Positions 1 through 64,000 of a stretch of 64,000 nt of DNA are shown here, piece by piece. The DNA is taken from assembly GCF_014204985.1 (NCBI RefSeq), contig NZ_JACHMP010000001.1:1240001-1304000 (forward strand). Reading direction: 5' to 3'. The translations under genes were made by a program, and so were the position numbers. The first letter of the stretch is position 1, and each line of letters starts with the position of its first letter. The notes below the pieces were generated by a model. The model did not search any database and had not been told where the DNA came from. It worked only from the letters and a program-made list of their open reading frames with translations. Source of the DNA: Streptosporangium becharense (GTDB taxonomy: Bacteria; Actinomycetota; Actinomycetes; Streptosporangiales; Streptosporangiaceae).

Positions 1-476
1 GAGAACAGCACGTCGGGAATCTCCTCGGCGCCGGGCAGCCTGAACGTCACCGACCCCCTGGTATGGCCCGGGGTGTGGTCGACGGTGATCTCCATGCCCG
101 CCAGCCGCAGCACCTCGCCGTCGGCGAGCTCGCGCACGTCGTCCGGCTCGGCGAAGGTCAGGCCGCCGAACAGTTGCTGCCGGGTGGACAGCGACAGCCC
201 CTTGCCGGGATCGGACAGCAGCTCGCGGTCTTCGGGATGGATCCACGCGGGGACGTCACGCGCGCCGCAGACCGGCGCGACCGACCACATGTGGTCGATG
301 TGACCGTGGGTGACCAGCACCGCGACCGGCTTGAGCCGGTGCTCGCGCAGCACGTCGTCGAGGTCGCCGACGGCGTTCTGGCCTGGATCGACGACCACGC
401 ACTCCTCGCCCGCGGCGGGAGCCACGACGTAACAGTTGGTCTGGAAGGACCCTGCGGGAAAGCCGGCGATGAGCAT
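1..476 (-). CDS. MBL-fold metallo-hydrolase (glyoxalase II-like), C-terminus cut by window edge
   Basis: Hydrolase of the metallo-beta-lactamase fold, probably a glyoxalase II-like thioesterase acting in the cytoplasm; the true substrate is unknown. About 158 codons are present, from an ATG at 476 down to the left edge, so the C-terminal metal-ligand region is missing. The zinc-binding motif THGHIDH is seen at residues 56-62 (His57, His59, Asp61, His62), and a second segment, DHTPGHTRGS, supplies the next metal histidine. It lies beside a divergent cyclophilin gene and then rel, the same order I recall for Rv2581c-Rv2582-Rv2583c of M. tuberculosis. The family is clear; the precise reaction is not. 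Confidence 0.85.
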   Translation of the reverse strand, partial: MLIAGFPAGSFQTNCYVVAPAAGEECVVVDPGQNAVGDLDDVLREHRLKPVAVLVTHGHIDHMWSVAPVCGARDVPAWIHPEDRELLSDPGKGLSLSTRQQLFGGLTFAEPDDVRELADGEVLRLAGMEITVDHTPGHTRGSVTFRLPGAEEIPDVLF

Positions 477-624
477 CTGCCTCAGCTGATCTCGTCAAGA
501 ATGCGGATGGGAATGTAACCGAAGGGTACCGGTGCGGGTCGGCGGGCTGCGAACCATTGCCCGTTGGCCGATACGATTCGCCCACCTCATTAAGTGATAC
601 TCCAGCACTCGGGAGGACGAAGCG

Positions 625-1476
625 GTGAGCGGCAAGGAGCGCCAGAAGCAGCTGGCGCGCGAGCACTACGAGCGGCAGATGCAGCGACGCGCCGAACGCG
701 CCGCGCACGACGCCCGTGTCAGGCGCAACGCGCTCATCGGCACCAGCGTGGCCGGCGTGGTGGTCGTGGGCGGTGTGATCGCCGCGACCGTCCTGTTCGG
801 AGGGTCCGACACCAAGACCGGGGGGGCCGACACCGGGACCACGCCGCAGGCGGCCGCGGCGCCCAGGGCGTTCGATCCGGCCAGCGGCACCTGCGGGTAC
901 GGCGCCGACACCGACGGCAGCCCGGCCAAGAACGTGGGCATGCCCCCCGCGAAGGTCACCGGCAAGCCCACGACGATGACCCTGGCGACCAACCGGGGCG
1001 ACATCGTGATCAAGCTGTCACCCGACAAGGCGCCGTGCACGGTCAACTCCTTCGCCTTCCTGGCGGAGAAGGACTACTTCGACGGTTCGAAGTGTCACCG
1101 CATGGGATCCAAGCGGTTCCCGGTGCTGCAGTGCGGCGACCCGCTGGCCAAGGCCGACGGCAAGAACCCGACCGACGGTCAGGGCGGACCGGGCTACCGT
1201 TTCCTCAGCGAGAACCTCGAAGGCGCCAAGTACACCCGCGGCGTGGTCGCCATGGCCAACAGCGGCGCACCCGACACCAACGGCAGCCAGTTCTTCATCG
1301 TGTACGGGGACGCCCCGCTGAGCCCCGACTACACCCCGTTCGGTACGGTCACCAAAGGGCTGGAAATCATCGACAAGGTGAACAAGGCCGGTGTCATCAC
1401 CCCGGGGCCGGACGACACCGGGGCTCCGAAGGAAACCGTTGAAATCAAAGACGTGACAATGTCCAGCGAGAGCTGA
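625..1476 (+). CDS. Membrane-anchored cyclophilin-type peptidyl-prolyl isomerase
   Basis: Peptidyl-prolyl cis-trans isomerase, likely a folding catalyst on the outer face of the membrane. The 283-residue product starts with a basic cytoplasmic stretch (1-35), followed by one membrane segment (about 36-58), a Gly/Thr/Ala linker, and a cyclophilin domain from about residue 115 to the end. The signature GSQFFIVYGD is present, as is the GDP segment after the first strand pair. The GTG start is preceded by GGGAGG at a good distance. The order next to rel and the MBL hydrolase corresponds to Rv2582 (PpiB) in mycobacteria, from memory. The active-site Arg-x-x-Phe region reads HRMGSKRF, slightly unlike the usual FHR motif, so activity may be low. 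Confidence 0.92.
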   Translation: MSGKERQKQLAREHYERQMQRRAERAAHDARVRRNALIGTSVAGVVVVGGVIAATVLFGGSDTKTGGADTGTTPQAAAAPRAFDPASGTCGYGADTDGSPAKNVGMPPAKVTGKPTTMTLATNRGDIVIKLSPDKAPCTVNSFAFLAEKDYFDGSKCHRMGSKRFPVLQCGDPLAKADGKNPTDGQGGPGYRFLSENLEGAKYTRGVVAMANSGAPDTNGSQFFIVYGDAPLSPDYTPFGTVTKGLEIIDKVNKAGVITPGPDDTGAPKETVEIKDVTMSSES

Positions 1477-1536
1477 CGTAATACATCCAAGGGACAAACC
1501 AGTCCCGAAAGGCTGATGAAAGTGCGGGAGGACACG

Positions 1537-2766
1537 GTGAGCACCGACCCGTGGGGCCGGGTAGACGACGACGGCACCGTCTACGTACGTACGGCTGAGG
1601 GAGAGCGGGCCGTCGGGTCCTGGCAGGCCGGGGAACCCGAGGAGGCCCTTGCCTACTTCCGTCGCAAGTTCGACGAGCTGGCCGGGCAGGTGACGCTGCT
1701 GGAGCAGCGCGTCCGCGGCACCGATCTGCCGCCCGCGCAGGCGGAGGCGACCATCGTCAAGCTGCGCGACGCGATCACCGGCGCGCACGCCGTCGGCGAC
1801 CTCGACTCGCTGCTGGGCCGGCTGAACGCCCTCACGGAGCTGGTCGCCCAGCGCCGCGAGGAGGTCAAGGCGGCCCGTGACGTGGCTCGCGCGCAGGCCA
1901 GGGCCGTCAAGGAGCGGATCGTCGCCGAGGCCGAGCGCATCGCCGACGAGACCACCCACTGGAAGAGCGCCGGTGAGCGGCTGCGCGAGCTGATCGAGGA
2001 GTGGAAGGCCGCCGACCGCATCGACCGGGTGACCGAGGCGGCCCTGTGGAAGCGGCTGTCGACGGCCCGTACGGCCTTCGCCAAGCGGCGCAAGGCCTAC
2101 TTCGCCGGGCTGGACGAGCAGCGCGAGAGCATCCGCGCCACCAAGGAGCGGATCGTCGCCGAGGCCGAGGCGCTCGCCTCGTCCACCGACTGGGGCGCCA
2201 CCGCCTCGGCCTACCGCGAGCTGATGCAGCAGTGGAAGGCCGCCGGCCGGGCCTCCCGTGAGGTGGAGGACGAGCTCTGGGCTCGGTTCAAGGGCGCCCA
2301 GGACCAGTTCTTCCAGGCCCGTTCGGCCGTCTTCGCCGAGCGTGACGCCTCGCTGGCGGCCAACGCCGAGGTCAAGGAGGAGCTGCTGGCCGAGGCGGAG
2401 AAGATCCTGCCGGTCTCCGACGCCCGCAGCGCCAGGAACACCCTGCGGGGCATCCTGGAGCGCTGGGAGGCCGCCGGGCCGGTTCCCCGGGAGCAGCGCG
2501 ACCGCCTGGAGGGCGGGCTGCGCAAGATCGACGACGCGGTCCGCAAGGCCGAGGAGGCGGAGTGGAAGCGCTCCAACCCCGAGGCCCGCGCCCGTGCCCA
2601 GAACACGGTCGACCAGCTCCGCAAGTCGATCGGGCAGCTGGAGGACCGCCTGGCCAAGGCGCAGGCGGCCGGCAAGGACAAGGAGGTCAAGGACACCGAG
2701 GAGGCCCTGACCGCCCGGCGTTCCTGGCTGGAGGAGGCGGAGCGCACGCTCGCCGAGTTCTCCTGA
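1537..2766 (+). CDS. DUF349 repeat protein
   Basis: Cytoplasmic protein of about 409 residues built from roughly three copies of the DUF349 helical repeat (about residues 120-330), each with a W-K-x-A-G/D core such as EWKAADR and QWKAAGR. A charged coiled-coil tail follows (about 340-405). The molecular role of DUF349 proteins is not established. I chose the GTG at 1537 because GGGAGG lies just upstream; an in-frame ATG at 1516 would add seven residues but has no ribosome-binding site. The gene follows the cyclophilin gene by 60 bases and converges on rel, with a strong hairpin between them. Confidence 0.85.
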   Translation: MSTDPWGRVDDDGTVYVRTAEGERAVGSWQAGEPEEALAYFRRKFDELAGQVTLLEQRVRGTDLPPAQAEATIVKLRDAITGAHAVGDLDSLLGRLNALTELVAQRREEVKAARDVARAQARAVKERIVAEAERIADETTHWKSAGERLRELIEEWKAADRIDRVTEAALWKRLSTARTAFAKRRKAYFAGLDEQRESIRATKERIVAEAEALASSTDWGATASAYRELMQQWKAAGRASREVEDELWARFKGAQDQFFQARSAVFAERDASLAANAEVKEELLAEAEKILPVSDARSARNTLRGILERWEAAGPVPREQRDRLEGGLRKIDDAVRKAEEAEWKRSNPEARARAQNTVDQLRKSIGQLEDRLAKAQAAGKDKEVKDTEEALTARRSWLEEAERTLAEFS

Positions 2767-2799
2767 CCCACCGGGCGGCCCCGCCCGGAGAACCCCGGC

Positions 2800-2840
2800 G
2801 GCCGCGGGGGGCGCTTCCGCTCGGAGCGCCTCCCGCGGCC
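2800..2840. terminator. Bidirectional hairpin between DUF349 gene and rel
   Basis: Inverted repeat with a stem of about 16 bp (one G-T pair) around a 9-base loop, lying between the convergent ends of the DUF349 gene and rel. There is no U-tract, which is common for actinobacterial terminators. It can serve both strands. Confidence 0.7.
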
Positions 2841-2913
2841 CCGTGCGTCACGACGCGGCGACCGGGTGATCCCGGAGGAACGGGACGCCACGCGGCGACG
2901 CGCGGGCCGGGCC

Positions 2914-5271
2914 TCAGGAACCGGCGCCGCTGACCCGGTAGACGTCGTAGACGCCCTGGATGTTGCGGACGGCCTTCAGCACGTGGCCCAGGTGCTTCGG
3001 GTCGCCCATCTCGAAGGTGAACCTGCTGATGGCCACCCGGTCCCTGGACGTCGTCACCGACGCCGACAGGATGTTCACGTGCTGGTCCGACAGGGTCCGG
3101 GTGACGTCGGACAGCAGGCGTGGCCGGTCGAGGGCCTCGACCTGCAGGGCGACCAGGAACACCGAGTCGTCGGCGGCCGACCAGGAGACCTCGACCAGGC
3201 GGTCGGGCTCGGACCTGAGCTGCTCGATGTTGGGGCAGTTGGTGCGGTGCACCGACACCCCGTGTCCTCGGGTCACGAAGCCGATGATCTCGTCACCGGG
3301 GACGGGCGTGCAGCAGCGCGACAGACGCACCCAGACGTCGGAGTCTCCCGCGACCACCACGCCGGCACCGCCGCTGCCGCGCGGGCGCCCGCGCAGCTTG
3401 GTCGGCACGGAGGTCTCGGCGATGTCCTCCTCGGCGCCCTCCACCCCTCCGATGGAGGTGAGCAGCTTCTGCACCACCGCCTGCGCGGCGATATGGCCCT
3501 CGCCGACGGCCGCGTAGAGAGCCGAGACGTCGGCGTAGCGCAGGTCCCTGGCCAGGACCAGGAGGGACTCGCCGGACATCAGGCGTTGCAGCGGCAGGCC
3601 CTGCTTGCGCATGGCCCGGCCGATCGCCTCCTTGCCGGCCTCGATCGCGGTCTCCCGGCGTTCCTTGGAGAACCACTGGCGGATCTTGTTGCGGGCCCGG
3701 CCGGACTTGACGAACTTCAGCCAGTCACGTGACGGCCCCGCGTCGGGCGACTTGGAGGTGAAGATCTCCACGGTGTCGCCGTTGCTCAGCCGCGACTCCA
3801 GCGGCACCAGGCGGCTGTTGACCCGGGCGCCGATGCACCGGTGGCCCACCTCGGTGTGCACGGCGTAGGCGAAGTCGACGGGCGTGGCACCCTCCGGCAA
3901 CGCGATGACCTGCCCCCTGGGCGTGAAGACGTAGACCTCCGAGACCGACAGGTCGAACCGGAGCGACTCCAGGAACTCGCCCGGGTCGGCGGTCTCCTTC
4001 TGCCAGTCGAGGAGCTGCCGCAGCCACGCCATGTCACCGGCGGGCTTCAGCTTCGACCCCGGTGAGCCCGCGCCGGCCATCTCCTCCTTGTACTTCCAGT
4101 GCGCCGCCACCCCGTACTCGGCCCGGTGGTGCATGGCGTGGGTGCGGATCTGCAGTTCCACGGGCTTGCCCTCGGGGCCGATGACCGTGGTGTGCAGCGA
4201 CTGGTACATGTTGAACTTGGGCATCGCGATGTAGTCCTTGAACCGGCCGGGAACCGGGTTCCATCGCGCGTGTATCGTTCCGAGGGCCGCGTAGCAGTCG
4301 CGGACCGTGTCGACCAGGACCCGGATGCCGACCAGGTCGTAGATGTCGTCGAAGGCGACGTCCCTGGCGATCATCTTCTGGTAGACGGAGTAGTAGTGCT
4401 TGGGGCGGCCCTTGACGGCCGCGCGGATCTTGGCCTCACGCAGGTCGCCGGAGACCTTCTCGATGACCTCCTGCAGGAACAGGTCCCGGCGCGGGGCCCG
4501 CTCGGAGACCATCCGGGCGATCTCGTCGTACCGCTTGGGGTAGAGCATGGCGAACGCGAGGTCCTCCAGCTCCCACTTGATGGTGTTCATGCCCAGCCGG
4601 TGCGCGAGCGGCGCGAAGATCTCCAGCGTCTCACGGGACTTCTGGTGCCGCTTGTGCTCGGGCAGGTAGCGCATGGTGCGCATGTTGTGCAGCCGGTCGG
4701 CGAGCTTGATCACCAGCACCCGGATGTCGCGGGACATGGCCACGACCATCTTGCGCACGGTCTCGGCCTCGGCCGCGGCGCCGAACTTGACCTTGTCGAG
4801 CTTGGTGACGCCGTCGACCAGCAGGGCGATGTTGTCGCCGAAGTCGGCGCGCAGCTCGTCCAGCCCGTACGCGGTGTCCTCGACGGTGTCGTGCAGCAGC
4901 GCGGCGCAGAGGGTCTCGTCGTCGGTGCCGAGCTCGGCCAGGATGGTCGCCACCGCCAGCGGGTGGGTGATGTACGGATCACCGCTCTTGCGCTTCTGGT
5001 CGCGGTGGTGGTAGGCCGCCACGTCGTAGGCGCGCTCGATGAGCCGCAGGTCCGCCTTCGGGTGGGTCGCACGGACCGTACGGAAGAGCGGCTCCAGCAC
5101 GGGATTCATGGTGCCACTCCATTGCCCCCCAAAGCGTGCGAGCCTGCGCCTGACCGCCGGCTTCTCTTCGGTGGCTCCGGACACGGCGGAACCGGCATCG
5201 CCTGCCGGCGCGGCCGTCTCGGGGCCGCCACCGCCGGCGGTCACGTCGGGGACGACCACATCACGGGGCAC
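2914..5271 (-). CDS. rel: Bifunctional (p)ppGpp synthetase/hydrolase
   Basis: RelA/SpoT homologue that makes and degrades (p)ppGpp in the stringent response. The 785 residues hold, in order: a low-complexity N-terminal extension (1-55), an HD hydrolase domain with the HDTVED motif (His127-Asp128), the synthetase domain (about 290-410, including [11 protein letters not shown] and the YQSLHT loop), a TGS domain (about 455-520, VYVFTPRG), a helical/zinc-finger region with paired cysteines ([10 protein letters not shown]) and a C-terminal ACT domain. The intact HD motif implies hydrolase activity as well as synthesis. The GTG start is preceded by GAGGAG; some relatives start near Met55. It follows apt with a 75-base gap, the usual actinobacterial order secD-secF-apt-rel. 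Confidence 0.97.
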
Positions 5272-5346
5272 GCAGACTCCTCATGTTCGAGTCCAGATCC
5301 CTCAGTGTATCCAGACCGGCTTGGGTGTATTCGTCCGCAGGGCCGA

Positions 5347-5865
5347 TCAGACGACGACGAGGGAGTGCACCTCGACGTCGACCAGGCGGTCGCGGCCCTT
5401 GAGGAAGCCGAGTTCCATGAGCACGGCGATGGCGACGACATCGGCCCCCGCCCTGCGGACCAGCTCCACCGCCGCCTGCGCCGTGCCTCCGGTGGCGAGC
5501 ACGTCGTCGACGATGAGGACACGCTCACCGGGGTGGAAGGCGTCCCGGTGAACCTCGATGGTGGCGGAGCCGTACTCCAGATCGTAGGACGCCTCAAGCG
5601 TCTCGGAGGGCAGTTTGCCTTTCTTCCGCACCGGGACGAAGCCCGCGCCCGCCCGGTGGGCGACCGGAGCGGCCAGGATGAACCCCCGGGCCTCGATGCC
5701 GACGATCTTGTCGACCCGGTACGTCCCGGCGAGGGCGTCGACCACCGCGGCGAACGCCACCGGGTCGGCGAGCAGCGGGGTGATGTCCTTGAAGAGCACT
5801 CCCGGCTGGGGGTAGTCGGGCACGTCGCGGATCCGGTCGAGGATCAGGCTGGTCAGGTCGGTCAT
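5347..5865 (-). CDS. apt: Adenine phosphoribosyltransferase
   Basis: Salvages adenine to AMP using PRPP. The 172-residue product has the type I phosphoribosyltransferase PRPP loop VLIVDDVLATGGT (about residues 116-128) and the early FKDITPLL segment typical of Apt. I start at the ATG at 5865, seven bases downstream of AAAGGGGAG; a GTG two codons earlier is too close to that site. A Rho-independent-type terminator hairpin ends only 17 bases upstream of the start, so the gene must be read through that hairpin or carry it in its own leader. The next gene on the same strand is rel, linking purine salvage and ppGpp metabolism as in other actinobacteria. Confidence 0.96.
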   Translation of the reverse strand: MTDLTSLILDRIRDVPDYPQPGVLFKDITPLLADPVAFAAVVDALAGTYRVDKIVGIEARGFILAAPVAHRAGAGFVPVRKKGKLPSETLEASYDLEYGSATIEVHRDAFHPGERVLIVDDVLATGGTAQAAVELVRRAGADVVAIAVLMELGFLKGRDRLVDVEVHSLVVV

Positions 5866-5882
5866 GGTCACTCCCCTTTACG

Positions 5883-5914
5883 AAAAAGCCTCCGCTCCCG
5901 GCGGGAGCGGAGGC
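5883..5914 (-). terminator. Rho-independent terminator/attenuator between secF and apt
   Basis: Perfect 12-bp stem (5888-5899 with 5903-5914) and a 3-base loop, followed on the minus strand by TTTTT at 5887-5883. It is one of the few U-tract terminators in the window. The apt Shine-Dalgarno sequence begins three bases after the U-tract, so the element sits inside the apt leader. Confidence 0.85.
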
Positions 5915-5927
5915 GGGTCAGACTTGC

Positions 5928-6968
5928 CTACTTCTTCTTGCGCTTCTCGTCACCGGCCGGGGTGCCGCCGGCGGTCGCTCCCACCGGTTGACGCGCGGCC
6001 TTGACCCCGGAGCCCGCTCCGCCGGTGGCGGCGAGCCTGCGGGCGATCGCCTGGTAGCGCGGCTCGCGCTCCTTCAGCGTGACCAGCAGCGGCGTCGCGA
6101 CGCACAGCGAGGAGTAGGTGCCGACGATCATTCCGACGAACAGCGACAGCGACAGGTCCTTCAGCGTTCCGGCGCCGAACAGCGTGGTGCCGATGAACAG
6201 GATCGCCGCGACCGGCAGGATCGCCACCAGGGTGGTGTTCAGCGACCGGATCAGCGTGTGGTTCAGGGCGTCGTTGGCGGCCTGGGTGTAGGTCACCTTG
6301 GAGGTCGTGCCGAGCTTGGCGGTGACCTCCTTGATCATGTCGAAGACGACGACGGCGTCGTACAGCGAGTAGCCGAGGATCGTCAGGAAGCCCAGCAGCG
6401 TGGCCGGGGTGACCTCGAAGCCGGACCAGGCGTAGACGCCGGCGGTGATGACCAGGTCGTGGACGAGGGCCACGACCGCGGCCAGCGCCATCTTCCACTC
6501 GAAGGCCATCGTCAGGTACAGGATGATCGCCAGCATGAAGACGATCAGGCCCTGGATGGCCTTGTCGGCGACCTGGCCGCCCCACGAGGCTCCGATCACC
6601 TGGAGGGTGACGTCGTTCTGCCGCAGGCCGAAGCCCTTGGCGGCCGCGTTCTGCACCTCGGTGACCTTCTCGGCGGGAAGGCTCTCGGTGGTGACCCGCC
6701 AGCCGTTGTTGGTCTCCTGCACGATCACCTGGTGCACGCCGGCGTCGACGAAGGTGCCGCGCACCTTCTCGATGCTCACGGTCTGGGCGGGCTTGAAGGA
6801 GAAGACCGAACCGCCCTTGAACTCCACGCCCAGGTTGAGGCCGTTCACGACCAGACCCGCGATGGAGATGAGCAACAGGAAGGCGGAGAGGCCGTACCAG
6901 AGCTTCCTGCGGCCGACGAAGTCGACGTTGACCTCGCCCCGGTACAGCCGGCTCGCGATGCCGGACAT
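5928..6968 (-). CDS. secF: Protein translocase subunit SecF
   Basis: Membrane subunit that, with SecD, uses the proton-motive force to help release secreted proteins from SecYEG. The 346 residues show the first membrane segment at about 25-45, an extracytoplasmic domain beginning with the GVEFKGGS motif, and five further membrane segments, including the conserved stretch LGYSLYDAVVVFD. The C-terminus is Lys/Arg-rich (EKRKKK). The ATG overlaps the secD stop by one base (TGATG), indicating translational coupling. A terminator hairpin lies just after the stop codon. Confidence 0.97.
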   Translation of the reverse strand: MSGIASRLYRGEVNVDFVGRRKLWYGLSAFLLLISIAGLVVNGLNLGVEFKGGSVFSFKPAQTVSIEKVRGTFVDAGVHQVIVQETNNGWRVTTESLPAEKVTEVQNAAAKGFGLRQNDVTLQVIGASWGGQVADKAIQGLIVFMLAIILYLTMAFEWKMALAAVVALVHDLVITAGVYAWSGFEVTPATLLGFLTILGYSLYDAVVVFDMIKEVTAKLGTTSKVTYTQAANDALNHTLIRSLNTTLVAILPVAAILFIGTTLFGAGTLKDLSLSLFVGMIVGTYSSLCVATPLLVTLKEREPRYQAIARRLAATGGAGSGVKAARQPVGATAGGTPAGDEKRKKK

Positions 6969-8827
6969 CAGGCCTCCTGCGGAGCGGTCTTGGGGGCGAC
7001 GGTGGTCTCGCTCATGCGCTCGGCGTCGAGACCGGAGAGCTTGTGGCCCTTGGCGAAGAACCTCAGCCTGGCCAGCAGCGCGACGAACGGCTTGGTGAAC
7101 ATGAACACCACCACGATGTCGATGAGGGTCGTCAGGCCCATCGCGAACGCGAACCCGGCCACGCCGCCGACCGCCAGGAAGTACAGCACCACGGCGGCGA
7201 TGAACATGACCGCGTCGGCGATGAGGATGGTGCGCCGGGCACGGACCCAGGCGACCTCGACGGCCGCGCGCAGCGAGCGGCGGCCCTCCTTCATCTCGTC
7301 ACGGATGCGTTCGAAGTAGACGATGAACGAGTCGGCGGTGATGCCGATCGAGACGATCAGACCGATGATGTGCGGCAGCGACAGGCGGAAGTTCGCGAAC
7401 TCGCCGAGCAGCACCACGGACTGGTAGGTCAGGACCGTGGCCACCACGAGGCTCAGCACCGACACCACGCCCAGACCCCGGTAGTAGAGCATCGAGTAGA
7501 CGAGCACCAGCAGCAGGCCGATCCCGCCGGCGATGAGGCCGCCGCGGAGCTGGTCGGCGCCGAGGGTGGAGGAGACCTCGTCGATGGAGCTCTTCTCGAA
7601 CTTCAGCGGCAGCGCGCCGTACTTCAGCTGGTTGGCCAGCTCGTCGGCCTCCGGCTGGGTGAAGCCGCCGGTGATCTGCGCACGGCCGCCGGTGATGGGC
7701 TCCTGGATGGCCGGCGCGGAGATGACCACGCCGTCGAGGACCACGGCGACCTGGTTGCGCGGGGCCTGCGAGTTGAAGGCGGTGGTGGTGAGCTTCGACC
7801 ACTGGTCGGGGCCCTGGCCCTTGAAGGAGAGCTGCACGACCCACGCGCCGGTGTTCGGCTCGACGCCGGAGCTCGCACTGTCGATGGTGGTGCCGGTCAG
7901 GGCCGCCTTGTCCAGGATGTACTTGACATAGACGTCGTTCTTGGGGTCGTTGTCGTTCAGGTCGTCGAAACCGCACCCGACGTACTGCTTGTTCGGGTCG
8001 TCCTGGGCGCCCTGGCCGTTCTCCTTGGCGCAGTCGAGCGTCTTGAAGCGCTCGAGGGCCGCCGGATCGATGCCGGTGGTGTCGACGCCGGCCAGCGGGT
8101 CGTTCTCGGCCGCCTGGTCGGGCGCCGGGGTGGCCCCGGCGTCCGGGGTGGCGGTCGCCTTCGGCGTCGCGGTCGGCGTGGGGGTGTTGCGGCGCGGCTT
8201 CGCAGAGGGAGAGGCGTCGGCGCCCCGCGTCGCCGAGGGGGCCGGGCTGGGGTTGGTGAGCGCCGACGACAGGGCCCGGCCGGCGGGCGAGCCGCTCGGG
8301 CCGGGCGCCGCGGTCTGGGCGGGCCGGGTCGGCGTGGGGGTCGCCTTGGCCTTCTGGCGGCCGGACGAGGTGGGGGAGGCGGTGGGAGACGCGGCGGGGG
8401 TCGGGGTCGGCGCCTGGGTGGACAGCTCGCCCGGGGGCGTGGGGGTCCCGGGCCCGATCGCCAGCACCTGGCGGAAACGCAGCTCCGCGGTGGTGCCGAC
8501 CAGCTTGACGACTTCCTCCTGGCCCACCCCGGGGACGGAGATGACGATGTTGTCGCCGGCCTTGGCGACCTCGGCGTCGGAGATGCCGCTGCCGTTCACC
8601 CGGTCGCGGATGATGTTCACCGCCAGGTCGAGGCTCTCCTCCGAGGGAGCGCTCCCGTTCGGCGTGATGGGCTGCAGCGTCACGGTCGTGCCGCCGGCGA
8701 GGTCGAGGCCATATTCGGGGGTGAGTGCCCTGTTCAGGAACATCGCCCCGCCCATGGCGAGAATGATCGCCAGAAGCACCAGGAGCATGCGCCCCGGTTT
8801 GCTCTGGCCGCTGGTCGGTCGGGCCAC
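6968..8827 (-). CDS. secD: Protein translocase subunit SecD with a long Pro/Thr/Ala-rich insert
   Basis: Partner of SecF in post-translocational secretion. The 619 residues include membrane segment 1 (about 14-32), the EYGLDLAGGT motif, an extracytoplasmic domain, and a cluster of five membrane segments from about 430 (RGGLIAGGIG onward). Between about residues 125 and 235 the extracytoplasmic domain contains a low-complexity insert dominated by P, T, A and S (repeats such as TPTPT and ATPKATAT), with no similarity to the fold around it. SecD proteins of other groups have short loops here. It is co-transcribed with yajC (45-base gap) and secF (overlap). Confidence 0.96.
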   Translation of the reverse strand: MARPTSGQSKPGRMLLVLLAIILAMGGAMFLNRALTPEYGLDLAGGTTVTLQPITPNGSAPSEESLDLAVNIIRDRVNGSGISDAEVAKAGDNIVISVPGVGQEEVVKLVGTTAELRFRQVLAIGPGTPTPPGELSTQAPTPTPAASPTASPTSSGRQKAKATPTPTRPAQTAAPGPSGSPAGRALSSALTNPSPAPSATRGADASPSAKPRRNTPTPTATPKATATPDAGATPAPDQAAENDPLAGVDTTGIDPAALERFKTLDCAKENGQGAQDDPNKQYVGCGFDDLNDNDPKNDVYVKYILDKAALTGTTIDSASSGVEPNTGAWVVQLSFKGQGPDQWSKLTTTAFNSQAPRNQVAVVLDGVVISAPAIQEPITGGRAQITGGFTQPEADELANQLKYGALPLKFEKSSIDEVSSTLGADQLRGGLIAGGIGLLLVLVYSMLYYRGLGVVSVLSLVVATVLTYQSVVLLGEFANFRLSLPHIIGLIVSIGITADSFIVYFERIRDEMKEGRRSLRAAVEVAWVRARRTILIADAVMFIAAVVLYFLAVGGVAGFAFAMGLTTLIDIVVVFMFTKPFVALLARLRFFAKGHKLSGLDAERMSETTVAPKTAPQEA

Positions 8828-8872
8828 TGGTCGTCGATTCTTTCGGTTATAGGGGATCGGTGGTGAACCTGA

Positions 8873-9229
8873 TCACGGCTTTCTGGTCGTCGAGTCGTGG
8901 TCGTCGCCCTGCTCGACGGTCTTCACCACGTCGTCGGACGCCTCGGGAGCGTCCTCCGCGTCGGGGACGGGGGTCACGACGCGGCCGATGGCCGCCTTGA
9001 CCCAGCGGGTCTCCACGCCGGGTGCGACCTCCAGGATCACGTCGTCGGCGTCGATGGCCACGACCGTCGCGAAGAGACCCGTCGTGGTCATGACGCGGGT
9101 GCCCGGCGTGATGCTGTTCTGCATCTGGATCTGCTCCTGCTGCCGCTTGCGCTGCGGCCGGATGAGCAGGAAATAGAACACCACGACCATAAGGGCGATC
9201 ATGATGAGGCTCGAATAGTTGCCGCCCAC
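8873..9229 (-). CDS. yajC: Preprotein translocase subunit YajC
   Basis: Small single-span membrane protein that associates with SecDF. The 118 residues contain one N-terminal membrane helix (about 7-22, ending with FLLIRPQRK, the family signature), a conserved soluble core with GTRVMTTTGLFATV, and a variable acidic tail. The GTG start lies at the head of the yajC-secD-secF operon, with a promoter-like sequence about 100 bases upstream. Confidence 0.94.
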   Translation of the reverse strand: MGGNYSSLIMIALMVVVFYFLLIRPQRKRQQEQIQMQNSITPGTRVMTTTGLFATVVAIDADDVILEVAPGVETRWVKAAIGRVVTPVPDAEDAPEASDDVVKTVEQGDDHDSTTRKP

Positions 9230-9328
9230 TGGACCGCTCCCTCTCTTGAGAATGACCGGCCGTCGCCGGACGTCGTATACGGGCCACGCCGCTCAGCACG
9301 TCAGCCTACACAGCCAGCCAAGCCACGG

Positions 9329-9358
9329 AGTTTAGGCGAGCTGTTAGAAGCGCGGCAA
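9329..9358 (-). promoter_or_regulatory. Probable housekeeping promoter for yajC-secD-secF
   Basis: On the minus strand TTGCCG (9358-9353) and TAAACT (9334-9329) are separated by 18 bases, a good vegetative sigma-factor promoter. It would give a leader of about 90 bases before yajC. It lies in the 226-base gap between ruvB and yajC, which holds nothing else I recognise. Confidence 0.5.
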
Positions 9359-9455
9359 CGAGGTCACGATTCGGCGCACGGGGAAGTTCCCGTTTCGATA
9401 CCGTTGTCACTCATCTGTGATCAACTCTGTACGGCTTCCCCACTGAATCCCAACG

Positions 9456-10511
9456 TTAGACCTGCCCGCCGTCATCCTCAAGATCGATCATGAACGAGGC
9501 GCCGAAGGCGTCCGGCGGCGGGGTCAGGCCGAGGTGCGTCCAGGCCGCGGCGGTGGCGACCCGGCCGCGCGGGGTGCGGGCCAGCAGGCCCTGCCGCACC
9601 AGGAACGGCTCGGCGACCACCTCGACCGTCTCCGGTTCCTCGCCCACGGCGACCGCCAGCGTCGACAGCCCGACGGGACCGCCGCCGAACTTGCGCAGCA
9701 GGGCCCCGAGGACCGCGCGGTCGAGCCGGTCGAGCCCTTCGGCGTCCACCTCGTAGAGGTTGAGCGCGGCCGAGGCGATGTCGCGGGTGACGATCCCGTC
9801 CGCGCGCACCTCGGCGAAGTCGCGGACCCGGCGCAGCAGCCGGTTGGCGATGCGGGGCGTGCCACGTGAGCGACCGGCGATCTCGCGGGCGGCGTCGTCG
9901 GGGAGCGCGACGCCCAGCAGGCGCGCGGAGCGCTGGAGCACCTGCTCCAGCTCGCCGACCGTGTAGAAGTCCATGTGCGCGACGAAGCCGAACCGGTCAC
10001 GCAGCGGCGCGGGGAGCATGCCCGCCCGGGTGGTGGCCCCGACGAGGGTGAACGGCGCGATCTCCAGCGGGATCGCGGTCGCCCCCGGCCCCTTGCCCAC
10101 CACGATGTCGACGCGGAAGTCCTCCATCGCGAGGTAGAGCATCTCCTCGGCGGGTCTGGACATCCGGTGGATCTCGTCGATGAACAGGACCTCGCCCTCC
10201 GACAGCGTCGACAGGATCGCCGCCAGGTCGCCCGCCCGCTCCAGCGCGGGACCCGAGGTGATCCGGATCGGCGCGGACAGCTCGGTTGCGATGATCATGG
10301 AGAGGGTGGTCTTGCCCAGCCCGGGGCCGCCGCTCATCAGCACGTGGTCGGGCGGGCGGTTACGCCGCAGCGCGCTCTGCAGCACCAGCGAGAGCTGCTC
10401 GCGCACCCGGGCCTGGCCGATGAACTCCTCCAGCCGCCGGGGCCGCAGCGCGGCCTCGATCGACTTCTCGTCGCCGTCGGCGTCCGGCGACACCAGATCG
10501 CGCTCGCTCAC
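9456..10511 (-). CDS. ruvB: Holliday junction branch-migration ATPase RuvB
   Basis: AAA+ motor that, with RuvA, drives branch migration of Holliday junctions. The product of about 351 residues has Walker A ([10 protein letters not shown]), Walker B with the DEIHR motif, sensor 1 (GATTRAG) and the arginine-finger/winged-helix C-terminus containing GGGPVGL. The GTG at 10511 is preceded by GGGAGG at 9 bases; an upstream in-frame start at 10565 would add 18 poorly conserved residues. It lies last in the ruvC-ruvA-ruvB series, 118 bases after ruvA. Confidence 0.96.
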
Positions 10512-10629
10512 ACCCGTCCACCTCCCCTCGTGCGCAGGGACCGCACCCGGCGGGTCTCCCCGCACGCCTTCCGGTACACCGTACGGCGGGGCGGCGCGGC
10601 GTCTTCGCGCACCCGCGCGACGGAGCCGG

Positions 10630-11250
10630 TCAACGGACGCTCAACACGCGCAGGGCCGCCTTGAGCAGCGTGGCCACCTGCGGGACACGGCCTTCGGCCA
10701 CCGCGGCGTCGGCCTGCGGGGCGACGGCGGCGACCGCCTCGTCGGCGTCCTTCGCCGAGTAGCCCAGGCCGACCAGCCCGGAGTGGACCTGGTCACGCCA
10801 GGCGGGGACGGCCGGACGGCCGTTGAGCGCGGCGCTGACGGCCTCCTCGGGTGTGCCGAGCTTGTCCTTGAGATCGACGATGATGCGCTGGGCGCCCTTC
10901 GGCCCGACCCCGGGCACCCTGGTCAGGGCCTTGACGTCGGCGGCGGCCACGGCCACCCGGAGGGCGTTGGGCGTGTGCACCGCGAGCATCGCCAGGGCGA
11001 CCTTGGGGCCGACCCCGCTGGCCGTCTGGAGCATCTCGAAGATCGCGCGCTCGTCGTCGGTGGCGAAGCCGTACAGCGTCAGTGACTCCTCGCGGACCAC
11101 GAGGGAGGTGGCCAGCCTGGCCTCCTCCCCCACCCTGAGCGTGGCCAGCGTGCCCGGCGTGCAGTGCACGAGCACACCCACCCCGCCCACCTCGACGACC
11201 GCGCCGTCGGGTGCGACCGCGGTCACCTGTCCTCGCACCGAGGCGATCAA
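10630..11250 (-). CDS. ruvA: Holliday junction DNA-binding subunit RuvA
   Basis: Tetrameric junction-binding protein that loads RuvB. The 206 residues start with the typical IASVRGQV strand; the OB domain is followed by two helix-hairpin-helix motifs (ASGVGPKVA and [11 protein letters not shown]) and a C-terminal three-helix domain (from about 150) that contacts RuvB. The start is a TTG at 11250 with AGAGG eight bases upstream. It overlaps the ruvC stop by three bases inside the string TTGA, so the two genes are translationally coupled. Confidence 0.95.
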
Positions 11251-11870
11251 TTCGTGGTTCCTCTCGAATATCCGGCGGCCCTGCCCCGCCCGCGGAAGTA
11301 GGCCGCCGCGGTCGTGCCGGTGCCGCCCCCCGCCCTGGCCGCGGCCTCGGCGGCGGCCTCGGCCAGCCGGTTCTGGGCACCGCCCCGCCACACGTGGCAG
11401 ATCGCCAGGGCGAGCGCGTCGGCCGCGTCGGCGGGCTTGGGCATGGCGTCCAGCCGGAGCAGGCGGGTCACCATCGTGCCGACCTGCTGCTTGTCGGCCG
11501 TGCCACTGCCGGTGATCGCGGCCTTGACCTCCGACGGCGTGTGCAGCGCGACCGGCAGGCCCCGGCGGGAGGCGCACAGGATCGCCACGGCCGAGGCCTG
11601 CGCGGTGCCCATGACCGTCCGGAGGTTGTGCTGGGCGAAGACCCGCTCCACGGCCACCGCGTCGGGCTCGACCTCGTCGAGCCAGCGCTCGATGCCGGCC
11701 TCGATCGCCACCAGCCTGGCCCCGATCGCGTCGTCGGCGGGAGTGCGCACCACCCCGACCTTGACCAGCCGCAAGGGGGCCCCGGGCCGCCCTTCGACGG
11801 CGCCGAGCCCGCACCTGGTCAGCCCGGGGTCCACCCCCATCACCCGCAGCTCGGGCACCCGCACCGACAC
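11247..11870 (-). CDS. ruvC: Holliday junction resolvase RuvC
   Basis: Endonuclease that cleaves Holliday junctions. The 207 residues carry the acidic active site of the family: [11 protein letters not shown] (first Asp), VAVERVF (Glu) and the C-terminal DAADALALA (Asp pair). A Gly/Ala/Arg-rich tail of about 40 residues extends past the usual end, which is common in actinobacteria. It heads the ruvCAB series. Unlike in M. tuberculosis, two unrelated genes separate it from yebC. Confidence 0.95.
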
Positions 11871-11955
11871 GCCTCCACTCGCCGAACATCTGTTCGGTGC
11901 CCGACTCTACCGCGTGCGCGCACGCGGCGCACGGCATCGGCCCGCCCGTGGCGGG

Positions 11956-13113
11956 TCAGAAGTAGTCCAGCATGTACGGCCTGGCGTGGAAGGCCGCGCC
12001 GAGGGCCTCGTCGGCGTCCGCCGGGCCGGACAGGAGCCCGGTCAGGCGCAGCGTGGCCACCGGGACTCCGGCGTACAGGGCCGACAGGCCGCCGGCGGTG
12101 AGGACGGGGACGTCCCCCGGGTACCCTTCGGCGGGCTTGGCGGCACCGGTGCCGTCGGCGGCCGACAGGTGCCAGAGACCGGAGTTGCCGGGACGCTGAG
12201 GGTCGTCGACCCGGACGACGGCGTCGAGGGCGACGCCCGCGGGGAAGCCGCGCCCGGCGACGGCGGCCGGCAGGTCGACGACGCGGAGCATCCAGCGGGT
12301 CTGCTTGACCTGCTCCTTGGAGCGTTCGCCGATCAGCCAGAGGACCGGGTCGTCGGGGGCCACGATGGCGTGGACCGACTCGGCGATGGAGGAGGAGGAT
12401 CCGACCATCGACCACAGGGCCCGGGCGGTGGCCTCGGAGCCGGCCATGAGCGTTTCGACCTCGATGTCGCCGTCGTCCCAGCGGTAGACGACGAACCCGT
12501 CGTCGGCGAGGTAGAGGAAGTCCTTCTCGTCGGCCAGCCACAGGCGCCAGGCCTCCTCGTCCCAGCAGACGGGCCCGGAGGCCCGGGAGGCGCCGTGGAT
12601 CCGGCCGATGATGGCGATCACCTCGGCCGCGTCGCCGGGGCCCATCCTGCGGACCTCGACCCGCTCGGTGGACCTGATCGTGCGCAGCGCCTCGGCCCGC
12701 AGGGTGATCCGGTGCATGGCGCCGGCGTGCTCCCAGCCGAGGGAGCGGTAGAGGTGGGTGGTGGCCGGGTAGAGCGCCGAGACGGGGTGGCCGAGCTCGG
12801 CGCAGCGGTCGAGAACGGCACTCATGATCATCCGGCCGACGCCGCGCCCGCGGTCCTCGGGCGCGACCGTCACCGAGGCGACCCCGCCCATGGAGATCGG
12901 CCTGCCGTGCCACCACTGGGTGAGGTCGTTGATCCTGCTCGTCGCGACCAGCCGGGAACCGTCGACGACACCGAGGTACCTCCCCGCGGCGAGGGCGGGG
13001 AGGACCAGTTCCCGCCAGGTCTCGGCGTCCCCCTCGGACAGAGGCCCGAAGGCGCGCCGGCGATTGTCGTACACCGCGTCGATGTCGTCCACGGTCAGTT
13101 CACGTATCTGCAC
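11956..13113 (-). CDS. GNAT acetyltransferase of the Eis family
   Basis: Predicted acetyl-CoA-dependent N-acetyltransferase resembling Eis, which acetylates aminoglycosides and lysines in mycobacteria; the substrate here is unknown. The 385 residues show an N-terminal GNAT domain with the acetyl-CoA loop VAPEDRGRGVGRMIM (about 80-95), a second GNAT-like domain, and a C-terminal SCP2-like domain. The protein ends in Phe, as Eis-family members do, where the terminal carboxylate takes part in catalysis. The gene stands alone between ruvC and the antiporter and breaks the common yebC-ruvC adjacency. Confidence 0.85.
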   Translation of the reverse strand: MQIRELTVDDIDAVYDNRRRAFGPLSEGDAETWRELVLPALAAGRYLGVVDGSRLVATSRINDLTQWWHGRPISMGGVASVTVAPEDRGRGVGRMIMSAVLDRCAELGHPVSALYPATTHLYRSLGWEHAGAMHRITLRAEALRTIRSTERVEVRRMGPGDAAEVIAIIGRIHGASRASGPVCWDEEAWRLWLADEKDFLYLADDGFVVYRWDDGDIEVETLMAGSEATARALWSMVGSSSSIAESVHAIVAPDDPVLWLIGERSKEQVKQTRWMLRVVDLPAAVAGRGFPAGVALDAVVRVDDPQRPGNSGLWHLSAADGTGAAKPAEGYPGDVPVLTAGGLSALYAGVPVATLRLTGLLSGPADADEALGAAFHARPYMLDYF

Positions 13114-13182
13114 AGTCGCCCAACATAGGGATGACGCGCGGCCGGGGCGAATCCTTATCCGGTGCCCGCCCGCCGCACCCGG

Positions 13183-14460
13183 TCAGAGATGCTGGGCCGC
13201 GGGCTCCTCGTCCCGTTCCCGTCCGACGCGGACGCGCAGACGGTCCAGGCGGTTCATCACCGGCGAGGCCGAGATGCCGTGCACCACGAGGGAGGCCAGG
13301 ACCGTGAAGGCGACCACCGCCCAGAGCTCCTCGGCGGGCACCCCGAAGTCGGCCTGGCCGAGGGCGTAGGCGAGGTAGAACAGCGACCCGATGCCGCGGA
13401 TGCCGAAGAACGCCGTGGCGATGCGCTCGCGGGGGCCGGCCGGGCCGCCCAGTGCGGCCAACCACGCGGTCAGCGGACGGATGACGAGGAGCAGCAGGAA
13501 GGCCGCCGCCACCCCCCGCCAGGTGAGGGCGGACAGGCCGCCCAGCGCGATGAACCCGCCGAGCAGGACGATCAGCCAGGCGGTGAACAACCGCTCGATC
13601 TGCTCGATGAAGCCGTGGAGCACGTTGTTGTAACCGTGGGTCCGCTCGGCGGCCCTGATGCTGCACGCCGTGACGAACACCGCGATGAACCCGTACCCGT
13701 GCACCAGCTCGGTGACGCCGTAGGCCAGGAACGTCGCCGCCAGCGCCACGAAGCCGTCGCGGTGCTCGGCCAGGCGCAGGTTGGCGGGCCGGGCGTGGAA
13801 GAACATCCTGCCCAGCAGCCGGCCCATCAGCAGCCCGCACACCACTCCGGCCGCGCACCGGTAGAGCAGGTCGACCAGCGCCCACTCGCCGATCCAACCG
13901 GCACCCCCGCTCAGGGCCAGCGCGATGGCGCCGTACACCAGCGGGAAGGCCAGGCCGTCGTTGAGGCCGGCCTCGGAGGTGAGCGTGAAGCGCACCTCGT
14001 CGTCGTCCTCCTCGGAGTCGACGGGCTCGCCGACCTGCACGTCGGAGGCGAGCACCGGGTCGGTGGGGGCGAGCACAGCGCCCAGCAGGAGCGCGGCCGC
14101 CAGCGGCCAGCCGAGCAGCCCGTACGCCACGGCGGCCACGGCGGCGACGGTCAACGGGAGCGTCAGGCCCAGCAGGCGCCAGGTGGAGGACCAGTCGCGC
14201 CGGCCGAAGGGCCGGTTGATGGCGAGCCCCGCACCCATGAGCGAGATCAGCACGCAGATCTCGGTGACGTGCTCGACCAGGCCCCGGTGGGCCACCGGAT
14301 CGGGGGTGGGCAGGTCCAGGGGCAGGAAGTAGATCAGCAGCCCGCCGAGCAGGCAGGCGAGCGGCAGTGAGAAGGGCCGCCGGTTGAGCAGCCTGGGCAG
14401 CACGGCGGCGAGCAGGGCGGCACAGCCCGCGACTACGAAGATCAGATCAGGGTTACCCAT
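13183..14460 (-). CDS. Cation:proton antiporter (CPA1/NhaP type)
   Basis: Membrane antiporter expected to exchange Na+ or K+ for protons. About 425 residues with roughly twelve membrane helices. The CPA1 ion-site motif is visible as SEAGLNDG, and an earlier APTDPVLASD segment matches the TDP motif of helix 4. I chose the ATG at 14460, directly before the first hydrophobic helix (LIFVVAGCAALLAAVLP); longer in-frame extensions carry no recognisable sequence. The ribosome-binding site is weak. It is flanked by the Eis-like gene and yebC on the same strand. Ion specificity cannot be read from the sequence. Confidence 0.88.
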   Translation of the reverse strand: MGNPDLIFVVAGCAALLAAVLPRLLNRRPFSLPLACLLGGLLIYFLPLDLPTPDPVAHRGLVEHVTEICVLISLMGAGLAINRPFGRRDWSSTWRLLGLTLPLTVAAVAAVAYGLLGWPLAAALLLGAVLAPTDPVLASDVQVGEPVDSEEDDDEVRFTLTSEAGLNDGLAFPLVYGAIALALSGGAGWIGEWALVDLLYRCAAGVVCGLLMGRLLGRMFFHARPANLRLAEHRDGFVALAATFLAYGVTELVHGYGFIAVFVTACSIRAAERTHGYNNVLHGFIEQIERLFTAWLIVLLGGFIALGGLSALTWRGVAAAFLLLLVIRPLTAWLAALGGPAGPRERIATAFFGIRGIGSLFYLAYALGQADFGVPAEELWAVVAFTVLASLVVHGISASPVMNRLDRLRVRVGRERDEEPAAQHL

Positions 14461-14588
14461 CGTCCGCGTGATATGCCCCTGACCCGATGGACAAACCTCG
14501 CAGAGTATGCCGAAGCCCGACAGAACAGTGAACGGTCCCCCAACGCGTGACACCCGCCCCGGCGAGGGGGCGGGCATCACCCGGACGA

Positions 14589-15341
14589 TCAGGCGTCGAG
14601 CTTCTCCATGACGTCGTCGGAGACGTCGAAGTTGGCCCAGACGTTCTGCACGTCGTCGCTGTCCTCCAGGGCGTCGATCAGCTTGAAGACCTTACGGGCG
14701 CCGTCCTCGTCGAGGGGGACGTTCAGCGTCGGCAGGAAGCTGGACTCGGCCGAGTCGTAGTCGATCCCGGCGTCCTGCAGGGCCTTGCGGACCGGGACGA
14801 GGTCGGACGCCTCGGAGACGACCTCGAACTGGTCACCCAGGTCGTTGACCTCCTCGGCACCCGCGTCGAGGACCGCGGTCAGCACGTCGTCCTCGGACAG
14901 GGTCCCCTTGGGGACGATCACCACGCCCTTGCGGTTGAACATGTAGGAGACCGAGCCCGGGTCTGCCAGCGAGCCGCCGTTGCGGGTCAGCGCGACGCGG
15001 ACCTCGGAGGCCGCGCGGTTGCGGTTGTCGGTGAGACACTCGATCAGCACCGCGACGCCGCCGGGGGCGTACCCCTCGTACATGATGGTCTGCCAGTCGG
15101 CGCCGCCGGCCTCCAGGCCGCCGCCGCGCTTGCGGGCGCGCTCGATGTTGTCGAGCGGGACGGAACTCTTACGCGCCTTGGTGATGGCGTCGTACAGCGT
15201 CGGGTTCCCGTCCGGATCGGGGCCGCCCGTCCTGGCCGCGACCTCGATGTTCTTGATGAGCTTGGCGAACAGCTTGCCGCGCTTGGAGTCGAGCGCCGCC
15301 TTCTTGTGCTTCGTCGTCGCCCATTTGGAGTGGCCGGACAT
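14589..15341 (-). CDS. yebC: YebC/PmpR-family protein (TACO1-like)
   Basis: Member of the YebC/TACO1 family, described in different bacteria as a DNA-binding regulator or as a factor relieving ribosome stalling at proline stretches. The 250-residue product begins with the family hallmark [14 protein letters not shown] and keeps the GGxLxxxGSVSYMF region (here [14 protein letters not shown]) and an acidic C-terminus. Its start is three bases after the pdxT stop, so it is co-transcribed with pdxT. The Pro-rich SecD nearby would be a natural client for a stall-relief factor, but that is speculation. Confidence 0.95.
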
Positions 15342-15344
15342 CGC

Positions 15345-15935
15345 CTAGAGCTCCCTCACCATCTCAGCAAAATATGAATGCACACCGACATCCCCGGTAA
15401 GCTCCGGGTGGAAGGACGTGGCGAGCAGCGGTCCCTGACGGACCGCGACGATCCTATCCCCAGGTTCGGCCCGGGCCAGCACTTCGACCTCCGGACCCAC
15501 CGATTCCACCCACGGGGCGCGGATGAACACCGCGCGCATGTCCCCGCGGCCCGCGAAGTCGATGTCGGCCTCGAACGAGTCGACCTGGCGGCCGAACGCG
15601 TTGCGGCGGACGACCATGTCGATGCCGCCGACCGTCCGCTGGCCCTCGATGCCGCCCTCGATGCGGTCGGCCAGCATGATCATGCCGGCGCAGGAGCCGT
15701 AGGCGGGCATGCCGGCCTTGATCCGCATCCGGAGCGGCTCCAGCAGCTCGAACGTCTCGGCGAGCTTCCACATCGTGGTCGACTCGCCCCCCGGGATGAC
15801 CAGCCCGTCGACGGCCTCCAGCTCGGCGGGACGCCGCACGGGCACCGCTACGGCGCCCACCGCCTCCAGAGAGCGCACGTGCTCCCGCACGTCTCCTTGC
15901 AGGGCGAAAACGCCGATCGTGGGGGCGACGGTCAC
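15345..15935 (-). CDS. pdxT: Glutaminase subunit of pyridoxal 5'-phosphate synthase
   Basis: Hydrolyses glutamine and channels ammonia to PdxS for vitamin B6 (PLP) synthesis. The 196 residues show ALQGDVREH at the N-terminus, the GGESTTM oxyanion loop, the nucleophile in GSCAGM, and the catalytic His/Glu pair in SFHPELT. The GTG at 15935 is the family's usual start. It lies 272 bases downstream of pdxS, with G-rich repetitive DNA between. Confidence 0.96.
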
Positions 15936-16009
15936 CGGTGGTCCTCTCGACGAACTCGGAATGCCCCTTCAGCGTATGGCCACTTCACAGATCGCCCCAA
16001 ACCAGCTCA

Positions 16010-16160
16010 AGCAGCGGTCGAGCTTCGGGCCGCTCCGGGCGGACGGGCGGGCGACCGCGGGTCGGCCGGGCGACCGCAGACGGGCGGGCCAGGCGGGCCG
16101 GCCGGGTGGACCGGGCGGGCCGGGAAGCGGGCGGGCGGATCGCCTCCGCCGGGCCCGCGG
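16010..16160. repeat. GGG-tract-rich spacer between pdxS and pdxT
   Basis: Low-complexity DNA made of GGGC/GGGCGG/CCGGGC words on the plus strand, with more than ten GGG tracts at short spacing. This is G-quadruplex-capable composition on the strand opposite the pdxS-pdxT transcript, whose RNA would be C-rich. No ORF with credible coding features crosses it. Confidence 0.5.
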
Positions 16161-16207
16161 GGCCGCCGGGCCGGGTGCGCGAGACCCCCGGCCGGCGGCG
16201 GGACCCG

Positions 16208-17122
16208 CTACCAGCCGCGCTCGGCCAGGCGGTGCGGGACCGGGATGTCGTCGACGTTGATGCCCACCATGGCCTCGCCCAGGCCGCGGGAGACCTTGGC
16301 GATCACGTCGGGGTCGTCGTAGAAGGTGGTGGCCTTGACGATCGCCGCGGCGCGCTGGGCCGGGTTGCCGGACTTGAAGATGCCCGAGCCGACGAAGACG
16401 CCCTCGGCGCCGAGCTGCATCATCATCGCGGCGTCGGCCGGGGTGGCGATGCCGCCGGCGGTGAACAGCACGACCGGCAGCTTGCCGGTCTTGGCGACCT
16501 CGGCGACCAGCTCGTACGGGGCCTGGAGCTCCTTGGCCGCGACGTACAGCTCGTCCTCGGGCAGCGAGGTCAGGCGCTTGATCTCACCCCAGATCTTGCG
16601 CATGTGCGTGGTGGCGTTGGAGACGTCGCCGGTGCCGGCCTCACCCTTGGAACGGATCATGGCCGCACCCTCGGTGATGCGGCGCAGCGCCTCGCCCAGG
16701 TTGGTCGCGCCGCAGACGAAGGGCACCGTGAAGCGCCACTTGTCGATGTGGTTGGCGTAGTCGGCCGGGGTGAGCACCTCGGACTCGTCGATGTAGTCGA
16801 CGCCCAGCGCCTGCAGGACCTGGGCCTCGACGAAGTGGCCGATGCGGGCCTTGGCCATCACCGGGATGGACACGGCCTCGATGATGCCGTCGATCATGTC
16901 GGGGTCGCTCATCCGGGAGACCCCGCCCTGAGCGCGGATGTCGGCCGGGACGCGCTCCAGCGCCATGACGGCGACGGCGCCGGCGTCTTCGGCGATCTTG
17001 GCCTGCTCGGGGGTGACGACGTCCATGATGACGCCGCCCTTGAGCATCTCTGCCATGCCGCGCTTCACCCGGGCGGTTCCGGTGACGGCGGTCTCGGTGA
17101 CTTCGGGCGTGCTGCTGGACAC
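16208..17122 (-). CDS. pdxS: Pyridoxal 5'-phosphate synthase lyase subunit
   Basis: Condenses ribose 5-phosphate, glyceraldehyde 3-phosphate and ammonia to PLP in a complex with PdxT. The 304-residue TIM-barrel protein contains [11 protein letters not shown] (strand with the early catalytic Asp and, nearby, Lys), the second lysine loop ([14 protein letters not shown]) and the [16 protein letters not shown] phosphate-binding loop. The GTG start is preceded by GTGAGG. It is highly conserved, with no oddity except the long spacer to pdxT. Confidence 0.97.
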
Positions 17123-17277
17123 GGGTCTCTACCTCACGACGGCTGGTTGCGGATCACGGGCCGCCACGGAGGGACGGCCACCACGCCTCCCATGGTAGGT
17201 GCTGGGCGGCCCGTGCCCTCACACGCCACCTTGTCGCTCTTGGACCTTCTTGTTGGACATGATGTACGGCTCGCGTG

Positions 17278-18294
17278 TCAGGGGATGACCGGTTTGCGGG
17301 AGGCCAGGACCACCCAGACCTGGCCGGGGGCGAAGTTCATCGGCTCCCCGCCGGGGGTGGTGAAGACGGTGCCGTCCTCCTCCTTCTCGCGCGACCACCT
17401 GGCCTTGAAAGCCTGCCCGTCGCGGAGCACGATCGCGTTCCCCTCCCCCGTGGTGTGCACCAGCGGGGTGTAGCTCTGGTTCTTGTCGTGGAACTGCGAG
17501 CGCTCGGTCTTGGTGTACTGCACCACGATGGTGGGGGCGCCGAGCTGGCCGCCCTCGGCGGCCATGTCCTTCTCGCCGTCCTGCCAGATGAGCCACTTCC
17601 CGGCCGCCTGCGACCAGGCGAAGGTGAAGCGGGCGGCGGGGTACTTGACGGTGTACGCCTTCCTCGGCACCCCGCCCTCGGGGGCGTCGCCGAAGGTGAA
17701 GCCGACGTCCTTGGCCTTGCTCGCGCTCGGCGCCTTGGCCAGCAGCTGCCGGGTGTTGGCGAACAGGTTGTACGGGGCGACCCGGCCCGGCTGGCGGAAG
17801 TACGCACCCGGCGCCCGGCTGTCGGAGACGTCGAAGAGCGACGCCTGCGCGATGATGGGCAGCATCTTGGTCTGCGCACCCGAGTAGGCGAAGGCGGGCT
17901 TGCCGAACTGCGGCACGATGTGCAGGTCGGAGATGCGGGCGCTGCGGACCGGGCCGATCTTGGCGGGGATCTTCGAGGAGAAGATCGCCATCAGCCGGGT
18001 CAGGCCCGCCTCGACCTGCTCGACGTAGACGATGTCGGCGCTTCGGAGACCGAGCTGCGGCTTGCCCGCCGAGGTGTTCTCGATCTTCACCGCCAGTACC
18101 GGTCTGCGGGCGGCGCCGGGGAGCCCGGTGAACGGGTGGGTGGGCTCGGGCGTCGGGGTCGGGGCCGCGCTCGGCTCAGCGGCCCCCGCCTGCGGCTTGC
18201 CCGCGGGCGGCGGGTCGTCGGAGGAACACGCCGCGGTGGGGGCGAGTACGGCGGCTCCGGCCAACGCGACGGCGATCATCCGGGGCACCCGCAC
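17278..18294 (-). CDS. DUF3048 lipoprotein (YerB-like)
   Basis: Exported lipoprotein of unknown function, 338 residues. An N-terminal signal with hydrophobic core (7-19) ends at Cys23 in a lipobox-like PTAAC, followed by a Pro/Ala/Thr-rich linker (24-55) and the DUF3048 domain (about 60-335). Conserved-looking patches are ENTSAGKPQ, VYVEQVEAGLTRLMAIF and the RSARISDLHI segment. It lies upstream of pdxS on the same strand with a gap of about 155 bases. YerB of Bacillus is the reference homologue, and no activity is established for the domain. Confidence 0.87.
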   Translation of the reverse strand: MRVPRMIAVALAGAAVLAPTAACSSDDPPPAGKPQAGAAEPSAAPTPTPEPTHPFTGLPGAARRPVLAVKIENTSAGKPQLGLRSADIVYVEQVEAGLTRLMAIFSSKIPAKIGPVRSARISDLHIVPQFGKPAFAYSGAQTKMLPIIAQASLFDVSDSRAPGAYFRQPGRVAPYNLFANTRQLLAKAPSASKAKDVGFTFGDAPEGGVPRKAYTVKYPAARFTFAWSQAAGKWLIWQDGEKDMAAEGGQLGAPTIVVQYTKTERSQFHDKNQSYTPLVHTTGEGNAIVLRDGQAFKARWSREKEEDGTVFTTPGGEPMNFAPGQVWVVLASRKPVIP

Positions 18295-18375
18295 GGCTCA
18301 TCTCCTCAAGTCGGCCACGAAACGCCAAGAGCTTACAGGTGTCCGACTTGCCGGATACCCCGGTTTATGTACGTC

Positions 18376-18915
18376 TCATTCGGTGGCCAGTGCCTTCGGA
18401 GGGGCGTCGTCGATCTCGAAGAAGTCGGGATACTCGGTGTGCCCGGCCAGGCGCAACGTGCGCGCGAGCCAGCGGCGCTGCGCCGTCCGGGTGACCTCCA
18501 CCGCGTTGTTGTAGAAGCGGCGCGCGTAGACGACCTTGGCCACCGAGCCGTCGAGCTCCTCCAGCAGATCCGGCCCCGCCGGGGTCTCGGCCAGCCGGTC
18601 GCGGAGGCGATCCTGGTCGATCACCGCCCGCAGGGTGCGTGACAGGTCGCTCTCGGCGTGCTCGCGCTCCTCGGGGCCCGCCGTGCGGGCCTCGTGGGCC
18701 GCGGCGGCCAGCACCAGGCTCGTCGCCGGGTCGAGCAGCCGCGAGCCGGCCAGCTCCAGGCAGACGGCGGCCCGGCGCACCAGGGCGGCGTCCAGCGACT
18801 CGCGGGCCAGCTCCAGCCGGATGTGCAGCCGGTCCAGCCGGCCGGCCCGCCAGGAGATGTAGACGGCGGTGAGCACGACGACCGCTCCCACCACCAGGAC
18901 AAGCGAGGTCGTCAC
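18376..18915 (-). CDS. Small membrane protein, LemA-like
   Basis: The 179-residue product has one N-terminal membrane helix (about 3-22, LVLVVGAVVVLTAVYI) and an alpha-helical cytoplasmic domain rich in Arg/Glu/Ala. The segment VVYARRFYNNAVEVTRTAQRRW (positions about 132-153), followed by YPDFFEID, resembles the C-terminal YNDAV...FE pattern of LemA proteins, so I regard it as a diverged LemA relative; the match is partial. The start overlaps the end of pimA by four bases. Its place in the pim block matches the small membrane protein Rv2609c (memory), suggesting a role tied to envelope lipid synthesis, but none is shown. Confidence 0.7.
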   Translation of the reverse strand: MTTSLVLVVGAVVVLTAVYISWRAGRLDRLHIRLELARESLDAALVRRAAVCLELAGSRLLDPATSLVLAAAAHEARTAGPEEREHAESDLSRTLRAVIDQDRLRDRLAETPAGPDLLEELDGSVAKVVYARRFYNNAVEVTRTAQRRWLARTLRLAGHTEYPDFFEIDDAPPKALATE

Positions 18916-20039
18916 CGGCTGTCGTCCTCCTCGACCCCGGCCGTGCTGGCCACCGTCTCGTAGACCCGCAGCACGTCGCGGGCGACCGTGGACCAGTCGT
19001 ACTTGCGCACGGCGGTGCGGGCCTCCTCCGACAGCTTCGCCCGCCGCCGGGGATCGTCGAGCAGCGCGGCCGCCTCACGGGCGAGGGATGCCGGGTCGCC
19101 GGTCGCGAACAGCGCACCCGCCTGCCCGTCGTCCAGCACCTTACGGAAGGCCGGGATGTCGCTGGCCAGGATCGCCGCGCCGGCCGACATCGCCTCGGTC
19201 AGCACGATGCCGAAACTCTCCCCGCCCAGGTTCGGCGCGCAGAACACGTCGACCGTGTGGTACGCACGCACCTTGTCCTCCTCGCTGACCATGCCGAGCA
19301 GACCGATCCGGTCGTGCAGGGCGGCCGGCACCCGCCCCAGCACCTCCTCGGCGTCACCGGGACCGGCCAGGAGCAGGCGCAGCGACGGCCGCTCCGCGGC
19401 GAGCAGGACGAACGCCTCCAGCAGCACCGGCAGGCCCTTGCGCGGTTCGTCCATCCGCCCGAGGAAGCCGATCACCTCGCCGTCGTCCCAGCCGGGCAGC
19501 GGCTCACCCGCGGCGTAGCGGGAGACCGTCACCCCGTTGGGGATGAGCACCGCGTCGCCGCCCAGGAACTCGACCAGGGTCTTGCGCGCGGCGTCGGACA
19601 CGGCGATCCGGCCCGTCACCTTCTCCAGCGCGCTCATGATGACCGACGCGGTGGCCGAGAAGGAGCGGGAGCCCGCGTAGGAGGCGTGGAAGGTGGCCAC
19701 GATCGGCCCCCTGGCCACCCAGCACGCGAGCAGGCCCAGCGACGGGATGGCCGGCTCGTGCACGTGCAGCACGTCGAAGCGGCCCTCGCGCACCCAGCGG
19801 CGCACCCGGTTCGCCGACAGGAAGCCGAACGAGAGCCTCGCCACCGACCCGTTGAAGGGCACCGGCACCGCACGGCCCGCCGAGACCACGTACGGGGGCA
19901 GTGGGGCGCCTTCCGCGGCCGGGGCGATCACCGAGACGTGGTGGCCGTCCTCGATGAGGGCCTCGGCGAGGTCGCGGATGTGGACCTGGACACCGCCGGG
20001 GACGTCCCAGGTGTAGGGGCAGACGATGCCGACTCTCAT
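18912..20039 (-). CDS. pimA: Phosphatidylinositol mannosyltransferase PimA
   Basis: GT4-family GDP-mannose-dependent transferase adding the first mannose to phosphatidylinositol at the cytoplasmic face of the membrane. The 375 residues begin MRVGIVCPYTWDVPGGVQVH, with the family GGVQ glycine motif; the donor-binding ESFGIVLTE (EX7E) lies near residue 280. It is preceded by the PIP synthase and PatA acyltransferase genes, the conserved actinobacterial PIM order. The 76-base gap from patA is non-coding. Identity is strongly supported by both sequence and context. Confidence 0.93.
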   Translation of the reverse strand: MRVGIVCPYTWDVPGGVQVHIRDLAEALIEDGHHVSVIAPAAEGAPLPPYVVSAGRAVPVPFNGSVARLSFGFLSANRVRRWVREGRFDVLHVHEPAIPSLGLLACWVARGPIVATFHASYAGSRSFSATASVIMSALEKVTGRIAVSDAARKTLVEFLGGDAVLIPNGVTVSRYAAGEPLPGWDDGEVIGFLGRMDEPRKGLPVLLEAFVLLAAERPSLRLLLAGPGDAEEVLGRVPAALHDRIGLLGMVSEEDKVRAYHTVDVFCAPNLGGESFGIVLTEAMSAGAAILASDIPAFRKVLDDGQAGALFATGDPASLAREAAALLDDPRRRAKLSEEARTAVRKYDWSTVARDVLRVYETVASTAGVEEDDSR

Positions 20040-20115
20040 CGCCGCCTCGCCGTCGCCCGCGGGTGTCGCGGAGCGGCCGGCCGGCCCGGCGCCCCGTGGG
20101 TGCGCGCCCGGCGCC

Positions 20116-21030
20116 TCACGGCCGGGACTCCAGGTCCTCGAGCCACAGGCGCTGGAGCATGTGCCAGTCTTCCGGGTGCGCCGCGATGCCCTTCTCGAAG
20201 ACGGTGGCCAGGCCCTGGGCCACGACGGCCACCTTCTCCCTCCGGCTGCCCTCGGCCGGGACCGGGATCTCCTCGTGGAAGTCGAGACCCCAGTCGGGCC
20301 CCGCGAAGTAGGGGATCGCCGGGATCAGCGGCGCCCCGGTGTGCACGGCCAGCAGGGCGGGACCGACGGGCATCCGCGTGGCCGCACCGAAGAACTGCAC
20401 CTCGACGCCCTTGGCGGTCAGGTCCCGTTCGGCGGGCAGCGCCACCGGCCGGCCCGCGCGCAGGCGCTGCGCGAGCGTGCCGAAGGTGTGGCCCTCGCCG
20501 CCGGTGAGCGGCAGCACCTCCATGCCCAGCCCCTCGCGGAAGGCCGTGTAGCGGTGGAACAGCGACTCGGGCCGGAGCCGCTCGGCGACCGTGGTGAACC
20601 GGTGGCCCGTCCCGGCGAACCAGGCGCCCGCCTGGTCCCAGTTGCCCATGTGCGGCAGGGCGAGCACCACCCCGCGCCCCTGGGCGAGGTGCTCGTAGAC
20701 CGGCTCGCCCCCCGTGACGTGCATCCGGGAGACGAGCTCGTCGACGGACAGGTGCGGGAGCCGGAACACCTCGTGGAAGTAACGGAAGTAGGAGCGCATG
20801 CCCGCGCGGCTGAGCCGGCGGACCGCGGGGTCGGCCGGCGAGGTGCCCTTGACCCGGGCCAGATTGGCCTCCAGCCGGAGCACCGACTTACCGCGGCGCT
20901 TCCAGAGCCGGTCGGCCGCCGCCCGGAAGGCCCACGCGGTGAGGCGTTCCGGCAGCAGGGGGACGATCGTCCAGCCGGCGCCGAAGGCGGCGGCGACCAG
21001 GCGATCCTGGGGGGACGGCTTGTCGGTCAT
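20116..21030 (-). CDS. Phosphatidylinositol mannoside acyltransferase (PatA-like)
   Basis: HtrB/LpxL-superfamily acyltransferase expected to transfer a fatty acyl chain to the mannose of PIM1/PIM2. The 304 residues include the HX4D catalytic motif HMGNWD (His127, Asp132) and a later E-R-D segment near the acceptor pocket. I start at the ATG at 21030, which overlaps the PIP synthase stop in ATGA; a longer in-frame extension would only be read in the wrong frame of that gene. It lies between PIP synthase and pimA, as in M. tuberculosis Rv2611c. Confidence 0.92.
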   Translation of the reverse strand: MTDKPSPQDRLVAAAFGAGWTIVPLLPERLTAWAFRAAADRLWKRRGKSVLRLEANLARVKGTSPADPAVRRLSRAGMRSYFRYFHEVFRLPHLSVDELVSRMHVTGGEPVYEHLAQGRGVVLALPHMGNWDQAGAWFAGTGHRFTTVAERLRPESLFHRYTAFREGLGMEVLPLTGGEGHTFGTLAQRLRAGRPVALPAERDLTAKGVEVQFFGAATRMPVGPALLAVHTGAPLIPAIPYFAGPDWGLDFHEEIPVPAEGSRREKVAVVAQGLATVFEKGIAAHPEDWHMLQRLWLEDLESRP

Positions 21031-21680
21031 CGCTCTCCCGATGAGCGGAGGGGCCGGGACGGGGCGGAGACGGCCTGCCGGTACACGTGCAGCAGGCGCT
21101 GGCCGACCGTGATCGCGCTGGCCGCGGCGAGCAGCCAGAGCCCCACGGCCAGGATGTACGGGACGCCGAGACCGGCGAGCCCGGCGGAGACCAGGCCCAC
21201 GACCAGACGCTCGGGACGCTCGGCGAGACCGACGTCGCACGTCATGCCCAGCCCCTCGGCCCTGGCCTTGACGTAGGAGACCAGAGCCCCGGCGACCAGG
21301 CAGAACAGCGCGATCCCGGCCAGCGTCCGCTGACCGCTCACGACGAGCCAGATCGCCAGCCCGGAGAAGATCCCGGCGTCGCCCAGGCGGTCGAGGGTGG
21401 AGTCGAGGAAGGCGCCCCAGGTGCTCCCCGTCCCCGACATCCTGGCCATGACCCCGTCGAGGAGGTCGGCCAGCACGAAGAAGGTGATCACCACTGTGCC
21501 CGCGAACAGCTGGCCCCGCGGGTAGAAGAACAACGCCGCGGCGACGGTTCCGAGCGTGCCGGCCGCGGTGACCGCGTTAGGACTGATCCCGTGGCGGGCG
21601 AGTGCCCTGCCCAGCGGGGTCAGTACTCGGGTGACGGCGGGGCGCAGAAGTTTCAGCATCGCGGTCCGATCGTAGGCCAC
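21027..21680 (-). CDS. pgsA: Phosphatidylinositol phosphate synthase (CDP-alcohol phosphotransferase)
   Basis: Integral membrane enzyme forming PI-phosphate from CDP-diacylglycerol and inositol 1-phosphate, the first step to PIMs. The 217 residues contain the complete CDP-alcohol phosphotransferase motif: Asp72, Asp75-Gly76, Ala79-Arg80, Gly89, Asp93 and Asp97, with about six membrane helices. A GTG at 21680 or an ATG at 21659 could start it; neither has a strong ribosome-binding site. It is the first gene of the pgsA-patA-pimA operon. The HIT gene that adjoins it in mycobacteria lies 6.5 kb away here, beyond three plus-strand genes. Confidence 0.9.
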   Translation of the reverse strand: MAYDRTAMLKLLRPAVTRVLTPLGRALARHGISPNAVTAAGTLGTVAAALFFYPRGQLFAGTVVITFFVLADLLDGVMARMSGTGSTWGAFLDSTLDRLGDAGIFSGLAIWLVVSGQRTLAGIALFCLVAGALVSYVKARAEGLGMTCDVGLAERPERLVVGLVSAGLAGLGVPYILAVGLWLLAAASAITVGQRLLHVYRQAVSAPSRPLRSSGER

Positions 21681-21959
21681 TTGGTCTGCGAGCGCGCGCC
21701 CGCGCCGCGGGGCCCTCCCGCGGATCCGCCCGTGCCCGCGAGCGGGTCACGGGCCGCGGGCGGGTCAGCCGGAACGCCGCGGACGGATAGCGACTGCACC
21801 TCCTTCTCGCAAGAGGATTGCCATGCCCCTCTTGTGATGTCCGCCACATGGGTATTTGGTGAACACACCGTGTCCGTGCGCCGCGCGGGCACGGCGGCGG
21901 AGATCCGGGGGCGTGGCCCCACCTGGCCGCGCTCCTTCGGCGACGACGCGGGAGGCGAT

Positions 21960-24092
21960 GTGGCGGAGAGAGCAACCGGAGGGACAACGGGAGCCGCGGG
22001 TAGGGCACCCGAGGCCGACCGGCCGGACATGATTCGCAATGTGGTGCTGGTCGGCCATTCCGGCGCGGGGAAGACGACGCTGGTCGAGGCGCTGCTGGCC
22101 GCGACGCGGACCGTCCAGCGGCCCGGACGGGTGGAGGACGGCACGACCGTCAGCGACTTCGACGAGGTCGAGGTGCGGCAGCAACGCTCGGTGAACCTCA
22201 CCGTGGCCCCGGTGGTCCACAACAACATCAAGATCAATTTCCTGGACACGCCCGGCTACGCCGACTTCGTCGGCGACCTGCGGGCCGGGCTGCGCGCGGC
22301 CGACGCCGCGCTGTTCGTCGTCTCGGCCGTCGAGGGCATCGACGGCCTGACCAGGATGCTGTGGGAGGAGTGCGCGTCCGTCGACATGCCCAGGGCGGTC
22401 GTGATCACCAAGATCGACCACCATCGGGCCGACTTCGTGGAGACCCTCACCGCCTGCCAGGACGCCTTCGGCGACGGCGTGGCGCCCCTCTACCTGCCGG
22501 TGGTGACCAACGGCCAGGTCAACGGCCTGATCGGGCTGCTGACCCGGAAGTTCTACAACTACGCGACGGGAAGCCGGACCGAGCACGCCCCCGGCCCCGC
22601 CTACGAGGAGCAGATGGCGGCCTACCGGGGCGAGCTGATCGAGGGGATCATCCAGGAGAGCGAGGACGAGTCCCTGATGGACCGTTACCTCTCCGGAGAG
22701 GAGATCGACACCAAGGTCCTCATCGACGACCTGGAGAAGGCGGTCGCGCGCGGCGGCTTCTATCCGGTGCTCGCCGCCGGGACCGGGGTGGGTGCGCCGG
22801 AGGTCCTGGAACTCGTCACCCAGGGGTTCCCGTCGCCGCTCGAACACCCGATGCCGGAGATCACCTCGATCGACGGCAGGCCGGTCGACGGAATCACCTG
22901 CGACCCCGACGGACCGTTGGTGGCCGAGGTCGTCAAGACCACCAGCGACCCCTACGTGGGCCGGATCAGCCTGGTGCGGGTCTTCTCCGGCACCCTGCGG
23001 CCCGACATGACCGTGCACGTCTCCGGGCACGGCCTGGCCGACCGCGGGCACGAGGACCACGACGTGGACGAGCGCATCGGCGCGCTCTCCTCGCCGCTCG
23101 GCAAACACCAGCGGACGGCCGCCAAGTGCGTGGCCGGGGACATCGCCGCGGTGGCCAAGCTGTCGCGGGCGGAGACCGGCGACACGCTCTCCGACAAGGA
23201 CAACCCGCTGCTGATGACCGCCTGGACGATGCCCGACCCGCTGCTGCCGGTGGCGATCCAGGCCAGGTCGAAGGCCGACGACGACAAGCTCGGCCAGGCG
23301 CTCTCCCGGCTGGTCGCCGAGGACCCGACGCTCCGCCTGGAGAACAACCCCGAGACCCACCAGCTCGTGCTGTGGTGCATGGGCGAGGCCCACGCCGACG
23401 TGCTGCTCGACCGGCTGGGCAGACGGCACGGGGTGGGGGTGGAGCGGACCGAGCTCCGGGTGGCGCTCCGGGAGACCCTCGGCGGCAAGTGCCAGGCCAT
23501 GGGACGCAACGTCAAGCAGACCGGCGGCCACGGGCAGTTCGCCATCTGCCACCTGGAGGTCGAACCCCTGCCCTCGGGCGGCGGTTTCGAGTTCGTCGAC
23601 AAGATCGTCGGCGGGGTGGTGCCGCGCCAGTTCATCCCCTCGGTGGAGAAGGGCGTGCGCACCCAGATGCAGCGCGGCGTCGTCGCCGGGTATCCCATGG
23701 TGGACCTGCGGGTGACGCTGTACGACGGCAAGGCCCACTCGGTCGACTCATCCGACATGGCCTTCCAGATAGCCGGGGCGCTCGCGCTGAAGGAGGCCGC
23801 GGCCAAGGTGCCCACGTTGCTGCTCGAACCGGTCGACGAGGTGTCCGTGCTGGTGGCGGACGACCACGTGGGTGCGGTGATGTCGGACCTGTCCTCCCGC
23901 CGGGGCCGGGTGCTGGGCACCGAGACGGTCGGCAACGGACGCACGCTGGTCAAGGCCGAGGTGCCCGAGCTGGAGATGACCCGCTACTCCATCGATCTGA
24001 GATCGATGTCACACGGAACGGGGACCTTCCAGCGGACCTTCCTGCGCTATGAGCCGCTCCCGGCGCACCTGGTGGGCAAAGTCACCGGCTGA
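21960..24092 (+). CDS. Elongation factor G-like GTPase (EF-G2 type)
   Basis: Paralogue of translation factor EF-G with a five-domain layout in about 710 residues; the role of this EF-G2 class is unsettled, and the mycobacterial member is reported to bind but not hydrolyse GTP. The P-loop reads GHSGAGKTTL, G3 is DTPGYADF in place of DTPGHVDF, and G4 is TKIDH in place of NKxD, so two nucleotide motifs depart from canonical EF-G. I chose the GTG at 21960, preceded by GGGAGG; the open frame continues far upstream without coding character. It is transcribed divergently from pgsA, with a 279-base promoter gap. Confidence 0.9.
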   Translation: MAERATGGTTGAAGRAPEADRPDMIRNVVLVGHSGAGKTTLVEALLAATRTVQRPGRVEDGTTVSDFDEVEVRQQRSVNLTVAPVVHNNIKINFLDTPGYADFVGDLRAGLRAADAALFVVSAVEGIDGLTRMLWEECASVDMPRAVVITKIDHHRADFVETLTACQDAFGDGVAPLYLPVVTNGQVNGLIGLLTRKFYNYATGSRTEHAPGPAYEEQMAAYRGELIEGIIQESEDESLMDRYLSGEEIDTKVLIDDLEKAVARGGFYPVLAAGTGVGAPEVLELVTQGFPSPLEHPMPEITSIDGRPVDGITCDPDGPLVAEVVKTTSDPYVGRISLVRVFSGTLRPDMTVHVSGHGLADRGHEDHDVDERIGALSSPLGKHQRTAAKCVAGDIAAVAKLSRAETGDTLSDKDNPLLMTAWTMPDPLLPVAIQARSKADDDKLGQALSRLVAEDPTLRLENNPETHQLVLWCMGEAHADVLLDRLGRRHGVGVERTELRVALRETLGGKCQAMGRNVKQTGGHGQFAICHLEVEPLPSGGGFEFVDKIVGGVVPRQFIPSVEKGVRTQMQRGVVAGYPMVDLRVTLYDGKAHSVDSSDMAFQIAGALALKEAAAKVPTLLLEPVDEVSVLVADDHVGAVMSDLSSRRGRVLGTETVGNGRTLVKAEVPELEMTRYSIDLRSMSHGTGTFQRTFLRYEPLPAHLVGKVTG

Positions 24093-24253
24093 CACGGGCC
24101 CGGAGACGTGCGGCGGACGCCGGGCGGCGGCCCGCAGAAGACACCCCGTCCGGCGCACGTCTCCCGGGAATGCCATCCGATAACAGAAGAGTCACGAAAC
24201 GATTTCTTTCTTCGGGCCGAAGCACAGCGGCGCCGATGTCAGACTGTGGAACC

Positions 24254-25852
24254 ATGCGAAACGCACGCCCTCTGCTTGCCGCCGCCGCTCTCGCCGTCCT
24301 GACCACCGGTGCCGCCTACGCCTTCGGCCCCGACGCCAAGCCGGCGCGGCCCAAGGCGGCCGACCGGCCGGCCACCGCCGCCGACCCCGCGGCCGGCCCC
24401 GCCGCCCCGGGGGCGCAGCAGTGCGCGACCAGCGTGAAGTTCCCCAAGCGGCAGCTGCGGGGCGTCTGGATCGCCACGGTCAAGAACATCGACTGGCCCT
24501 CCCGCACCGGCCTCACGCCCGCCCAGCAGCAGGCCGAGTACGTCAAGATCCTCGACAACGCGGTCAAGCGCCGGCTCAACGCGGTGTTCGTGCAGGTCCG
24601 CCCGGCCTCCGACGCCCTGTACAAGTCGGAGCTGGAGCCGTGGTCGCAGTATCTGACCGGCACGGCGGGCAAGAACCCCGGCTGGGACCCGCTGCCCTTC
24701 CTCATCGCCGAGGCCCACCGGCGCGGCCTGGAGTTCCACGCCTGGTTCAACCCCTACCGCGCCTCCGAAGGCGACGTGGGCGGCCTCCCGGCGAACCACC
24801 CGGCGCGCAGACACCCCGAGTGGATCGTCAAGTACGAGGGCCGCGCCTACTACAACCCGGGCCTGCCCGCCGTGCGCGAGCACGTCACCGGCGTCATCAA
24901 GGACGTGGTGAGCCGTTACGACGTGGACGGGATCCACTTCGACGACTACTTCTACCCCTACCCGGGCAGCAGCGGCGCGAAGTTCGCCGACGACGCCGCC
25001 TTCGCCAAGTACGGCAAGGGGGCCGCACTGGCCGACTGGCGCCGCGCCAACGTCAACAAGCTGGTCGCCCAGGTCGACGAGGTCGTGCACGAGACCAAGA
25101 GCCACGTGAAGTTCGGCATCAGCCCCTTCGGCATCTGGCGCAACAAGAGCAACGACCCCGCCGGCTCGGCCACCGGCGGCATGTCCGCCTACGACGCCAT
25201 CTACGCCGACGCCCGCCAGTGGATCCGCAAGGGCACCGTCGACTACGTCATGCCGCAGCTCTACTGGCCGCGCGGGTTCAAGGCCGCCGACTACGACGTG
25301 CTGATGCCGTGGTGGGCCGACCTCGTCAAGGGCACCGACGTCCATCTGTACATCGGCCAGGGCCTCTACCGGGTGGGCACCACCGACACCCCGGCCTGGA
25401 CCAAGCCGGGCGAGCTGCCCTCGCACCTCACCGCGAACCGCAAGCACAAGCAGGTCGACGGCGACGTCTACTTCAGTGCCAAGCAGATCCTCACCAACCC
25501 GCTGGGCGTGATGGACCGCATCGCCAAGGACCACTACTCGCGGCCGGCGCTGCTGCCCCTGATGAAGGAACGCGGCGGCCAGGCCCCGGCGAAGCCCGCC
25601 GACGCGCGGCTGCAGGGCACCTCGCTCAGCTGGAAGCCCTCCGAGGGCGCCCGTTCCTACGCGGTCTACCGGGTCGCCTCCGGCAAGTCCGGCCCGTGTG
25701 CCACCGCCGACGCCCGCAACCTCGTCGCGGTCGTTGCGGCCACGGACGGCGAGCGCCAGTCCTTCACCGTGCAGGACGGCGGCACCTACCTGGTGACCGC
25801 GCTGGACCGCCTGCACAACGAGAGCGACGCCACCACCGTCACCGGGGCCTGA
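24254..25852 (+). CDS. Secreted family 10-like glycosylhydrolase (GHL10/DUF187)
   Basis: Exported 532-residue enzyme of the GHL10 type, whose YngK-like members act on peptidoglycan-like glycans; the substrate here is unproven. A signal peptide (1-25, RNARPLLAAAALAVL core) and an Ala/Pro linker are followed by the TIM-barrel domain starting at KRQLRGVWIATV. Characteristic patches are WFNPYRAS, DVDGIHFDDYFYPYP and the FGISPFGIWRN segment, and the acidic pair HFDDYF probably belongs to the active site. A C-terminal fibronectin III-like region starts at about residue 455. It precedes a phosphatase-like membrane protein on the same strand, with a hairpin between them. Confidence 0.85.
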   Translation: MRNARPLLAAAALAVLTTGAAYAFGPDAKPARPKAADRPATAADPAAGPAAPGAQQCATSVKFPKRQLRGVWIATVKNIDWPSRTGLTPAQQQAEYVKILDNAVKRRLNAVFVQVRPASDALYKSELEPWSQYLTGTAGKNPGWDPLPFLIAEAHRRGLEFHAWFNPYRASEGDVGGLPANHPARRHPEWIVKYEGRAYYNPGLPAVREHVTGVIKDVVSRYDVDGIHFDDYFYPYPGSSGAKFADDAAFAKYGKGAALADWRRANVNKLVAQVDEVVHETKSHVKFGISPFGIWRNKSNDPAGSATGGMSAYDAIYADARQWIRKGTVDYVMPQLYWPRGFKAADYDVLMPWWADLVKGTDVHLYIGQGLYRVGTTDTPAWTKPGELPSHLTANRKHKQVDGDVYFSAKQILTNPLGVMDRIAKDHYSRPALLPLMKERGGQAPAKPADARLQGTSLSWKPSEGARSYAVYRVASGKSGPCATADARNLVAVVAATDGERQSFTVQDGGTYLVTALDRLHNESDATTVTGA

Positions 25853-25991
25853 ACCCCGCCCCGGGCGGCGGGGCCGGCTCCCCCGGCGGCGGACCGGCTC
25901 CCCGCCCGTGGGGCCGCGCGGTCGGTCGGCCGTGCGCGACCGGTCATGCGCGGCCGCCCGTGGGGGCCGCCGTAGGCTGAAGGCGAGCACG

Positions 25992-26017
25992 GGATCCGCC
26001 CCGCCCCGGGCGGATCC
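25992..26017 (+). terminator. Hairpin after the GHL10 gene
   Basis: Perfect 10-bp inverted repeat (25992-26001 with 26008-26017), arm GGATCCGCCC, with a 6-base loop. It stands 75 bases before the next start codon, so it could be a terminator for the upstream gene or a leader element of the downstream one. A weaker C/G hairpin directly follows the GHL10 stop. Confidence 0.5.
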
Positions 26018-26092
26018 GCGGATGCGCTGGACCCGTGGCACGATCTTCCCCTACGGTGCCAGCACTTGGCCGAAGCTCTAGGGGGGTCGTTC

Positions 26093-28237
26093 GTGAAGCG
26101 GACGCTTGTCGCGTTTGCGCTGATCCTGGGTGTGCTGTGGCCGGGGGCCACGCAAGCCGCCACCCAGGTGTCCACCGCGCAGGCGTCCACCGGACGGGCG
26201 GACGGGCGTGTGGTGCTCATCGGCGTCCCGGGCCTGCAGTGGAGCGACATCACCCCCACCGGCACTCCGAACCTGTGGCAGCTCGCCCGCGACAGCGCCG
26301 TGGGCTCGCTCTCGGTGCGGGCGGTCGGCCGGGTGACGTGCCCCTACGACGGGTGGCTGACGGTGTCGGCCGGGGTCAGATCCGCGGTCGGCTACGGCTG
26401 CGGCCTGCCTCCGCAGCCCGAGCCGGGCGGGGACGGCGCGGTCATCCCCGGTTACGACTACCTGCACCGGACCGCCGGACAGCGGAACGCCGGCGCGCTC
26501 GGCGAGGCCGTGCACGCCGCCGGGCAGTGCACGCTGGCGATCGGCCCGGGGGCGGCGCTGGCACTGGCCGACCGCTCGGGCAGGGTCGACGTGTACGCAC
26601 CCTCCCCCGCGCAGATCCGCGCCGACGTGCTCAGCCGGTGCAGGGTGATCGCCGTGGACGTCGACGACCTGATCAGGCCCTACGTGACCGGCGGGCGACT
26701 GCCCTCCGCGGAGGAGCCGCTGACTCCGCAGCAGCGGGCCGCGGCGCTGCGCCTGGCGGACGCCAAGGCGGGGGCGGTGCTGAGCGTGCTGCCGGCGGAC
26801 GCCTCCGTGTTGCTGGCCGGCCTGTCCGACCACGGAGGCACCCCGCACCTGCGCGTGGCCATGATGCGCCACGGGAACGTCTCGGACCGATTCCTCGGCG
26901 CGGACACCACGCACCGCGAGGACGTCACGATCCTGCCGGACATCACCGCGACGATGCTCTCCCTGACCGGGATCCCCATGCCGCCGCACGTGGTCGGGGC
27001 GCCCTGGCGGGTGAGCGAGACCCGCACCGGCGGCGTCGAGGCGGCCCGGGACGCGCTGGCCGACGCGGACGTGGCCGGGCAGACGGTCAGGCGGATCGGC
27101 GGGGTCTTCTTCACCACGGTCGCCGTGCTTCAGGTGGTGTTCTACCTGGCCGCCTTCCTGCTGCTGCGCCGCGGACGCGGACTGAGCGGGATCCGGGTGG
27201 CCGCGGTGGCGCTGGCCTCGGTACCGGTCTCCACGTACCTGGTGAACCTCGCTCCCTGGCACCGCGCGGAGGCCCCGCTGGCGGTGCTGGCCGGCGGGAT
27301 CGCCGGATGCGCGCTGCTGGTCATCGCGCTGGCGCTGGGAGGCCCCTGGCGGCGGCGGCCGCTCGGGCCGCTGGCGGTGGTGACGGCGGTGACGGCGGCG
27401 GTACTCGGCGGCGACCTGCTGAGCGGAACGCCCCTGCAGCTCAACAGCGTGATGGGATACACCGCGGTGGTCGGCGCCCGCTACCACGGCCTGGGCAACA
27501 TCCCGTTCGCGCTCTTCGCCACCTCGGTGCTGTTGCTCTCCGCCGTGATCGCGCACCGGCTGCTCCGCGAGGGACGCACCCGTCCCGCCGTGGCGGTGGT
27601 GGCGACGCTGGGCGTCCTGGCGATGCTCCTGGGCGGCTGGCCGGGCGTGGGCAGCGACTTCGGCGGCGTCATCGCGTTCGTGCCGGGCATCGCGGTGACC
27701 GCGCTGCTGATCGCCGGCAGCCGGGTGTCCGTCGTCAAGCTGGGAGCGTTCTGCGTGGCGGGCGGCGTCACCGTGATGACCATCGCCTACCTCGACTACC
27801 TGCGCCCGCTGAGCTCGCAGTCACATCTGGGCCGCTTCGTCGGGCAGGTGTTCAGCGGCGAGGCGCTGGAGGTGATCGGCCGCAAGTTCGACGCCATGCT
27901 CGGCACGCTGCTCAGCCCCAACCTGATGCCGATCGTGATCGCCGCGGCGGCGTTCCTGGTCTACACGCTGCTGCGGCCGGAGCAGGCGACCGCGGGGGTG
28001 CTTCCCGCCGCGTTCGCCCACTCCCCCGCCCTCCGGGCGGGTCTGATCGGCACGCTGATCAGCGGGGTGGTGGGCATGCTGGTCAACGATTCCGGTGCGG
28101 CCGTGCTGTCCATGGCGCTCGCCCTGGCCGTGCCGCTGACCCTGTCGGCGGGCGTCCGGGCACTCCAGCTCGGCCCGCGCTACGAGGCGGCGGGCCAGGA
28201 CCCGGCGAGCAGTTCCCTGGTGTCACGCAGCAGCTGA
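26093..28237 (+). CDS. Membrane protein with alkaline-phosphatase-like extracytoplasmic domain
   Basis: The 714-residue protein of unknown function has a signal/anchor helix (2-22) and an extracytoplasmic domain (about 35-330). The pattern in that domain is VVLIGVPGLQWSDI at the start, GxDxxHRT-like YDYLHRT, and later GLSDHGGTPHLR and TILPDITATMLSLTGI, which resembles the alkaline phosphatase/sulfatase fold with altered metal ligands. About ten membrane helices follow from residue 340 to the end. The GTG at 26093 follows AGGGGG. Its 3' end overlaps the convergent HIT gene by 58 bases. The same gene order beside PIP synthase occurs, from memory, in Streptomyces (SCO1527-SCO1531), so an envelope role is plausible. 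Confidence 0.75.
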   Translation: MKRTLVAFALILGVLWPGATQAATQVSTAQASTGRADGRVVLIGVPGLQWSDITPTGTPNLWQLARDSAVGSLSVRAVGRVTCPYDGWLTVSAGVRSAVGYGCGLPPQPEPGGDGAVIPGYDYLHRTAGQRNAGALGEAVHAAGQCTLAIGPGAALALADRSGRVDVYAPSPAQIRADVLSRCRVIAVDVDDLIRPYVTGGRLPSAEEPLTPQQRAAALRLADAKAGAVLSVLPADASVLLAGLSDHGGTPHLRVAMMRHGNVSDRFLGADTTHREDVTILPDITATMLSLTGIPMPPHVVGAPWRVSETRTGGVEAARDALADADVAGQTVRRIGGVFFTTVAVLQVVFYLAAFLLLRRGRGLSGIRVAAVALASVPVSTYLVNLAPWHRAEAPLAVLAGGIAGCALLVIALALGGPWRRRPLGPLAVVTAVTAAVLGGDLLSGTPLQLNSVMGYTAVVGARYHGLGNIPFALFATSVLLLSAVIAHRLLREGRTRPAVAVVATLGVLAMLLGGWPGVGSDFGGVIAFVPGIAVTALLIAGSRVSVVKLGAFCVAGGVTVMTIAYLDYLRPLSSQSHLGRFVGQVFSGEALEVIGRKFDAMLGTLLSPNLMPIVIAAAAFLVYTLLRPEQATAGVLPAAFAHSPALRAGLIGTLISGVVGMLVNDSGAAVLSMALALAVPLTLSAGVRALQLGPRYEAAGQDPASSSLVSRSS

Positions 28238-28731
28238 GGCAGCACCTTGGTCTGGCCGACCACGGGCATGAAGTTGGTGTCGCCGCCCCACCGGGGCACC
28301 ACGTGCTGGTGCAGGTGGGCGGCGATGCCCGCGCCCGCCACCGAACCGAGGTTCATGCCCACGTTGAAGCCCTGCGCGCCGCTGGCCTTGCGCAGGGCCG
28401 TCAGCGACCGCTTGGTGAAGTCGGCGAGCTCGGCGGTCTCCGCCTCCTCCAGGTCCGCGTAGTCGGCCACGTGCCGATAGGGGCAGACCATGAGGTGACC
28501 GGAGTTGTACGGGTAGAGGTTGAGCAGCGCGAAGACCGACTCGCCCCGGGCGATGATCAGGCCGTCCTCGTCGTTCATGCGGGGGATCTCGCAGAACGGG
28601 CAGCCGTCCTCCGGGCCGGAGCCGGTCGGCTTGCTGGCTCCCTTGATGTAGGCCATCCGGTGCGGGGTCCAGAGTCTCTGGAAGGCGTCCGGTGTGCCTG
28701 CCCCGTGCTGCGCCTCCGGGTCGTTGGTCAT
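28180..28731 (-). CDS. HIT-family nucleotide hydrolase/Ap4A phosphorylase-like
   Basis: Histidine-triad enzyme; its mycobacterial counterpart Rv2613c is an Ap4A phosphorylase. About 183 residues: FQRLWTPHRMAYI near the start, a CPFC pair (likely zinc), LNLYPYNSGHLMV, and the catalytic triad HLHQHVVPRW. The ATG at 28731 is my choice; in-frame starts at 28743 and 28773 are possible, and no site has a clear Shine-Dalgarno sequence at proper spacing. It is convergent with, and overlaps, the preceding membrane-protein gene by 58 bases. In mycobacteria it is directly followed by PIP synthase; here that link is broken. Confidence 0.88.
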   Translation of the reverse strand: MTNDPEAQHGAGTPDAFQRLWTPHRMAYIKGASKPTGSGPEDGCPFCEIPRMNDEDGLIIARGESVFALLNLYPYNSGHLMVCPYRHVADYADLEEAETAELADFTKRSLTALRKASGAQGFNVGMNLGSVAGAGIAAHLHQHVVPRWGGDTNFMPVVGQTKVLPQLLRDTRELLAGSWPAAS

Positions 28732-28804
28732 GGCGATCAGCATATTGCCCGGGCGCCCGGCCCGGTCTGGCACCTCCCCACCCGGCGCACCGTCCGGGGC
28801 CCGG

Positions 28805-28964
28805 CACCCGCGTCACGCGGGGCCGGCCACCCGCGTCACGTGGGGCCGATGATCCGCGCCGCGCGTAGCCGATCACCCGCCCCACGTGTGGCCGATCACC
28901 CGCGCCGCGCAAGGTCGGGCACCGCCTTGTGCGAGGGTGACCACCCGCACTACGCGACATCGGC
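28805..28964. repeat. About seven degenerate 23-bp tandem repeats
   Basis: Head-to-tail units of about 23 bp (one is 22 bp) run from 28805 to 28964. They share CACCCGCG at the start and GGCCGAT near the end, and neighbouring copies differ at a few positions. There are no unique spacers, so this is not a CRISPR array. It lies between the HIT gene and the Asp23/Gls24 gene, just upstream of the latter's promoter region. Confidence 0.75.
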
Positions 28965-29030
28965 GGACAAATAAGGCGGATTTCCGGCAGAATCCCCCCA
29001 GCGTGACCATCGACTGCCGAGGAGCACCCC

Positions 29031-30026
29031 ATGACCGACGTCTCCGTCGAGGATCTCACCGAGGGGACCGGTTCCCTCGCGTCCCCCGTCGAGGACGCCA
29101 GGCCGCACCGCCCGTTCTCCCTGGGCCTGTCCGCTTTCTCGGAGCCGGCGGGCGGGCCGTCGAGCAGGCCGTCGGGCGCCTTCGCGAGCAGGCCGGAGGT
29201 TCCGGCCGCGGACGAGACCGCGGTCCTGGACGCGGTCGGAGCGGAGCCCGCCGTCCCGGACGGCCCGTCGGACGAGCCCGAGACCGGTGCCGGGACCGGC
29301 CCGGCGCGTTCGGACGCCGCCGAGACGGCCGGGACCGCGCTCCGGTCCCCCGAGGAGGCTCCGGAGCCGGCGAGCGGGGGAACGACGGGCTCGGTGTCCC
29401 CGGCCCCCGAGGAGGCGGCGGATCCGGCGTCCCCGGAGTCCGAGACGACGGCCCAGCCGGATTTCCCGGCCGCCGGGCAGGCGCCCGCGGCCGTCGCCGG
29501 GGAGGCCGCCTCCCCCGTGGCCGAGCGGGGCGGGAAGCCGGCGGGCAGGCCGGTGATGACCCCGGCGGACAAGGCGTCCCCCGCCGTGGTCGAGGCGGTG
29601 TCCTCGGCCGTGGTGAAGGGCCGGATCAGAGTGGCCGACGAGGTCGTGGAGAAGGTCGCGGCCCTCGCCACGCTGGAGGTCACGGGTGTCGCCGCCCTGG
29701 GCGAGGGCGTCACCGGCCCCGGTGAGGAGTCGTCCCGGCCGGTCGCACCGTCCCGTGGACGCGGTGGCGCCCGGCGCCGTGGCCGGGGCGTCGGCGCGCA
29801 CGTACAGGACCGCACGGTCGCGGTCGACGTCGCGATCGTCGCCGAGTACGGGCACGTGGTGATGGACGTCGCCAACGAGGTCAAGACCAACGTGGCCCGG
29901 ACGCTCAGCCGGATGCTGGGGATGCGGGTCGTCGAGGTCAACGTCAACGTCGACGACGTCCGTCTGCCCGGGGAGGTCCTTCCCGGGCAGACGGAGGAGC
30001 CGGAGAAGGCGGGGCCGGACGCCTGA
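29031..30026 (+). CDS. Asp23/Gls24 family envelope-stress protein with long disordered N-terminus
   Basis: The 331-residue product has an Asp23/Gls24 (DUF322) domain only in its C-terminal half (about 180-320: [18 protein letters not shown], then [26 protein letters not shown]). The first about 175 residues are low-complexity and rich in Pro, Glu, Ala, Ser and Gly. Inside the domain is a basic insert, [14 protein letters not shown]. Family members cluster at the membrane and are linked to alkaline or envelope stress in Gram-positives. The ATG follows GAGGAGCACCCC. It ends before a strong bidirectional terminator shared with thrS. Confidence 0.85.
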
Positions 30027-30068
30027 GCCGCGGCGCGTGAGAAGGCGGGGCCGGCGGGAACGGGCACG

Positions 30069-30108
30069 CGAGAAGGCGGGAGGCCCGTGCGGACCTCCCG
30101 CCTTCTCG
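30069..30108. terminator. Bidirectional hairpin between Asp23 gene and thrS
   Basis: Perfect 15-bp stem, arm CGAGAAGGCGGGAGG at 30069-30083 and its complement at 30094-30108, with a 10-base loop. A partial copy of the left arm (GAGAAGGCGGG) lies about 30 bases upstream. It lies between the convergent genes and can terminate both. Confidence 0.8.
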
Positions 30109-30210
30109 TGGTTCCGCCGGAGCCCGCCTCCCGGGGCCGGCGGGAACGGGCGGTCCGGGGTTCCACCCGAACGGCCCGCCCACGGACGGCCCTGGACGCG
30201 GCGCTCGGGG

Positions 30211-32181
30211 TCAGACCTGGACGCGGCGCGCGATCACGTCGACGATCTCGTTGATCGCCTCATCGACCGGGACACCGTTCTTCTGCTCGCCGTTGCGGAA
30301 GCGGAAGGAGACCGCGCCGTTCGCGATGTCCTCGTCGCCGGCCAGCAGCATGAAGGGCACCTTGCCCTTCTGCGCGTTGCGGATCTTCTTCTGCATCCGG
30401 TCGTCGGAGGCGTCGACCTCGATCCGGACGCCGCGCGCACGAGCCTTCTCGGCCAGATCCCGCAGGTAGGGCACGTGGGCCTCGGCGATGGGGATGCCGA
30501 CGGCCTGAACCGGGGCGAGCCAGGGGGGGAACGCACCGGCGTAGTGCTCGACCAGCACACCGAGGAAGCGCTCGATGGAGCCGAACAGCGCCCGGTGGAT
30601 CATGACGGGCGTCTGGCGGCTTCCGTCGGCGGCCTGGTACTCCAGCGCGAAGCGCTTGGGCTGGTTGAAGTCGAGCTGGATGGTCGACAGCTGCCAGGTG
30701 CGTCCGATGGCGTCCTTGGCCTGCACCGAGATCTTGGGGCCGTAGAAGGCGGCACCACCCGGGTCGTCGACCAGCTGCAGCCCCGACTCCTCGGCCGCCT
30801 GGCGCAGCGCCTCGGTGGCCTCGTCCCAGTCGGCCTGGTCGCCGATGAACTTGTCGGAGTCGTCACGGGTGGACAGCTCCAGGTAGAACTCCGACAGGCC
30901 GAAGTCGCGCAGCACGCTCAGCACGAAGGCGAGCAGGCTCTTGATCTCGCCGCCCATCTGCTCCTTGGTGCAGTAGATGTGCGAGTCGTCCTGCGTCATG
31001 CCGCGCACCCGGGTCAGGCCGTGCACCACGCCGGACTTCTCGTAGCGGTAGACGCTGCCGAACTCGCACAGCCGCAGCGGCAGCTCGCGGTAGGACCGCC
31101 CGCGTGCCCGGAAGATGAGGTTGTGCATCGGGCAGTTCATCGGCTTGACGCGGTACTCGGTGCCGTCCAGCTCGAAGGGCGGGAACATGTCCTCGGCGTA
31201 CCACGGCAGGTGGCCCGAGGTCTCGAACAGCTGCGACTTGGTCAGGTGCGGGGTGTTGACGAACTCGTAGCCCGCCTCGCCCTGCCGGCGGCGCATGTAG
31301 TCTTCCATCTCCTTGCGGATGAGCCCGCCCTTGGGATGGAAGACCGGCAGGCCGCTGCCCAGCTCCGGCGGGAAGCTGAACAGGTCGAGCTCGGCGCCCA
31401 GCTTGCGGTGGTCGCGCTTCTCGGCCTCCTCCAGCAGGTGCAGGTATTCGTCCTGCCGCTCGCGCGACTCCCACGCGGTGCCGTAGATCCGCTGCAGCTG
31501 GGGGTTCTTCTCGCTGCCGCGCCAGTAGGCGCCGCCGGAGCGCATCAGCTTGAACGCCGGGATGGACCGGGTGGTCGGCACGTGCGGGCCGCGGCACAGG
31601 TCCTTCCAGCACAGTTCGCCGGTCTTGGCGTCGAGGTTGTCGTAGATGGTCAGCTCCGCGCCGCCCACCTCGACGTTCTCCTCGTCGGCGGCCCCGCCCT
31701 TGAGGCCGATCAGCTCCAGCTTGTACGGCTCGGCGGCGAGTTCCTCGGTGGCCTGCTCGTCGGAGACGGGCCGGCGGGAGAACAGCTGCCCCTGCTTGAC
31801 GATCTCGCGCATGCGCTTCTCGATGCGCTTGAGGTCGTCGGGGGTGAACGGGTTCTTGACGTCGAAGTCGTAGTAGAAGCCGTTCTCGACCGGCGGGCCG
31901 ATGCCCAGCCTGGCCTCGGGGAAGATCTCCTGGACCGCCTGGGCCATGACGTGCGCGGTGGAGTGGCGGATGATCGCCCGCCCGTCGGCGCTGCCCGCCT
32001 CGACGGGCTCGATCACGTCGCCGTCGGCGACCGCCGCCGCCAGGTCCTTCAGCTCGCCGTTGGCCCGGGCGGCGACCACGGAGCGGCCGTCGGCCTCCAG
32101 CGCGTCGCCGTACGTCGTGCCTCCCGCCACCACACGCTCGGCTCCGGCGAGGGTGATGCGAAGTTCTGGCACGGCGGACAC
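30211..32181 (-). CDS. thrS: Threonyl-tRNA synthetase
   Basis: Class II aminoacyl-tRNA synthetase charging tRNA-Thr. The 656 residues comprise a TGS domain (1-65), the editing domain starting at [11 protein letters not shown] (about 73) with its later Cys/His pair, the catalytic core with [11 protein letters not shown] (zinc cysteine) and [17 protein letters not shown] (motif 2 region), and an anticodon-binding domain from about 550. The GTG start is preceded by AGGGAGC. No T-box-like leader is evident in the short gap before the lysozyme-like gene. Confidence 0.97.
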
Positions 32182-32250
32182 GGTTGCTCCCTGGGATGTG
32201 TCGTCTGGTGGTCTGGGAACCGATGCTACCGGTGTCCGCGACGCGTTTTA

Positions 32251-32856
32251 TCAGGCGCTGCGGCGTCCGCGGTAGCCGAGGAAGGTCAGCTCGGCCCTGG
32301 TGCCGCGAAAGACGTTGCGGTCGAGCGGGTCGTCGCAGTGCTGGTGGATGACCCATCCGCGCCACGGCCCCGGAACCTCGGGCCTGCCCCGGGGGGCGTC
32401 CGGCGCGGCGATCCACAGCGGATGGTCCTCCAGGCCCGCGCAGTTGCCCTTCTGCGCGAACGACAGGTACGTGTAGACCACGGGCCTCAGTCCGGTCCGG
32501 GCCGCGACCACCTGGCACCAGCGGCGGGCGAAGCGGGCCACCTGGAAGGCGGGCATGCGGTCGCCGGTCTCCAGGTCGAGCGCGAGCAGGTCGCCCCGGC
32601 GCAGCCCGCCCGCCTGCTGCACGGTCCGCAGGAAGTGCGCCGCCTGCTCGTCGGGGTCGCCCGCGGGCCGGGCGAAGTGGTAGGCGCCGCAGACGATCCA
32701 GTTCTCCCGCATACCGTTCCAGTTGGCGCCGAACCAGCGGTCGGTGAAGGTGCTCCCCTCGCTCGCCTTGGCGAAGGCGAAGGACACGCCCGCCCTGGCG
32801 TGGGCGTCCCAGTCGACGGCGCCCTGCCAGTTCGACACGTCGATGCCGTGCAACAT
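32251..32856 (-). CDS. GH25 lysozyme-like protein without a signal peptide
   Basis: Glycoside hydrolase 25-type muramidase fold, 201 residues. The start [14 protein letters not shown], the KASEG segment, AYHFARP and the LALDLETGD strand (catalytic Asp/Glu region) are all typical. It begins directly at the catalytic domain: the ATG at 32856 leaves MLHGIDVS, and the upstream extension from 32892 contains no signal-peptide-like helix. Export is therefore unexplained. It is transcribed in the same direction as thrS, 69 bases upstream of it, and divergently from dapD. It could be non-classically exported, or act on internal or phage-like substrates. Confidence 0.8.
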
Positions 32857-32949
32857 GGCGGCCACGCTAACCGCCGGGCACGCCCGGCACACGCCCGACG
32901 CTCCCTCGGCGTACTGTCGTTGCAGCCACTTTGGCTAGGCTTGGTCGGC

Positions 32950-33927
32950 GTGAACGCAGCAGCCCAGACCTCCGGCGCGTACGCCGCCGGCATCGCGACC
33001 ATCACGTCCGGCGGGACCGTGCTCGACACCTGGTTCCCCTCGCCCCGGCTGGGCGATCCCTCCTCGCCGGGCACCACCCGGCTGACCGCGCAGGAAGCCG
33101 TCGAGGAGCTCGGCGCCGGGGTCGCCGCGCTGCTGGGCCCGGATGACGACCGCGGGGTGGAGGTGGTCGCGGTGCGCACCGGGATCGCCAAGCTGTCCGA
33201 GGCCCCGGCCGACGCGCACGACGCCTACCTGCGCCTGCACCTGCTGTCGGCCCGGCTCGTCCGGCCGCACGGCCAGAACCTGGACGGACTGTTCGGCCTG
33301 CTCAGCAATGTCGTGTGGACCAACCACGGCCCGTGCGCGGTGGAGGGCTTCGAGCAGGTGCGCCTGCGGCTGCGCGCCCGCGGCCCGGTGACCGTGTACG
33401 GCGTGGACAAGTTCCCGCGGATGGTCGACTACGTGGTGCCCTCCGGCGTCCGCATCGCCGAGGCCGACCGGGTGCGTCTCGGCGCGCACCTGGCGAGCGG
33501 CACGACGGTGATGCACGAGGGGTTCGTCAACTTCAACGCCGGCACGCTCGGCGCCTCCATGGTCGAGGGCCGGATCTCGGCGGGCGTCGTCGTGGACGAC
33601 GGCTCCGACGTCGGCGGCGGAGCCTCGATCATGGGAACCCTGTCCGGTGGCGGCAAGCAGGTCATCTCGGTGGGGCGGCGCTGCCTGCTCGGCGCCAACA
33701 GCGGCATCGGCATCTCCCTGGGCGACGACTGCGTCGTGGAGGCGGGCCTGTACGTCACCGCGGGGACGAAGGTGGCCCTGCCCGGCGGCGAGGTGGTCAA
33801 GGCCGCCGAGCTCTCCGGAAGCTCCGGGCTGCTGTTCCGCCGCAACTCCACCTCCGGCGCGGTGGAGGCCGTCGCCCGCCGGGGCACGGGTGTGGAACTC
33901 AACAGCGTCCTGCACGCCAACGACTGA
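32950..33927 (+). CDS. dapD: Tetrahydrodipicolinate N-succinyltransferase
   Basis: Transfers succinyl from succinyl-CoA to tetrahydrodipicolinate in the succinylase route to meso-diaminopimelate and lysine. The 325 residues show an N-terminal domain ([10 protein letters not shown]) and a left-handed beta-helix with hexapeptide repeats from about 175 ([21 protein letters not shown]), including the [14 protein letters not shown] turn characteristic of actinobacterial DapD. The GTG at 32950 has AGG ten bases upstream; a TTG three codons earlier is too close to it. Confidence 0.94.
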
Positions 33928-34021
33928 TCCGGCGCGCCGGGCGCCACGGCCCGCGGAAACTCGTTCCCGGGCCGCTCACCTGGCAGGGTTGTCCCACGGA
34001 CTTCGCACGGAGGGACGCCGG

Positions 34022-34630
34022 ATGACCGGTCGGGAGACGGCTGGCGGTGGGGGTGCCGCGGTCGCCCGGTGGGTGACGGGCCTGTTCGCGCCGCAGGTGC
34101 TGGTCATCGGGCTGCCCCCGCTCATCGGGCTGGTGGCCGACGGTTCCCGGGGGGCGTTGTGGGGCCTGATCGCGTCGGCGCTGTGCGGTGGGATCCCCGC
34201 CGGAGTGATCCTGGCCGGGGTCCGTTCCGGACGGCTCGACTCCCACCACCTGGTCGACCGGGCGAGCCGGACGGGCCCGCTGCTGGTGGCGGTCGCGGCG
34301 GTGATCGCCGCGCTGACACTGATGGTCGCTCTGAAGGCCCCCCTGCTGCTGGTGGCCACGGTGACCGCGATGCTGGCCGCGCTCGCGGTGACGGTCCCGA
34401 TCACCCTCAGGTGGAAGATCTCCTTCCACGCCGCCGTGTCGGCCGGCACCGTGGTGGTGCTCGCCCACGTGCTGCCCGCCGTGCCCACGCTCGTCGTGGG
34501 CACGGCGCTCGTGGCGGCGGTGTGCTGGGCGCGGGTGCGGCTCCGTCACCACACCGCCGCCCAGGTCGCCGCCGGGGTCGTCGCCGGCGCCGGTTCGGCC
34601 TGGCCGATCCTGGCGGCTTTCGGGGTCTGA
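34022..34630 (+). CDS. PAP2-type membrane phosphatase
   Basis: The 202-residue integral membrane protein has about six helices. The PAP2 phosphatase signature is visible in order: KISFHAAVSAG (His in the SxxH-like region) and RVRLRHHTAAQVAAG (R-x5-H-x3-Q-x-x-x-G). The first motif (KXnRP) is not clear, so the protein may be a diverged or inactive family member. The start ATG follows GGAGGGACG at ideal spacing. It lies 94 bases downstream of dapD. A lipid-phosphate or polyprenyl-phosphate substrate is an inference from the family only. Confidence 0.75.
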   Translation: MTGRETAGGGGAAVARWVTGLFAPQVLVIGLPPLIGLVADGSRGALWGLIASALCGGIPAGVILAGVRSGRLDSHHLVDRASRTGPLLVAVAAVIAALTLMVALKAPLLLVATVTAMLAALAVTVPITLRWKISFHAAVSAGTVVVLAHVLPAVPTLVVGTALVAAVCWARVRLRHHTAAQVAAGVVAGAGSAWPILAAFGV

Positions 34631-34714
34631 CGGCCCTCGGGAGTCCGGTGAGACGAACGTCGCACGGCCGCGAGCCTCTCACGCCGGGAACCGGCGCGGG
34701 CCCGCGCGGCCGGC

Positions 34715-35377
34715 TCACGGCAGCTCGGTGAACCGCTCCACCTGCTCGATCGTGCCGGCGATGACGATCACGTCGCCGTAGCCCAGGACGGTGCCGGCGT
34801 CGGCGTAGGTGAACTCGTCGTACGGGCCCTTGACGCAGACCACGGTCACGCCGTACTTGCGCCGGAGGTTGGACTCCCCGAGAGGGACGCCGACGTACTC
34901 GCGCGGCGGGCGGGTCTTGGCCAGCGCGTAGTTCTCGCCGATCTCCATGTAGTCGAGCATGCGTCCGTTGAGCATGTGGGCCAGCCGCTCGCCCATGTCG
35001 TGCTCGGGCAGGATCACGTGGTGGGCGCCGACGCGCTCCAGGATTCGCCCGTGCTCGCGGCTGACGGCCTTGGCCCAGATGTCCTCGATCCCCAGCTCGA
35101 CGAGCAGCGACGTGGTGAGGATGCTGGACTCCAGGTCGGTGCCGATGGCGACCACGGCCCGGTAGAAGTCGGGGACGCCGATCTGGCGCAGCGCCTCGAT
35201 GTCGGTGGAGTCGGCGACGACGACGTGGGTGAGCTTGCCGGCCAGGCTCTGCACCAGCTTGGGGCGGCTGTCGATGGCCAGCACCTCGGTCCCGCGGCGG
35301 AAGAGCTCCAGGGCGAGGGAGCTGCCGAACCGGCCCAGACCGACGACCACCACCGGGTCGTTTCTTCTGTCAGCCAA
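34715..35377 (-). CDS. TrkA/KtrA-type potassium uptake regulatory protein
   Basis: Cytoplasmic RCK subunit that gates a potassium channel in response to nucleotides. The 220 residues contain an RCK_N Rossmann domain (VVVVGLGRFGSSLA near 8-21, Asp36 at the end of strand 2) and an RCK_C domain from about 140. The TTG start is preceded by AAAGGACG, a good site. No TrkH/KtrB channel gene is in the window, so the partner must be elsewhere. It is convergent with the PAP2-type gene. Confidence 0.88.
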   Translation of the reverse strand: MADRRNDPVVVVGLGRFGSSLALELFRRGTEVLAIDSRPKLVQSLAGKLTHVVVADSTDIEALRQIGVPDFYRAVVAIGTDLESSILTTSLLVELGIEDIWAKAVSREHGRILERVGAHHVILPEHDMGERLAHMLNGRMLDYMEIGENYALAKTRPPREYVGVPLGESNLRRKYGVTVVCVKGPYDEFTYADAGTVLGYGDVIVIAGTIEQVERFTELP

Positions 35378-35549
35378 CGATCGTCCTTTTCCGGGGATCC
35401 GCAGCCGCGGGAGGATGTGCGAAGGCGCGCAACCCGGAAGCGGAGGGCACTCCGGCCTCTTGTCGCGTCCCGCCGTCTCGGGCCACCTGGCCCGGAGTGC
35501 CCGATCCTATCTCAGCGGTCAGGCGAGAGAGCCCGGACCGCCCGCGGCC

Positions 35550-37472
<1,923 letters not shown>

Positions 37473-37547
37473 CTCGGGACCGTTCTCGGGGGTGACCATC
37501 GGGTCATTCTACGAGGATCATGTTCCGCCCGGGGGCGGACGCGGGGA

Positions 37548-37636
37548 GCGCCCGCCCCCTGTGCGGGGGACGGGCGCCGATGCGCTCGTGAAGGCCGGCC
37601 TGCGACACCGCCCGTCCCCCGGGCGGGGGACGGGCG
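37548..37636 (-). terminator. Two near-identical G/C hairpins after the GH87-type gene
   Basis: Hairpin 1 (about 37548-37578) is slightly bulged. Hairpin 2 is perfect: 37609-37620 pairs with 37625-37636 (arm CGCCCGTCCCCC, loop GGGC). Both contain the word GGGGGACGGGCGCC, so the element looks duplicated. They lie directly downstream of the large secreted-enzyme gene and upstream of recQ. Confidence 0.7.
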
Positions 37637-37666
37637 CCCGTCGTGGCGGGTGGTGTCCGCCGGGCC

Positions 37667-40600
37667 CTACGGGTTGACCTTGATGGTGAAGGTCGAGGTG
37701 GTGTTCCTGATGTCCTGGAAGTTGCCGCTCATCCGCAGGTTGTTGAACGTCACCGAACCGACCGCCGGCCCCTGGTCCGGCTCGGGCAGCTCGTTGGCCC
37801 AGATGGCGAAGCCCGACTTGGCGTCGTAGGCGTCCCCGCTCCTGCGGGCGCCCGTGATCGTGATGTTCGTGAAGACCGTGTCCTTGATGGGGTTCTCCGG
37901 CCGTCCTCCGCTGTACTTCGTCTGGAACATGATGCCGTGGTAGGTCGGGTCGACGATGTCCACGTCGCTGACCCGGATGCCCTGGAAGACCTTCGAGGCG
38001 GAGAAGACCCAGATGCCGGGGAAGGTCTGCGCACCCCAGAAGTGGCCGCCGGCGCGGACGATCGAGATGTTCTCGAACCTCGTCGGCGGATCGGCGCCGA
38101 AGCCGTTCATCGGGTAGCCGAAGTCGAGCGAGCTGATCGTGATCCCGGAGTAGACCAGCGTGTCCGCGATGTGGATGTTCCGGAAGACGTTGTCGTAGCC
38201 GCCGTAGACGGCGATGCCCGCGGCGCGCCAGGGCAGGATGGCCGTCAGGTTCTCGTAGACGTTGCCCTTCATGTCGGCCCCGCCGGCGTCGATGGCGGAG
38301 AACAGCGCGAAGCTGTCGTCGCCGGTGGCGCGGGCCTCGTTGTTGCTGACGAGGTTGTCGGTGCTGCCGTTCGTCATGTTGACGCCGTCGGCGAACATGT
38401 TGCGGATCCGGGAGTTCTTGATCGTCACACGGTCGGTGTTGGCGCCCCAGTACAGGCAGACCATGTGCTCGTTCCAAATGTCGTCGATCACGATGTCGGT
38501 GATGTTCGAGAAGTCGAACACCTTGCCCGGGCCGTCGACGCGCGAGGTGTAGTTGCCGAAGTAGGCGAAGCCGGTGAACGAGGAGCCCTTGGCGGTGGCG
38601 TCCGCGCGGAAGCCCACGTCGGTGTTGTCCTGCGTCGCCGGCGCGTGGAACCGGGTGTACCACGGTCCGGCGCCGGCCACCTTCACCGCCTTGCCGTGCA
38701 CCTGGAACTTCTCCGCCGTCTGGTACGTGCCCGGCGGCAGGTAGACGCCGACCAGGGTGCCCGTGTCGTCCATGCGGACCCGGTCGAGTGCGTTCTGCAC
38801 GTCCTGGTGGGTGAAGCCCGCGGGAACCGCGTATCTGGCGGGGTCGGGGTTCGGCAGGGGCGAGACCTGCTCGGTGTCGATGAAGTCGATCGCGTACGTC
38901 GTCGTGTTGGCCGGGTCCTTCTGCAGCCTGATCTTGCTGCCGGCCTGGACGGTCCGGCCCAGCATGATGTTGGCCTCGTCGTAGATGTGGCGCGGCCCGC
39001 CGGCGCTCGGGGAGTTTCCGGGGCTCGCCTCAGGTCCGTACAGCCAGGCGTACTTCGAGGTCAGGTCGATGGCCTTGAGGAAGGTGCCGTCGACGTAGAC
39101 GTTGAGCGTCGAGGAGATGCCGCCGCCGCCGGGGGCGTCCGGGATGGAGAAGCGGGTGACGAGCGTATTGGTGCTGGCCCTGGTGGTGAACTCGACGTAG
39201 CTGCCCGTCGTGTCGAGCGTCACCGCCCTGCGGCCGGACGCCTCGCCCGCCGGGTCGCCGATGGTCCGGTTCGGGCCGACCACGGCCGCGCCGCCGCCGG
39301 TGACGGCGTCCTCCGCCTCGTAGTGGTCGTAGGGCATGTCCGCGCCGCGACCGGTGAACAGGCGGTGGGTGCCGGTGTTGTTGGCGCGCTTGACCGGAAG
39401 CTCGTTGGCGTCGTCGGCGAGCACGACCTTGACGGTGTACTTGCCGTCGGCGGCCTTCCAGGTGCCCAGGTCGACCGGGGCCGTGACGGCTCCGGCGGCG
39501 ATCACGCCGGTGTGCGAGCCGGTCAGTGTGCGGACGACGGCGCCCGCGCCGTCGATGACCGTCAGGGTCACGTCGTGGGCGCCGGAGGCGGAGGCCACGG
39601 CGCCCTGGTTCTTGATCACCACGGAGAAGGCGACCGTGTCGCCGCCGCGCGGGTTGCCCGGTGTCCAGGTGACGGAGGAGGCGACCAGGTCGGAGCTGTC
39701 GACGGGCTTGACGACGAGCGGCGAGGGGTGGACGTGGGTGTTGTTGGCGTCGTTCTGCTCGATGACGATGCCGGCCTCGTCCACCTTGGCGCTCAGCGGG
39801 TAGGTCCCGGCGTCCCGGCGACCGGCGTCGGCCGTGACCGTGGCGCTCGCCCCGGCGGCCAGGGCACCGACGGGAGCGGTGCCGGCGAGTGCGCCGTCCA
39901 GGTAGAAGGTGACGTTCGTGGCGCCGGAGCGCGCCGTGCCGATGTTCTTGACGGTCGCCTTCAGTGTGACGGCGTCGGTCTCCGTCGGAGCGGCCGGGGA
40001 CGACGACATGCCGGTGATCGTCAGGTCGGGGTTGGACGCGGAGGTGCCGATCACCTGGAACTCGGCGACCTGCCCGCCCGTGGCGCCGGAGTTGGCGGTG
40101 ATGCGGAGCTGCACGTCGGCGACCGTGGCGGTGACCGGGATGGTCACGGTGTTGCCGGTGGCGGGGTCGAAGGTGTGTACCGCCGCCGCCGACAGGCTGG
40201 TGAAGGCCGAGGCGCTCTGCTCGCGGCCGAGCACCTGGACGGTCTGGGTGCGCGTCGCCCACTCGGCGGCGGGGTTGAGCTTCAGCACGACCGAGCCGAC
40301 GTCGGCGTTCGCCCCCAGCTTGACGGTCAGCGTGTGGGGGTAGCCGCCCGCGCCGCCCTCCCAGTAGGTCGTCACGCTTCCGTCGTTGGCGTTCTCGGCG
40401 ACATAGGTGTGGATCGTGGACGAGGCGGTGATCGGCTTGCCGACGGCCAGGTTCGTGTCGCCGCCGGTGCCGTGGCGGGTGACGGTGTTGCTGGCGGCGG
40501 ACCGGTTGCCCGCGGCGTCCCTGGCCTTGACGTGGTACGACACGGTCGCGCCGACCGGCTGGACGTCGGTGTGGGTCAGCACGTCGCCCGGCACGCTCTT

Positions 40601-41257
40601 GCGCAGTGTGCCGTTGGCGTAGAGGTCGTACCCGGTCACGCCCACGTTGTCGGCCGACGCGGCCCAGGTCAGTTTGATCTGCCCGGCCGCGGGCTCGGTG
40701 AAGGCCAGGCCGCCCGGAGCGGTCGGCGGCTGCGTGTCACCGGTGGCGGGTCCGTAGATCTCCAGCTCGGACAGCTGCCCGGCCGGCCAGCCGGTGTTGG
40801 CCGTGATGTGCAGCCGCACGTAGCGGGTGACGGCCGTGGTAAGACCGATCGTCACCGTGTTGCCGGTGGCGGGGTTGAAGGTGTGGCCCGCCGACGCCAC
40901 CAGGGTGGTGAAGCCGGAGCCGTCGGCGCTGCCCTGCACGGTGAGGGTCTGGGTGCGGCTCTCCCAGCCCGCCGGCAGCTTCAGTACGAGCCTGTTCACA
41001 CCGGTCGGGGCGCCGAGATCGACCTGGGCCCACTGCGGGAAGGCATTGTTGGCGCTCTCCCAGTAGCTGGCCTGGTCGCCGTCGTTGAGGTTGCGGGGCA
41101 CGTAGACGTCGTGGGAGCCGCCGGCCGAGGCCGTCCTGCCCGCCGCCAGGTTGGGTCCGTCCGCCGCCGAGGCCGGGGAGGGCGGCCCCGCGGTGACGAG
41201 AAGGCAGGTCGCGGCCATCGCCGCGACCAACCGTAAGAGCAGATGCTTGCTGCGCAT
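37667..41257 (-). CDS. Secreted multidomain beta-helix glycosidase, GH87 alpha-1,3-glucanase/mycodextranase type
   Basis: Large 1196-residue exported protein. In order: signal peptide (1-32), F5/8-type discoidin domain (about 35-160), fibronectin III (about 165-250), second discoidin domain (260-385), two CARDB domains (about 390-590), a CBM35/6-like domain (starting YDHYEAEDAV) and a right-handed beta-helix (about 750-1196). The helix carries FADGVNMTNG (Asp957) and ATGDDSFALFS (Asp980-Asp981), the spacing of the catalytic aspartates I know from GH87 enzymes. This suggests hydrolysis of alpha-1,3-glucan, for example fungal cell walls. The ATG at 41257 follows AGAGGAACC. It is a single-gene unit with its own terminators. 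Another beta-helix polysaccharidase class is the main alternative. Confidence 0.8.
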   Translation of the reverse strand: MRSKHLLLRLVAAMAATCLLVTAGPPSPASAADGPNLAAGRTASAGGSHDVYVPRNLNDGDQASYWESANNAFPQWAQVDLGAPTGVNRLVLKLPAGWESRTQTLTVQGSADGSGFTTLVASAGHTFNPATGNTVTIGLTTAVTRYVRLHITANTGWPAGQLSELEIYGPATGDTQPPTAPGGLAFTEPAAGQIKLTWAASADNVGVTGYDLYANGTLRKSVPGDVLTHTDVQPVGATVSYHVKARDAAGNRSAASNTVTRHGTGGDTNLAVGKPITASSTIHTYVAENANDGSVTTYWEGGAGGYPHTLTVKLGANADVGSVVLKLNPAAEWATRTQTVQVLGREQSASAFTSLSAAAVHTFDPATGNTVTIPVTATVADVQLRITANSGATGGQVAEFQVIGTSASNPDLTITGMSSSPAAPTETDAVTLKATVKNIGTARSGATNVTFYLDGALAGTAPVGALAAGASATVTADAGRRDAGTYPLSAKVDEAGIVIEQNDANNTHVHPSPLVVKPVDSSDLVASSVTWTPGNPRGGDTVAFSVVIKNQGAVASASGAHDVTLTVIDGAGAVVRTLTGSHTGVIAAGAVTAPVDLGTWKAADGKYTVKVVLADDANELPVKRANNTGTHRLFTGRGADMPYDHYEAEDAVTGGGAAVVGPNRTIGDPAGEASGRRAVTLDTTGSYVEFTTRASTNTLVTRFSIPDAPGGGGISSTLNVYVDGTFLKAIDLTSKYAWLYGPEASPGNSPSAGGPRHIYDEANIMLGRTVQAGSKIRLQKDPANTTTYAIDFIDTEQVSPLPNPDPARYAVPAGFTHQDVQNALDRVRMDDTGTLVGVYLPPGTYQTAEKFQVHGKAVKVAGAGPWYTRFHAPATQDNTDVGFRADATAKGSSFTGFAYFGNYTSRVDGPGKVFDFSNITDIVIDDIWNEHMVCLYWGANTDRVTIKNSRIRNMFADGVNMTNGSTDNLVSNNEARATGDDSFALFSAIDAGGADMKGNVYENLTAILPWRAAGIAVYGGYDNVFRNIHIADTLVYSGITISSLDFGYPMNGFGADPPTRFENISIVRAGGHFWGAQTFPGIWVFSASKVFQGIRVSDVDIVDPTYHGIMFQTKYSGGRPENPIKDTVFTNITITGARRSGDAYDAKSGFAIWANELPEPDQGPAVGSVTFNNLRMSGNFQDIRNTTSTFTIKVNP

Positions 41258-42136
41258 TGGTTCCTCTATCTGTCGTCCGGGACGACCGGGGGGTGTCGGT
41301 GGCCGGGCCGCCGGTCCCGGAGGAGGGATGACCGGCGGGCTGCGGAGTGCGTGGACGTCGGGCCCACGGCGGGTCCGGAGGACGACGCGCGAGCCTGCGC
41401 CGACGCGCGGAAGCGGGGGCACCGCGGCGCAGGCGCCACGACCGGAGCGCCGAGACGGAAGCTGCGTGGGTGCTGCGGCAGGGGCCGAGGCGAGGGCGGG
41501 GGTGGCGGGCGGCGACCTGCCGCGTGACACCGGGACCGGCATCATCTGGGGCCTCTCTGTGAACGGGAACGCAAGACATGGCAGATGCATGCGTGTTTTG
41601 CAGAGAGAAGAAAGAAGACGATGGATTTTTTGTAAAAATATTACATCGAGATGACCAGATGTTACATAGGTGCTACGACCGCGTCAACGGTCCGGTAAGT
41701 GCGGCTTGTCGGGGAGACAGGCTCCTCTGATCTGCGATCGCACCAACCGTCCCACCGGCCCGTCCGGCGATCCGGCACAGCCCGGCACAGTCCGGCACAA
41801 CCCGGCGACACGCATCGGCTCCCGGCGTCGGCTCCGGACGTGTGGACGAGCCGATGAAAAGGCATGCCCGGGACACGGCAGATGTCCGTCGTCTTCTTCC
41901 GGTCATCGCTAAGGTAATCGTCAGACCATCGGGGCATCGTGCAACCGGATGCCCTCCTCACGGGCGGTGAAGACGGGGGAACCGGCCACCCCGCGACCGG
42001 AGACGCCGGGCCGCGTGCCGATGCGCCTGCCACCGCGGTGCGAGCCACCTGAGGGCCGGCCCGGCCCCGCGGGCCCGCGCTCGCAAACCCGGCCGGGACC
42101 GGCATGAGCGCCTCCGCCGGCCCCGCGGGCCCGCGC
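41258..42136. other. Long intergenic region upstream of the GH87-type gene
   Basis: These 879 bases contain no convincing gene: the open frames lack ribosome-binding sites and are rich in Arg/Pro/Ala. About 41580-41670 is distinctly AT-rich and holds a promoter-like element. CCGGCACAG-type words repeat near 41770-41800. A 22-bp direct repeat (42061-42082 and 42117-42138) ends across the stop codon of the neighbouring membrane-protein gene. Confidence 0.6.
41638..41665 (-). promoter_or_regulatory. AT-rich promoter candidate of the GH87-type gene with TTACAT direct repeats
   Basis: On the minus strand GTAACA (41665-41660) and TAATAT (41643-41638) are 16 bases apart. The plus-strand word TTACAT occurs at 41641-41646 and 41662-41667, exactly 21 bases (two helical turns) apart, so a regulator could bind both and cover the promoter. 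The implied leader is about 370 bases. Confidence 0.4.
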
Positions 42137-42730
42137 TCACGCCTCCTTGGGCCTGCGCCAGCGCTGGTCGGCCGCCAGCCACGCGCGTTCCCAGCGGGCG
42201 TACCGGCGGCGGTCGAGCCGGGCACGCGCCAGGGAGTAGAGCAGCCCGCCGGTCCCGGCGGCCACGGCGGTCAGGCCCACCGCGGCGAGGATCGCCTTCG
42301 CGACGGTGTCGAGCCGGGCGGGCGGTCCTAGAACCGGCCTGCCGGAAGGATCCAGCCACACCCGTGCCGTGCCGCCCGTCCTGGACCCCTGGAGCACGGG
42401 GGCCAGGGCGGTGACGGTTGCCCCCCGCTCGTCCGTCCACCGCACCCGGACCCGGACCACGGCGGCCCGGCCGCCGGGAGAGGTCCACGTCATCTCGGGG
42501 GCGTCGGCCAGCAGGGTCACGGTCACCCACCGGCCCGACCGTTCGGCCGCCACCCCGTCCCGGTAGGTGTTCACCCCGAGCACGGCCGCCGCCGCGACGC
42601 CGGTGACGAGCAGCGCGAGCACCCCCCACAGGACCAGTGCCTCGACCCGGTCCGAGCGCCGGCGCAGCGGGTTGCCGTCGAACCGGAGCAGGCGGACGTA
42701 CCGTGCCCACGTCGAGGCCACGCCTCGCAT
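42137..42730 (-). CDS. Rv1733c-like double-span membrane protein
   Basis: The 197-residue product has two membrane helices (about 32-52 and 140-165) flanking an extracytoplasmic domain of about 80 residues. The pattern RLLRFDGNPLRRRSDRVEA at the N-terminus, VWLDPSGRPV before the second helix and a basic C-terminus matches the Rv1733c family. The function of that family is unknown, but in M. tuberculosis it belongs to the DosR dormancy regulon. The ATG follows AGGAGGTGGTTTCG, one of the best ribosome-binding sites in the window. It is divergent from the nitroreductase gene, with a DosR-box-like palindrome between them. Confidence 0.82.
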   Translation of the reverse strand: MRGVASTWARYVRLLRFDGNPLRRRSDRVEALVLWGVLALLVTGVAAAAVLGVNTYRDGVAAERSGRWVTVTLLADAPEMTWTSPGGRAAVVRVRVRWTDERGATVTALAPVLQGSRTGGTARVWLDPSGRPVLGPPARLDTVAKAILAAVGLTAVAAGTGGLLYSLARARLDRRRYARWERAWLAADQRWRRPKEA

Positions 42731-42809
42731 CGAAACCACCTCCTGGGTCCTCGGCCAAGGATCACCGTGCCGGGAGCGGTCGTTCCAGGGTCGTTCGCCG
42801 TGTCCGGGC

Positions 42810-42823
42810 GGGACGTTGGTCCC
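42810..42823. promoter_or_regulatory. DosR/DevR-box-like palindrome between Rv1733c-like and nitroreductase genes
   Basis: GGGAC at 42810-42814 and GTCCC at 42819-42823 are separated by four bases, the exact core spacing of the mycobacterial DosR box, with flanking C/G extending the symmetry. A second half-site, AGTCCC (42843-42848), reads GGGACTTTCGC on the minus strand. The full site is centred 86 bases before one start codon and 117 before the other. Confidence 0.6.
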
Positions 42824-42932
42824 GTGTCCCGCACCCGGCGAAAGTCCCTCGCGGGCGGGTCCTCCGGCCCTGCCGCGGGCCCTCCGCCCGGACGAGCGTG
42901 GACGGCGAAAACCCCGACCATGGAGGTGTGCC

Positions 42933-43883
42933 GTGTCCTCACCCCTCGCCACCGATCTCGGAGTCCGCCGGCTGCTGACCGCCGCAGGACAGGCTCCGTC
43001 GGTGCACAACACCCAGCCGTGGAGGTTCAGGGTGGTCGGCAGGGAGGCGGTCGAGCTGCTGGCCGACCGGGACCGGTGGCTGCGGGTGAGCGACCCGCGC
43101 GGACGTTCCCTCCACGTGAGCTGCGGAGCGGCCCTGTTCAACCTCCGTCTGGCCGTGCGGGTGGCCGGGTGGCTGCCGATCACCCGGCTGCTGCCCGCTC
43201 CCGACGACTACCCGGATCTGCTCGCCACGGTGCGCGTGCCCCGGGTCAGCCCGCCCTCCCCCGCCGAGCGCGACCTGTACGCGTCCATCGCCCTGCGCCG
43301 CACCAACCGATACCCCTACGAGGACCGGAGCGTGCCGGCCGAGGTCGTCGACGACATGCGCGCCGCCGCGGCGGCCGAGGGGGCCTCGCTGTTCATGACC
43401 GACCCCGCGGACCTGCTCGACCACGTGGCGATCGCCGAGGAGGGGCTGGCCCGCGACCGCGACTACCGGGCCGAGCTGGCCGCGTGGACGATGCCGAAGG
43501 CCCGGCACGACGGCGTTCCCGGCTACGTGCAGGGGCCGCGCGGCGCCAAGGACCCGTCCCCGACCCGTGACTTCGGCCGCCACGAGCACACCGCGCGCTT
43601 CGAGCCGCATCCGCAGATCGCGGTGCTCACCACAGCGGGTGACGGCCCGCGTGACTGGCTGCGCGCCGGCCAGGCCCTGCAGCGGGTGCTGCTCACCGCG
43701 ACGCTGCACGACGTGTCCGCGTCGTTCCTCAACCAGCCGCTGGACCTGCGCGACATCCTGCGCCACACCGATCCGCGCCATGCCCTCGGACACCCCCAGA
43801 TGATCATGAGGTTCGGGTACGGCCCGCCCGTGCCCCGCGCTCCCCGCCGCCCGGCGGCGGAGCTGGAGACCAGCTACGTCTGA
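42933..43883 (+). CDS. Acg-type nitroreductase family protein
   Basis: The 316-residue FMN-dependent nitroreductase-fold protein is of the Acg (Rv2032/Rv3127/Rv3131) subfamily, which in mycobacteria is induced by hypoxia; the catalytic role is unclear. It has the N-terminal flavin motif PSVHNTQPWRF (about 18-28), the RRTNRYPYEDR segment in mid-protein and a C-terminal MIMRFGYGP. The GTG start follows GGAGG. It is divergent from the Rv1733c-like gene and is followed by pflB in the same direction. Function in redox balancing is inferred from subfamily and neighbourhood. Confidence 0.88.
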   Translation: MSSPLATDLGVRRLLTAAGQAPSVHNTQPWRFRVVGREAVELLADRDRWLRVSDPRGRSLHVSCGAALFNLRLAVRVAGWLPITRLLPAPDDYPDLLATVRVPRVSPPSPAERDLYASIALRRTNRYPYEDRSVPAEVVDDMRAAAAAEGASLFMTDPADLLDHVAIAEEGLARDRDYRAELAAWTMPKARHDGVPGYVQGPRGAKDPSPTRDFGRHEHTARFEPHPQIAVLTTAGDGPRDWLRAGQALQRVLLTATLHDVSASFLNQPLDLRDILRHTDPRHALGHPQMIMRFGYGPPVPRAPRRPAAELETSYV

Positions 43884-43928
43884 CGGCCGCGAGGAGGGTA
43901 CGGGCGCCGCGGCCCCGCGGCGCCCGTG

Positions 43929-43942
43929 AGGACCTAGGTCCC
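43929..43942. promoter_or_regulatory. DosR/DevR-box-like palindrome upstream of pflB
   Basis: AGGAC at 43929-43933, CTAG, then GTCCC at 43938-43942: nine of ten core positions fit GGGAC-N4-GTCCC, and the central 12 bases GGACCTAGGTCC are perfectly palindromic. A half-site GGGAC lies at 43983-43987, 54 bases away. The site is centred 100 bases before the pflB start. Confidence 0.55.
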
Positions 43943-44035
43943 GCCCATCGGTGACCTCCGCTCCGTGATCGGCGGCCCGGGCGGGACGACAGTGGGATCA
44001 GAACTTCGACACGGGCTCGACACGAGGGGGATTCG

Positions 44036-46324
44036 ATGACGGCCACACCGGTCACCGGGGAACCGGCGGAACTGACGGATCTGGCGGCACCGGCGGGGCC
44101 GGCCGCGTGGCGCGGGTTCCGCGGGACGACGTGGCGCGCGGCGATCGACGTGCGCGACTTCGTCCAGGCCAACTACACGCCGTACGAAGGCGACGAGGGA
44201 TTCCTGGCCGGGCCCACGGAGCGCACCCTGGCGGTGTGGGCGAAGGTCTCCGCGCTGTTCCCCGAGGAGCGGCGGCGCGGGATCCACGACGTGGACGTCA
44301 CCACCCCGTCGTCGATCACCGCCCACCGGCCCGGCCACATCGACCCCGAGCGTGAGCTGATCGTCGGGTTGCAGACCGACGCCCCGCTGAAGCGGGCCAT
44401 CATGCCCGCCGGGGGGCTGCGGATGGTGGAGAACGGCCTGGCCGCCTACGGTCGCACGCTCGACCCGCGGGTACGGGAGATCTTCACCAAGTACCGCAAG
44501 ACCCACAACGACGCCGTGTTCGACGCCTACACCCCGGAGATCCGCAACGCCCGCCGCTCCGGGATCATCACCGGGCTGCCCGACTCCTACGGCCGCGGCC
44601 GGATCATCGGCGACTACCGGCGGGTCGCCCTGTACGGCGTGGACCGGCTGATCGAGGCCAAGCGGGGTGAGCTGCGCTCCCTCGACGGCGCCGCCGCCTC
44701 CGACGCGGTGATCCGCGACCGGGAGGAACTGGCCGAGCAGCTGCGCGCGCTGGACGAGCTGAAGCAGATGGCCGCCTCCTACGGCCACGACGTCTCCCGG
44801 CCCGCCACCACCGCGCACGAGGCCGTCCAGTGGCTGTACCTCGGCTATCTGGCCGCGGTGAAGGAACAGAACGGCGCGGCCATGTCGCTGGGCCGCACCT
44901 CCACCTTCCTGGACGTCTATCTGGAACGGGACCTCGCCGAAGGGCTGATCACCGAGGAGCGGGCACAGGAACTGATCGACGACTTCGTCATCAAGCTGCG
45001 CATCGTCCGATTCCTGCGCACCCCCGAGTACGACCAGCTGTTCTCCGGCGACCCCACCTGGGTCACCGAGTCGATCGGCGGCATCGGAACGGACGGCAGG
45101 ACACTGGTGACCCGCACCAGCTACCGCTACCTGCAGACGCTGCGCAACCTCGGCCCCGCACCCGAGCCGAACCTGACCGTCTTCTGGTCGCCCCGGCTGC
45201 CGGAGGCTTTCAAGCGGTTCTGTGCCCGGCTGTCGATCGAGACCAGTTCCATCCAGTACGAGAGCGACGAGCTGATGCGGCCGCGTCTCGGCGACGACGC
45301 CGCCATCGCCTGCTGCGTCTCGGCCGCCCCGGTCGGCCGGCAGATGCAGTTCTTCGGCGCCCGCGTCAACCTCGCCAAGACGCTGCTGTACGCGATCAAC
45401 GGCGGCCGCGACGAGATGACCGGCGAGCAGGTCGGCCCCGTCTGCCCGCCGCTGACCGGGGAGTATCTCGACGAGGAGGAGGTCCGTGCGGCGTTCGACC
45501 GGATGCTGGACTGGCTGGCCGCCACGTACGTGAACGCGCTGAACATCATCCACTACATGCACGACAAGTACGCCTACGAACGCATCGAGATGGCGCTGCA
45601 CGACCATCCCGTCAAGCGCACGCTCGCCTGCGGCATCGCCGGCCTGTCGGTGGCCGCCGACAGCCTGTCGGCCATCCGGCACGCGCGGGTCCGGGTCGTC
45701 CGCGACGAGACCGGCCTGGCGGTGGACTACGTCGTCGAGGGCGACTACCCGGCCTACGGCAACAACGACGACCGCGCCGACGCCATCGCCGTCGACCTGG
45801 TCCGCTCCTTCATGGACAAGATCCGGCGGCACCCGGCCTACCGGGACGCCGAGCACACCCAGTCGGTGCTCACCATCACCTCCAACGTCGTGTACGGCAA
45901 GCACACCGGCAACACGCCCGACGGCCGGCGCGCGGGCGAACCGTTCGCGCCCGGCGCCAACCCGATGAACGGCCGCGACCGGCGCGGCCTGGTCGCCTCG
46001 GCGCTGTCGGTCTCCAAGATCCCCTACGGGCAGGCTCTCGACGGCGTCTCCCTGACGAACACGGTAACGCCCGAGGGGCTGGGCCGTACCGACGCCGAGC
46101 GCGTGGGCAACCTGGTCGGGGTGCTGGACGGCTACTTCGACGCCGGCGGGTTCCACATGAACGTCAACGTGCTCACCCGCGCCGTGCTGCTGGACGCCAT
46201 GGAGCACCCCGACAGGTACCCGCAGCTGACCGTCCGGGTCTCCGGGTACGCCGTCAACTTCGTCCGGCTGACCCGCGAGCAGCAGCAGGACGTCGTCAAC
46301 CGCACCTTCCACGGATCGCTGTGA
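44036..46324 (+). CDS. pflB: Pyruvate formate-lyase (formate C-acetyltransferase)
   Basis: Glycyl-radical enzyme converting pyruvate and CoA to acetyl-CoA and formate without oxygen. The 762-residue length matches E. coli PflB (760). The active-site cysteine pair lies in [20 protein letters not shown] (Cys426-Cys427), and the radical glycine in RVSGYAV (Gly737), followed by [14 protein letters not shown]. The CC pair separates it from glycerol dehydratase and other glycyl-radical enzymes. The start follows GAGGGGGATTCG. It overlaps pflA by four bases. A DosR-like box upstream suggests induction under oxygen limitation. No formate channel or formate dehydrogenase lies nearby. Confidence 0.96.
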
Positions 46325-47112
46325 ACCCCCGTGAGGAGGTGCTCCTGCAGGCCGCCGCCGAGCTGCGCCGGCCGCCGGCCGCGGCCGGCGCCGGCGTCAT
46401 CGAGTCCTGGGACGTCTCCGTCGGCGTGGACGGCCCCGGCACCAGGTTCGTGGTGTTCACCTGCGGCTGCCCGCTCAGGTGCCTGTACTGCCACAACCCC
46501 GAGACCTGGCGGATGCGTGACGGGCGGCGGGTCACCGTCGACGAGGTGATGGCGGAACTGGAGGGATACCGGCGGTTCATCTCCGTGGCGGGCGGCGGGG
46601 TCACCGTCAGCGGCGGCGAACCACTGCTGCAGCCCGGTTTCACCGCCGAGTTGCTCCGCCGCTGCCACGACGGCGGCCTGCACACCGCCCTGGACACCTC
46701 GGGGTTCCTCGGCGACCGCGCCACCGACGCGATGCTCGCCGACACCGACCTGGTCCTGCTGGACATCAAGTCGTCGGATCCGGACGGCTACCGGCGGCTG
46801 ACGGGCGTCTGCCTGGAACCGACCCTGCGCTTCGCCCGCCGCCTCGCCGAACTCGGCCGCCCGGCCTGGGTGCGCTTCGTCCTCGTCCCCGGCCTCACCG
46901 ACGATCCGGGCAACGTGGACGGCCTGGCCCGGTTCGCCGCGGAGCTGGGCAACGTCGAGCGGGTCGACGTCCTGCCCTTCCACCGCATGGCCACCGGGAA
47001 GTACCGGCGGCTCGGCCTCCGTTTCCCCCTGGCCGACGTCGAACCCCCGGACCGGGCGCTCCTCGCGCGGGTCCACGCCCAGTTCCAGGCGTACGGTGTG
47101 ACCAGCGTCTGA
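46321..47112 (+). CDS. pflA: Pyruvate formate-lyase activating enzyme (radical SAM)
   Basis: Generates the glycyl radical on PflB using S-adenosylmethionine and a 4Fe-4S cluster. The 263 residues contain the radical-SAM cluster motif CPLRCLYC (Cys50, Cys54, Cys57), the SAM-binding [14 protein letters not shown] stretch and a partial TIM barrel ending near [13 protein letters not shown]. The GTG start overlaps the pflB stop in GTGA, so the two are translated as a coupled pair. The single-cluster architecture (no extra ferredoxin domain) is that of classic PflA. Confidence 0.95.
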
Positions 47113-47171
47113 GCACGGCGCCGCCCCGGCCGCGTACGGCGGCCCCCGACGACCCCGGTGGCCCCGGTGGC

Positions 47172-47252
47172 CCGGTGCCTTAAGGGCCGACGCCTCGAGA
47201 CCGGTGCCTTAAGAACCGACGCCTCGGGACCGGTGCCTCGGGGCCGGCATCC
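47172..47252. repeat. 29-bp tandem repeat, 2.8 copies
   Basis: Units start at 47172, 47201 and 47230 with CCGGTGCCT; the first two copies differ at only a few positions (CCTTAAGGG versus CCTTAAGAA), and the third is partial and diverged. It fills the gap between the convergent ends of pflA and the histidine kinase gene, where no ordinary terminator hairpin is obvious. Confidence 0.7.
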
Positions 47253-47289
47253 GGAATCCTCGGGCCCCGGAATCCTGCGCCGGCCCGGT

Positions 47290-49014
47290 TCACCCGGACG
47301 GCGTCTCACCGAGCGGCACACGCCAGCACAGCGACGACCCTCCTTCGGGCCGGGGTTCGAACGCGAAGACGCCACCGAGGCTCTCGGCCCGCTCCTGGAG
47401 GTTGCGCAACCCGCTGCGGCGCCCGCCGGGGCGGGGGCCGACCCCGTTGTCCTCCACGACGAGGACCAGCTCACCGCCCTGGGCCTGCACGGTCACGTCC
47501 ACCCGGGAGGCGCGGGCGTGCCGGACGGCGTTGGACAGCGCCTCGCGCAGCACCGCGAGCAGGTGCTCGGCCAGCCGTGGCGGCACCTGGTTGTCCAGCT
47601 GCCCCTCCAGCTTCAGGCCCGGCATGAAGCCGAGATGGCCGCGGCCCGCCTCGACCAGTTCGACGATCTGCGCTCGCAAGCTGGGGGTCTCGGTGTCGCG
47701 CGGCGCCTGCAGGGCGAAGATGGTGGAGCGGATCTGCCGGATGGTCTCGTCCAGCTCGTCGATCGCGGTCTGCAGCCGGGAGGACGCCTCCGGGCGGTCC
47801 ACCAGCCGGACGGTGCTCATCAGCGTCATGGCCACCGCGAACAGGCGCTGGATGACCACGTCGTGCAGGTCCTTGGCGATGCGGTCGCGGTCTTCCAGCA
47901 GGCCGAGCCGCTCGGCGTCCTTGCGCCTCTCGGCCAGCTCCAGGGTGATGGCGGCCTGCCCCGCGAAGGCGTGCAGCATGCGCAGCTCGGCCTCGCTGAA
48001 CGGGAGCCGGCCGGAACGCTTGTTCAGCGTCAGCACGCCGCGGACGGTCCCGGCCGCGCCCAGCGGCACGGCCGCCGCAGGTCCGCCCCGGACGCCCCCG
48101 TTCTCCGCCTGCGAGCCGCCACCCCCCGCTGGGCCGGCGACCATGACGGGCTCGCCCCCGGTGAGGGCACGGCCGGCCAGGGTGTCCTCGACGACCGTCT
48201 CCGCGCGCTCGAACGGGCCGGTGTCCACCCCGTCCGCGCCGTCCACGTTCACCGTGATCAGGTGCTCGCGGGTGCGGTCGGGCAACAGGACGGCCGCCAC
48301 GTCGGCGTCGGCCATCTCGCGGGCCCGGCGCGCCATGAGCGTGAGCACCTCGCCGGGCTCCGCCCCGGACAGCAGGCTCGTGGTGATCTCCGAGGAGGCC
48401 CGCAGCCACGTCTCCCTGCGCCGCGTCTCCTCATACAGCCGGGCGTTCTCGATCGCGACACCGGCCGCGGTGGCCAGCGCCATGACGATCGCCTGGTCGT
48501 CCTCGTCGAACTCCCCGCCGCCCCGCTTCTCGGTCAGGTAGAGGTTGCCGAACACCTCGTCCCGCACCCGCAGCGGGACGCCCAGGAACGACCCCATCGG
48601 GGGGTGGCCGGGCGGGAAGCCGTAGGACTCGGGATGGTCGGAGATGCGCGTCAGCCGCAGCGGCACCGGCTCCTTGATGAGGAGGCCGAGCACTCCCAGC
48701 CCGTGCGGCCAGTGCTCGATCCGGGCGATCTCCTCCTCCGTGAGACCGACCGGGATGAACTGCACCAGGGTGTTCCCCTGCCCCACCACGCCCAGGGCTC
48801 CGTAGCCGGCGTCCACGAGCGTGGTGGCGGTCTGCACGATCCGCCGCAGGACGGTCTCCAGGTCCAGGTCGCTGCCCACCGAGACCACCGCGTCGAGCAG
48901 GGCGTGCACGCGGTCCCGGGTCGCCAGCACCGCTTCCAGGCGGAGCTGGAGCTCGGCGAGGAGTTCGTCCAGGCGCATGTTGGGCAGCAGCGGGCGGGCC
49001 TCATCGTGGGTCAC
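47290..49014 (-). CDS. DosS/DevS-like double-GAF sensor histidine kinase
   Basis: The 574-residue kinase resembles mycobacterial DosS. GAF-A (about 50-200) includes SYGFPPGHPPMGSFLGVP (His137); I recall the corresponding histidine as the haem ligand of DosS, which would make this an oxygen/NO/CO or redox sensor. GAF-B spans about 215-365. The HisKA_3 dimerisation domain has KDLHDVVIQRLF with phospho-acceptor His384, and the HATPase domain has EALSNAVRHA and DNGVGPRPGG. The GTG at 49014 precedes THDEARPLLPNMRLDELL. There is no adjacent response regulator. It is convergent with pflA. Confidence 0.9.
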   Translation of the reverse strand: MTHDEARPLLPNMRLDELLAELQLRLEAVLATRDRVHALLDAVVSVGSDLDLETVLRRIVQTATTLVDAGYGALGVVGQGNTLVQFIPVGLTEEEIARIEHWPHGLGVLGLLIKEPVPLRLTRISDHPESYGFPPGHPPMGSFLGVPLRVRDEVFGNLYLTEKRGGGEFDEDDQAIVMALATAAGVAIENARLYEETRRRETWLRASSEITTSLLSGAEPGEVLTLMARRAREMADADVAAVLLPDRTREHLITVNVDGADGVDTGPFERAETVVEDTLAGRALTGGEPVMVAGPAGGGGSQAENGGVRGGPAAAVPLGAAGTVRGVLTLNKRSGRLPFSEAELRMLHAFAGQAAITLELAERRKDAERLGLLEDRDRIAKDLHDVVIQRLFAVAMTLMSTVRLVDRPEASSRLQTAIDELDETIRQIRSTIFALQAPRDTETPSLRAQIVELVEAGRGHLGFMPGLKLEGQLDNQVPPRLAEHLLAVLREALSNAVRHARASRVDVTVQAQGGELVLVVEDNGVGPRPGGRRSGLRNLQERAESLGGVFAFEPRPEGGSSLCWRVPLGETPSG

Positions 49015-49094
49015 ATGGGCAGTCTGCCACCGCCCCGGCGCGGTTCCCACTCCGGTATGGGGCCGCGCCGGGCCGGTTCCCGGCCGGGACGGGG

Positions 49095-49925
49095 TCAGGA
49101 GAGCGCGCTGACCGGGACCTGGTCCATGTCGGCGAACGACTGGTTCTCCCCGGCCATCGCCCAGACGAACGCGTAGTTGCGGGTCCCCACCCCGAAGTGC
49201 ACCGACCAGCTCGGCGAGATCACCGCCTGCCGGTCCCGCAGCACCATGCTGCGCGTGCTGTCGGGCTGCCCCATCATGTGGACGATGCGGTCCTCGCTGG
49301 GGAGGTCGAAGTACAGGTAGACCTCGGTGCGCCGGTCGTGGACGTGGGGCGGCATGCTGTTCCACACGCTGCCCGGTTCGAGCACCGTGATCCCCAGGAC
49401 CAGCTGGGAGCTCGGCACGCCGTCGGCGTGGACGTGCTTGTAGATGACCCTCCGGTTCGCGGTCTCCTGCGCTCCGGCCTCGGTGCGGTGCGCCTGGTCC
49501 AGGGGGACGAGCGTGGTCGGGTGGGCGGCGTGCGAGAGCGCCGACACGAGGTAGAACACCGCGTCCCCGGTCGTCTCCGCGCCGAACACGACGTCGCGCG
49601 CACCCCGGCCCACGTAGAGGACGTCCATGTGGGCCAGGTCGTACCGGTGCCCGTCGACCTCGACGTGCCCCGCCCGGCCGACGCACACCACGGCGAGTTC
49701 ACGCCGTTCGCAGAAGTGCTCGGCCCGGAGCGGGCCGGCGGACTCCAGCCGCAGCGGCCGGCCGGCCACGGGGACGGCGCCGCCGACGACCATCCGGTCC
49801 TCGTGGGAGTAGAGCAGGGATACCTCACCCTCGACGAACAGGTCGTCGACCACGAAACGGTCGCGGAGCCGGTCGCTGTCCAGCCCTTCCAGCTCTGACG
49901 GGTGGGTGGCGTGACGGACCTTCAT
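49095..49925 (-). CDS. kduI: 5-keto 4-deoxyuronate isomerase KduI
   Basis: Isomerises 5-keto-4-deoxyuronate to 2,5-diketo-3-deoxygluconate in breakdown of pectin or other uronate polymers. The 276-residue double-cupin protein shows the family zinc-site segment NSMPPHVHDRRTEVYLYFDL and the N-terminal MKVRHATHP...FVVDDLF pattern. The ATG is followed immediately by typical KduI sequence. It is the last gene of the minus-strand uronate cluster, separated from the upstream dehydrogenase by a tandem-repeat spacer of about 240 bases, and abuts the histidine kinase gene (80-base gap). Confidence 0.94.
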   Translation of the reverse strand: MKVRHATHPSELEGLDSDRLRDRFVVDDLFVEGEVSLLYSHEDRMVVGGAVPVAGRPLRLESAGPLRAEHFCERRELAVVCVGRAGHVEVDGHRYDLAHMDVLYVGRGARDVVFGAETTGDAVFYLVSALSHAAHPTTLVPLDQAHRTEAGAQETANRRVIYKHVHADGVPSSQLVLGITVLEPGSVWNSMPPHVHDRRTEVYLYFDLPSEDRIVHMMGQPDSTRSMVLRDRQAVISPSWSVHFGVGTRNYAFVWAMAGENQSFADMDQVPVSALS

Positions 49926-49951
49926 GGCGGCGGTTGCCTTTCTCAGCGGTA

Positions 49952-50150
49952 CCCGGCGGCGTGGGCGGTCTGGCCGACGCCCGGCGGTGTGGACGACCTG
50001 AGCCGACGCTCAGGGATATGGGCGACCTGAGCCGGAGCTCAGGGGTGCGAACGGCCCGAGCCGGTGCTCGGGGAGTGGGACGACCTGGACCGACTCTCGG
50101 AGGTGCGGGCGGTCTGAGCCGGAGCCCGGCGGCGTGGAACGCCGAGCGGG
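49952..50150. repeat. 29-bp degenerate tandem repeat, about six to seven copies
   Basis: Units begin at 49952 (28 bp), 49980, 50009, 50038, 50067, 50096 and 50125 (partial). They share a CCCGG/CTCGG start, GG(C/A)CGxCCTGAGCCG in the middle and a final (A/C)CG or GAG. There are no intervening unique sequences. The array fills the space between a dehydrogenase stop and the kduI start, where the kduI ribosome-binding region should lie. Confidence 0.75.
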
Positions 50151-50163
50151 GCGGCCCACGCCG

Positions 50164-51120
50164 TCAGGAGACGACGTTGGTCGGGGTGCCCGCGGCGAAG
50201 TTGACGATGTTCTCGCCGGCCAGCCGGAAGACGTCGTCGGCCTCGTCGGTGTGGAACCCGACGTGGGGGGTCAGCACGATGTTCCCCGCCCCGGGGATCG
50301 TCTCCGGCTCGGGCGGTTCCCGGTCGAAGACGTCGAGACCGAGGCCGAAGATCCTCCCGTTCCCGGCGAGTTCGACCGCGTACGCGGTGTCGAGGATCTC
50401 CGCGCGTGCGGTGTTGACGAGGATCGCGTCGGACGGCAGCAGGTCGAGCAGGGCCCTGCCGACGAGACGGTCGGTGTCGGGGGTGTGGGCCAGGTGCAGT
50501 GACACCACGGAGCAGGACCGGAACAGCTCATCCAGGTCGGCGTACCGGGCGCCGAGCTCCAGGTCCCGTTCGGGCGAACGGGACCTGGACCAGTACACCG
50601 GGGTCATGCCCAGCCCGCGGGCGAGCCCGATGACCCGCGAGCCGATGGCGCCGGCGCCGACGACCCCGAACCGGCGGCCGGCGAGCTTCAGGCCCTGGTG
50701 CTTGGCCCACCGCCCCGAGCGCACGATGCCGTCGCCCTCCACCACGCGCCTGGCGACGGCGAGGGTCAGCGCGATCGTGTGCTCGGCGACGCTGGCGGAG
50801 GCGAAGTCCGGGACGTTGGTGACGGCGGCTCCCGTCTCCGCGGCCTCGGCCATGTTGACGAACCGGCGTGCGCCAGTCCCCACGAAGCTCACCAGCCGCA
50901 GGCCCGGGTTCGCGCGGAGCAGTCCGTCCGGGACCGGGCCCTGGTCGCCGACGACGTACAGCGCGTCGTACCCGGCGGCCCGGGAGATCGCGGCCGGGAC
51001 GTCGTCGAACCTCTCCTCGAACCAGTCGAACGTGTGGCCGGCGGCGGCGAGGGGACGGGCCACGTCCCTGTCCACGATGTCGCGGTACTGCGCTTCGCCG
51101 TCGATGCAGACAATCCTCAT
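50164..51120 (-). CDS. D-2-hydroxyacid dehydrogenase (NAD-dependent)
   Basis: The 318-residue oxidoreductase reduces 2-keto acids or oxidises D-2-hydroxy acids. The dinucleotide motif is GVVGAGAIGSRVIG (about 150-163), and the catalytic Arg, Glu and His fall in NTARAEI, DVFDREPP and LTPHVGFHTDEA. The ATG starts at MRIVCID. It follows the solute-binding protein gene by 46 bases and precedes the repeat array and kduI. In a uronate pathway it might act on a keto-deoxy sugar acid, but the substrate is not readable from sequence. Confidence 0.88.
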   Translation of the reverse strand: MRIVCIDGEAQYRDIVDRDVARPLAAAGHTFDWFEERFDDVPAAISRAAGYDALYVVGDQGPVPDGLLRANPGLRLVSFVGTGARRFVNMAEAAETGAAVTNVPDFASASVAEHTIALTLAVARRVVEGDGIVRSGRWAKHQGLKLAGRRFGVVGAGAIGSRVIGLARGLGMTPVYWSRSRSPERDLELGARYADLDELFRSCSVVSLHLAHTPDTDRLVGRALLDLLPSDAILVNTARAEILDTAYAVELAGNGRIFGLGLDVFDREPPEPETIPGAGNIVLTPHVGFHTDEADDVFRLAGENIVNFAAGTPTNVVS

Positions 51121-51166
51121 GCTGAGACCTCGGCTGTCGGGCGGGATGTGGGCGTGTGGTGCGGGA

Positions 51167-52267
51167 TCACTTTCCGACCCAGCGGTTGAACCGGTCGACG
51201 ATCTGGGTCAGGTTCTTCTGGTAGTAGACGCCGTCCTGCTTGACCGCGGACCTGACGTTGTCCCCGAGCGGCAGGTAGGGCTGGATGTCCTGGGGGTAGG
51301 CGCTCGGGTCCGCTCCCTTGACCGCGGCGGGGATCGGCGTCGGGATCTTGGAGGCGAAGGCGATCTGGCCGGCCTCGTCGTTGATGACGTCGGCGATCAG
51401 CTGCTGGGCCGCGGCGGCGTTCGGCGCGCCGGCCGGGACGGCCCACACGCTGTTCGAGTAGCCGCCGTCCTTCCAGCTGATCGCCATCGGGAACCCGGCG
51501 CGCTTGGCGACCAGCGCACGGTTGGCCCAGAGGATCCCGATGTCGCACGAACCGTTCTCGAAGTTGGCGATGGAGTCGGCACCGCTCGACCACCAGGTGA
51601 TGTCGTTCTTGATCCCGTCCAGCTTCTTCAGCGCCCGCTCGACGTCCAGCGGGTACAGCTTGTCCGCGGTGACCCCGTCGGCGAGCAGCGCCGCCTCCAG
51701 GGTCCAGCCGTACTGGGGGTTGTTGAAGAAGCAGCGCTTGCCCGGGAACTTGGCGACGTCGAACAGGTCGGCGACCGACGACGGCTGCGCGTCCGCCGGA
51801 TAGGCCTTCTCGTCCCACGCCAGCACCATGCCGAACGTGCCGACCTGGACCCCGTACTTGTCGTACGACCCGGACTCCAGCTTGTCGACGGGCACCACGG
51901 ACGTGTCGAGCTCGGCGAGGTATCCCTTCTCGGCCGCCGCGGCCGCGTCGCCGACGGTCGGCAGGAACACCAGGCTCCACGGCACCTGCTTGGCCTCGGC
52001 GGCGGCGATGAACTTGGTCGAGGCCTCGTTGTAGTCGTCCGAGACGGTGACGCCCGTCTTCTTGGTGAAGTTGGCGAACAGCGTGGCCGACAACTCGGTC
52101 CACACCTCGCCGCCGCTCGTGTCGTAGAACATGATGTCGCCGCCGATCGCGCCGGTGCCCGCGGACGTCGATCCGTCCGCGCCGCCGCTCTCGCCCGAAC
52201 ACGCGGTGAGGGCCAGCACGGACGCCACGGCCGCGGTCAGCGTCAGTCTCATGCGGGATGTGCTCAT
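51167..52267 (-). CDS. ABC transporter substrate-binding lipoprotein (POPT family)
   Basis: The 366-residue lipoprotein has a signal peptide ending at a LTACSGE lipobox (Cys23) and a periplasmic-binding-protein type II fold like spermidine/putrescine or Fe3+-type binders. Segments such as GDIMFYDTSGG, SCDIGILWANRALVAKR and VPAGAPNAAAAQQLI support this. The start ATG follows GGAGACATCACC. It belongs with the downstream-numbered ATPase and fused-permease genes, upstream of it in the same transcript. A uronate or other acidic ligand is suggested only by the surrounding kdu genes. Confidence 0.87.
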   Translation of the reverse strand: MSTSRMRLTLTAAVASVLALTACSGESGGADGSTSAGTGAIGGDIMFYDTSGGEVWTELSATLFANFTKKTGVTVSDDYNEASTKFIAAAEAKQVPWSLVFLPTVGDAAAAAEKGYLAELDTSVVPVDKLESGSYDKYGVQVGTFGMVLAWDEKAYPADAQPSSVADLFDVAKFPGKRCFFNNPQYGWTLEAALLADGVTADKLYPLDVERALKKLDGIKNDITWWSSGADSIANFENGSCDIGILWANRALVAKRAGFPMAISWKDGGYSNSVWAVPAGAPNAAAAQQLIADVINDEAGQIAFASKIPTPIPAAVKGADPSAYPQDIQPYLPLGDNVRSAVKQDGVYYQKNLTQIVDRFNRWVGK

Positions 52268-52369
52268 GGTGATGTCTCCTGTCGCTCTGGAGAAGAGGAG
52301 GACCTGGGGGAAGGGAGAACTCGGAGGGAGAACTGGAAGAGGAGGTGCGGGAAAGAGGAGAGGGGACGG

Positions 52370-52432
52370 CTCGCGTCCCGGTCGGCGCGGCTCACGTGTC
52401 AGTCGGCGTGGCTCGCGTCCCGGTCGGTGCGG
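52370..52432. repeat. Three 21-bp tandem repeats spanning the ATPase stop codon
   Basis: Units at 52370, 52391 and 52412 (CTCGCGTCCCGGTCGGCGCGG type) run from inside the last codons of the transporter ATPase to beyond its stop. Because 21 is a multiple of three, they encode a seven-residue repeat (RTDRDAS-like) in the protein tail. A purine-rich stretch (52289-52369) follows towards the binding-protein gene. Confidence 0.7.
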
Positions 52433-53568
52433 CCCGTGCTCCGGTCACCGTGCGGGACCACGGCGGCCTGGCCGTCGCGGACGCACATCTGGACCCGGTC
52501 GCCGACGAGCGGATGCTCCCCGGCGGGGTCGACGGCGGCGTGGTAGACGCGCTCCCCCGCCCGGAGGGTGATGGCGTGTCGCTGCCCGAGGAACCGGGAG
52601 GCGGTCACCTCGGCCGGGCCGAGCACGCCGAGCCCGGGCGGCGGTACGGTTCCGGCTTCGACGATGACCATCTGCTCCGGCCGCACCGCGCAGTGCACGG
52701 CGCCGGAGGTGATCGCGCTGTCGGGAGGCAGGCAGACCACCGTCCCGCCCCCGACGGCGACGACGGTGTCCGGGCCCCCGTCGACGAGGTGGCCGTCGAA
52801 GAGGTTCGTCTCGCCGAGGAACCGGGCGACGAACCGGTCGGCCGGCCGCCGGTACAGGGCCTCCGGCGTCCCGGTCTGCCGGATCGCCCCCGCGTCCATG
52901 ACCGCCATCCGGTCCGAGAGCAGGAACGCCTCGTCCTGGTCGTGGGTCACGTAGATCGCGGTGGTCTCGGCCTCCTGCTGGATTCTCCGCACCTCCGCGC
53001 CGAGCTCCTGCCGCAGGCGCCGGTCGAGGGCACCCAGCGGTTCGTCCAGCAGCAGCACCCGGGGACGCTGGGCGAGCGCCCGGCCGAGGGCGACCCGCTG
53101 TTGCTGGCCGCCGCTCAGCTCGCCGGGGTGCCGGTCGCCGAAGCCCCCGAGCGCCACGAGTTCGAGGATCTCGGTGACCCGCCGCCGCCGGGCGGCCGGG
53201 TCGATCTTCCGCACCCGGAGCCCGAACTCGATGTTCTCCGCCACGGTGAGGTGCGGGAAGAGCGCGTAGTTCTGGAACACGAAGCCGATGTCGCGTTTCT
53301 GCGGCGGCAGGCCGGTCACGTCCTGGCCGTCGAGGTGGATCCGCCCGGAGCCGGGTTCGAGCAGGCCGCCGATCAGGCGCAGCAGCGTGGTCTTTCCCGA
53401 TCCGCTCGGTCCCAGCAGGGTGAAGAACTCCCCCGCCTCGACGTGCAGGTCGACTTCGTCCAGGGCGGTGACCCCGCCGTAGGCGAGCCTGATCGCCTCC
53501 GCCCGGACCTCCCCCCGCCGTACCGGCGTGGTCACGTCGCCCGGACGCGTTCGCACTGCGGATCTCAT
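52399..53568 (-). CDS. ABC transporter ATP-binding protein (PotA-like)
   Basis: Energises the importer. The 389 residues contain Walker A (GPSGSGKTTLLR), the Q-loop (VFQNYALFPHLTV), the signature LSGGQQQRVALGRALA, Walker B (VLLLDEPLGALD) and the switch His in VTHDQDEA. A C-terminal TOBE/OB domain follows (about 290-370). The start ATG overlaps the fused permease stop in ATGA and follows GGAGGTACCTC. The tail is repetitive and encoded by 21-bp tandem repeats. Similarity to PotA/FbpC-type ATPases fits the rest of the transporter. Confidence 0.94.
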   Translation of the reverse strand: MRSAVRTRPGDVTTPVRRGEVRAEAIRLAYGGVTALDEVDLHVEAGEFFTLLGPSGSGKTTLLRLIGGLLEPGSGRIHLDGQDVTGLPPQKRDIGFVFQNYALFPHLTVAENIEFGLRVRKIDPAARRRRVTEILELVALGGFGDRHPGELSGGQQQRVALGRALAQRPRVLLLDEPLGALDRRLRQELGAEVRRIQQEAETTAIYVTHDQDEAFLLSDRMAVMDAGAIRQTGTPEALYRRPADRFVARFLGETNLFDGHLVDGGPDTVVAVGGGTVVCLPPDSAITSGAVHCAVRPEQMVIVEAGTVPPPGLGVLGPAEVTASRFLGQRHAITLRAGERVYHAAVDPAGEHPLVGDRVQMCVRDGQAAVVPHGDRSTGRTDRDASHAD

Positions 53569-55331
53569 GAGGTACCTCCACCCTGGGCCTGACGGCGACG
53601 ACGGACACGAGTAATCAGGACCACCACGACGACGGCCACGATCAGCATCGAGGCGACCGCCGGGACGGTGGGGACGATCCCGCTCTCCAGGTACTGGTAG
53701 ATGGTGACCGGGAGGGTCTTGTCCGGCCCCGTCTGCAGGAACAGGGCGAGGACGACCTCGTCCCAGGAGGTCACGAAGGCGACGGCGGCCGCCCCGACGA
53801 CCGCGGGCAGCGCCCGGCGCACCACGATCGTCCAGTAGGTCCTGGTGCGGGAGGCGCCGAGGGTCCAGGCCGCCTGCTCCAGTGACCGGTCCGCCGCCGA
53901 CAGCGCGGTGTTGACGACGGCGAAGGAGAGGGGGAAGGCGATGACCGTGTGGGCGAGGACGAGCCCCACCGTGGTCCCGGCCAGTCCGAGCCGGAGCTCG
54001 ACGTCGTAGATCCCGATCGCCAGCAGGATCGCGGGGGTGATGATCGGGGCGAACGCCAGCGCCTGGATCAGGGCCCGGCCGGCCGCCGACCGGGTGCGCT
54101 GCGTCAGCCGTGACAGCGACAGCGCGATGACCAGCGACAGGAGCGCCGTGCCGATCCCGACGACCAGGCTCCGCAGCAGTGGAACGGTCCAGGTCCTGCC
54201 CTCGAACGCCTTGCCGTACCAGTCGAGGGTGAACCCGCGGGGCGGGAACACGACGGTCGAGGTCTCGCCGACGGACATCGGGAAGACGAGGAGGACCGGG
54301 GCCATCAGCACCAGCAGCGTCACCGCGGTCACCGCGGCGGCCGCGATCATGCCCGCGCTCCACCGGAACGGCTCCGCGGCGCTGACCCCCTTGGCCTGGG
54401 TCGCCATGGCGGCACCCGGATCCATCCGCCCGGTGATCCGCACGATCCCGGCGTAGAGCACCAGGGTCACCGCGAGCAGCAGCACGCCCATGGCGCTGGC
54501 GACGCCCCACTGGAAGATGTCGATCTGCTGCTGGATGTACGTCGAGATCGTCGACTGGCGCGGCCCGCCCAAGATGGCGGGCACGATGAAGAAGCTCAGG
54601 CCCAGGATGAAGACCAGCAGCGTGCCGCTGACCAGCGAGGGCCGGATCTGCGGGAGGTAGACGCGCCGCAGCGCGTGGCCGTGTGAGGCGCCCATCGTCT
54701 TGGCCGCCAGCATGAGGTTGCCGTCGACCGCCGACATCCCGGAGTACAGGATCAGGATCATGTACGGCAGCAGGTAGCAGGTCGTGCCGACCAGCGTCCC
54801 GCCGAAGCTGTGCAGCAGGGAGAGCTCCCCCAGCCCCAGCGCCTGGCTCGTCTCGTTCACCACCCCGTTGGGGCTGAGCAACGCGGTCAGGGCGAACAGG
54901 CGGACGACGATCGACACCCAGAACGGGATCAGCACGAGCAGCAGCAGCACTCCGGCCACCCGGCGGGGCAGCCGGGACAGGAAGTACGCCACCGGCAGGG
55001 CCACCAGCACGGTCAGCAGGGTCGAGCCGACGGCGAGCAGGACCGTGCGCCACTCGATGAGGAGCAGGAAGTCGTCCTGGAACAGGCTGGCGTAGTTGGC
55101 CAGTGAGAACCCGAGGTTCCCGTAGTCCAGGGAGCCGGTCTCGCTGAGGCTGCGCAGCACGACGTTCGCCAGCGGCCAGGCGTACAGGAGGGTGAACAGG
55201 ATCGCGAAGGGCACCGCGATGAGGCCGTAGGACACCCCGTCCCGCACGCGCCGGTACCCCGGCCGGGTCCCGGGTCCGCCGGCGGGGGCCGCCGGCGTCC
55301 CGGGGGCACGCGGCGGGGCGTCGACGCTCAT
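53565..55331 (-). CDS. Fused two-domain ABC permease (PotB-PotC type)
   Basis: The 588-residue integral membrane protein contains two complete permease domains in one chain. The first (about 30-300) has the EAA-type loop KTMGASHGHALRRVYLPQIRPSL, and the second (about 330-585) has the loop WTLGASRTRTYWTIVVRRALPAV. These are normally two separate proteins (PotB and PotC). The ATG at 55331 overlaps the stop of the upstream cupin gene in ATGA; an in-frame start at 55415 is unlikely. It forms an importer with the ATPase and the binding lipoprotein. The fusion fixes a 1:1 heterodimer. Confidence 0.92.
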   Translation of the reverse strand: MSVDAPPRAPGTPAAPAGGPGTRPGYRRVRDGVSYGLIAVPFAILFTLLYAWPLANVVLRSLSETGSLDYGNLGFSLANYASLFQDDFLLLIEWRTVLLAVGSTLLTVLVALPVAYFLSRLPRRVAGVLLLLVLIPFWVSIVVRLFALTALLSPNGVVNETSQALGLGELSLLHSFGGTLVGTTCYLLPYMILILYSGMSAVDGNLMLAAKTMGASHGHALRRVYLPQIRPSLVSGTLLVFILGLSFFIVPAILGGPRQSTISTYIQQQIDIFQWGVASAMGVLLLAVTLVLYAGIVRITGRMDPGAAMATQAKGVSAAEPFRWSAGMIAAAAVTAVTLLVLMAPVLLVFPMSVGETSTVVFPPRGFTLDWYGKAFEGRTWTVPLLRSLVVGIGTALLSLVIALSLSRLTQRTRSAAGRALIQALAFAPIITPAILLAIGIYDVELRLGLAGTTVGLVLAHTVIAFPLSFAVVNTALSAADRSLEQAAWTLGASRTRTYWTIVVRRALPAVVGAAAVAFVTSWDEVVLALFLQTGPDKTLPVTIYQYLESGIVPTVPAVASMLIVAVVVVVLITRVRRRRQAQGGGTS

Positions 55332-55729
55332 GCGTCCTCCGGGGTGGCCGCCGTCACGCGGCAGATCGTGTAGATCTTGCGGACGGTCGAGGTCACGGTC
55401 CACCGGCCCGTCCACCCCTCCGGCAGGATGACCGTCACGCCCGGGCGGATGTCGGAGTGCGTGCCGTCGGCGTGGTCGAGGCGTCCCTCCCCGGAGAGGA
55501 AGTGCATGATCTCCGAGCAGCCGGCCTTGCGGGAGTCGAACACGCCGGGGGTGACCTCCCAGACGCCGACCTCGACCTCCGGCGACTCGTGGAGCACGTG
55601 CTCGGCCGTCCGCGGATCGCCCGAGACGACGACCTGGGGGCTGCCGGTGGGGGTGAGGGGGAGGTCGCGCGCGTCGTGGTCGTCGATACCGACCGGTGCG
55701 GGGACGGCGTTCTCGATGGGGGCGGTCAT
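55328..55729 (-). CDS. Cupin domain protein (DUF861/EutQ-like)
   Basis: The 133-residue single-domain cupin of the DUF861 type is related to ureidoglycine aminohydrolase-like and EutQ-like proteins. The core is VWEVTPGVFDSRKAGCSEIMHFLSG followed by PGVTVILPEGWTGRWTV. The usual first-motif histidines are largely replaced, so metal binding is uncertain. Both ends overlap neighbours by four bases (ATGA with the dehydrogenase upstream and the permease downstream), so it is tightly coupled to them. Its role in the pathway is unknown. Confidence 0.83.
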   Translation of the reverse strand: MTAPIENAVPAPVGIDDHDARDLPLTPTGSPQVVVSGDPRTAEHVLHESPEVEVGVWEVTPGVFDSRKAGCSEIMHFLSGEGRLDHADGTHSDIRPGVTVILPEGWTGRWTVTSTVRKIYTICRVTAATPEDA

Positions 55730-56673
55730 GTCGTGGCCTTCAGCGTGGTCGCGTTCACGATCGAGGGCACCTCGCGGCCCCGCAGGTAGGCGGCGCACCG
55801 CTCGGCGAGGAGTCCGCGCAGCCGCACCTCCGCCGTCTCCGAGTACCAGGCGAAGTGGGGGGTGACAACGGTGTTCGGTGCGCGGAGCAGGGGGTCGTCC
55901 GGACCGGGCGGCTCGTCCTCCAGGACGTCCAGGCCGGCCGCCGTCACCTTCCCGCTGCCGAGGGCGGCCGCCAGGGCCGCGGAGTCGATCAGCCCGCCGC
56001 GGGAGACGTTGACGACCGTGACACCGTCCTTCATCAACCGGAAGGCCCGCTCGTCGAGGATGTGCCGGGTCTCGGCCCGCAGCGGGCAGTGCAGGCTGAC
56101 CACGTCCGCCCGCGCGAGGAGCTCGGGCAGATCCACCATGCGTGCCCCGGCCGCGGCGGTGACCGCCGGGTCGTGGGCGACGACCTCACGGAAGAAGGGC
56201 CCGGCCAGGCGGATCACCTCGGCGCCGATGCGGCCGATCCCGATCAGCCCCAGTGTCTGCTCCGAGAGCGGGACCACGGGCCGCAGCCGGGACCACTGCG
56301 GCCAGTGCCCGTCGCGGACGAGCCGGTCGCCGCCCGTCAGACGGCGGTTGGCGGCCAGGATGAGGGCGACCGCGTGGGTGGCGACCTCCTCCTGACAGTA
56401 GTCCGGGACGTTGACCACCGCGATCCCCCGCTCGCCGGCCGCCGCGAGGTCGATGGTGTCGACCCCGACCCCGTAGCGTCCGATCACCCGCCAGGTGGGG
56501 TGCGCGTCCATCTGCTCGGCGCCGATGGTGGCGTACTGGACGAGGACGCCCTCGGCGGTGCCGAGGTCACCGCCCCGGCGCGCGTCCGTGACGCCGACCG
56601 ACAGCGGCGCCGCGGCCCGTTGCTCGACGAGGATGTCCCCGTAGGAGGTGTCGAGCACGACGAGCCCGCTCAT
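55726..56673 (-). CDS. C-terminal-binding-protein-like D-2-hydroxyacid dehydrogenase
   Basis: The 315-residue NAD-dependent dehydrogenase of the D-isomer family is closest in style to phosphoglycerate dehydrogenase/CtBP. It has the dinucleotide motif GLIGIGRIGAEVI (about 142-154) and the catalytic residues in NVSRGGLID, DVLEDEPPG and TPHFAWYSE. The start ATG overlaps the stop of an 18-codon upstream ORF. It is the first full gene of the chain dehydrogenase-cupin-permease-ATPase-binding protein. Two such enzymes flank the transporter; the sequences are clearly different, so they are not a recent duplication. Confidence 0.88.
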   Translation of the reverse strand: MSGLVVLDTSYGDILVEQRAAAPLSVGVTDARRGGDLGTAEGVLVQYATIGAEQMDAHPTWRVIGRYGVGVDTIDLAAAGERGIAVVNVPDYCQEEVATHAVALILAANRRLTGGDRLVRDGHWPQWSRLRPVVPLSEQTLGLIGIGRIGAEVIRLAGPFFREVVAHDPAVTAAAGARMVDLPELLARADVVSLHCPLRAETRHILDERAFRLMKDGVTVVNVSRGGLIDSAALAAALGSGKVTAAGLDVLEDEPPGPDDPLLRAPNTVVTPHFAWYSETAEVRLRGLLAERCAAYLRGREVPSIVNATTLKATT

Positions 56674-56726
56674 GACGTTATCGCGCGGCCGTCCGCCGCC
56701 GTGCCCGGCTGGACCCTGAATTTCAT
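56670..56726 (-). CDS. Possible 18-residue leader peptide coupled to the dehydrogenase
   Basis: Short ORF from an ATG at 56726, preceded by GGAAAGGCGGACGGG, encoding MKFRVQPGTAADGRAITS. Its TGA overlaps the dehydrogenase ATG in ATGA, the same coupling used between the later genes of the operon. It may be a translated leader controlling the operon; alternatively it is chance. It is too short for composition tests. Confidence 0.4.
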   Translation of the reverse strand: MKFRVQPGTAADGRAITS

Positions 56727-56752
56727 CCCGTCCGCCTTTCCGGTGAATTTGT

Positions 56753-56765
56753 TGAAACGATTCCA
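56753..56765. promoter_or_regulatory. IclR-operator-like palindrome TGAAACGATTCCA
   Basis: Imperfect inverted repeat of the form TGRAA-N3-TTYCA, similar to known IclR-family operators. Nearby TGAATTTCA (56717-56725) is another small palindrome. Both sit 45-90 bases upstream of the dehydrogenase start, within the operon's probable promoter region, and the divergent regulator of the locus is an IclR protein. No clear -35/-10 pair was identified. Confidence 0.4.
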
Positions 56766-56916
56766 GGTATCAGAGGAACGACATTCCGGCCGCCTCGGAG
56801 AAGGATGGTGGAACGCTCCGGCGCCGCCGGAGCCGCGGCGGCCCCCGGAGCGGCACCCGCCCGGCGGGCCGGCCGGGAACCGGATGCCACAGGACGGGCG
56901 GCTGGCGCCTGCGAGG

Positions 56917-57690
56917 TCAGCGGCCCAGCCAGCCGCCGTCGACGGGCAGTGTCACCCCGTGGATGTAGTCGGCGGCGGACGAGGCCAGGAACACCGCCGC
57001 GCCGCCGATGTCAGAGGGCTCGGCCCACCGTCCCGCCGGGATCCGCTCGCTGATCTTCGCGTGTCGGTCCGCGTCGAGCAGCAATGCCTCGTTCATATTG
57101 GTATTCACATATCCCGGCGCTATTGCGTTCACGTTAACTCCGCATGACGCCCACTCGTTGGCGAGGGATTTGACGAGCTGGCCGACGCCTCCCTTGCTCG
57201 CCGCGTACCCGGGAATGGTGATCCCACCCTGGAACGTCATGACCGACGCCAGGAAGATCACCTTTCCCGAACCGCGCGCGACCATCTCCGCCCCGATCCG
57301 GCGGGTCAGGATGAAGGGGGCGGTGAGGTTGACGGCGAGCACCTCGTCCCACAGCTCGTCGCCGTGGGCGACCGCGGGCGCCCGCCGGTTGATCCCCGCG
57401 GCGTGCACCAGGATGTCCGGTGCCGCCTCGCCCGCCTCCTCGAGCCGGTCCAGGAGGCGGTAGAGCGAACCCCGGTCCGCCAGGTCGCACTCCCGCGCCG
57501 CGTACCGCCCGCCGGCCGAGCGGACCGACTCCGCCACCGCCTCCTGGGTGGCGAGAGCCGAGCTGACCCCGACGACGTCGGCTCCGGCCCCGGCCAGCGC
57601 GACGGCGATCGCCGCGCCGATCCCGCGGCTGGCGCCGGTGACCAGCGCCGTACGGCCCCGCAGCACGCCGGGTTCCCGGTCAGGACGCAT
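56917..57690 (-). CDS. kduD: 2-dehydro-3-deoxy-D-gluconate 5-dehydrogenase KduD (SDR)
   Basis: Reduces 2,5-diketo-3-deoxygluconate to 2-keto-3-deoxygluconate, the step after KduI. The 257-residue short-chain dehydrogenase has TGASRGIGAAIA (about 18-29), the HAAGINRR segment, a Ser in the VMTFQGGITIPG region, YAASKGG (catalytic Tyr and Lys), and APGYVNTNMN, which is typical of KduD. The gene starts inside the end of the preceding cupin gene (11-base overlap). Its 243-base distance to the next gene, and the palindrome there, suggest a separate promoter for the transporter genes. Confidence 0.9.
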   Translation of the reverse strand: MRPDREPGVLRGRTALVTGASRGIGAAIAVALAGAGADVVGVSSALATQEAVAESVRSAGGRYAARECDLADRGSLYRLLDRLEEAGEAAPDILVHAAGINRRAPAVAHGDELWDEVLAVNLTAPFILTRRIGAEMVARGSGKVIFLASVMTFQGGITIPGYAASKGGVGQLVKSLANEWASCGVNVNAIAPGYVNTNMNEALLLDADRHAKISERIPAGRWAEPSDIGGAAVFLASSAADYIHGVTLPVDGGWLGR

Positions 57691-58003
57691 CGTCGATGAT
57701 CAGGAACTGGGTGGCCGCGTCCGAGAGGTTGCGGCCCCGGTGAGCGCGTCCCGGGCCGAGGATGAACCCGGCGCCGTGCCCGACGCTGAACGAGCCGCCG
57801 TCCCGGAACTCGTAGCTCATCGTGCCGGTCAGGACATATCCGCGGTGGCCTTTGGTGCACCACACGTCGTCCCTTACGGCGCCGGCCTGGTACTCGACGA
57901 CGTTCCAGACCGTCCCGTCGGGGGCCGGGACGGTCCGCAGCCGGACGCCCGGCACCTCCTCCCGCGCCTCGGCGGGGAAGACGATGTGGTCGACGGTCCC
58001 CAT
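57680..58003 (-). CDS. Small cupin protein, candidate KdgF-like uronate linearisation enzyme
   Basis: The 107-residue single cupin has the second cupin motif in GAGFILGPGRAHRGRN and the first in WCTKGHRGYVLTGTM, in which Cys and His replace the usual HxH. KdgF, which opens 4,5-unsaturated uronates to the KduI substrate, is a cupin of the same size, and the overlap with kduD makes that role attractive; sequence alone does not prove it. The ATG follows GGAGGTGTCCC. It is the first gene after the main promoter of the locus, divergent from the IclR regulator. Confidence 0.7.
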   Translation of the reverse strand: MGTVDHIVFPAEAREEVPGVRLRTVPAPDGTVWNVVEYQAGAVRDDVWCTKGHRGYVLTGTMSYEFRDGGSFSVGHGAGFILGPGRAHRGRNLSDAATQFLIIDDAS

Positions 58004-58050
58004 GGGACACCTCCATGCGCTGTGACCTGCGGCTGTACGGAACCGCTGCA

Positions 58051-58089
58051 GATTTTGGTACGCTATTTCAAAATCGCTCCGCACGTCAA
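58051..58089 (-). promoter_or_regulatory. Promoter of the cupin-kduD unit overlapped by an inverted repeat
   Basis: On the minus strand TTGACG (58089-58084) and TAGCGT (58065-58060) are 18 bases apart. An inverted repeat, GATTTTG (58051-58057) and CAAAATC (58069-58075), brackets the -10 box and would block polymerase if bound. Its AT-rich composition stands out. It lies about 50-85 bases upstream of the cupin start. Confidence 0.6.
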
Positions 58090-58503
58090 CAGATGTTTGA
58101 CGGATCGCCACCTCCCGGTCACGGTGGCGGAAGGAATCTCATGGGCGGGAAACACACGGCCGGTCGCCGGATGCCCGGCGACCGCGCGGGCATCGGAACG
58201 GGACCGTCCGCCGCCGACGGCGCGGACACCGGCCAGGACCATCCGGCACCATCCGGGGCCGGCCGGGACCATCCGCGGCAGGACGGGACCCGCCGAGGGC
58301 TCCGACGCCGCGCGGATCCCATCCTGCCGGGATGATCATTTATGACCCGGCGGAAGACCGGTGTGCCGCCGGAGCATCACCGGCACACTGCCGGTGGCGC
58401 TCCGGCGCACCGGCGGCACACCGGCGGCACACCGGCGGCACACCGGCGGCACAGCCCGTCCGGCGACATCCGACACCGATGACCTTTGGAGAAGAGGGCA
58501 CAG
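58076..58503. other. Intergenic region upstream of the IclR regulator
   Basis: No credible gene. It contains repeated ACCATCCG words (58220-58290) and the hairpin/repeat block at 58358-58451 described separately. The iclR-type gene's ribosome-binding region (GGAGAAGAGGG) is at 58488-58498. Confidence 0.6.
58358..58451 (+). repeat. Nested hairpin plus four 11-bp tandem repeats in the IclR-gene leader
   Basis: CACCGGCGGCA is repeated four times without gaps (58408-58451). CCGGTGTGCCGCCGG (58358-58372) is the exact reverse complement of CCGGCGGCACACCGG (58410-58424, and again 11 and 22 bases later). Between them lies a perfect 8-bp hairpin (58378-58385 with 58389-58396). Alternative pairings with each repeat register are possible. 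Confidence 0.7.
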
Positions 58504-59349
58504 ATGGCAGTGAGCACGGCCAAGGACGGCAAGAAGAGCATTCCGGGCGCTTCCGGCGGCGACTCCGTGTCGGGAACCCAGGGGCTCGACCGCGCTCTGT
58601 CCGTCCTGCTCCAGATCGCGGCCAGTCCTCCCCCGGGCCTGAGCCTGGCCGAGTGCAGCAGCATCCTCGGCTACAGCAAGCCCACGACGCAGCGCCTGTT
58701 GCGCACCCTGACCCGCCGCGAGTTCCTCCACTACGACGAGGACCTCGGCGTCTACTCCCTCGGGGTGGCGAACGCCAGACTGGGGTCGACCTACCTGAAC
58801 CGGGTCACCCTCCGGCAGGCCGCGCTCGCGGCCATGCGCCGCCTGGTCGTCGAGACCCGGGAAACGGCTCACCTCGGCATCCTGTCCGGCTCGAACGTCG
58901 TCTACATCGACGTCGCCGACAGCCCGCAACCGGTGCGGATCTTCAGCCGGGTCGGTGACGCGGTCCCCGCGTACGCCACCGCCGTGGGGAAGGCGATCCT
59001 CGCCTTCCTCCCGCCCGCCGACCTCCGGGAGCACCTGCCCGGGACGCTGGCCGCCCGGACCCCCAACACGATCGTGACGATCCCCGACCTGCTCGCGGAC
59101 TTCGAGCGCACCCGGCAGCGCGGCTACTCGATCGACGACGCCGAGAACCGCGAGGGCATCCGCGGTTTCGCGGCCCCCGTGTTCGATGCCGAGAACAAGG
59201 TCTGCGGAGCCGTCAGCATCGCCGGCCCGGAGTCCCGGGTCTCCCCCGAGAGCGCCGAGCGGTACGGCCCGCTGATCCGCGAGACGGCCGCCGAGATCTC
59301 CGCACTCCTCGGCGCCCCGGCCGGCGGGGGACCGGCCGCGGCCGGCTGA
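58504..59349 (+). CDS. IclR-family transcriptional regulator
   Basis: The 281-residue regulator has a winged helix-turn-helix at about 30-90 (GLDRALSVLLQIA, LAECSSILGYSKPTTQRLLRTL) and an effector-binding IclR domain at about 105-275 (AYATAVGKAILAFLP, RGYSIDDAENREGIRGFAAPVF). KdgR, the classical regulator of pectin and ketodeoxygluconate catabolism, belongs to the same family. The gene is divergent from the cupin-kduD unit, so it probably senses a uronate intermediate. The ATG at 58504 follows GAGAAGAGGG; a TTG six codons earlier is less likely. Confidence 0.92.
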   Translation: MAVSTAKDGKKSIPGASGGDSVSGTQGLDRALSVLLQIAASPPPGLSLAECSSILGYSKPTTQRLLRTLTRREFLHYDEDLGVYSLGVANARLGSTYLNRVTLRQAALAAMRRLVVETRETAHLGILSGSNVVYIDVADSPQPVRIFSRVGDAVPAYATAVGKAILAFLPPADLREHLPGTLAARTPNTIVTIPDLLADFERTRQRGYSIDDAENREGIRGFAAPVFDAENKVCGAVSIAGPESRVSPESAERYGPLIRETAAEISALLGAPAGGGPAAAG

Positions 59350-59563
59350 CACCCCGGTAGGGCGTGCCGACCGCGGCCACCCCGGAACGCCCGGGGCGGA
59401 CGTCCGCCCTCCGGGAAGGCGGGGTCCGCCCACAGGGTGATCTTTTCTCCGCCGGGGCTCCGGGGGCCCGTTCCTGTCCGGGGCCTCCCCTAGCGTCCCT
59501 CCTGACCGGCGCGCCGCGCGCTTTCGTCCGGGTGATCCGGACCGACTTTCAGGAGATGCCGTC

Positions 59564-60766
59564 ATGACCGTGTGGGAGGAGATCCGCGACCTCATCGGCA
59601 CCGGTGACGCGTTCAAGGTCGCGGCCGGGGTCGCCGGCCTCGACGACGCCGGGCGGAGGGAGGTGGCCCGGGAACTGCCGGGCCACATCGAGGTGGCCCG
59701 GTGGGAGGTGGAGAGGCGGCTGGGTGAGCGCTCGGAAAGGCTCGGCCGGATCCGGCTGGAACGGGGGGAGGCCTACAAGCGGTTCGCCCGCGAACGCGGG
59801 GTGCCGCTGCGCGAGATCCACCACCGGTGGGCGGAGACCCTCGGCTGGGGCGGCGACATGGAGGGCACCTGGGAGGATCCCCGGCTGAGCCTGCCGGAGG
59901 CGGAGAGGAAATATCCGTCCCGGGCCGAGTACGACGCCTGGATCGACCCGATGCGGGTCGCGGGTGCGGGCACGATCTCCGGAGCGGCGGCCGTGGTCGC
60001 CTGGCTCAACCGGCGCGACATGGAACGCCGCCGGGGGTTCGCCGACCTCGTCGAACCGGTGCTCCAGGCGGTCGCCGCCCGCCCCGCCGAATGGCAGGCC
60101 GATCTCGCCACGCGGCTCGCGCTGCGGGTGCGCGTCCGGCGCGACCGGTGGGAGGATGATCCGCGCGACCGGAACCTGCCGCTCACCTTCGCGCTGCTGG
60201 GCCGCACCGGTGTGACGCCGCCCGAGCACGACCCGCTCGTGGTCGTCTGGGCCAGCACGCCGCCGACCGCGGAGCGGCTGCGCGACGACCCGCTGCTCGA
60301 CACGCTGTTGCCCAGGCTCTTCCAGGCCCAGGGGGTGGGCTCGGTTCTGCGGGAGGAGCGGGCCGACCCGCCCGCCGCCGCGTCGTGGCTGAGCGCGCTG
60401 CACACCCTGGCCGCCGAGGGGCGGGTGGACCGGGAGCTGCTGCTACGGGGCTGCGTGGGCCGCTTCCTGCGCGGGGGAAGTGTGACCGACCTGCGGTTCT
60501 TCGCCCGCCTCCACGAACTGCTCGAACCGTCCCCGGCCGAGGTGGCCTCGCGCGCCGGTGACTACCTGCGGTCTCCGCGGTCGAACGCGAGATCGCCCGC
60601 TGGACGGCGGAGAATCCGGCTGGGCACTGGCTCGACGAGCGTGAACCGGAGGGAAGGCTCAAGTGGTGGCAGACCGCCGTGGTGGTCTCCATCATCCCGG
60701 ACGAACACTGGGCCGGGGCAGGAGCGCCGGCCGGTGAGCCGGTGGTGCGCGCGGCCAGATCGCTGA
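59564..60766 (+). CDS. DUF6493-like protein, N-terminal half; frame broken near 60565
   Basis: Protein of unknown function resembling the N-terminal part of DUF6493 proteins of actinomycetes (DDAGRREVARELPGHIEVARWEV near the start, later GRFLRGGSVTDLRFFARLHELLEPSPAEVASRAGDYLR). Up to about residue 335 the sequence is coherent; after that the frame runs into 65 Arg/Ser/Pro-rich residues of no coding character. The coherent sequence resumes in the -1 frame (AVSAVEREIARWTAENPAGHW). The ATG follows AGGAGATGCCGTC. Either a one-base deletion, a larger deletion ending out of frame, or a sequencing error broke it. Confidence 0.75.
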   Translation: MTVWEEIRDLIGTGDAFKVAAGVAGLDDAGRREVARELPGHIEVARWEVERRLGERSERLGRIRLERGEAYKRFARERGVPLREIHHRWAETLGWGGDMEGTWEDPRLSLPEAERKYPSRAEYDAWIDPMRVAGAGTISGAAAVVAWLNRRDMERRRGFADLVEPVLQAVAARPAEWQADLATRLALRVRVRRDRWEDDPRDRNLPLTFALLGRTGVTPPEHDPLVVVWASTPPTAERLRDDPLLDTLLPRLFQAQGVGSVLREERADPPAAASWLSALHTLAAEGRVDRELLLRGCVGRFLRGGSVTDLRFFARLHELLEPSPAEVASRAGDYLRSPRSNARSPAGRRRIRLGTGSTSVNRREGSSGGRPPWWSPSSRTNTGPGQERRPVSRWCARPDR

Positions 60767-61410
60767 TCGCCGCCCTCCTGGTCGCGCCGCCTCCGTTCCT
60801 GCAGGAGGGACAGGGTCGTCACGGCAAGCTCATCGGCTGGTGGCCGGGCGTCATGCCGTCCCACCGCGAGGTGATCGCCGCCCACATGATCCCGCTCCGG
60901 TTCCACAGCGACTGGACCGGCGACCTCACCGACGGGCCGCGGCTCACCGACCTCGCCTGCGCGCAGGGACCGGCCGGGCAGGCGACCGCCCTGCTGCTGG
61001 TGGAACGGCTGGCCCTCGGCATGTCGGTGTACCGGCGCCGGGCCGTGCAATACCTCTCGGCCACCGGAGACCTGCCCGCCGCGGCCATGGGCGCGGAGTT
61101 CGGGCGGCGGATGCGCCACTCCTGGCTCCCGCTCGCCGCATTCCGGAAGATCATGGAGGACTTCGTCCACGAGGGTGCCCACCGAGAGGCGTGGGCCATG
61201 ATCACCGCCGCCCTGCCCCATCTGATGCCCGCCGCGGGCGAGCGGTCCGGCAGGAGACTGGTCGGCTTCCTCACCTTCGCCCGCCAGACGGCCCGGCGGA
61301 TCGGTGCGACCGGTGAGATCCCCGAGGTCACGGCGATGGCCGGGCGAAAGGGCTCGAACCGGGCCGTCCTCGAATGCCGCGCCTTGCGTGACCTGCTCTC
61401 CCCTCCGTGA
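60679..61410 (+). pseudogene. DUF6493-like protein, C-terminal half in shifted frame
   Basis: Continuation of the preceding gene in the next frame. Sequence with good codon use is readable from about 60568 (AVSAVEREIARW) to the stop at 61410, but the only possible start is a GTG at 60679 without a ribosome-binding site, and an in-frame TGA lies at 60559-60561. The C-terminus, RTAGEIPEVTAMAGRKGSN-like, has the pattern I associate with the ends of DUF6493 proteins. Family members are longer, as I recall about 900 residues, whereas the two halves total about 615, so internal sequence may also be lost. Confidence 0.65.
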
Positions 61411-61634
61411 CACCGGGAGCCCGGAGCCCCCCGCGCCCGGAGCGGTCACGAGCGAGAGCCCACGATGAACACGGAACCGGCAGAACTCCCTCCGACACCG
61501 AAAAGACCTGCGGAACCGGCGGTGGAATCCAGGCTGGGGCCTGCTGAAAGCTTTCGACGCCGCTGCGGGCACCGCTTCCCGAAGCCGGCGGCTCCGCGGG
61601 CACCGCACCCGCCCGCGCGGTGTCTGCGGAGCCG

Positions 61635-62048
61635 TCAGTTGGAGAAGACAACCCGCCAGTTGGAGCACGCCGTCGGCCGTTGGTACGTGCCCTCGCAGAC
61701 CCGTGCCCTGATGAGATCGATGCCCCCGACGCTCGTGCGGAACGTCGTCGGCCTGTTGAAGCAGTTCAAGAGGTTGGCCCCGCTCCATTCCGTGCTGAAC
61801 CTGTCCCGGTAGCTCAGCTGCACCCACCCGCAGCCGGCGCCAGCGCTGTCGTTGAGCGTTCCGGAGACCTCGAAGCCCGACTGGAGGGCGACCACCTTGC
61901 CCTTGGCGTAGGCCTTGTGGTCGGCGGAGTAGATCGAGCCCCACTTCCAGGTGCCAGGGTCTGACGCGGCCGAGGCGGTGGTGGAACCGCCGAGGACGAG
62001 GGCCGCCGCCGTGGTCAGGCCCAGCAGGGCTCGGATGCCGGTGCGCAT
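61635..62048 (-). CDS. Small secreted four-cysteine protein
   Basis: I do not recognise this family. The 137-residue product has a clear signal peptide (1-27, RTGIRALLGLTTAAALVLGG, cleavage after TASA), leaving about 110 residues. Four cysteines (GAGCGW, LLNCFN, ARVCEG, TACSNW) could form two disulfides; aromatic residues are frequent (YSADHKAY, WVQLSYRDRF). The ATG follows a CTGGAG site. It stands alone, with no operon partner. A small beta-rich extracellular protein is plausible. Confidence 0.75.
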   Translation of the reverse strand: MRTGIRALLGLTTAAALVLGGSTTASAASDPGTWKWGSIYSADHKAYAKGKVVALQSGFEVSGTLNDSAGAGCGWVQLSYRDRFSTEWSGANLLNCFNRPTTFRTSVGGIDLIRARVCEGTYQRPTACSNWRVVFSN

Positions 62049-62455
62049 ATGGAAACTCCAGGGATTTCATGATCGATACAGGTCCGTGCGACTTGAAAGG
62101 CTAGATCCACACACTTGGGGTTCACTTGAAGCCACCAGAAGCGCTCGGCCCTGTGAACGCCGTGAAGGGGCACGCCTGCGAAACCGCCGGCGGGAGGCCC
62201 AGGTCACCCACCGGCCGATCGCGAGTCGCACCGTTGATCATCGGCGTCCGACACCCGTTCCCCGCCCTCAACGCAGTGCGCCGCCACACGGGGACGAGGG
62301 CTGCCGAACCGGCATCAGCCGCCGGAGGAGGAGCGCCCCACCTGGTGAGCCGGCTGCCGGTGCAACCGGGGCCGGCGCCGCGGGCGACACGCCGACGGGC
62401 CACCGTCACGATCTTGTTATCCCAAAGATCTCCCACGGGGGCTGTTGGACACAGA
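62049..62455. other. Intergenic region between secreted protein gene and tRNA-Val
   Basis: Frames here are short or lack ribosome-binding sites. I see no repeat, RNA structure or promoter that I can name with confidence. Confidence 0.5.
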
Positions 62456-62489
62456 AGAGCCCGGCGGACTGTACAGTCCGCCGGGCTCT
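62456..62489. terminator. Perfect 34-bp palindrome downstream of tRNA-Val
   Basis: Arms of 17 bases, starting AGAGCCCGGCGGACTGT, with no loop. It begins 20 bases after the 3' end of the tRNA on its strand. The transcript would fold into a long stem with a minimal loop; the lack of a U-tract is usual in actinobacteria. Confidence 0.75.
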
Positions 62490-62508
62490 GACCTGCTGTT
62501 TCACGCTG

Positions 62509-62580
62509 TGGGCGATACTGGGATCGAACCAGTGACCTCTTCGGTGTGAACGAAGCGCTCTCCCGCTGAGCTAATCGCCC
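62509..62580 (-). tRNA. tRNA-Val (anticodon CAC)
   Basis: The 72-base gene folds into a complete cloverleaf: acceptor GGGCGAT pairs with ATCGCCC, with discriminator A. The D arm is GCTC/GAGC, the anticodon stem CTTCG/CGAAG with loop TTCACAC (CAC, reading GTG), and the T arm ACTGG/CCAGT with loop TTCGATC. The 3' CCA is not encoded. No integrase or duplicated tRNA end is visible nearby. Confidence 0.96.
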
Positions 62581-63045
62581 GCCCTGTGCGGCGCCTCTCG
62601 GTGCCGACGAGAGAAACCATACAGCAATCGGCGAGCGCTCGCGAAGCGATGTCACCACCCAATACGATCTTGATAGGCGACACGGTGACGAGGCAAAGCT
62701 TCGGGGATGCATCCGGTGGTGGGCTACGGTGACATAGCATCGTCCTGATCCGGAGAAGAGCCCGTACGACCCGGGCTCGACCCGAATCACCCGAGACGCC
62801 CTACCCGGGAGTCGACGGTGACCAAAACGAGATGCAAAACCCTCGCAAATACGGCCCTGTTGGTGATGTTTAGCCAGGTAGATGCCCAAATGTCGCGCTG
62901 TGATGTGTGTTACAGAAGGGCGTGGAGGCGGAATCTTTCCTACAGGTTTCGTCGTTCCGCGTGGGTGGCTCCGGCGGGACGACGCCCGTCTGAGCAGTGA
63001 AAGCCCCGAAGAGGGGACCGACGAGGAAAAAAGGTTTGGCTGACG
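62581..63045. other. Long upstream region of ssgB
   Basis: 465 bases without a credible gene, less GC-rich than the surroundings (62820-62950 especially). GTTT (62946-62949) and GGGTGG (62963-62968), 13 bases apart, loosely resemble SigB/SigH-type stress promoters. The short hairpin GCCCCGAAGAGGGG lies just before the start. A long, regulated leader would fit a developmental gene. Confidence 0.4.
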
Positions 63046-63462
63046 ATGAACAGCGCCACCGTCTCTGCCGAGCTAGGCCTTCGGCTTGTGGTCCCCGACC
63101 GTACCACCGTCCCCCTGCTCGCCGGGCTCAGCTACACGGCCGGTGATCCGTACGCGATCAGAATGGCCTTCCATGTGGGGAACGACGAACCGGTCGAGTG
63201 GATCTTCGCCCGCGAGTTGCTGACCGTCGGCATCGTGCGGCGGGTCGGCGACGGAGACGTGCAGGTCTGGCCCGCGCGCGCCGACGGCGAGCGCACCCTG
63301 CACATCAGTCTCACGTCGCCGTTCGGACAGGCCCTGTTCGAGGTGCCGCTGGCTCCGCTGACGGAGTTCCTGCACCGCACGTACGAACTGGTCCCGGCGG
63401 GTCGCGAGACCGACTTCATGGATCTCGACGCCGAGCTCAGCAACATGCTCTGGAGTTCCTGA
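63046..63462 (+). CDS. ssgB: SsgB-like sporulation and cell-division regulator
   Basis: Member of the SsgA-like protein family, found only in sporulating actinomycetes. SsgB recruits FtsZ to sporulation septum sites in Streptomyces. The 138 residues show the family pattern LGLRLVVPDRTTVPLLAGLSY near the start, DPYAIRMAFH, VEWIFARELL and the C-terminal LDAELSNML. The length and N-terminus match SsgB better than other SALPs. The ATG follows GAGGAAAAAAGG, though spacing is long. It is convergent with the DUF305 gene. This is the strongest single marker of a sporulating lifestyle here. Confidence 0.85.
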   Translation: MNSATVSAELGLRLVVPDRTTVPLLAGLSYTAGDPYAIRMAFHVGNDEPVEWIFARELLTVGIVRRVGDGDVQVWPARADGERTLHISLTSPFGQALFEVPLAPLTEFLHRTYELVPAGRETDFMDLDAELSNMLWSS

Positions 63463-63523
63463 CCCCTCCCGGCGACCGTCCGCCCCTCTCCCGTGACCGC
63501 CGGCCCGGCCTCGCCGGGCCTCC

Positions 63524-64000
63524 TCAGGTCCCGGAACGGAGCAGGCGCCGCATCCGGGTGATCTCGGTGCTCTGCCCGGACAGGACGTCCTTGGCCGTGG
63601 CCAGCATGGCCCGGTCGCTGCCCTCGCGCAGCTGCCGGCCGGCCATGGTCAGCGCCGCCTCGTGGTGATCGATCATGAGGGTCAGGAAGAGCCGGTCGAA
63701 GGCCGCTCCCCTGGCCGTCCTGAGCTCGTTCATCTGCTCCGGGCTCACCGTGTGGTCCTCGTGGCCGCCCGCCGTGCGGCCGAGGGCCCGCAGCCACGCC
63801 GTCATCGCGCCGATCTCGGGCCGCTGCGCGGCGGTGATCCGCTCGGCGAGTCTCCGCACGGGCTGCGACGAGGTCCGCGCCTCCACCAGCCCCGCCATCT
63901 CCAGAGCCTGCCTGTGGTGCGGGATCATGTCCTCGGCGAACCTGACGTCGGCCGCCGTGACCCCCGCTTCCGACTCACCGAGCCGCTCGCCCGGCGTGGC
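63524..64000 (-). CDS. DUF305 protein, N-terminus beyond the window
   Basis: The frame is open to the right edge, so at least the start is missing; about 158 residues are visible. Two DUF305 histidine motifs, FAEDMIPHHRQALEM and LTLMIDHHEAALTM, are present about 80 residues apart. They are thought to bind metal, but no firm function is established. These proteins are usually exported, which would require the missing signal peptide. It is convergent with ssgB. Confidence 0.9.
   Translation of the reverse strand, partial: ATPGERLGESEAGVTAADVRFAEDMIPHHRQALEMAGLVEARTSSQPVRRLAERITAAQRPEIGAMTAWLRALGRTAGGHEDHTVSPEQMNELRTARGAAFDRLFLTLMIDHHEAALTMAGRQLREGSDRAMLATAKDVLSGQSTEITRMRRLLRSGT

Follow-up and report, generated by a model that had tools for sequence, protein, structure and literature searches.

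A pyruvate formate-lyase gene pair in a dispersed, putative DosR/OsdR-type hypoxia regulon of Streptosporangium becharense

In facultative anaerobes, pyruvate formate-lyase (PFL) is classically controlled by FNR and ArcA, and we know of no pflB in the DosR (DevR) regulon of Mycobacterium tuberculosis. In our judgement, the anoxic survival of mycelial actinomycetes is poorly explained, and among the literature matches listed no paper recognisably treated PFL as a target of DosR or OsdR. However, Table 2 of a Streptomyces lividans study (PMC6302529) gives a nitroreductase, PPOx, USP, ADH, Nar, CydAB, PPDK and a putative PFL as co-varying with OsdR. The fermentative arm of an OsdR-type regulon is therefore partly in print, and the earlier note, which knew of no described regulon of this exact composition, overstated its case. 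Moreover, Rv3138 of M. tuberculosis, five locus numbers from Rv3133c/dosR, is named a PFL-activating enzyme in a table of PMC3087520.

The window analysed here is a stretch of 64 kb of the S. becharense genome, in which an Rv1733c-family gene, acg, pflB, pflA and a sensor kinase gene are contiguous at 42137..49014 (Table 1). Genes were named by NCBIfam scores against curated cut-offs, complemented with Pfam domains. The Rv1733c-family protein showed two hydrophobic stretches when judged by eye, and its Pfam scan gave no match, while a second acg copy with 43% identity to that of the window was found elsewhere in the genome. The pflB gene is the sole PFL-like gene of this genome, which also contains the acetate kinase family and lacks the anaerobic ribonucleotide reductase NrdD (class II, also oxygen-independent, is a separate enzyme). 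PflB presents PFL-like and Gly_radical domains and keeps the Cys-Cys (ACCVSA) and RVSGYAV motifs, and the start of pflA overlaps the stop of pflB. Judged from its sequence, pflBA is intact, with the equivalog score, glycyl-radical domain, Cys-Cys pair and cognate activase all as expected of the PFL family.

Table 1. Features of the block and its promoters, in window positions.
Feature	Position	Strand	Evidence or remark
Rv1733c-family membrane protein, 197 aa	42137..42730	-	NF050032 (Rv1733c_fam) 124 bits, cut-off 80
DosR-type box GGGACGTTGGTCCC	42810..42823		between divergent Rv1733c and acg; 79 and 109 bp from starts
Acg/Rv3131-family FMN oxidoreductase (nitroreductase family), 316 aa	42933..43883	+	NF047509 304 bits, cut-off 199
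DosR-type box AGGACCTAGGTCCC	43929..43942		93 bp before pflB start
Second conserved promoter element GGTGACCTC	43950..43958	+	column conservation, 22 aligned family promoters including own
pflB, formate C-acetyltransferase, 762 aa	44036..46324	+	TIGR01255 (pyr_form_ly_1) 1168 bits, cut-off 994
pflA, PFL-activating radical-SAM enzyme, 263 aa, CPLRCLYC motif	46321..47112	+	TIGR02493 (PFLA) 292 bits, cut-off 232
DosS/DosT-type sensor histidine kinase, 574 aa	47290..49014	-	GAF-A, GAF-B, HisKA_3, HATPase_c

The DosR-type palindrome RGGACNWWNGTCCY occurred just twice in the window, both times inside the block, and none of 100 dinucleotide shuffles reached two occurrences (shuffle mean 0.07). These palindromes, absent from the earlier note, are the strongest evidence for a DosR-type link. 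The looser pattern RGGACNNNNGTCCY also gave two matches in the window, which are not significant alone there (at least two in 14 of 100 shuffles). The box before pflB (AGGACCTAGGTCCC) reached a PWM score of 19.3 compared to the 99% control threshold of 11.6. Furthermore, counted from the first base of this box, the half-site GTGAC of GGTGACCTC follows at 22 bp, and the element is possibly a secondary DevR site.

An orthologue of DevR (DosR), a NarL-type regulator, was located at L031:6580-7239, 635 kb from the kinase gene. It matched PDB 3c3w with an E-value of 3e-79 (2e-43 for the next regulator) and keeps D54, K179, K182 and N183, which we take to be functional positions of DevR. Its gene carries its own box 37 bp before the start, so that palindromic boxes precede both target genes and the regulator, as expected of a regulon. 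Regulator and kinase genes are not adjacent in this genome; such adjacency is usual for DosR-type systems, not necessary, and dosT of M. tuberculosis lies remote from dosR. Across the genome, seven of the eight RGGACNTTNGTCCY sites adjoined dormancy-type or anaerobic-respiration genes; the eighth (contig C2) sits inside a predicted unrelated gene and was rejected as a regulon member. The form RKGACNTTNGTCCY gave 14 genome matches vs. 0 for the reversed control, and the loose RGGACNNNNGTCCY gave 65 vs. 28. As the bare core GGACNWWNGTCC showed no genome enrichment (22 sites vs. 28 for the reversed control), and five of its TT/AA-centred sites without R/Y flanks (L034, L035, L036, L038 and L039), which were discarded, adjoin unrelated genes, only the longer form of the box is telling. 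The GTGAC/ATGAC variants of the own genome were also set aside, all six lying inside or beside unrelated genes. The genome holds the DosR signature genes Acg, Rv1733c, USP, P-type ATPase and PPOx, several of them at boxes, and the box-bearing partners included cytochrome bd, a region with narG (nitrate reductase) and a PPOx gene followed by an alcohol dehydrogenase gene.

The GAF-A domain of the kinase spans about residues 49-197 and His384 lies within HisKA_3; no NCBIfam kinase cut-off was passed. The closest solved structures were DevS GAF-A domains and 2vzw, presumably DosT (E-values from 6e-52 to 1.5e-49), and of 33 matches across the genome the kinase alone was full-length. In the alignment, His137 corresponds to DosS His149, Tyr159 to DosS Tyr171, and Gly75 takes the place of DosS Glu87. 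Both His137 and Tyr159 were kept in 15 of 15 kinase homologues, a set in which L097 repeats L066, and His384 in all 14 that were long enough. Moreover, a kinase homologue was found at most 1 kb from devR in 8 of 14 congeneric genomes, being the best-matching copy in six of those eight (for congeners with several kinase copies, 16 regions were examined). According to PMC4082495, the DosS positions are those of the proximal haem His and the distal Tyr, and DosT has Gly at the Glu87 place, proposed to permit stable O2 binding. By these residues, GAF-A is predicted to be a haem-based O2 sensor.

Regarding conservation, the exact five-gene block was not found at any of the pflB loci of 31 relatives, and pflB is accessory, since it was absent from all 10 congeners sampled out of 15 (after dropping a weak 51-residue match in G033). 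In contrast, the association of PFL with dormancy-type genes and with the box is conserved. Dormancy-type neighbours appeared at 25 of the 31 pflB loci of other family members vs. 2 of 20 control stretches, under thresholds chosen after inspecting the first hits and applied at equal values to the controls; neighbours below threshold (devR-like, 33-37%; ATPase, 27-29%) also occurred in controls and non-island loci. The 99% control threshold was exceeded by 21 of the 31 pflB promoters (0.3 expected), which are not independent samples. The matrix comprised 43 non-pfl sites, of which the loci of these relatives supplied 37 and the own genome 6. Promoter shuffles over this threshold had a mean of 0.18 and a maximum of 2 of 31. 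The other 10 promoters scored below it, with L056, L057 and L070 having no site-like sequence at all, and the exact box pattern preceded pflB in just seven relatives. For the 17 named island loci, 7 promoters exceeded the 99% threshold and 14 the 95% threshold; these counts include L096 and L097, which duplicate L057 and L066 and were not placed in the tree. In the PFL tree, 41 of 41 island PFLs fell in one 49-row clade, with none among the 61 others, and the island PFLs of the family formed one clade with those of eleven Streptomyces.

Taken together, we interpret the block as part of a DosR/OsdR-type hypoxia regulon that is scattered over the genome and includes fermentation, a reading to which we assign a probability of about 0.8. 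The co-variation of a putative PFL with OsdR in S. lividans (PMC6302529) supports it independently. As O2 leaves the haem of GAF-A, the kinase would phosphorylate the distant DevR orthologue, which on palindromic boxes would switch on the Rv1733c/acg pair and pflBA. Elsewhere it would induce its own gene, cytochrome bd, PPOx-type flavoproteins and a USP, and the nitrate-reductase group is a probable further target. PflA would then install the glycyl radical on PflB, which would split pyruvate into formate and acetyl-CoA with no need for NAD. From this acetyl-CoA, acetate kinase could make ATP, so that maintenance needs could be met under limited respiration, and since relatives share the link of PFL with the switch, fermentation may be integral to the low-oxygen survival programme. 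Of what the earlier note had proposed, the names and contiguity of the five genes were confirmed by positions, NCBIfam scores and kinase domains, the DosR-type identity is borne out by the DevR orthologue, the promoter boxes and the residues at the proximal haem His and distal Tyr places, and the coupling of PFL to such a system by the neighbours and promoter sites in relatives. The analysis lent no support to its description of the host as an aerobic spore-former. Its self-contained island did not stand, as the regulator and other box-bearing genes lie elsewhere in the genome, and the conservation in relatives on which it had staked its reading holds for the association and fails for the exact arrangement (0 of 31).

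The lack of a conserved block, the missing pflB in the congeners and the position of the window PFL in the tree, where it groups with other genera of the family, would also suit chance neighbours, with a recently acquired pflBA under other control (Rex, CRP/FNR or a constitutive promoter). Such a coincidence is very improbable, given that 21 of 31 relatives also have a box before pflB and that dormancy-type genes are in excess over controls at the pflB loci of these relatives. Moreover, no Rex-type site was found in the 64-kb window (up to 3 mismatches). CRP-type sites were at chance level overall, and positions 41574 to 47096, pflB promoter included, contained none (up to 2 mismatches). Regulon membership could instead be real with PFL in a side role other than fermentation, either providing formate for one-carbon/purine synthesis or using 2-oxobutyrate. 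TIGR01255 is not known to separate the use of pyruvate from that of 2-oxobutyrate, FocA was not found in the genome, and no formate dehydrogenase is certain: none of the six molybdopterin genes scanned out of seven (the seventh is stop-split) was over the Fdh-alpha equivalog cut-off, with a NasC-like protein at 572 bits vs. 666, and an FdhF/YdeP-family protein (940 bits vs. its own cut-off of 582) is of unsure function. This role seems unlikely to us, as the boxes at cytochrome bd, the narG region and the PPOx gene preceding alcohol dehydrogenase, together with the acetate kinase family, argue for fermentation.

It is equally doubtful that nitric oxide or redox state, and not oxygen, is the main signal for the kinase, the block being a nitrosative-stress unit. 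The boxes in the nitrate reductase region of the own genome would fit this, and DosS and DosT are reported to respond to NO and CO too (PMC4082495), while S. coelicolor DevS/DevR is called an NO-dependent system in an abstract (PMC10552308). On the other hand, the Gly shared with DosT at the Glu87 place points to stable O2 binding, and PFL would be useless while oxygen is present. Inputs of O2 and of NO or redox state to the kinase are not mutually exclusive.

Beyond this locus, we lean towards a coupling of one PFL lineage to the DosR/OsdR haem-sensor switch in mycelial actinomycetes at large (Streptosporangiaceae, Streptomyces, Actinomadura, Micromonosporaceae and a Frankiaceae bin), with a dormancy regulon that includes fermentative substrate-level ATP formation. 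If true, in supposed strict aerobes a haem kinase and DevR would take the role of FNR/ArcA in enteric bacteria, and the view of the DosR regulon would widen from a stress-protein set to an energy programme for low oxygen, comprising bd oxidase, nitrate reduction and fermentation. A glycyl-radical enzyme under a dormancy switch would offer a tangible source of ATP and could be tested directly by genetics, for which non-pathogenic Streptomyces with the same gene pair are a possible study system.

Compared to known systems, the PFLs of facultative anaerobes (Cellulomonas, Bacillota and E. coli type) share TIGR01255 and usually the pflB-pflA pair, whereas here a haem-GAF kinase would stand in place of their classical FNR/ArcA control; at the neighbour thresholds used above, dormancy-type neighbours occurred at 0 of 37 non-actinobacterial and 0 of 26 other actinobacterial non-island loci, zero by definition of the split. 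With the M. tuberculosis DosR regulon are shared an orthologous regulator, the kinase GAF-A, the Acg and Rv1733c families and GGGAC...GTCCC boxes. Streptomyces OsdKR (S. coelicolor, PMC5069765; S. lividans, PMC6302529) resembles the present system in its DevR-type regulator, DosT-type kinase, nitroreductase, USPs, PPOx, ADH, nitrate reductase and cytochrome bd. However, the S. coelicolor OsdR box is of the GGGCC type (AGGGCCGATCGGCCCT) and that of the window of the GGGAC type, the S. coelicolor regulator (SCO0204) and kinase (SCO0203) are consecutive in locus numbering instead of lying 635 kb apart, and the S. lividans activase is an N-terminal fragment and putative pseudogene (Table 2, PMC6302529), while pflA of the window is intact.

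The five block genes lie contiguously where the earlier note had read them in the window, which is G000:C1:1240001-1304000 of the 7.82-Mb, two-contig genome of S. becharense (G000, with contig C1). The Rv1733c-family gene, acg, pflB and pflA were all above curated NCBIfam cut-offs, and the kinase was named through its Pfam domains and solved relatives. In particular, pflB was the sole PFL-like gene of this genome; PflB presented a double cysteine (ACCVSA) and RVSGYAV, and PflA presented CPLRCLYC, which we take to be the characteristic motifs of these proteins. The adjoining core stretch carries relA, ruvB, secD, a class II tRNA synthetase and recQ.

The consensus of the mycobacterial DosR box is GGGAC-N4-GTCCC. 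In the 64 kb of the window, its weak-centre form RGGACNWWNGTCCY was matched twice, each time in a promoter region of the block, and none of 100 shuffles of the window had two matches; a looser box pattern was not significant by itself there. Across the genome, the bare core GGACNWWNGTCC was not enriched (22 matches vs. 28 for the reversed control), and the longer RKGACNTTNGTCCY had 14 matches vs. 0. Of these, eight had a full RGGAC half-site, seven of them appearing by dormancy-type or anaerobic genes, and the eighth being located within a small-contig gene. The remaining six, which are GTGAC/ATGAC variants, all appeared by unrelated genes and were discarded. At the narG region, the multicopper-oxidase membrane protein is, as a guess, nitrite-reductase-like, and the regulon may extend to nitrate reduction. 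Moreover, the 201-aa membrane protein without Pfam match, which neighbours pflB at 9 of the 31 family loci, is possibly the SCO0201-like gene of a published S. lividans table.

Coordinates of the block, DosR-type boxes and accompanying features in S. becharense (L031, L033 and L037 are fetched stretches of its genome; PPOx and USP denote gene families)
Feature	Position	Context
Block	window 42137-49014	Rv1733c-family (minus), acg (plus), pflB-pflA (plus, overlapping), kinase (minus), then kduI
Block flanks	window 37667-41590 and 49095-55415	alpha-1,3-glucanase with F5/8-type-C and CARDB domains on one flank; kduI and polyamine-type ABC transporter on the other
RGGACNWWNGTCCY matches	window 42810 and 43929	promoter regions of the block
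GGTGAC(C/T)TC element	window 43950-43958	pflB promoter
Box	625254	between USP and PPOx gene; Acg, P-type ATPase and another USP 9-14 kb off, same side
Box	627428	before second PPOx
Box	651529	before devR
Repeats	L031:6440-6525	about eight copies, head to tail, of the 9-base unit CGCCGGACA, directly before the devR box
Box	654855	between cydAB and helix-turn-helix PPOx; alcohol dehydrogenase after that PPOx
Box	696376	before 201-aa membrane protein, recurring in relatives' islands
201-aa membrane protein ('doxX201')	L033:10641-11246	
Box	1282810	in the block (window 42810)
Box, GGGAC type	about 2294488 (L037:8488)	multicopper-oxidase/narG region; inside crude ORF call of multicopper-oxidase membrane protein, probably before true start
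Box, GGGCC type	about 2297866 (L037:11866)	inside crude ORF call of narG, probably before true start

The DosR-type identity that had been proposed for the system was borne out by these boxes, by the regulator and by the kinase. The gene starting 37 bp downstream of the 651529 box was a DevR orthologue (3c3w, E 3e-79; next best, 2e-43). Among 33 genome-wide matches, the window kinase alone was a full-length homologue, and its GAF-A domain aligned without gaps to that of DevS, placing His137, Tyr159 and Gly75 at the DosS positions His149, Tyr171 and Glu87 (offset by our own arithmetic from the five extra residues of the chain). In DosS, His149 is the proximal haem ligand and Tyr171 is distal, and DosT has glycine at the place of Glu87 (PMC4082495). 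Of 15 congeneric genomes, 14 had a strong kinase match, and 16 regions from these 14 were analysed. In eight of the 14, devR (at least 86% identical) and a kinase homologue were no more than 1 kb apart, the homologue being the best-matching copy in six; in the congeners G196 and G204, the best copy was 6-7 kb from devR and a second copy adjoined it. An exact box appeared just upstream of devR in six of these eight, one further congener had a devR fragment 8 kb from the homologue, and devR was absent from the examined stretch in five. Because devR adjoins kinase homologues in congeners, the window kinase and DevR probably form a pair, even though their genes are apart in this genome.

A total of 31 of 199 other family genomes carried pflB, leaving out one weak 51-residue match, and none of the 10 congeners among them did. 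What stood of the proposed island was its company: dormancy-type genes were found in the fetched stretch at 25 of 31 pflB loci vs. 2 of 20 control stretches from the same genomes, and at least two kinds at 21 of 31 vs. 1 of 20, five of the six loci without them being short and cut by contig ends. The exact five-gene order recurred in none of the 31; acg preceded pflB on the same strand in four (L062, L065, L067 and L068), and in L073 Rv1733c and pflB were divergently oriented, with a box in the region separating them. Regarding pflA, three relatives had it detached from pflB, following that gene in L055 and preceding it by about 3 kb in L056 and L057; it was not found within the fetched stretches of L058, L060, L061 and L071.

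The coupling of PFL to the system was likewise upheld at the promoters, which were scored with a box matrix built from non-pfl sites only and thresholds from 1200 control windows. Among the family pflB upstream regions, which are non-independent samples, 21 of 31 were above the 99% threshold and 26 above the 95% one, shuffled regions giving a mean of 0.18 and a maximum of 2; exact matches occurred in 7 of 31 vs. 5 of 1200 control windows. Furthermore, the conserved GGTGAC(C/T)TC element, located 22 bp, or roughly two turns of the helix, from the box start, recurs at the corresponding position of many pflB promoters in the family and is possibly a secondary DevR site.

Among the best 80 of 589 named PFL loci, 17 had dormancy-type neighbours, all of them actinobacterial (Acrocarpospora, Sphaerisporangium, Actinomadura, eleven Streptomyces, Virgisporangium, Pseudosporangium and a Frankiaceae bin), and none of the 37 non-actinobacterial loci did. 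Seven of the 17 promoters exceeded the 99% threshold and 14 the 95% one. In a tree of 110 PFLs built with a quick method, all 41 island PFLs fell into one 49-member clade (SH-aLRT 91) and none among the other 61, the label requiring 7 changes vs. 33 in shuffles; a second Streptomyces clade and a Micrococcales clade contained no islands. When the listed loci were split by tree labels, the 99% threshold was passed by the promoters of 7 of the 26 actinobacterial loci outside the island group and by none of the 37 from other bacteria. These seven, L113, L116, L117, L124, L125, L128 and L141, have DosR-type boxes before pflB and lack dormancy neighbours, and belong to Cellulosimicrobium, Cellulomonas, Microbacterium and the second Streptomyces PFL clade. 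One unknown or stop codon lay inside the aligned pflB span of each of L105 (Streptomyces caniscabiei), L140 and L144.

At the sequence level only, the following mechanism is supported: the deoxygenated kinase would phosphorylate DevR, which would switch on pflBA together with cytochrome bd and flavoproteins, and probably also nitrate reduction, and PFL with acetate kinase would yield ATP. The acetate kinase family is present in the genome. As to formate disposal, FocA was not found in it, and none of six molybdopterin genes scanned passed the cut-off of the Fdh-alpha equivalog; one FdhF/YdeP-family protein is of unsure function.

Regarding known systems, the S. coelicolor OsdR regulon overlaps that of DevR, with the consensus AGGGCCGATCGGCCCT, and the main text of PMC5069765 lacks the word 'formate'. 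In a table for S. lividans, a putative PFL (SLIV_36865) appears as co-varying with OsdR along with cytochrome bd, Nar, PPDK and other proteins, and an activase fragment, a putative pseudogene, is given there as co-varying too; 'pyruvate formate-lyase' is used twice in PMC6302529, both times in that table. Therefore, the composition is partly in print already, and the earlier note, which knew of no such described regulon, was right in substance and wrong on the closed island and the lack of precedent. Among the matches listed, no publication with an intact PFL arm, promoter box and conservation was seen. Unlike the S. lividans activase fragment (PMC6302529), pflA of S. becharense is intact. Finally, Mycobacterium tuberculosis Rv3138, five locus numbers from dosR (Rv3133c), is named PFL-activating enzyme (PMC3087520); possibly, it is a remnant of this PFL-DosR association.
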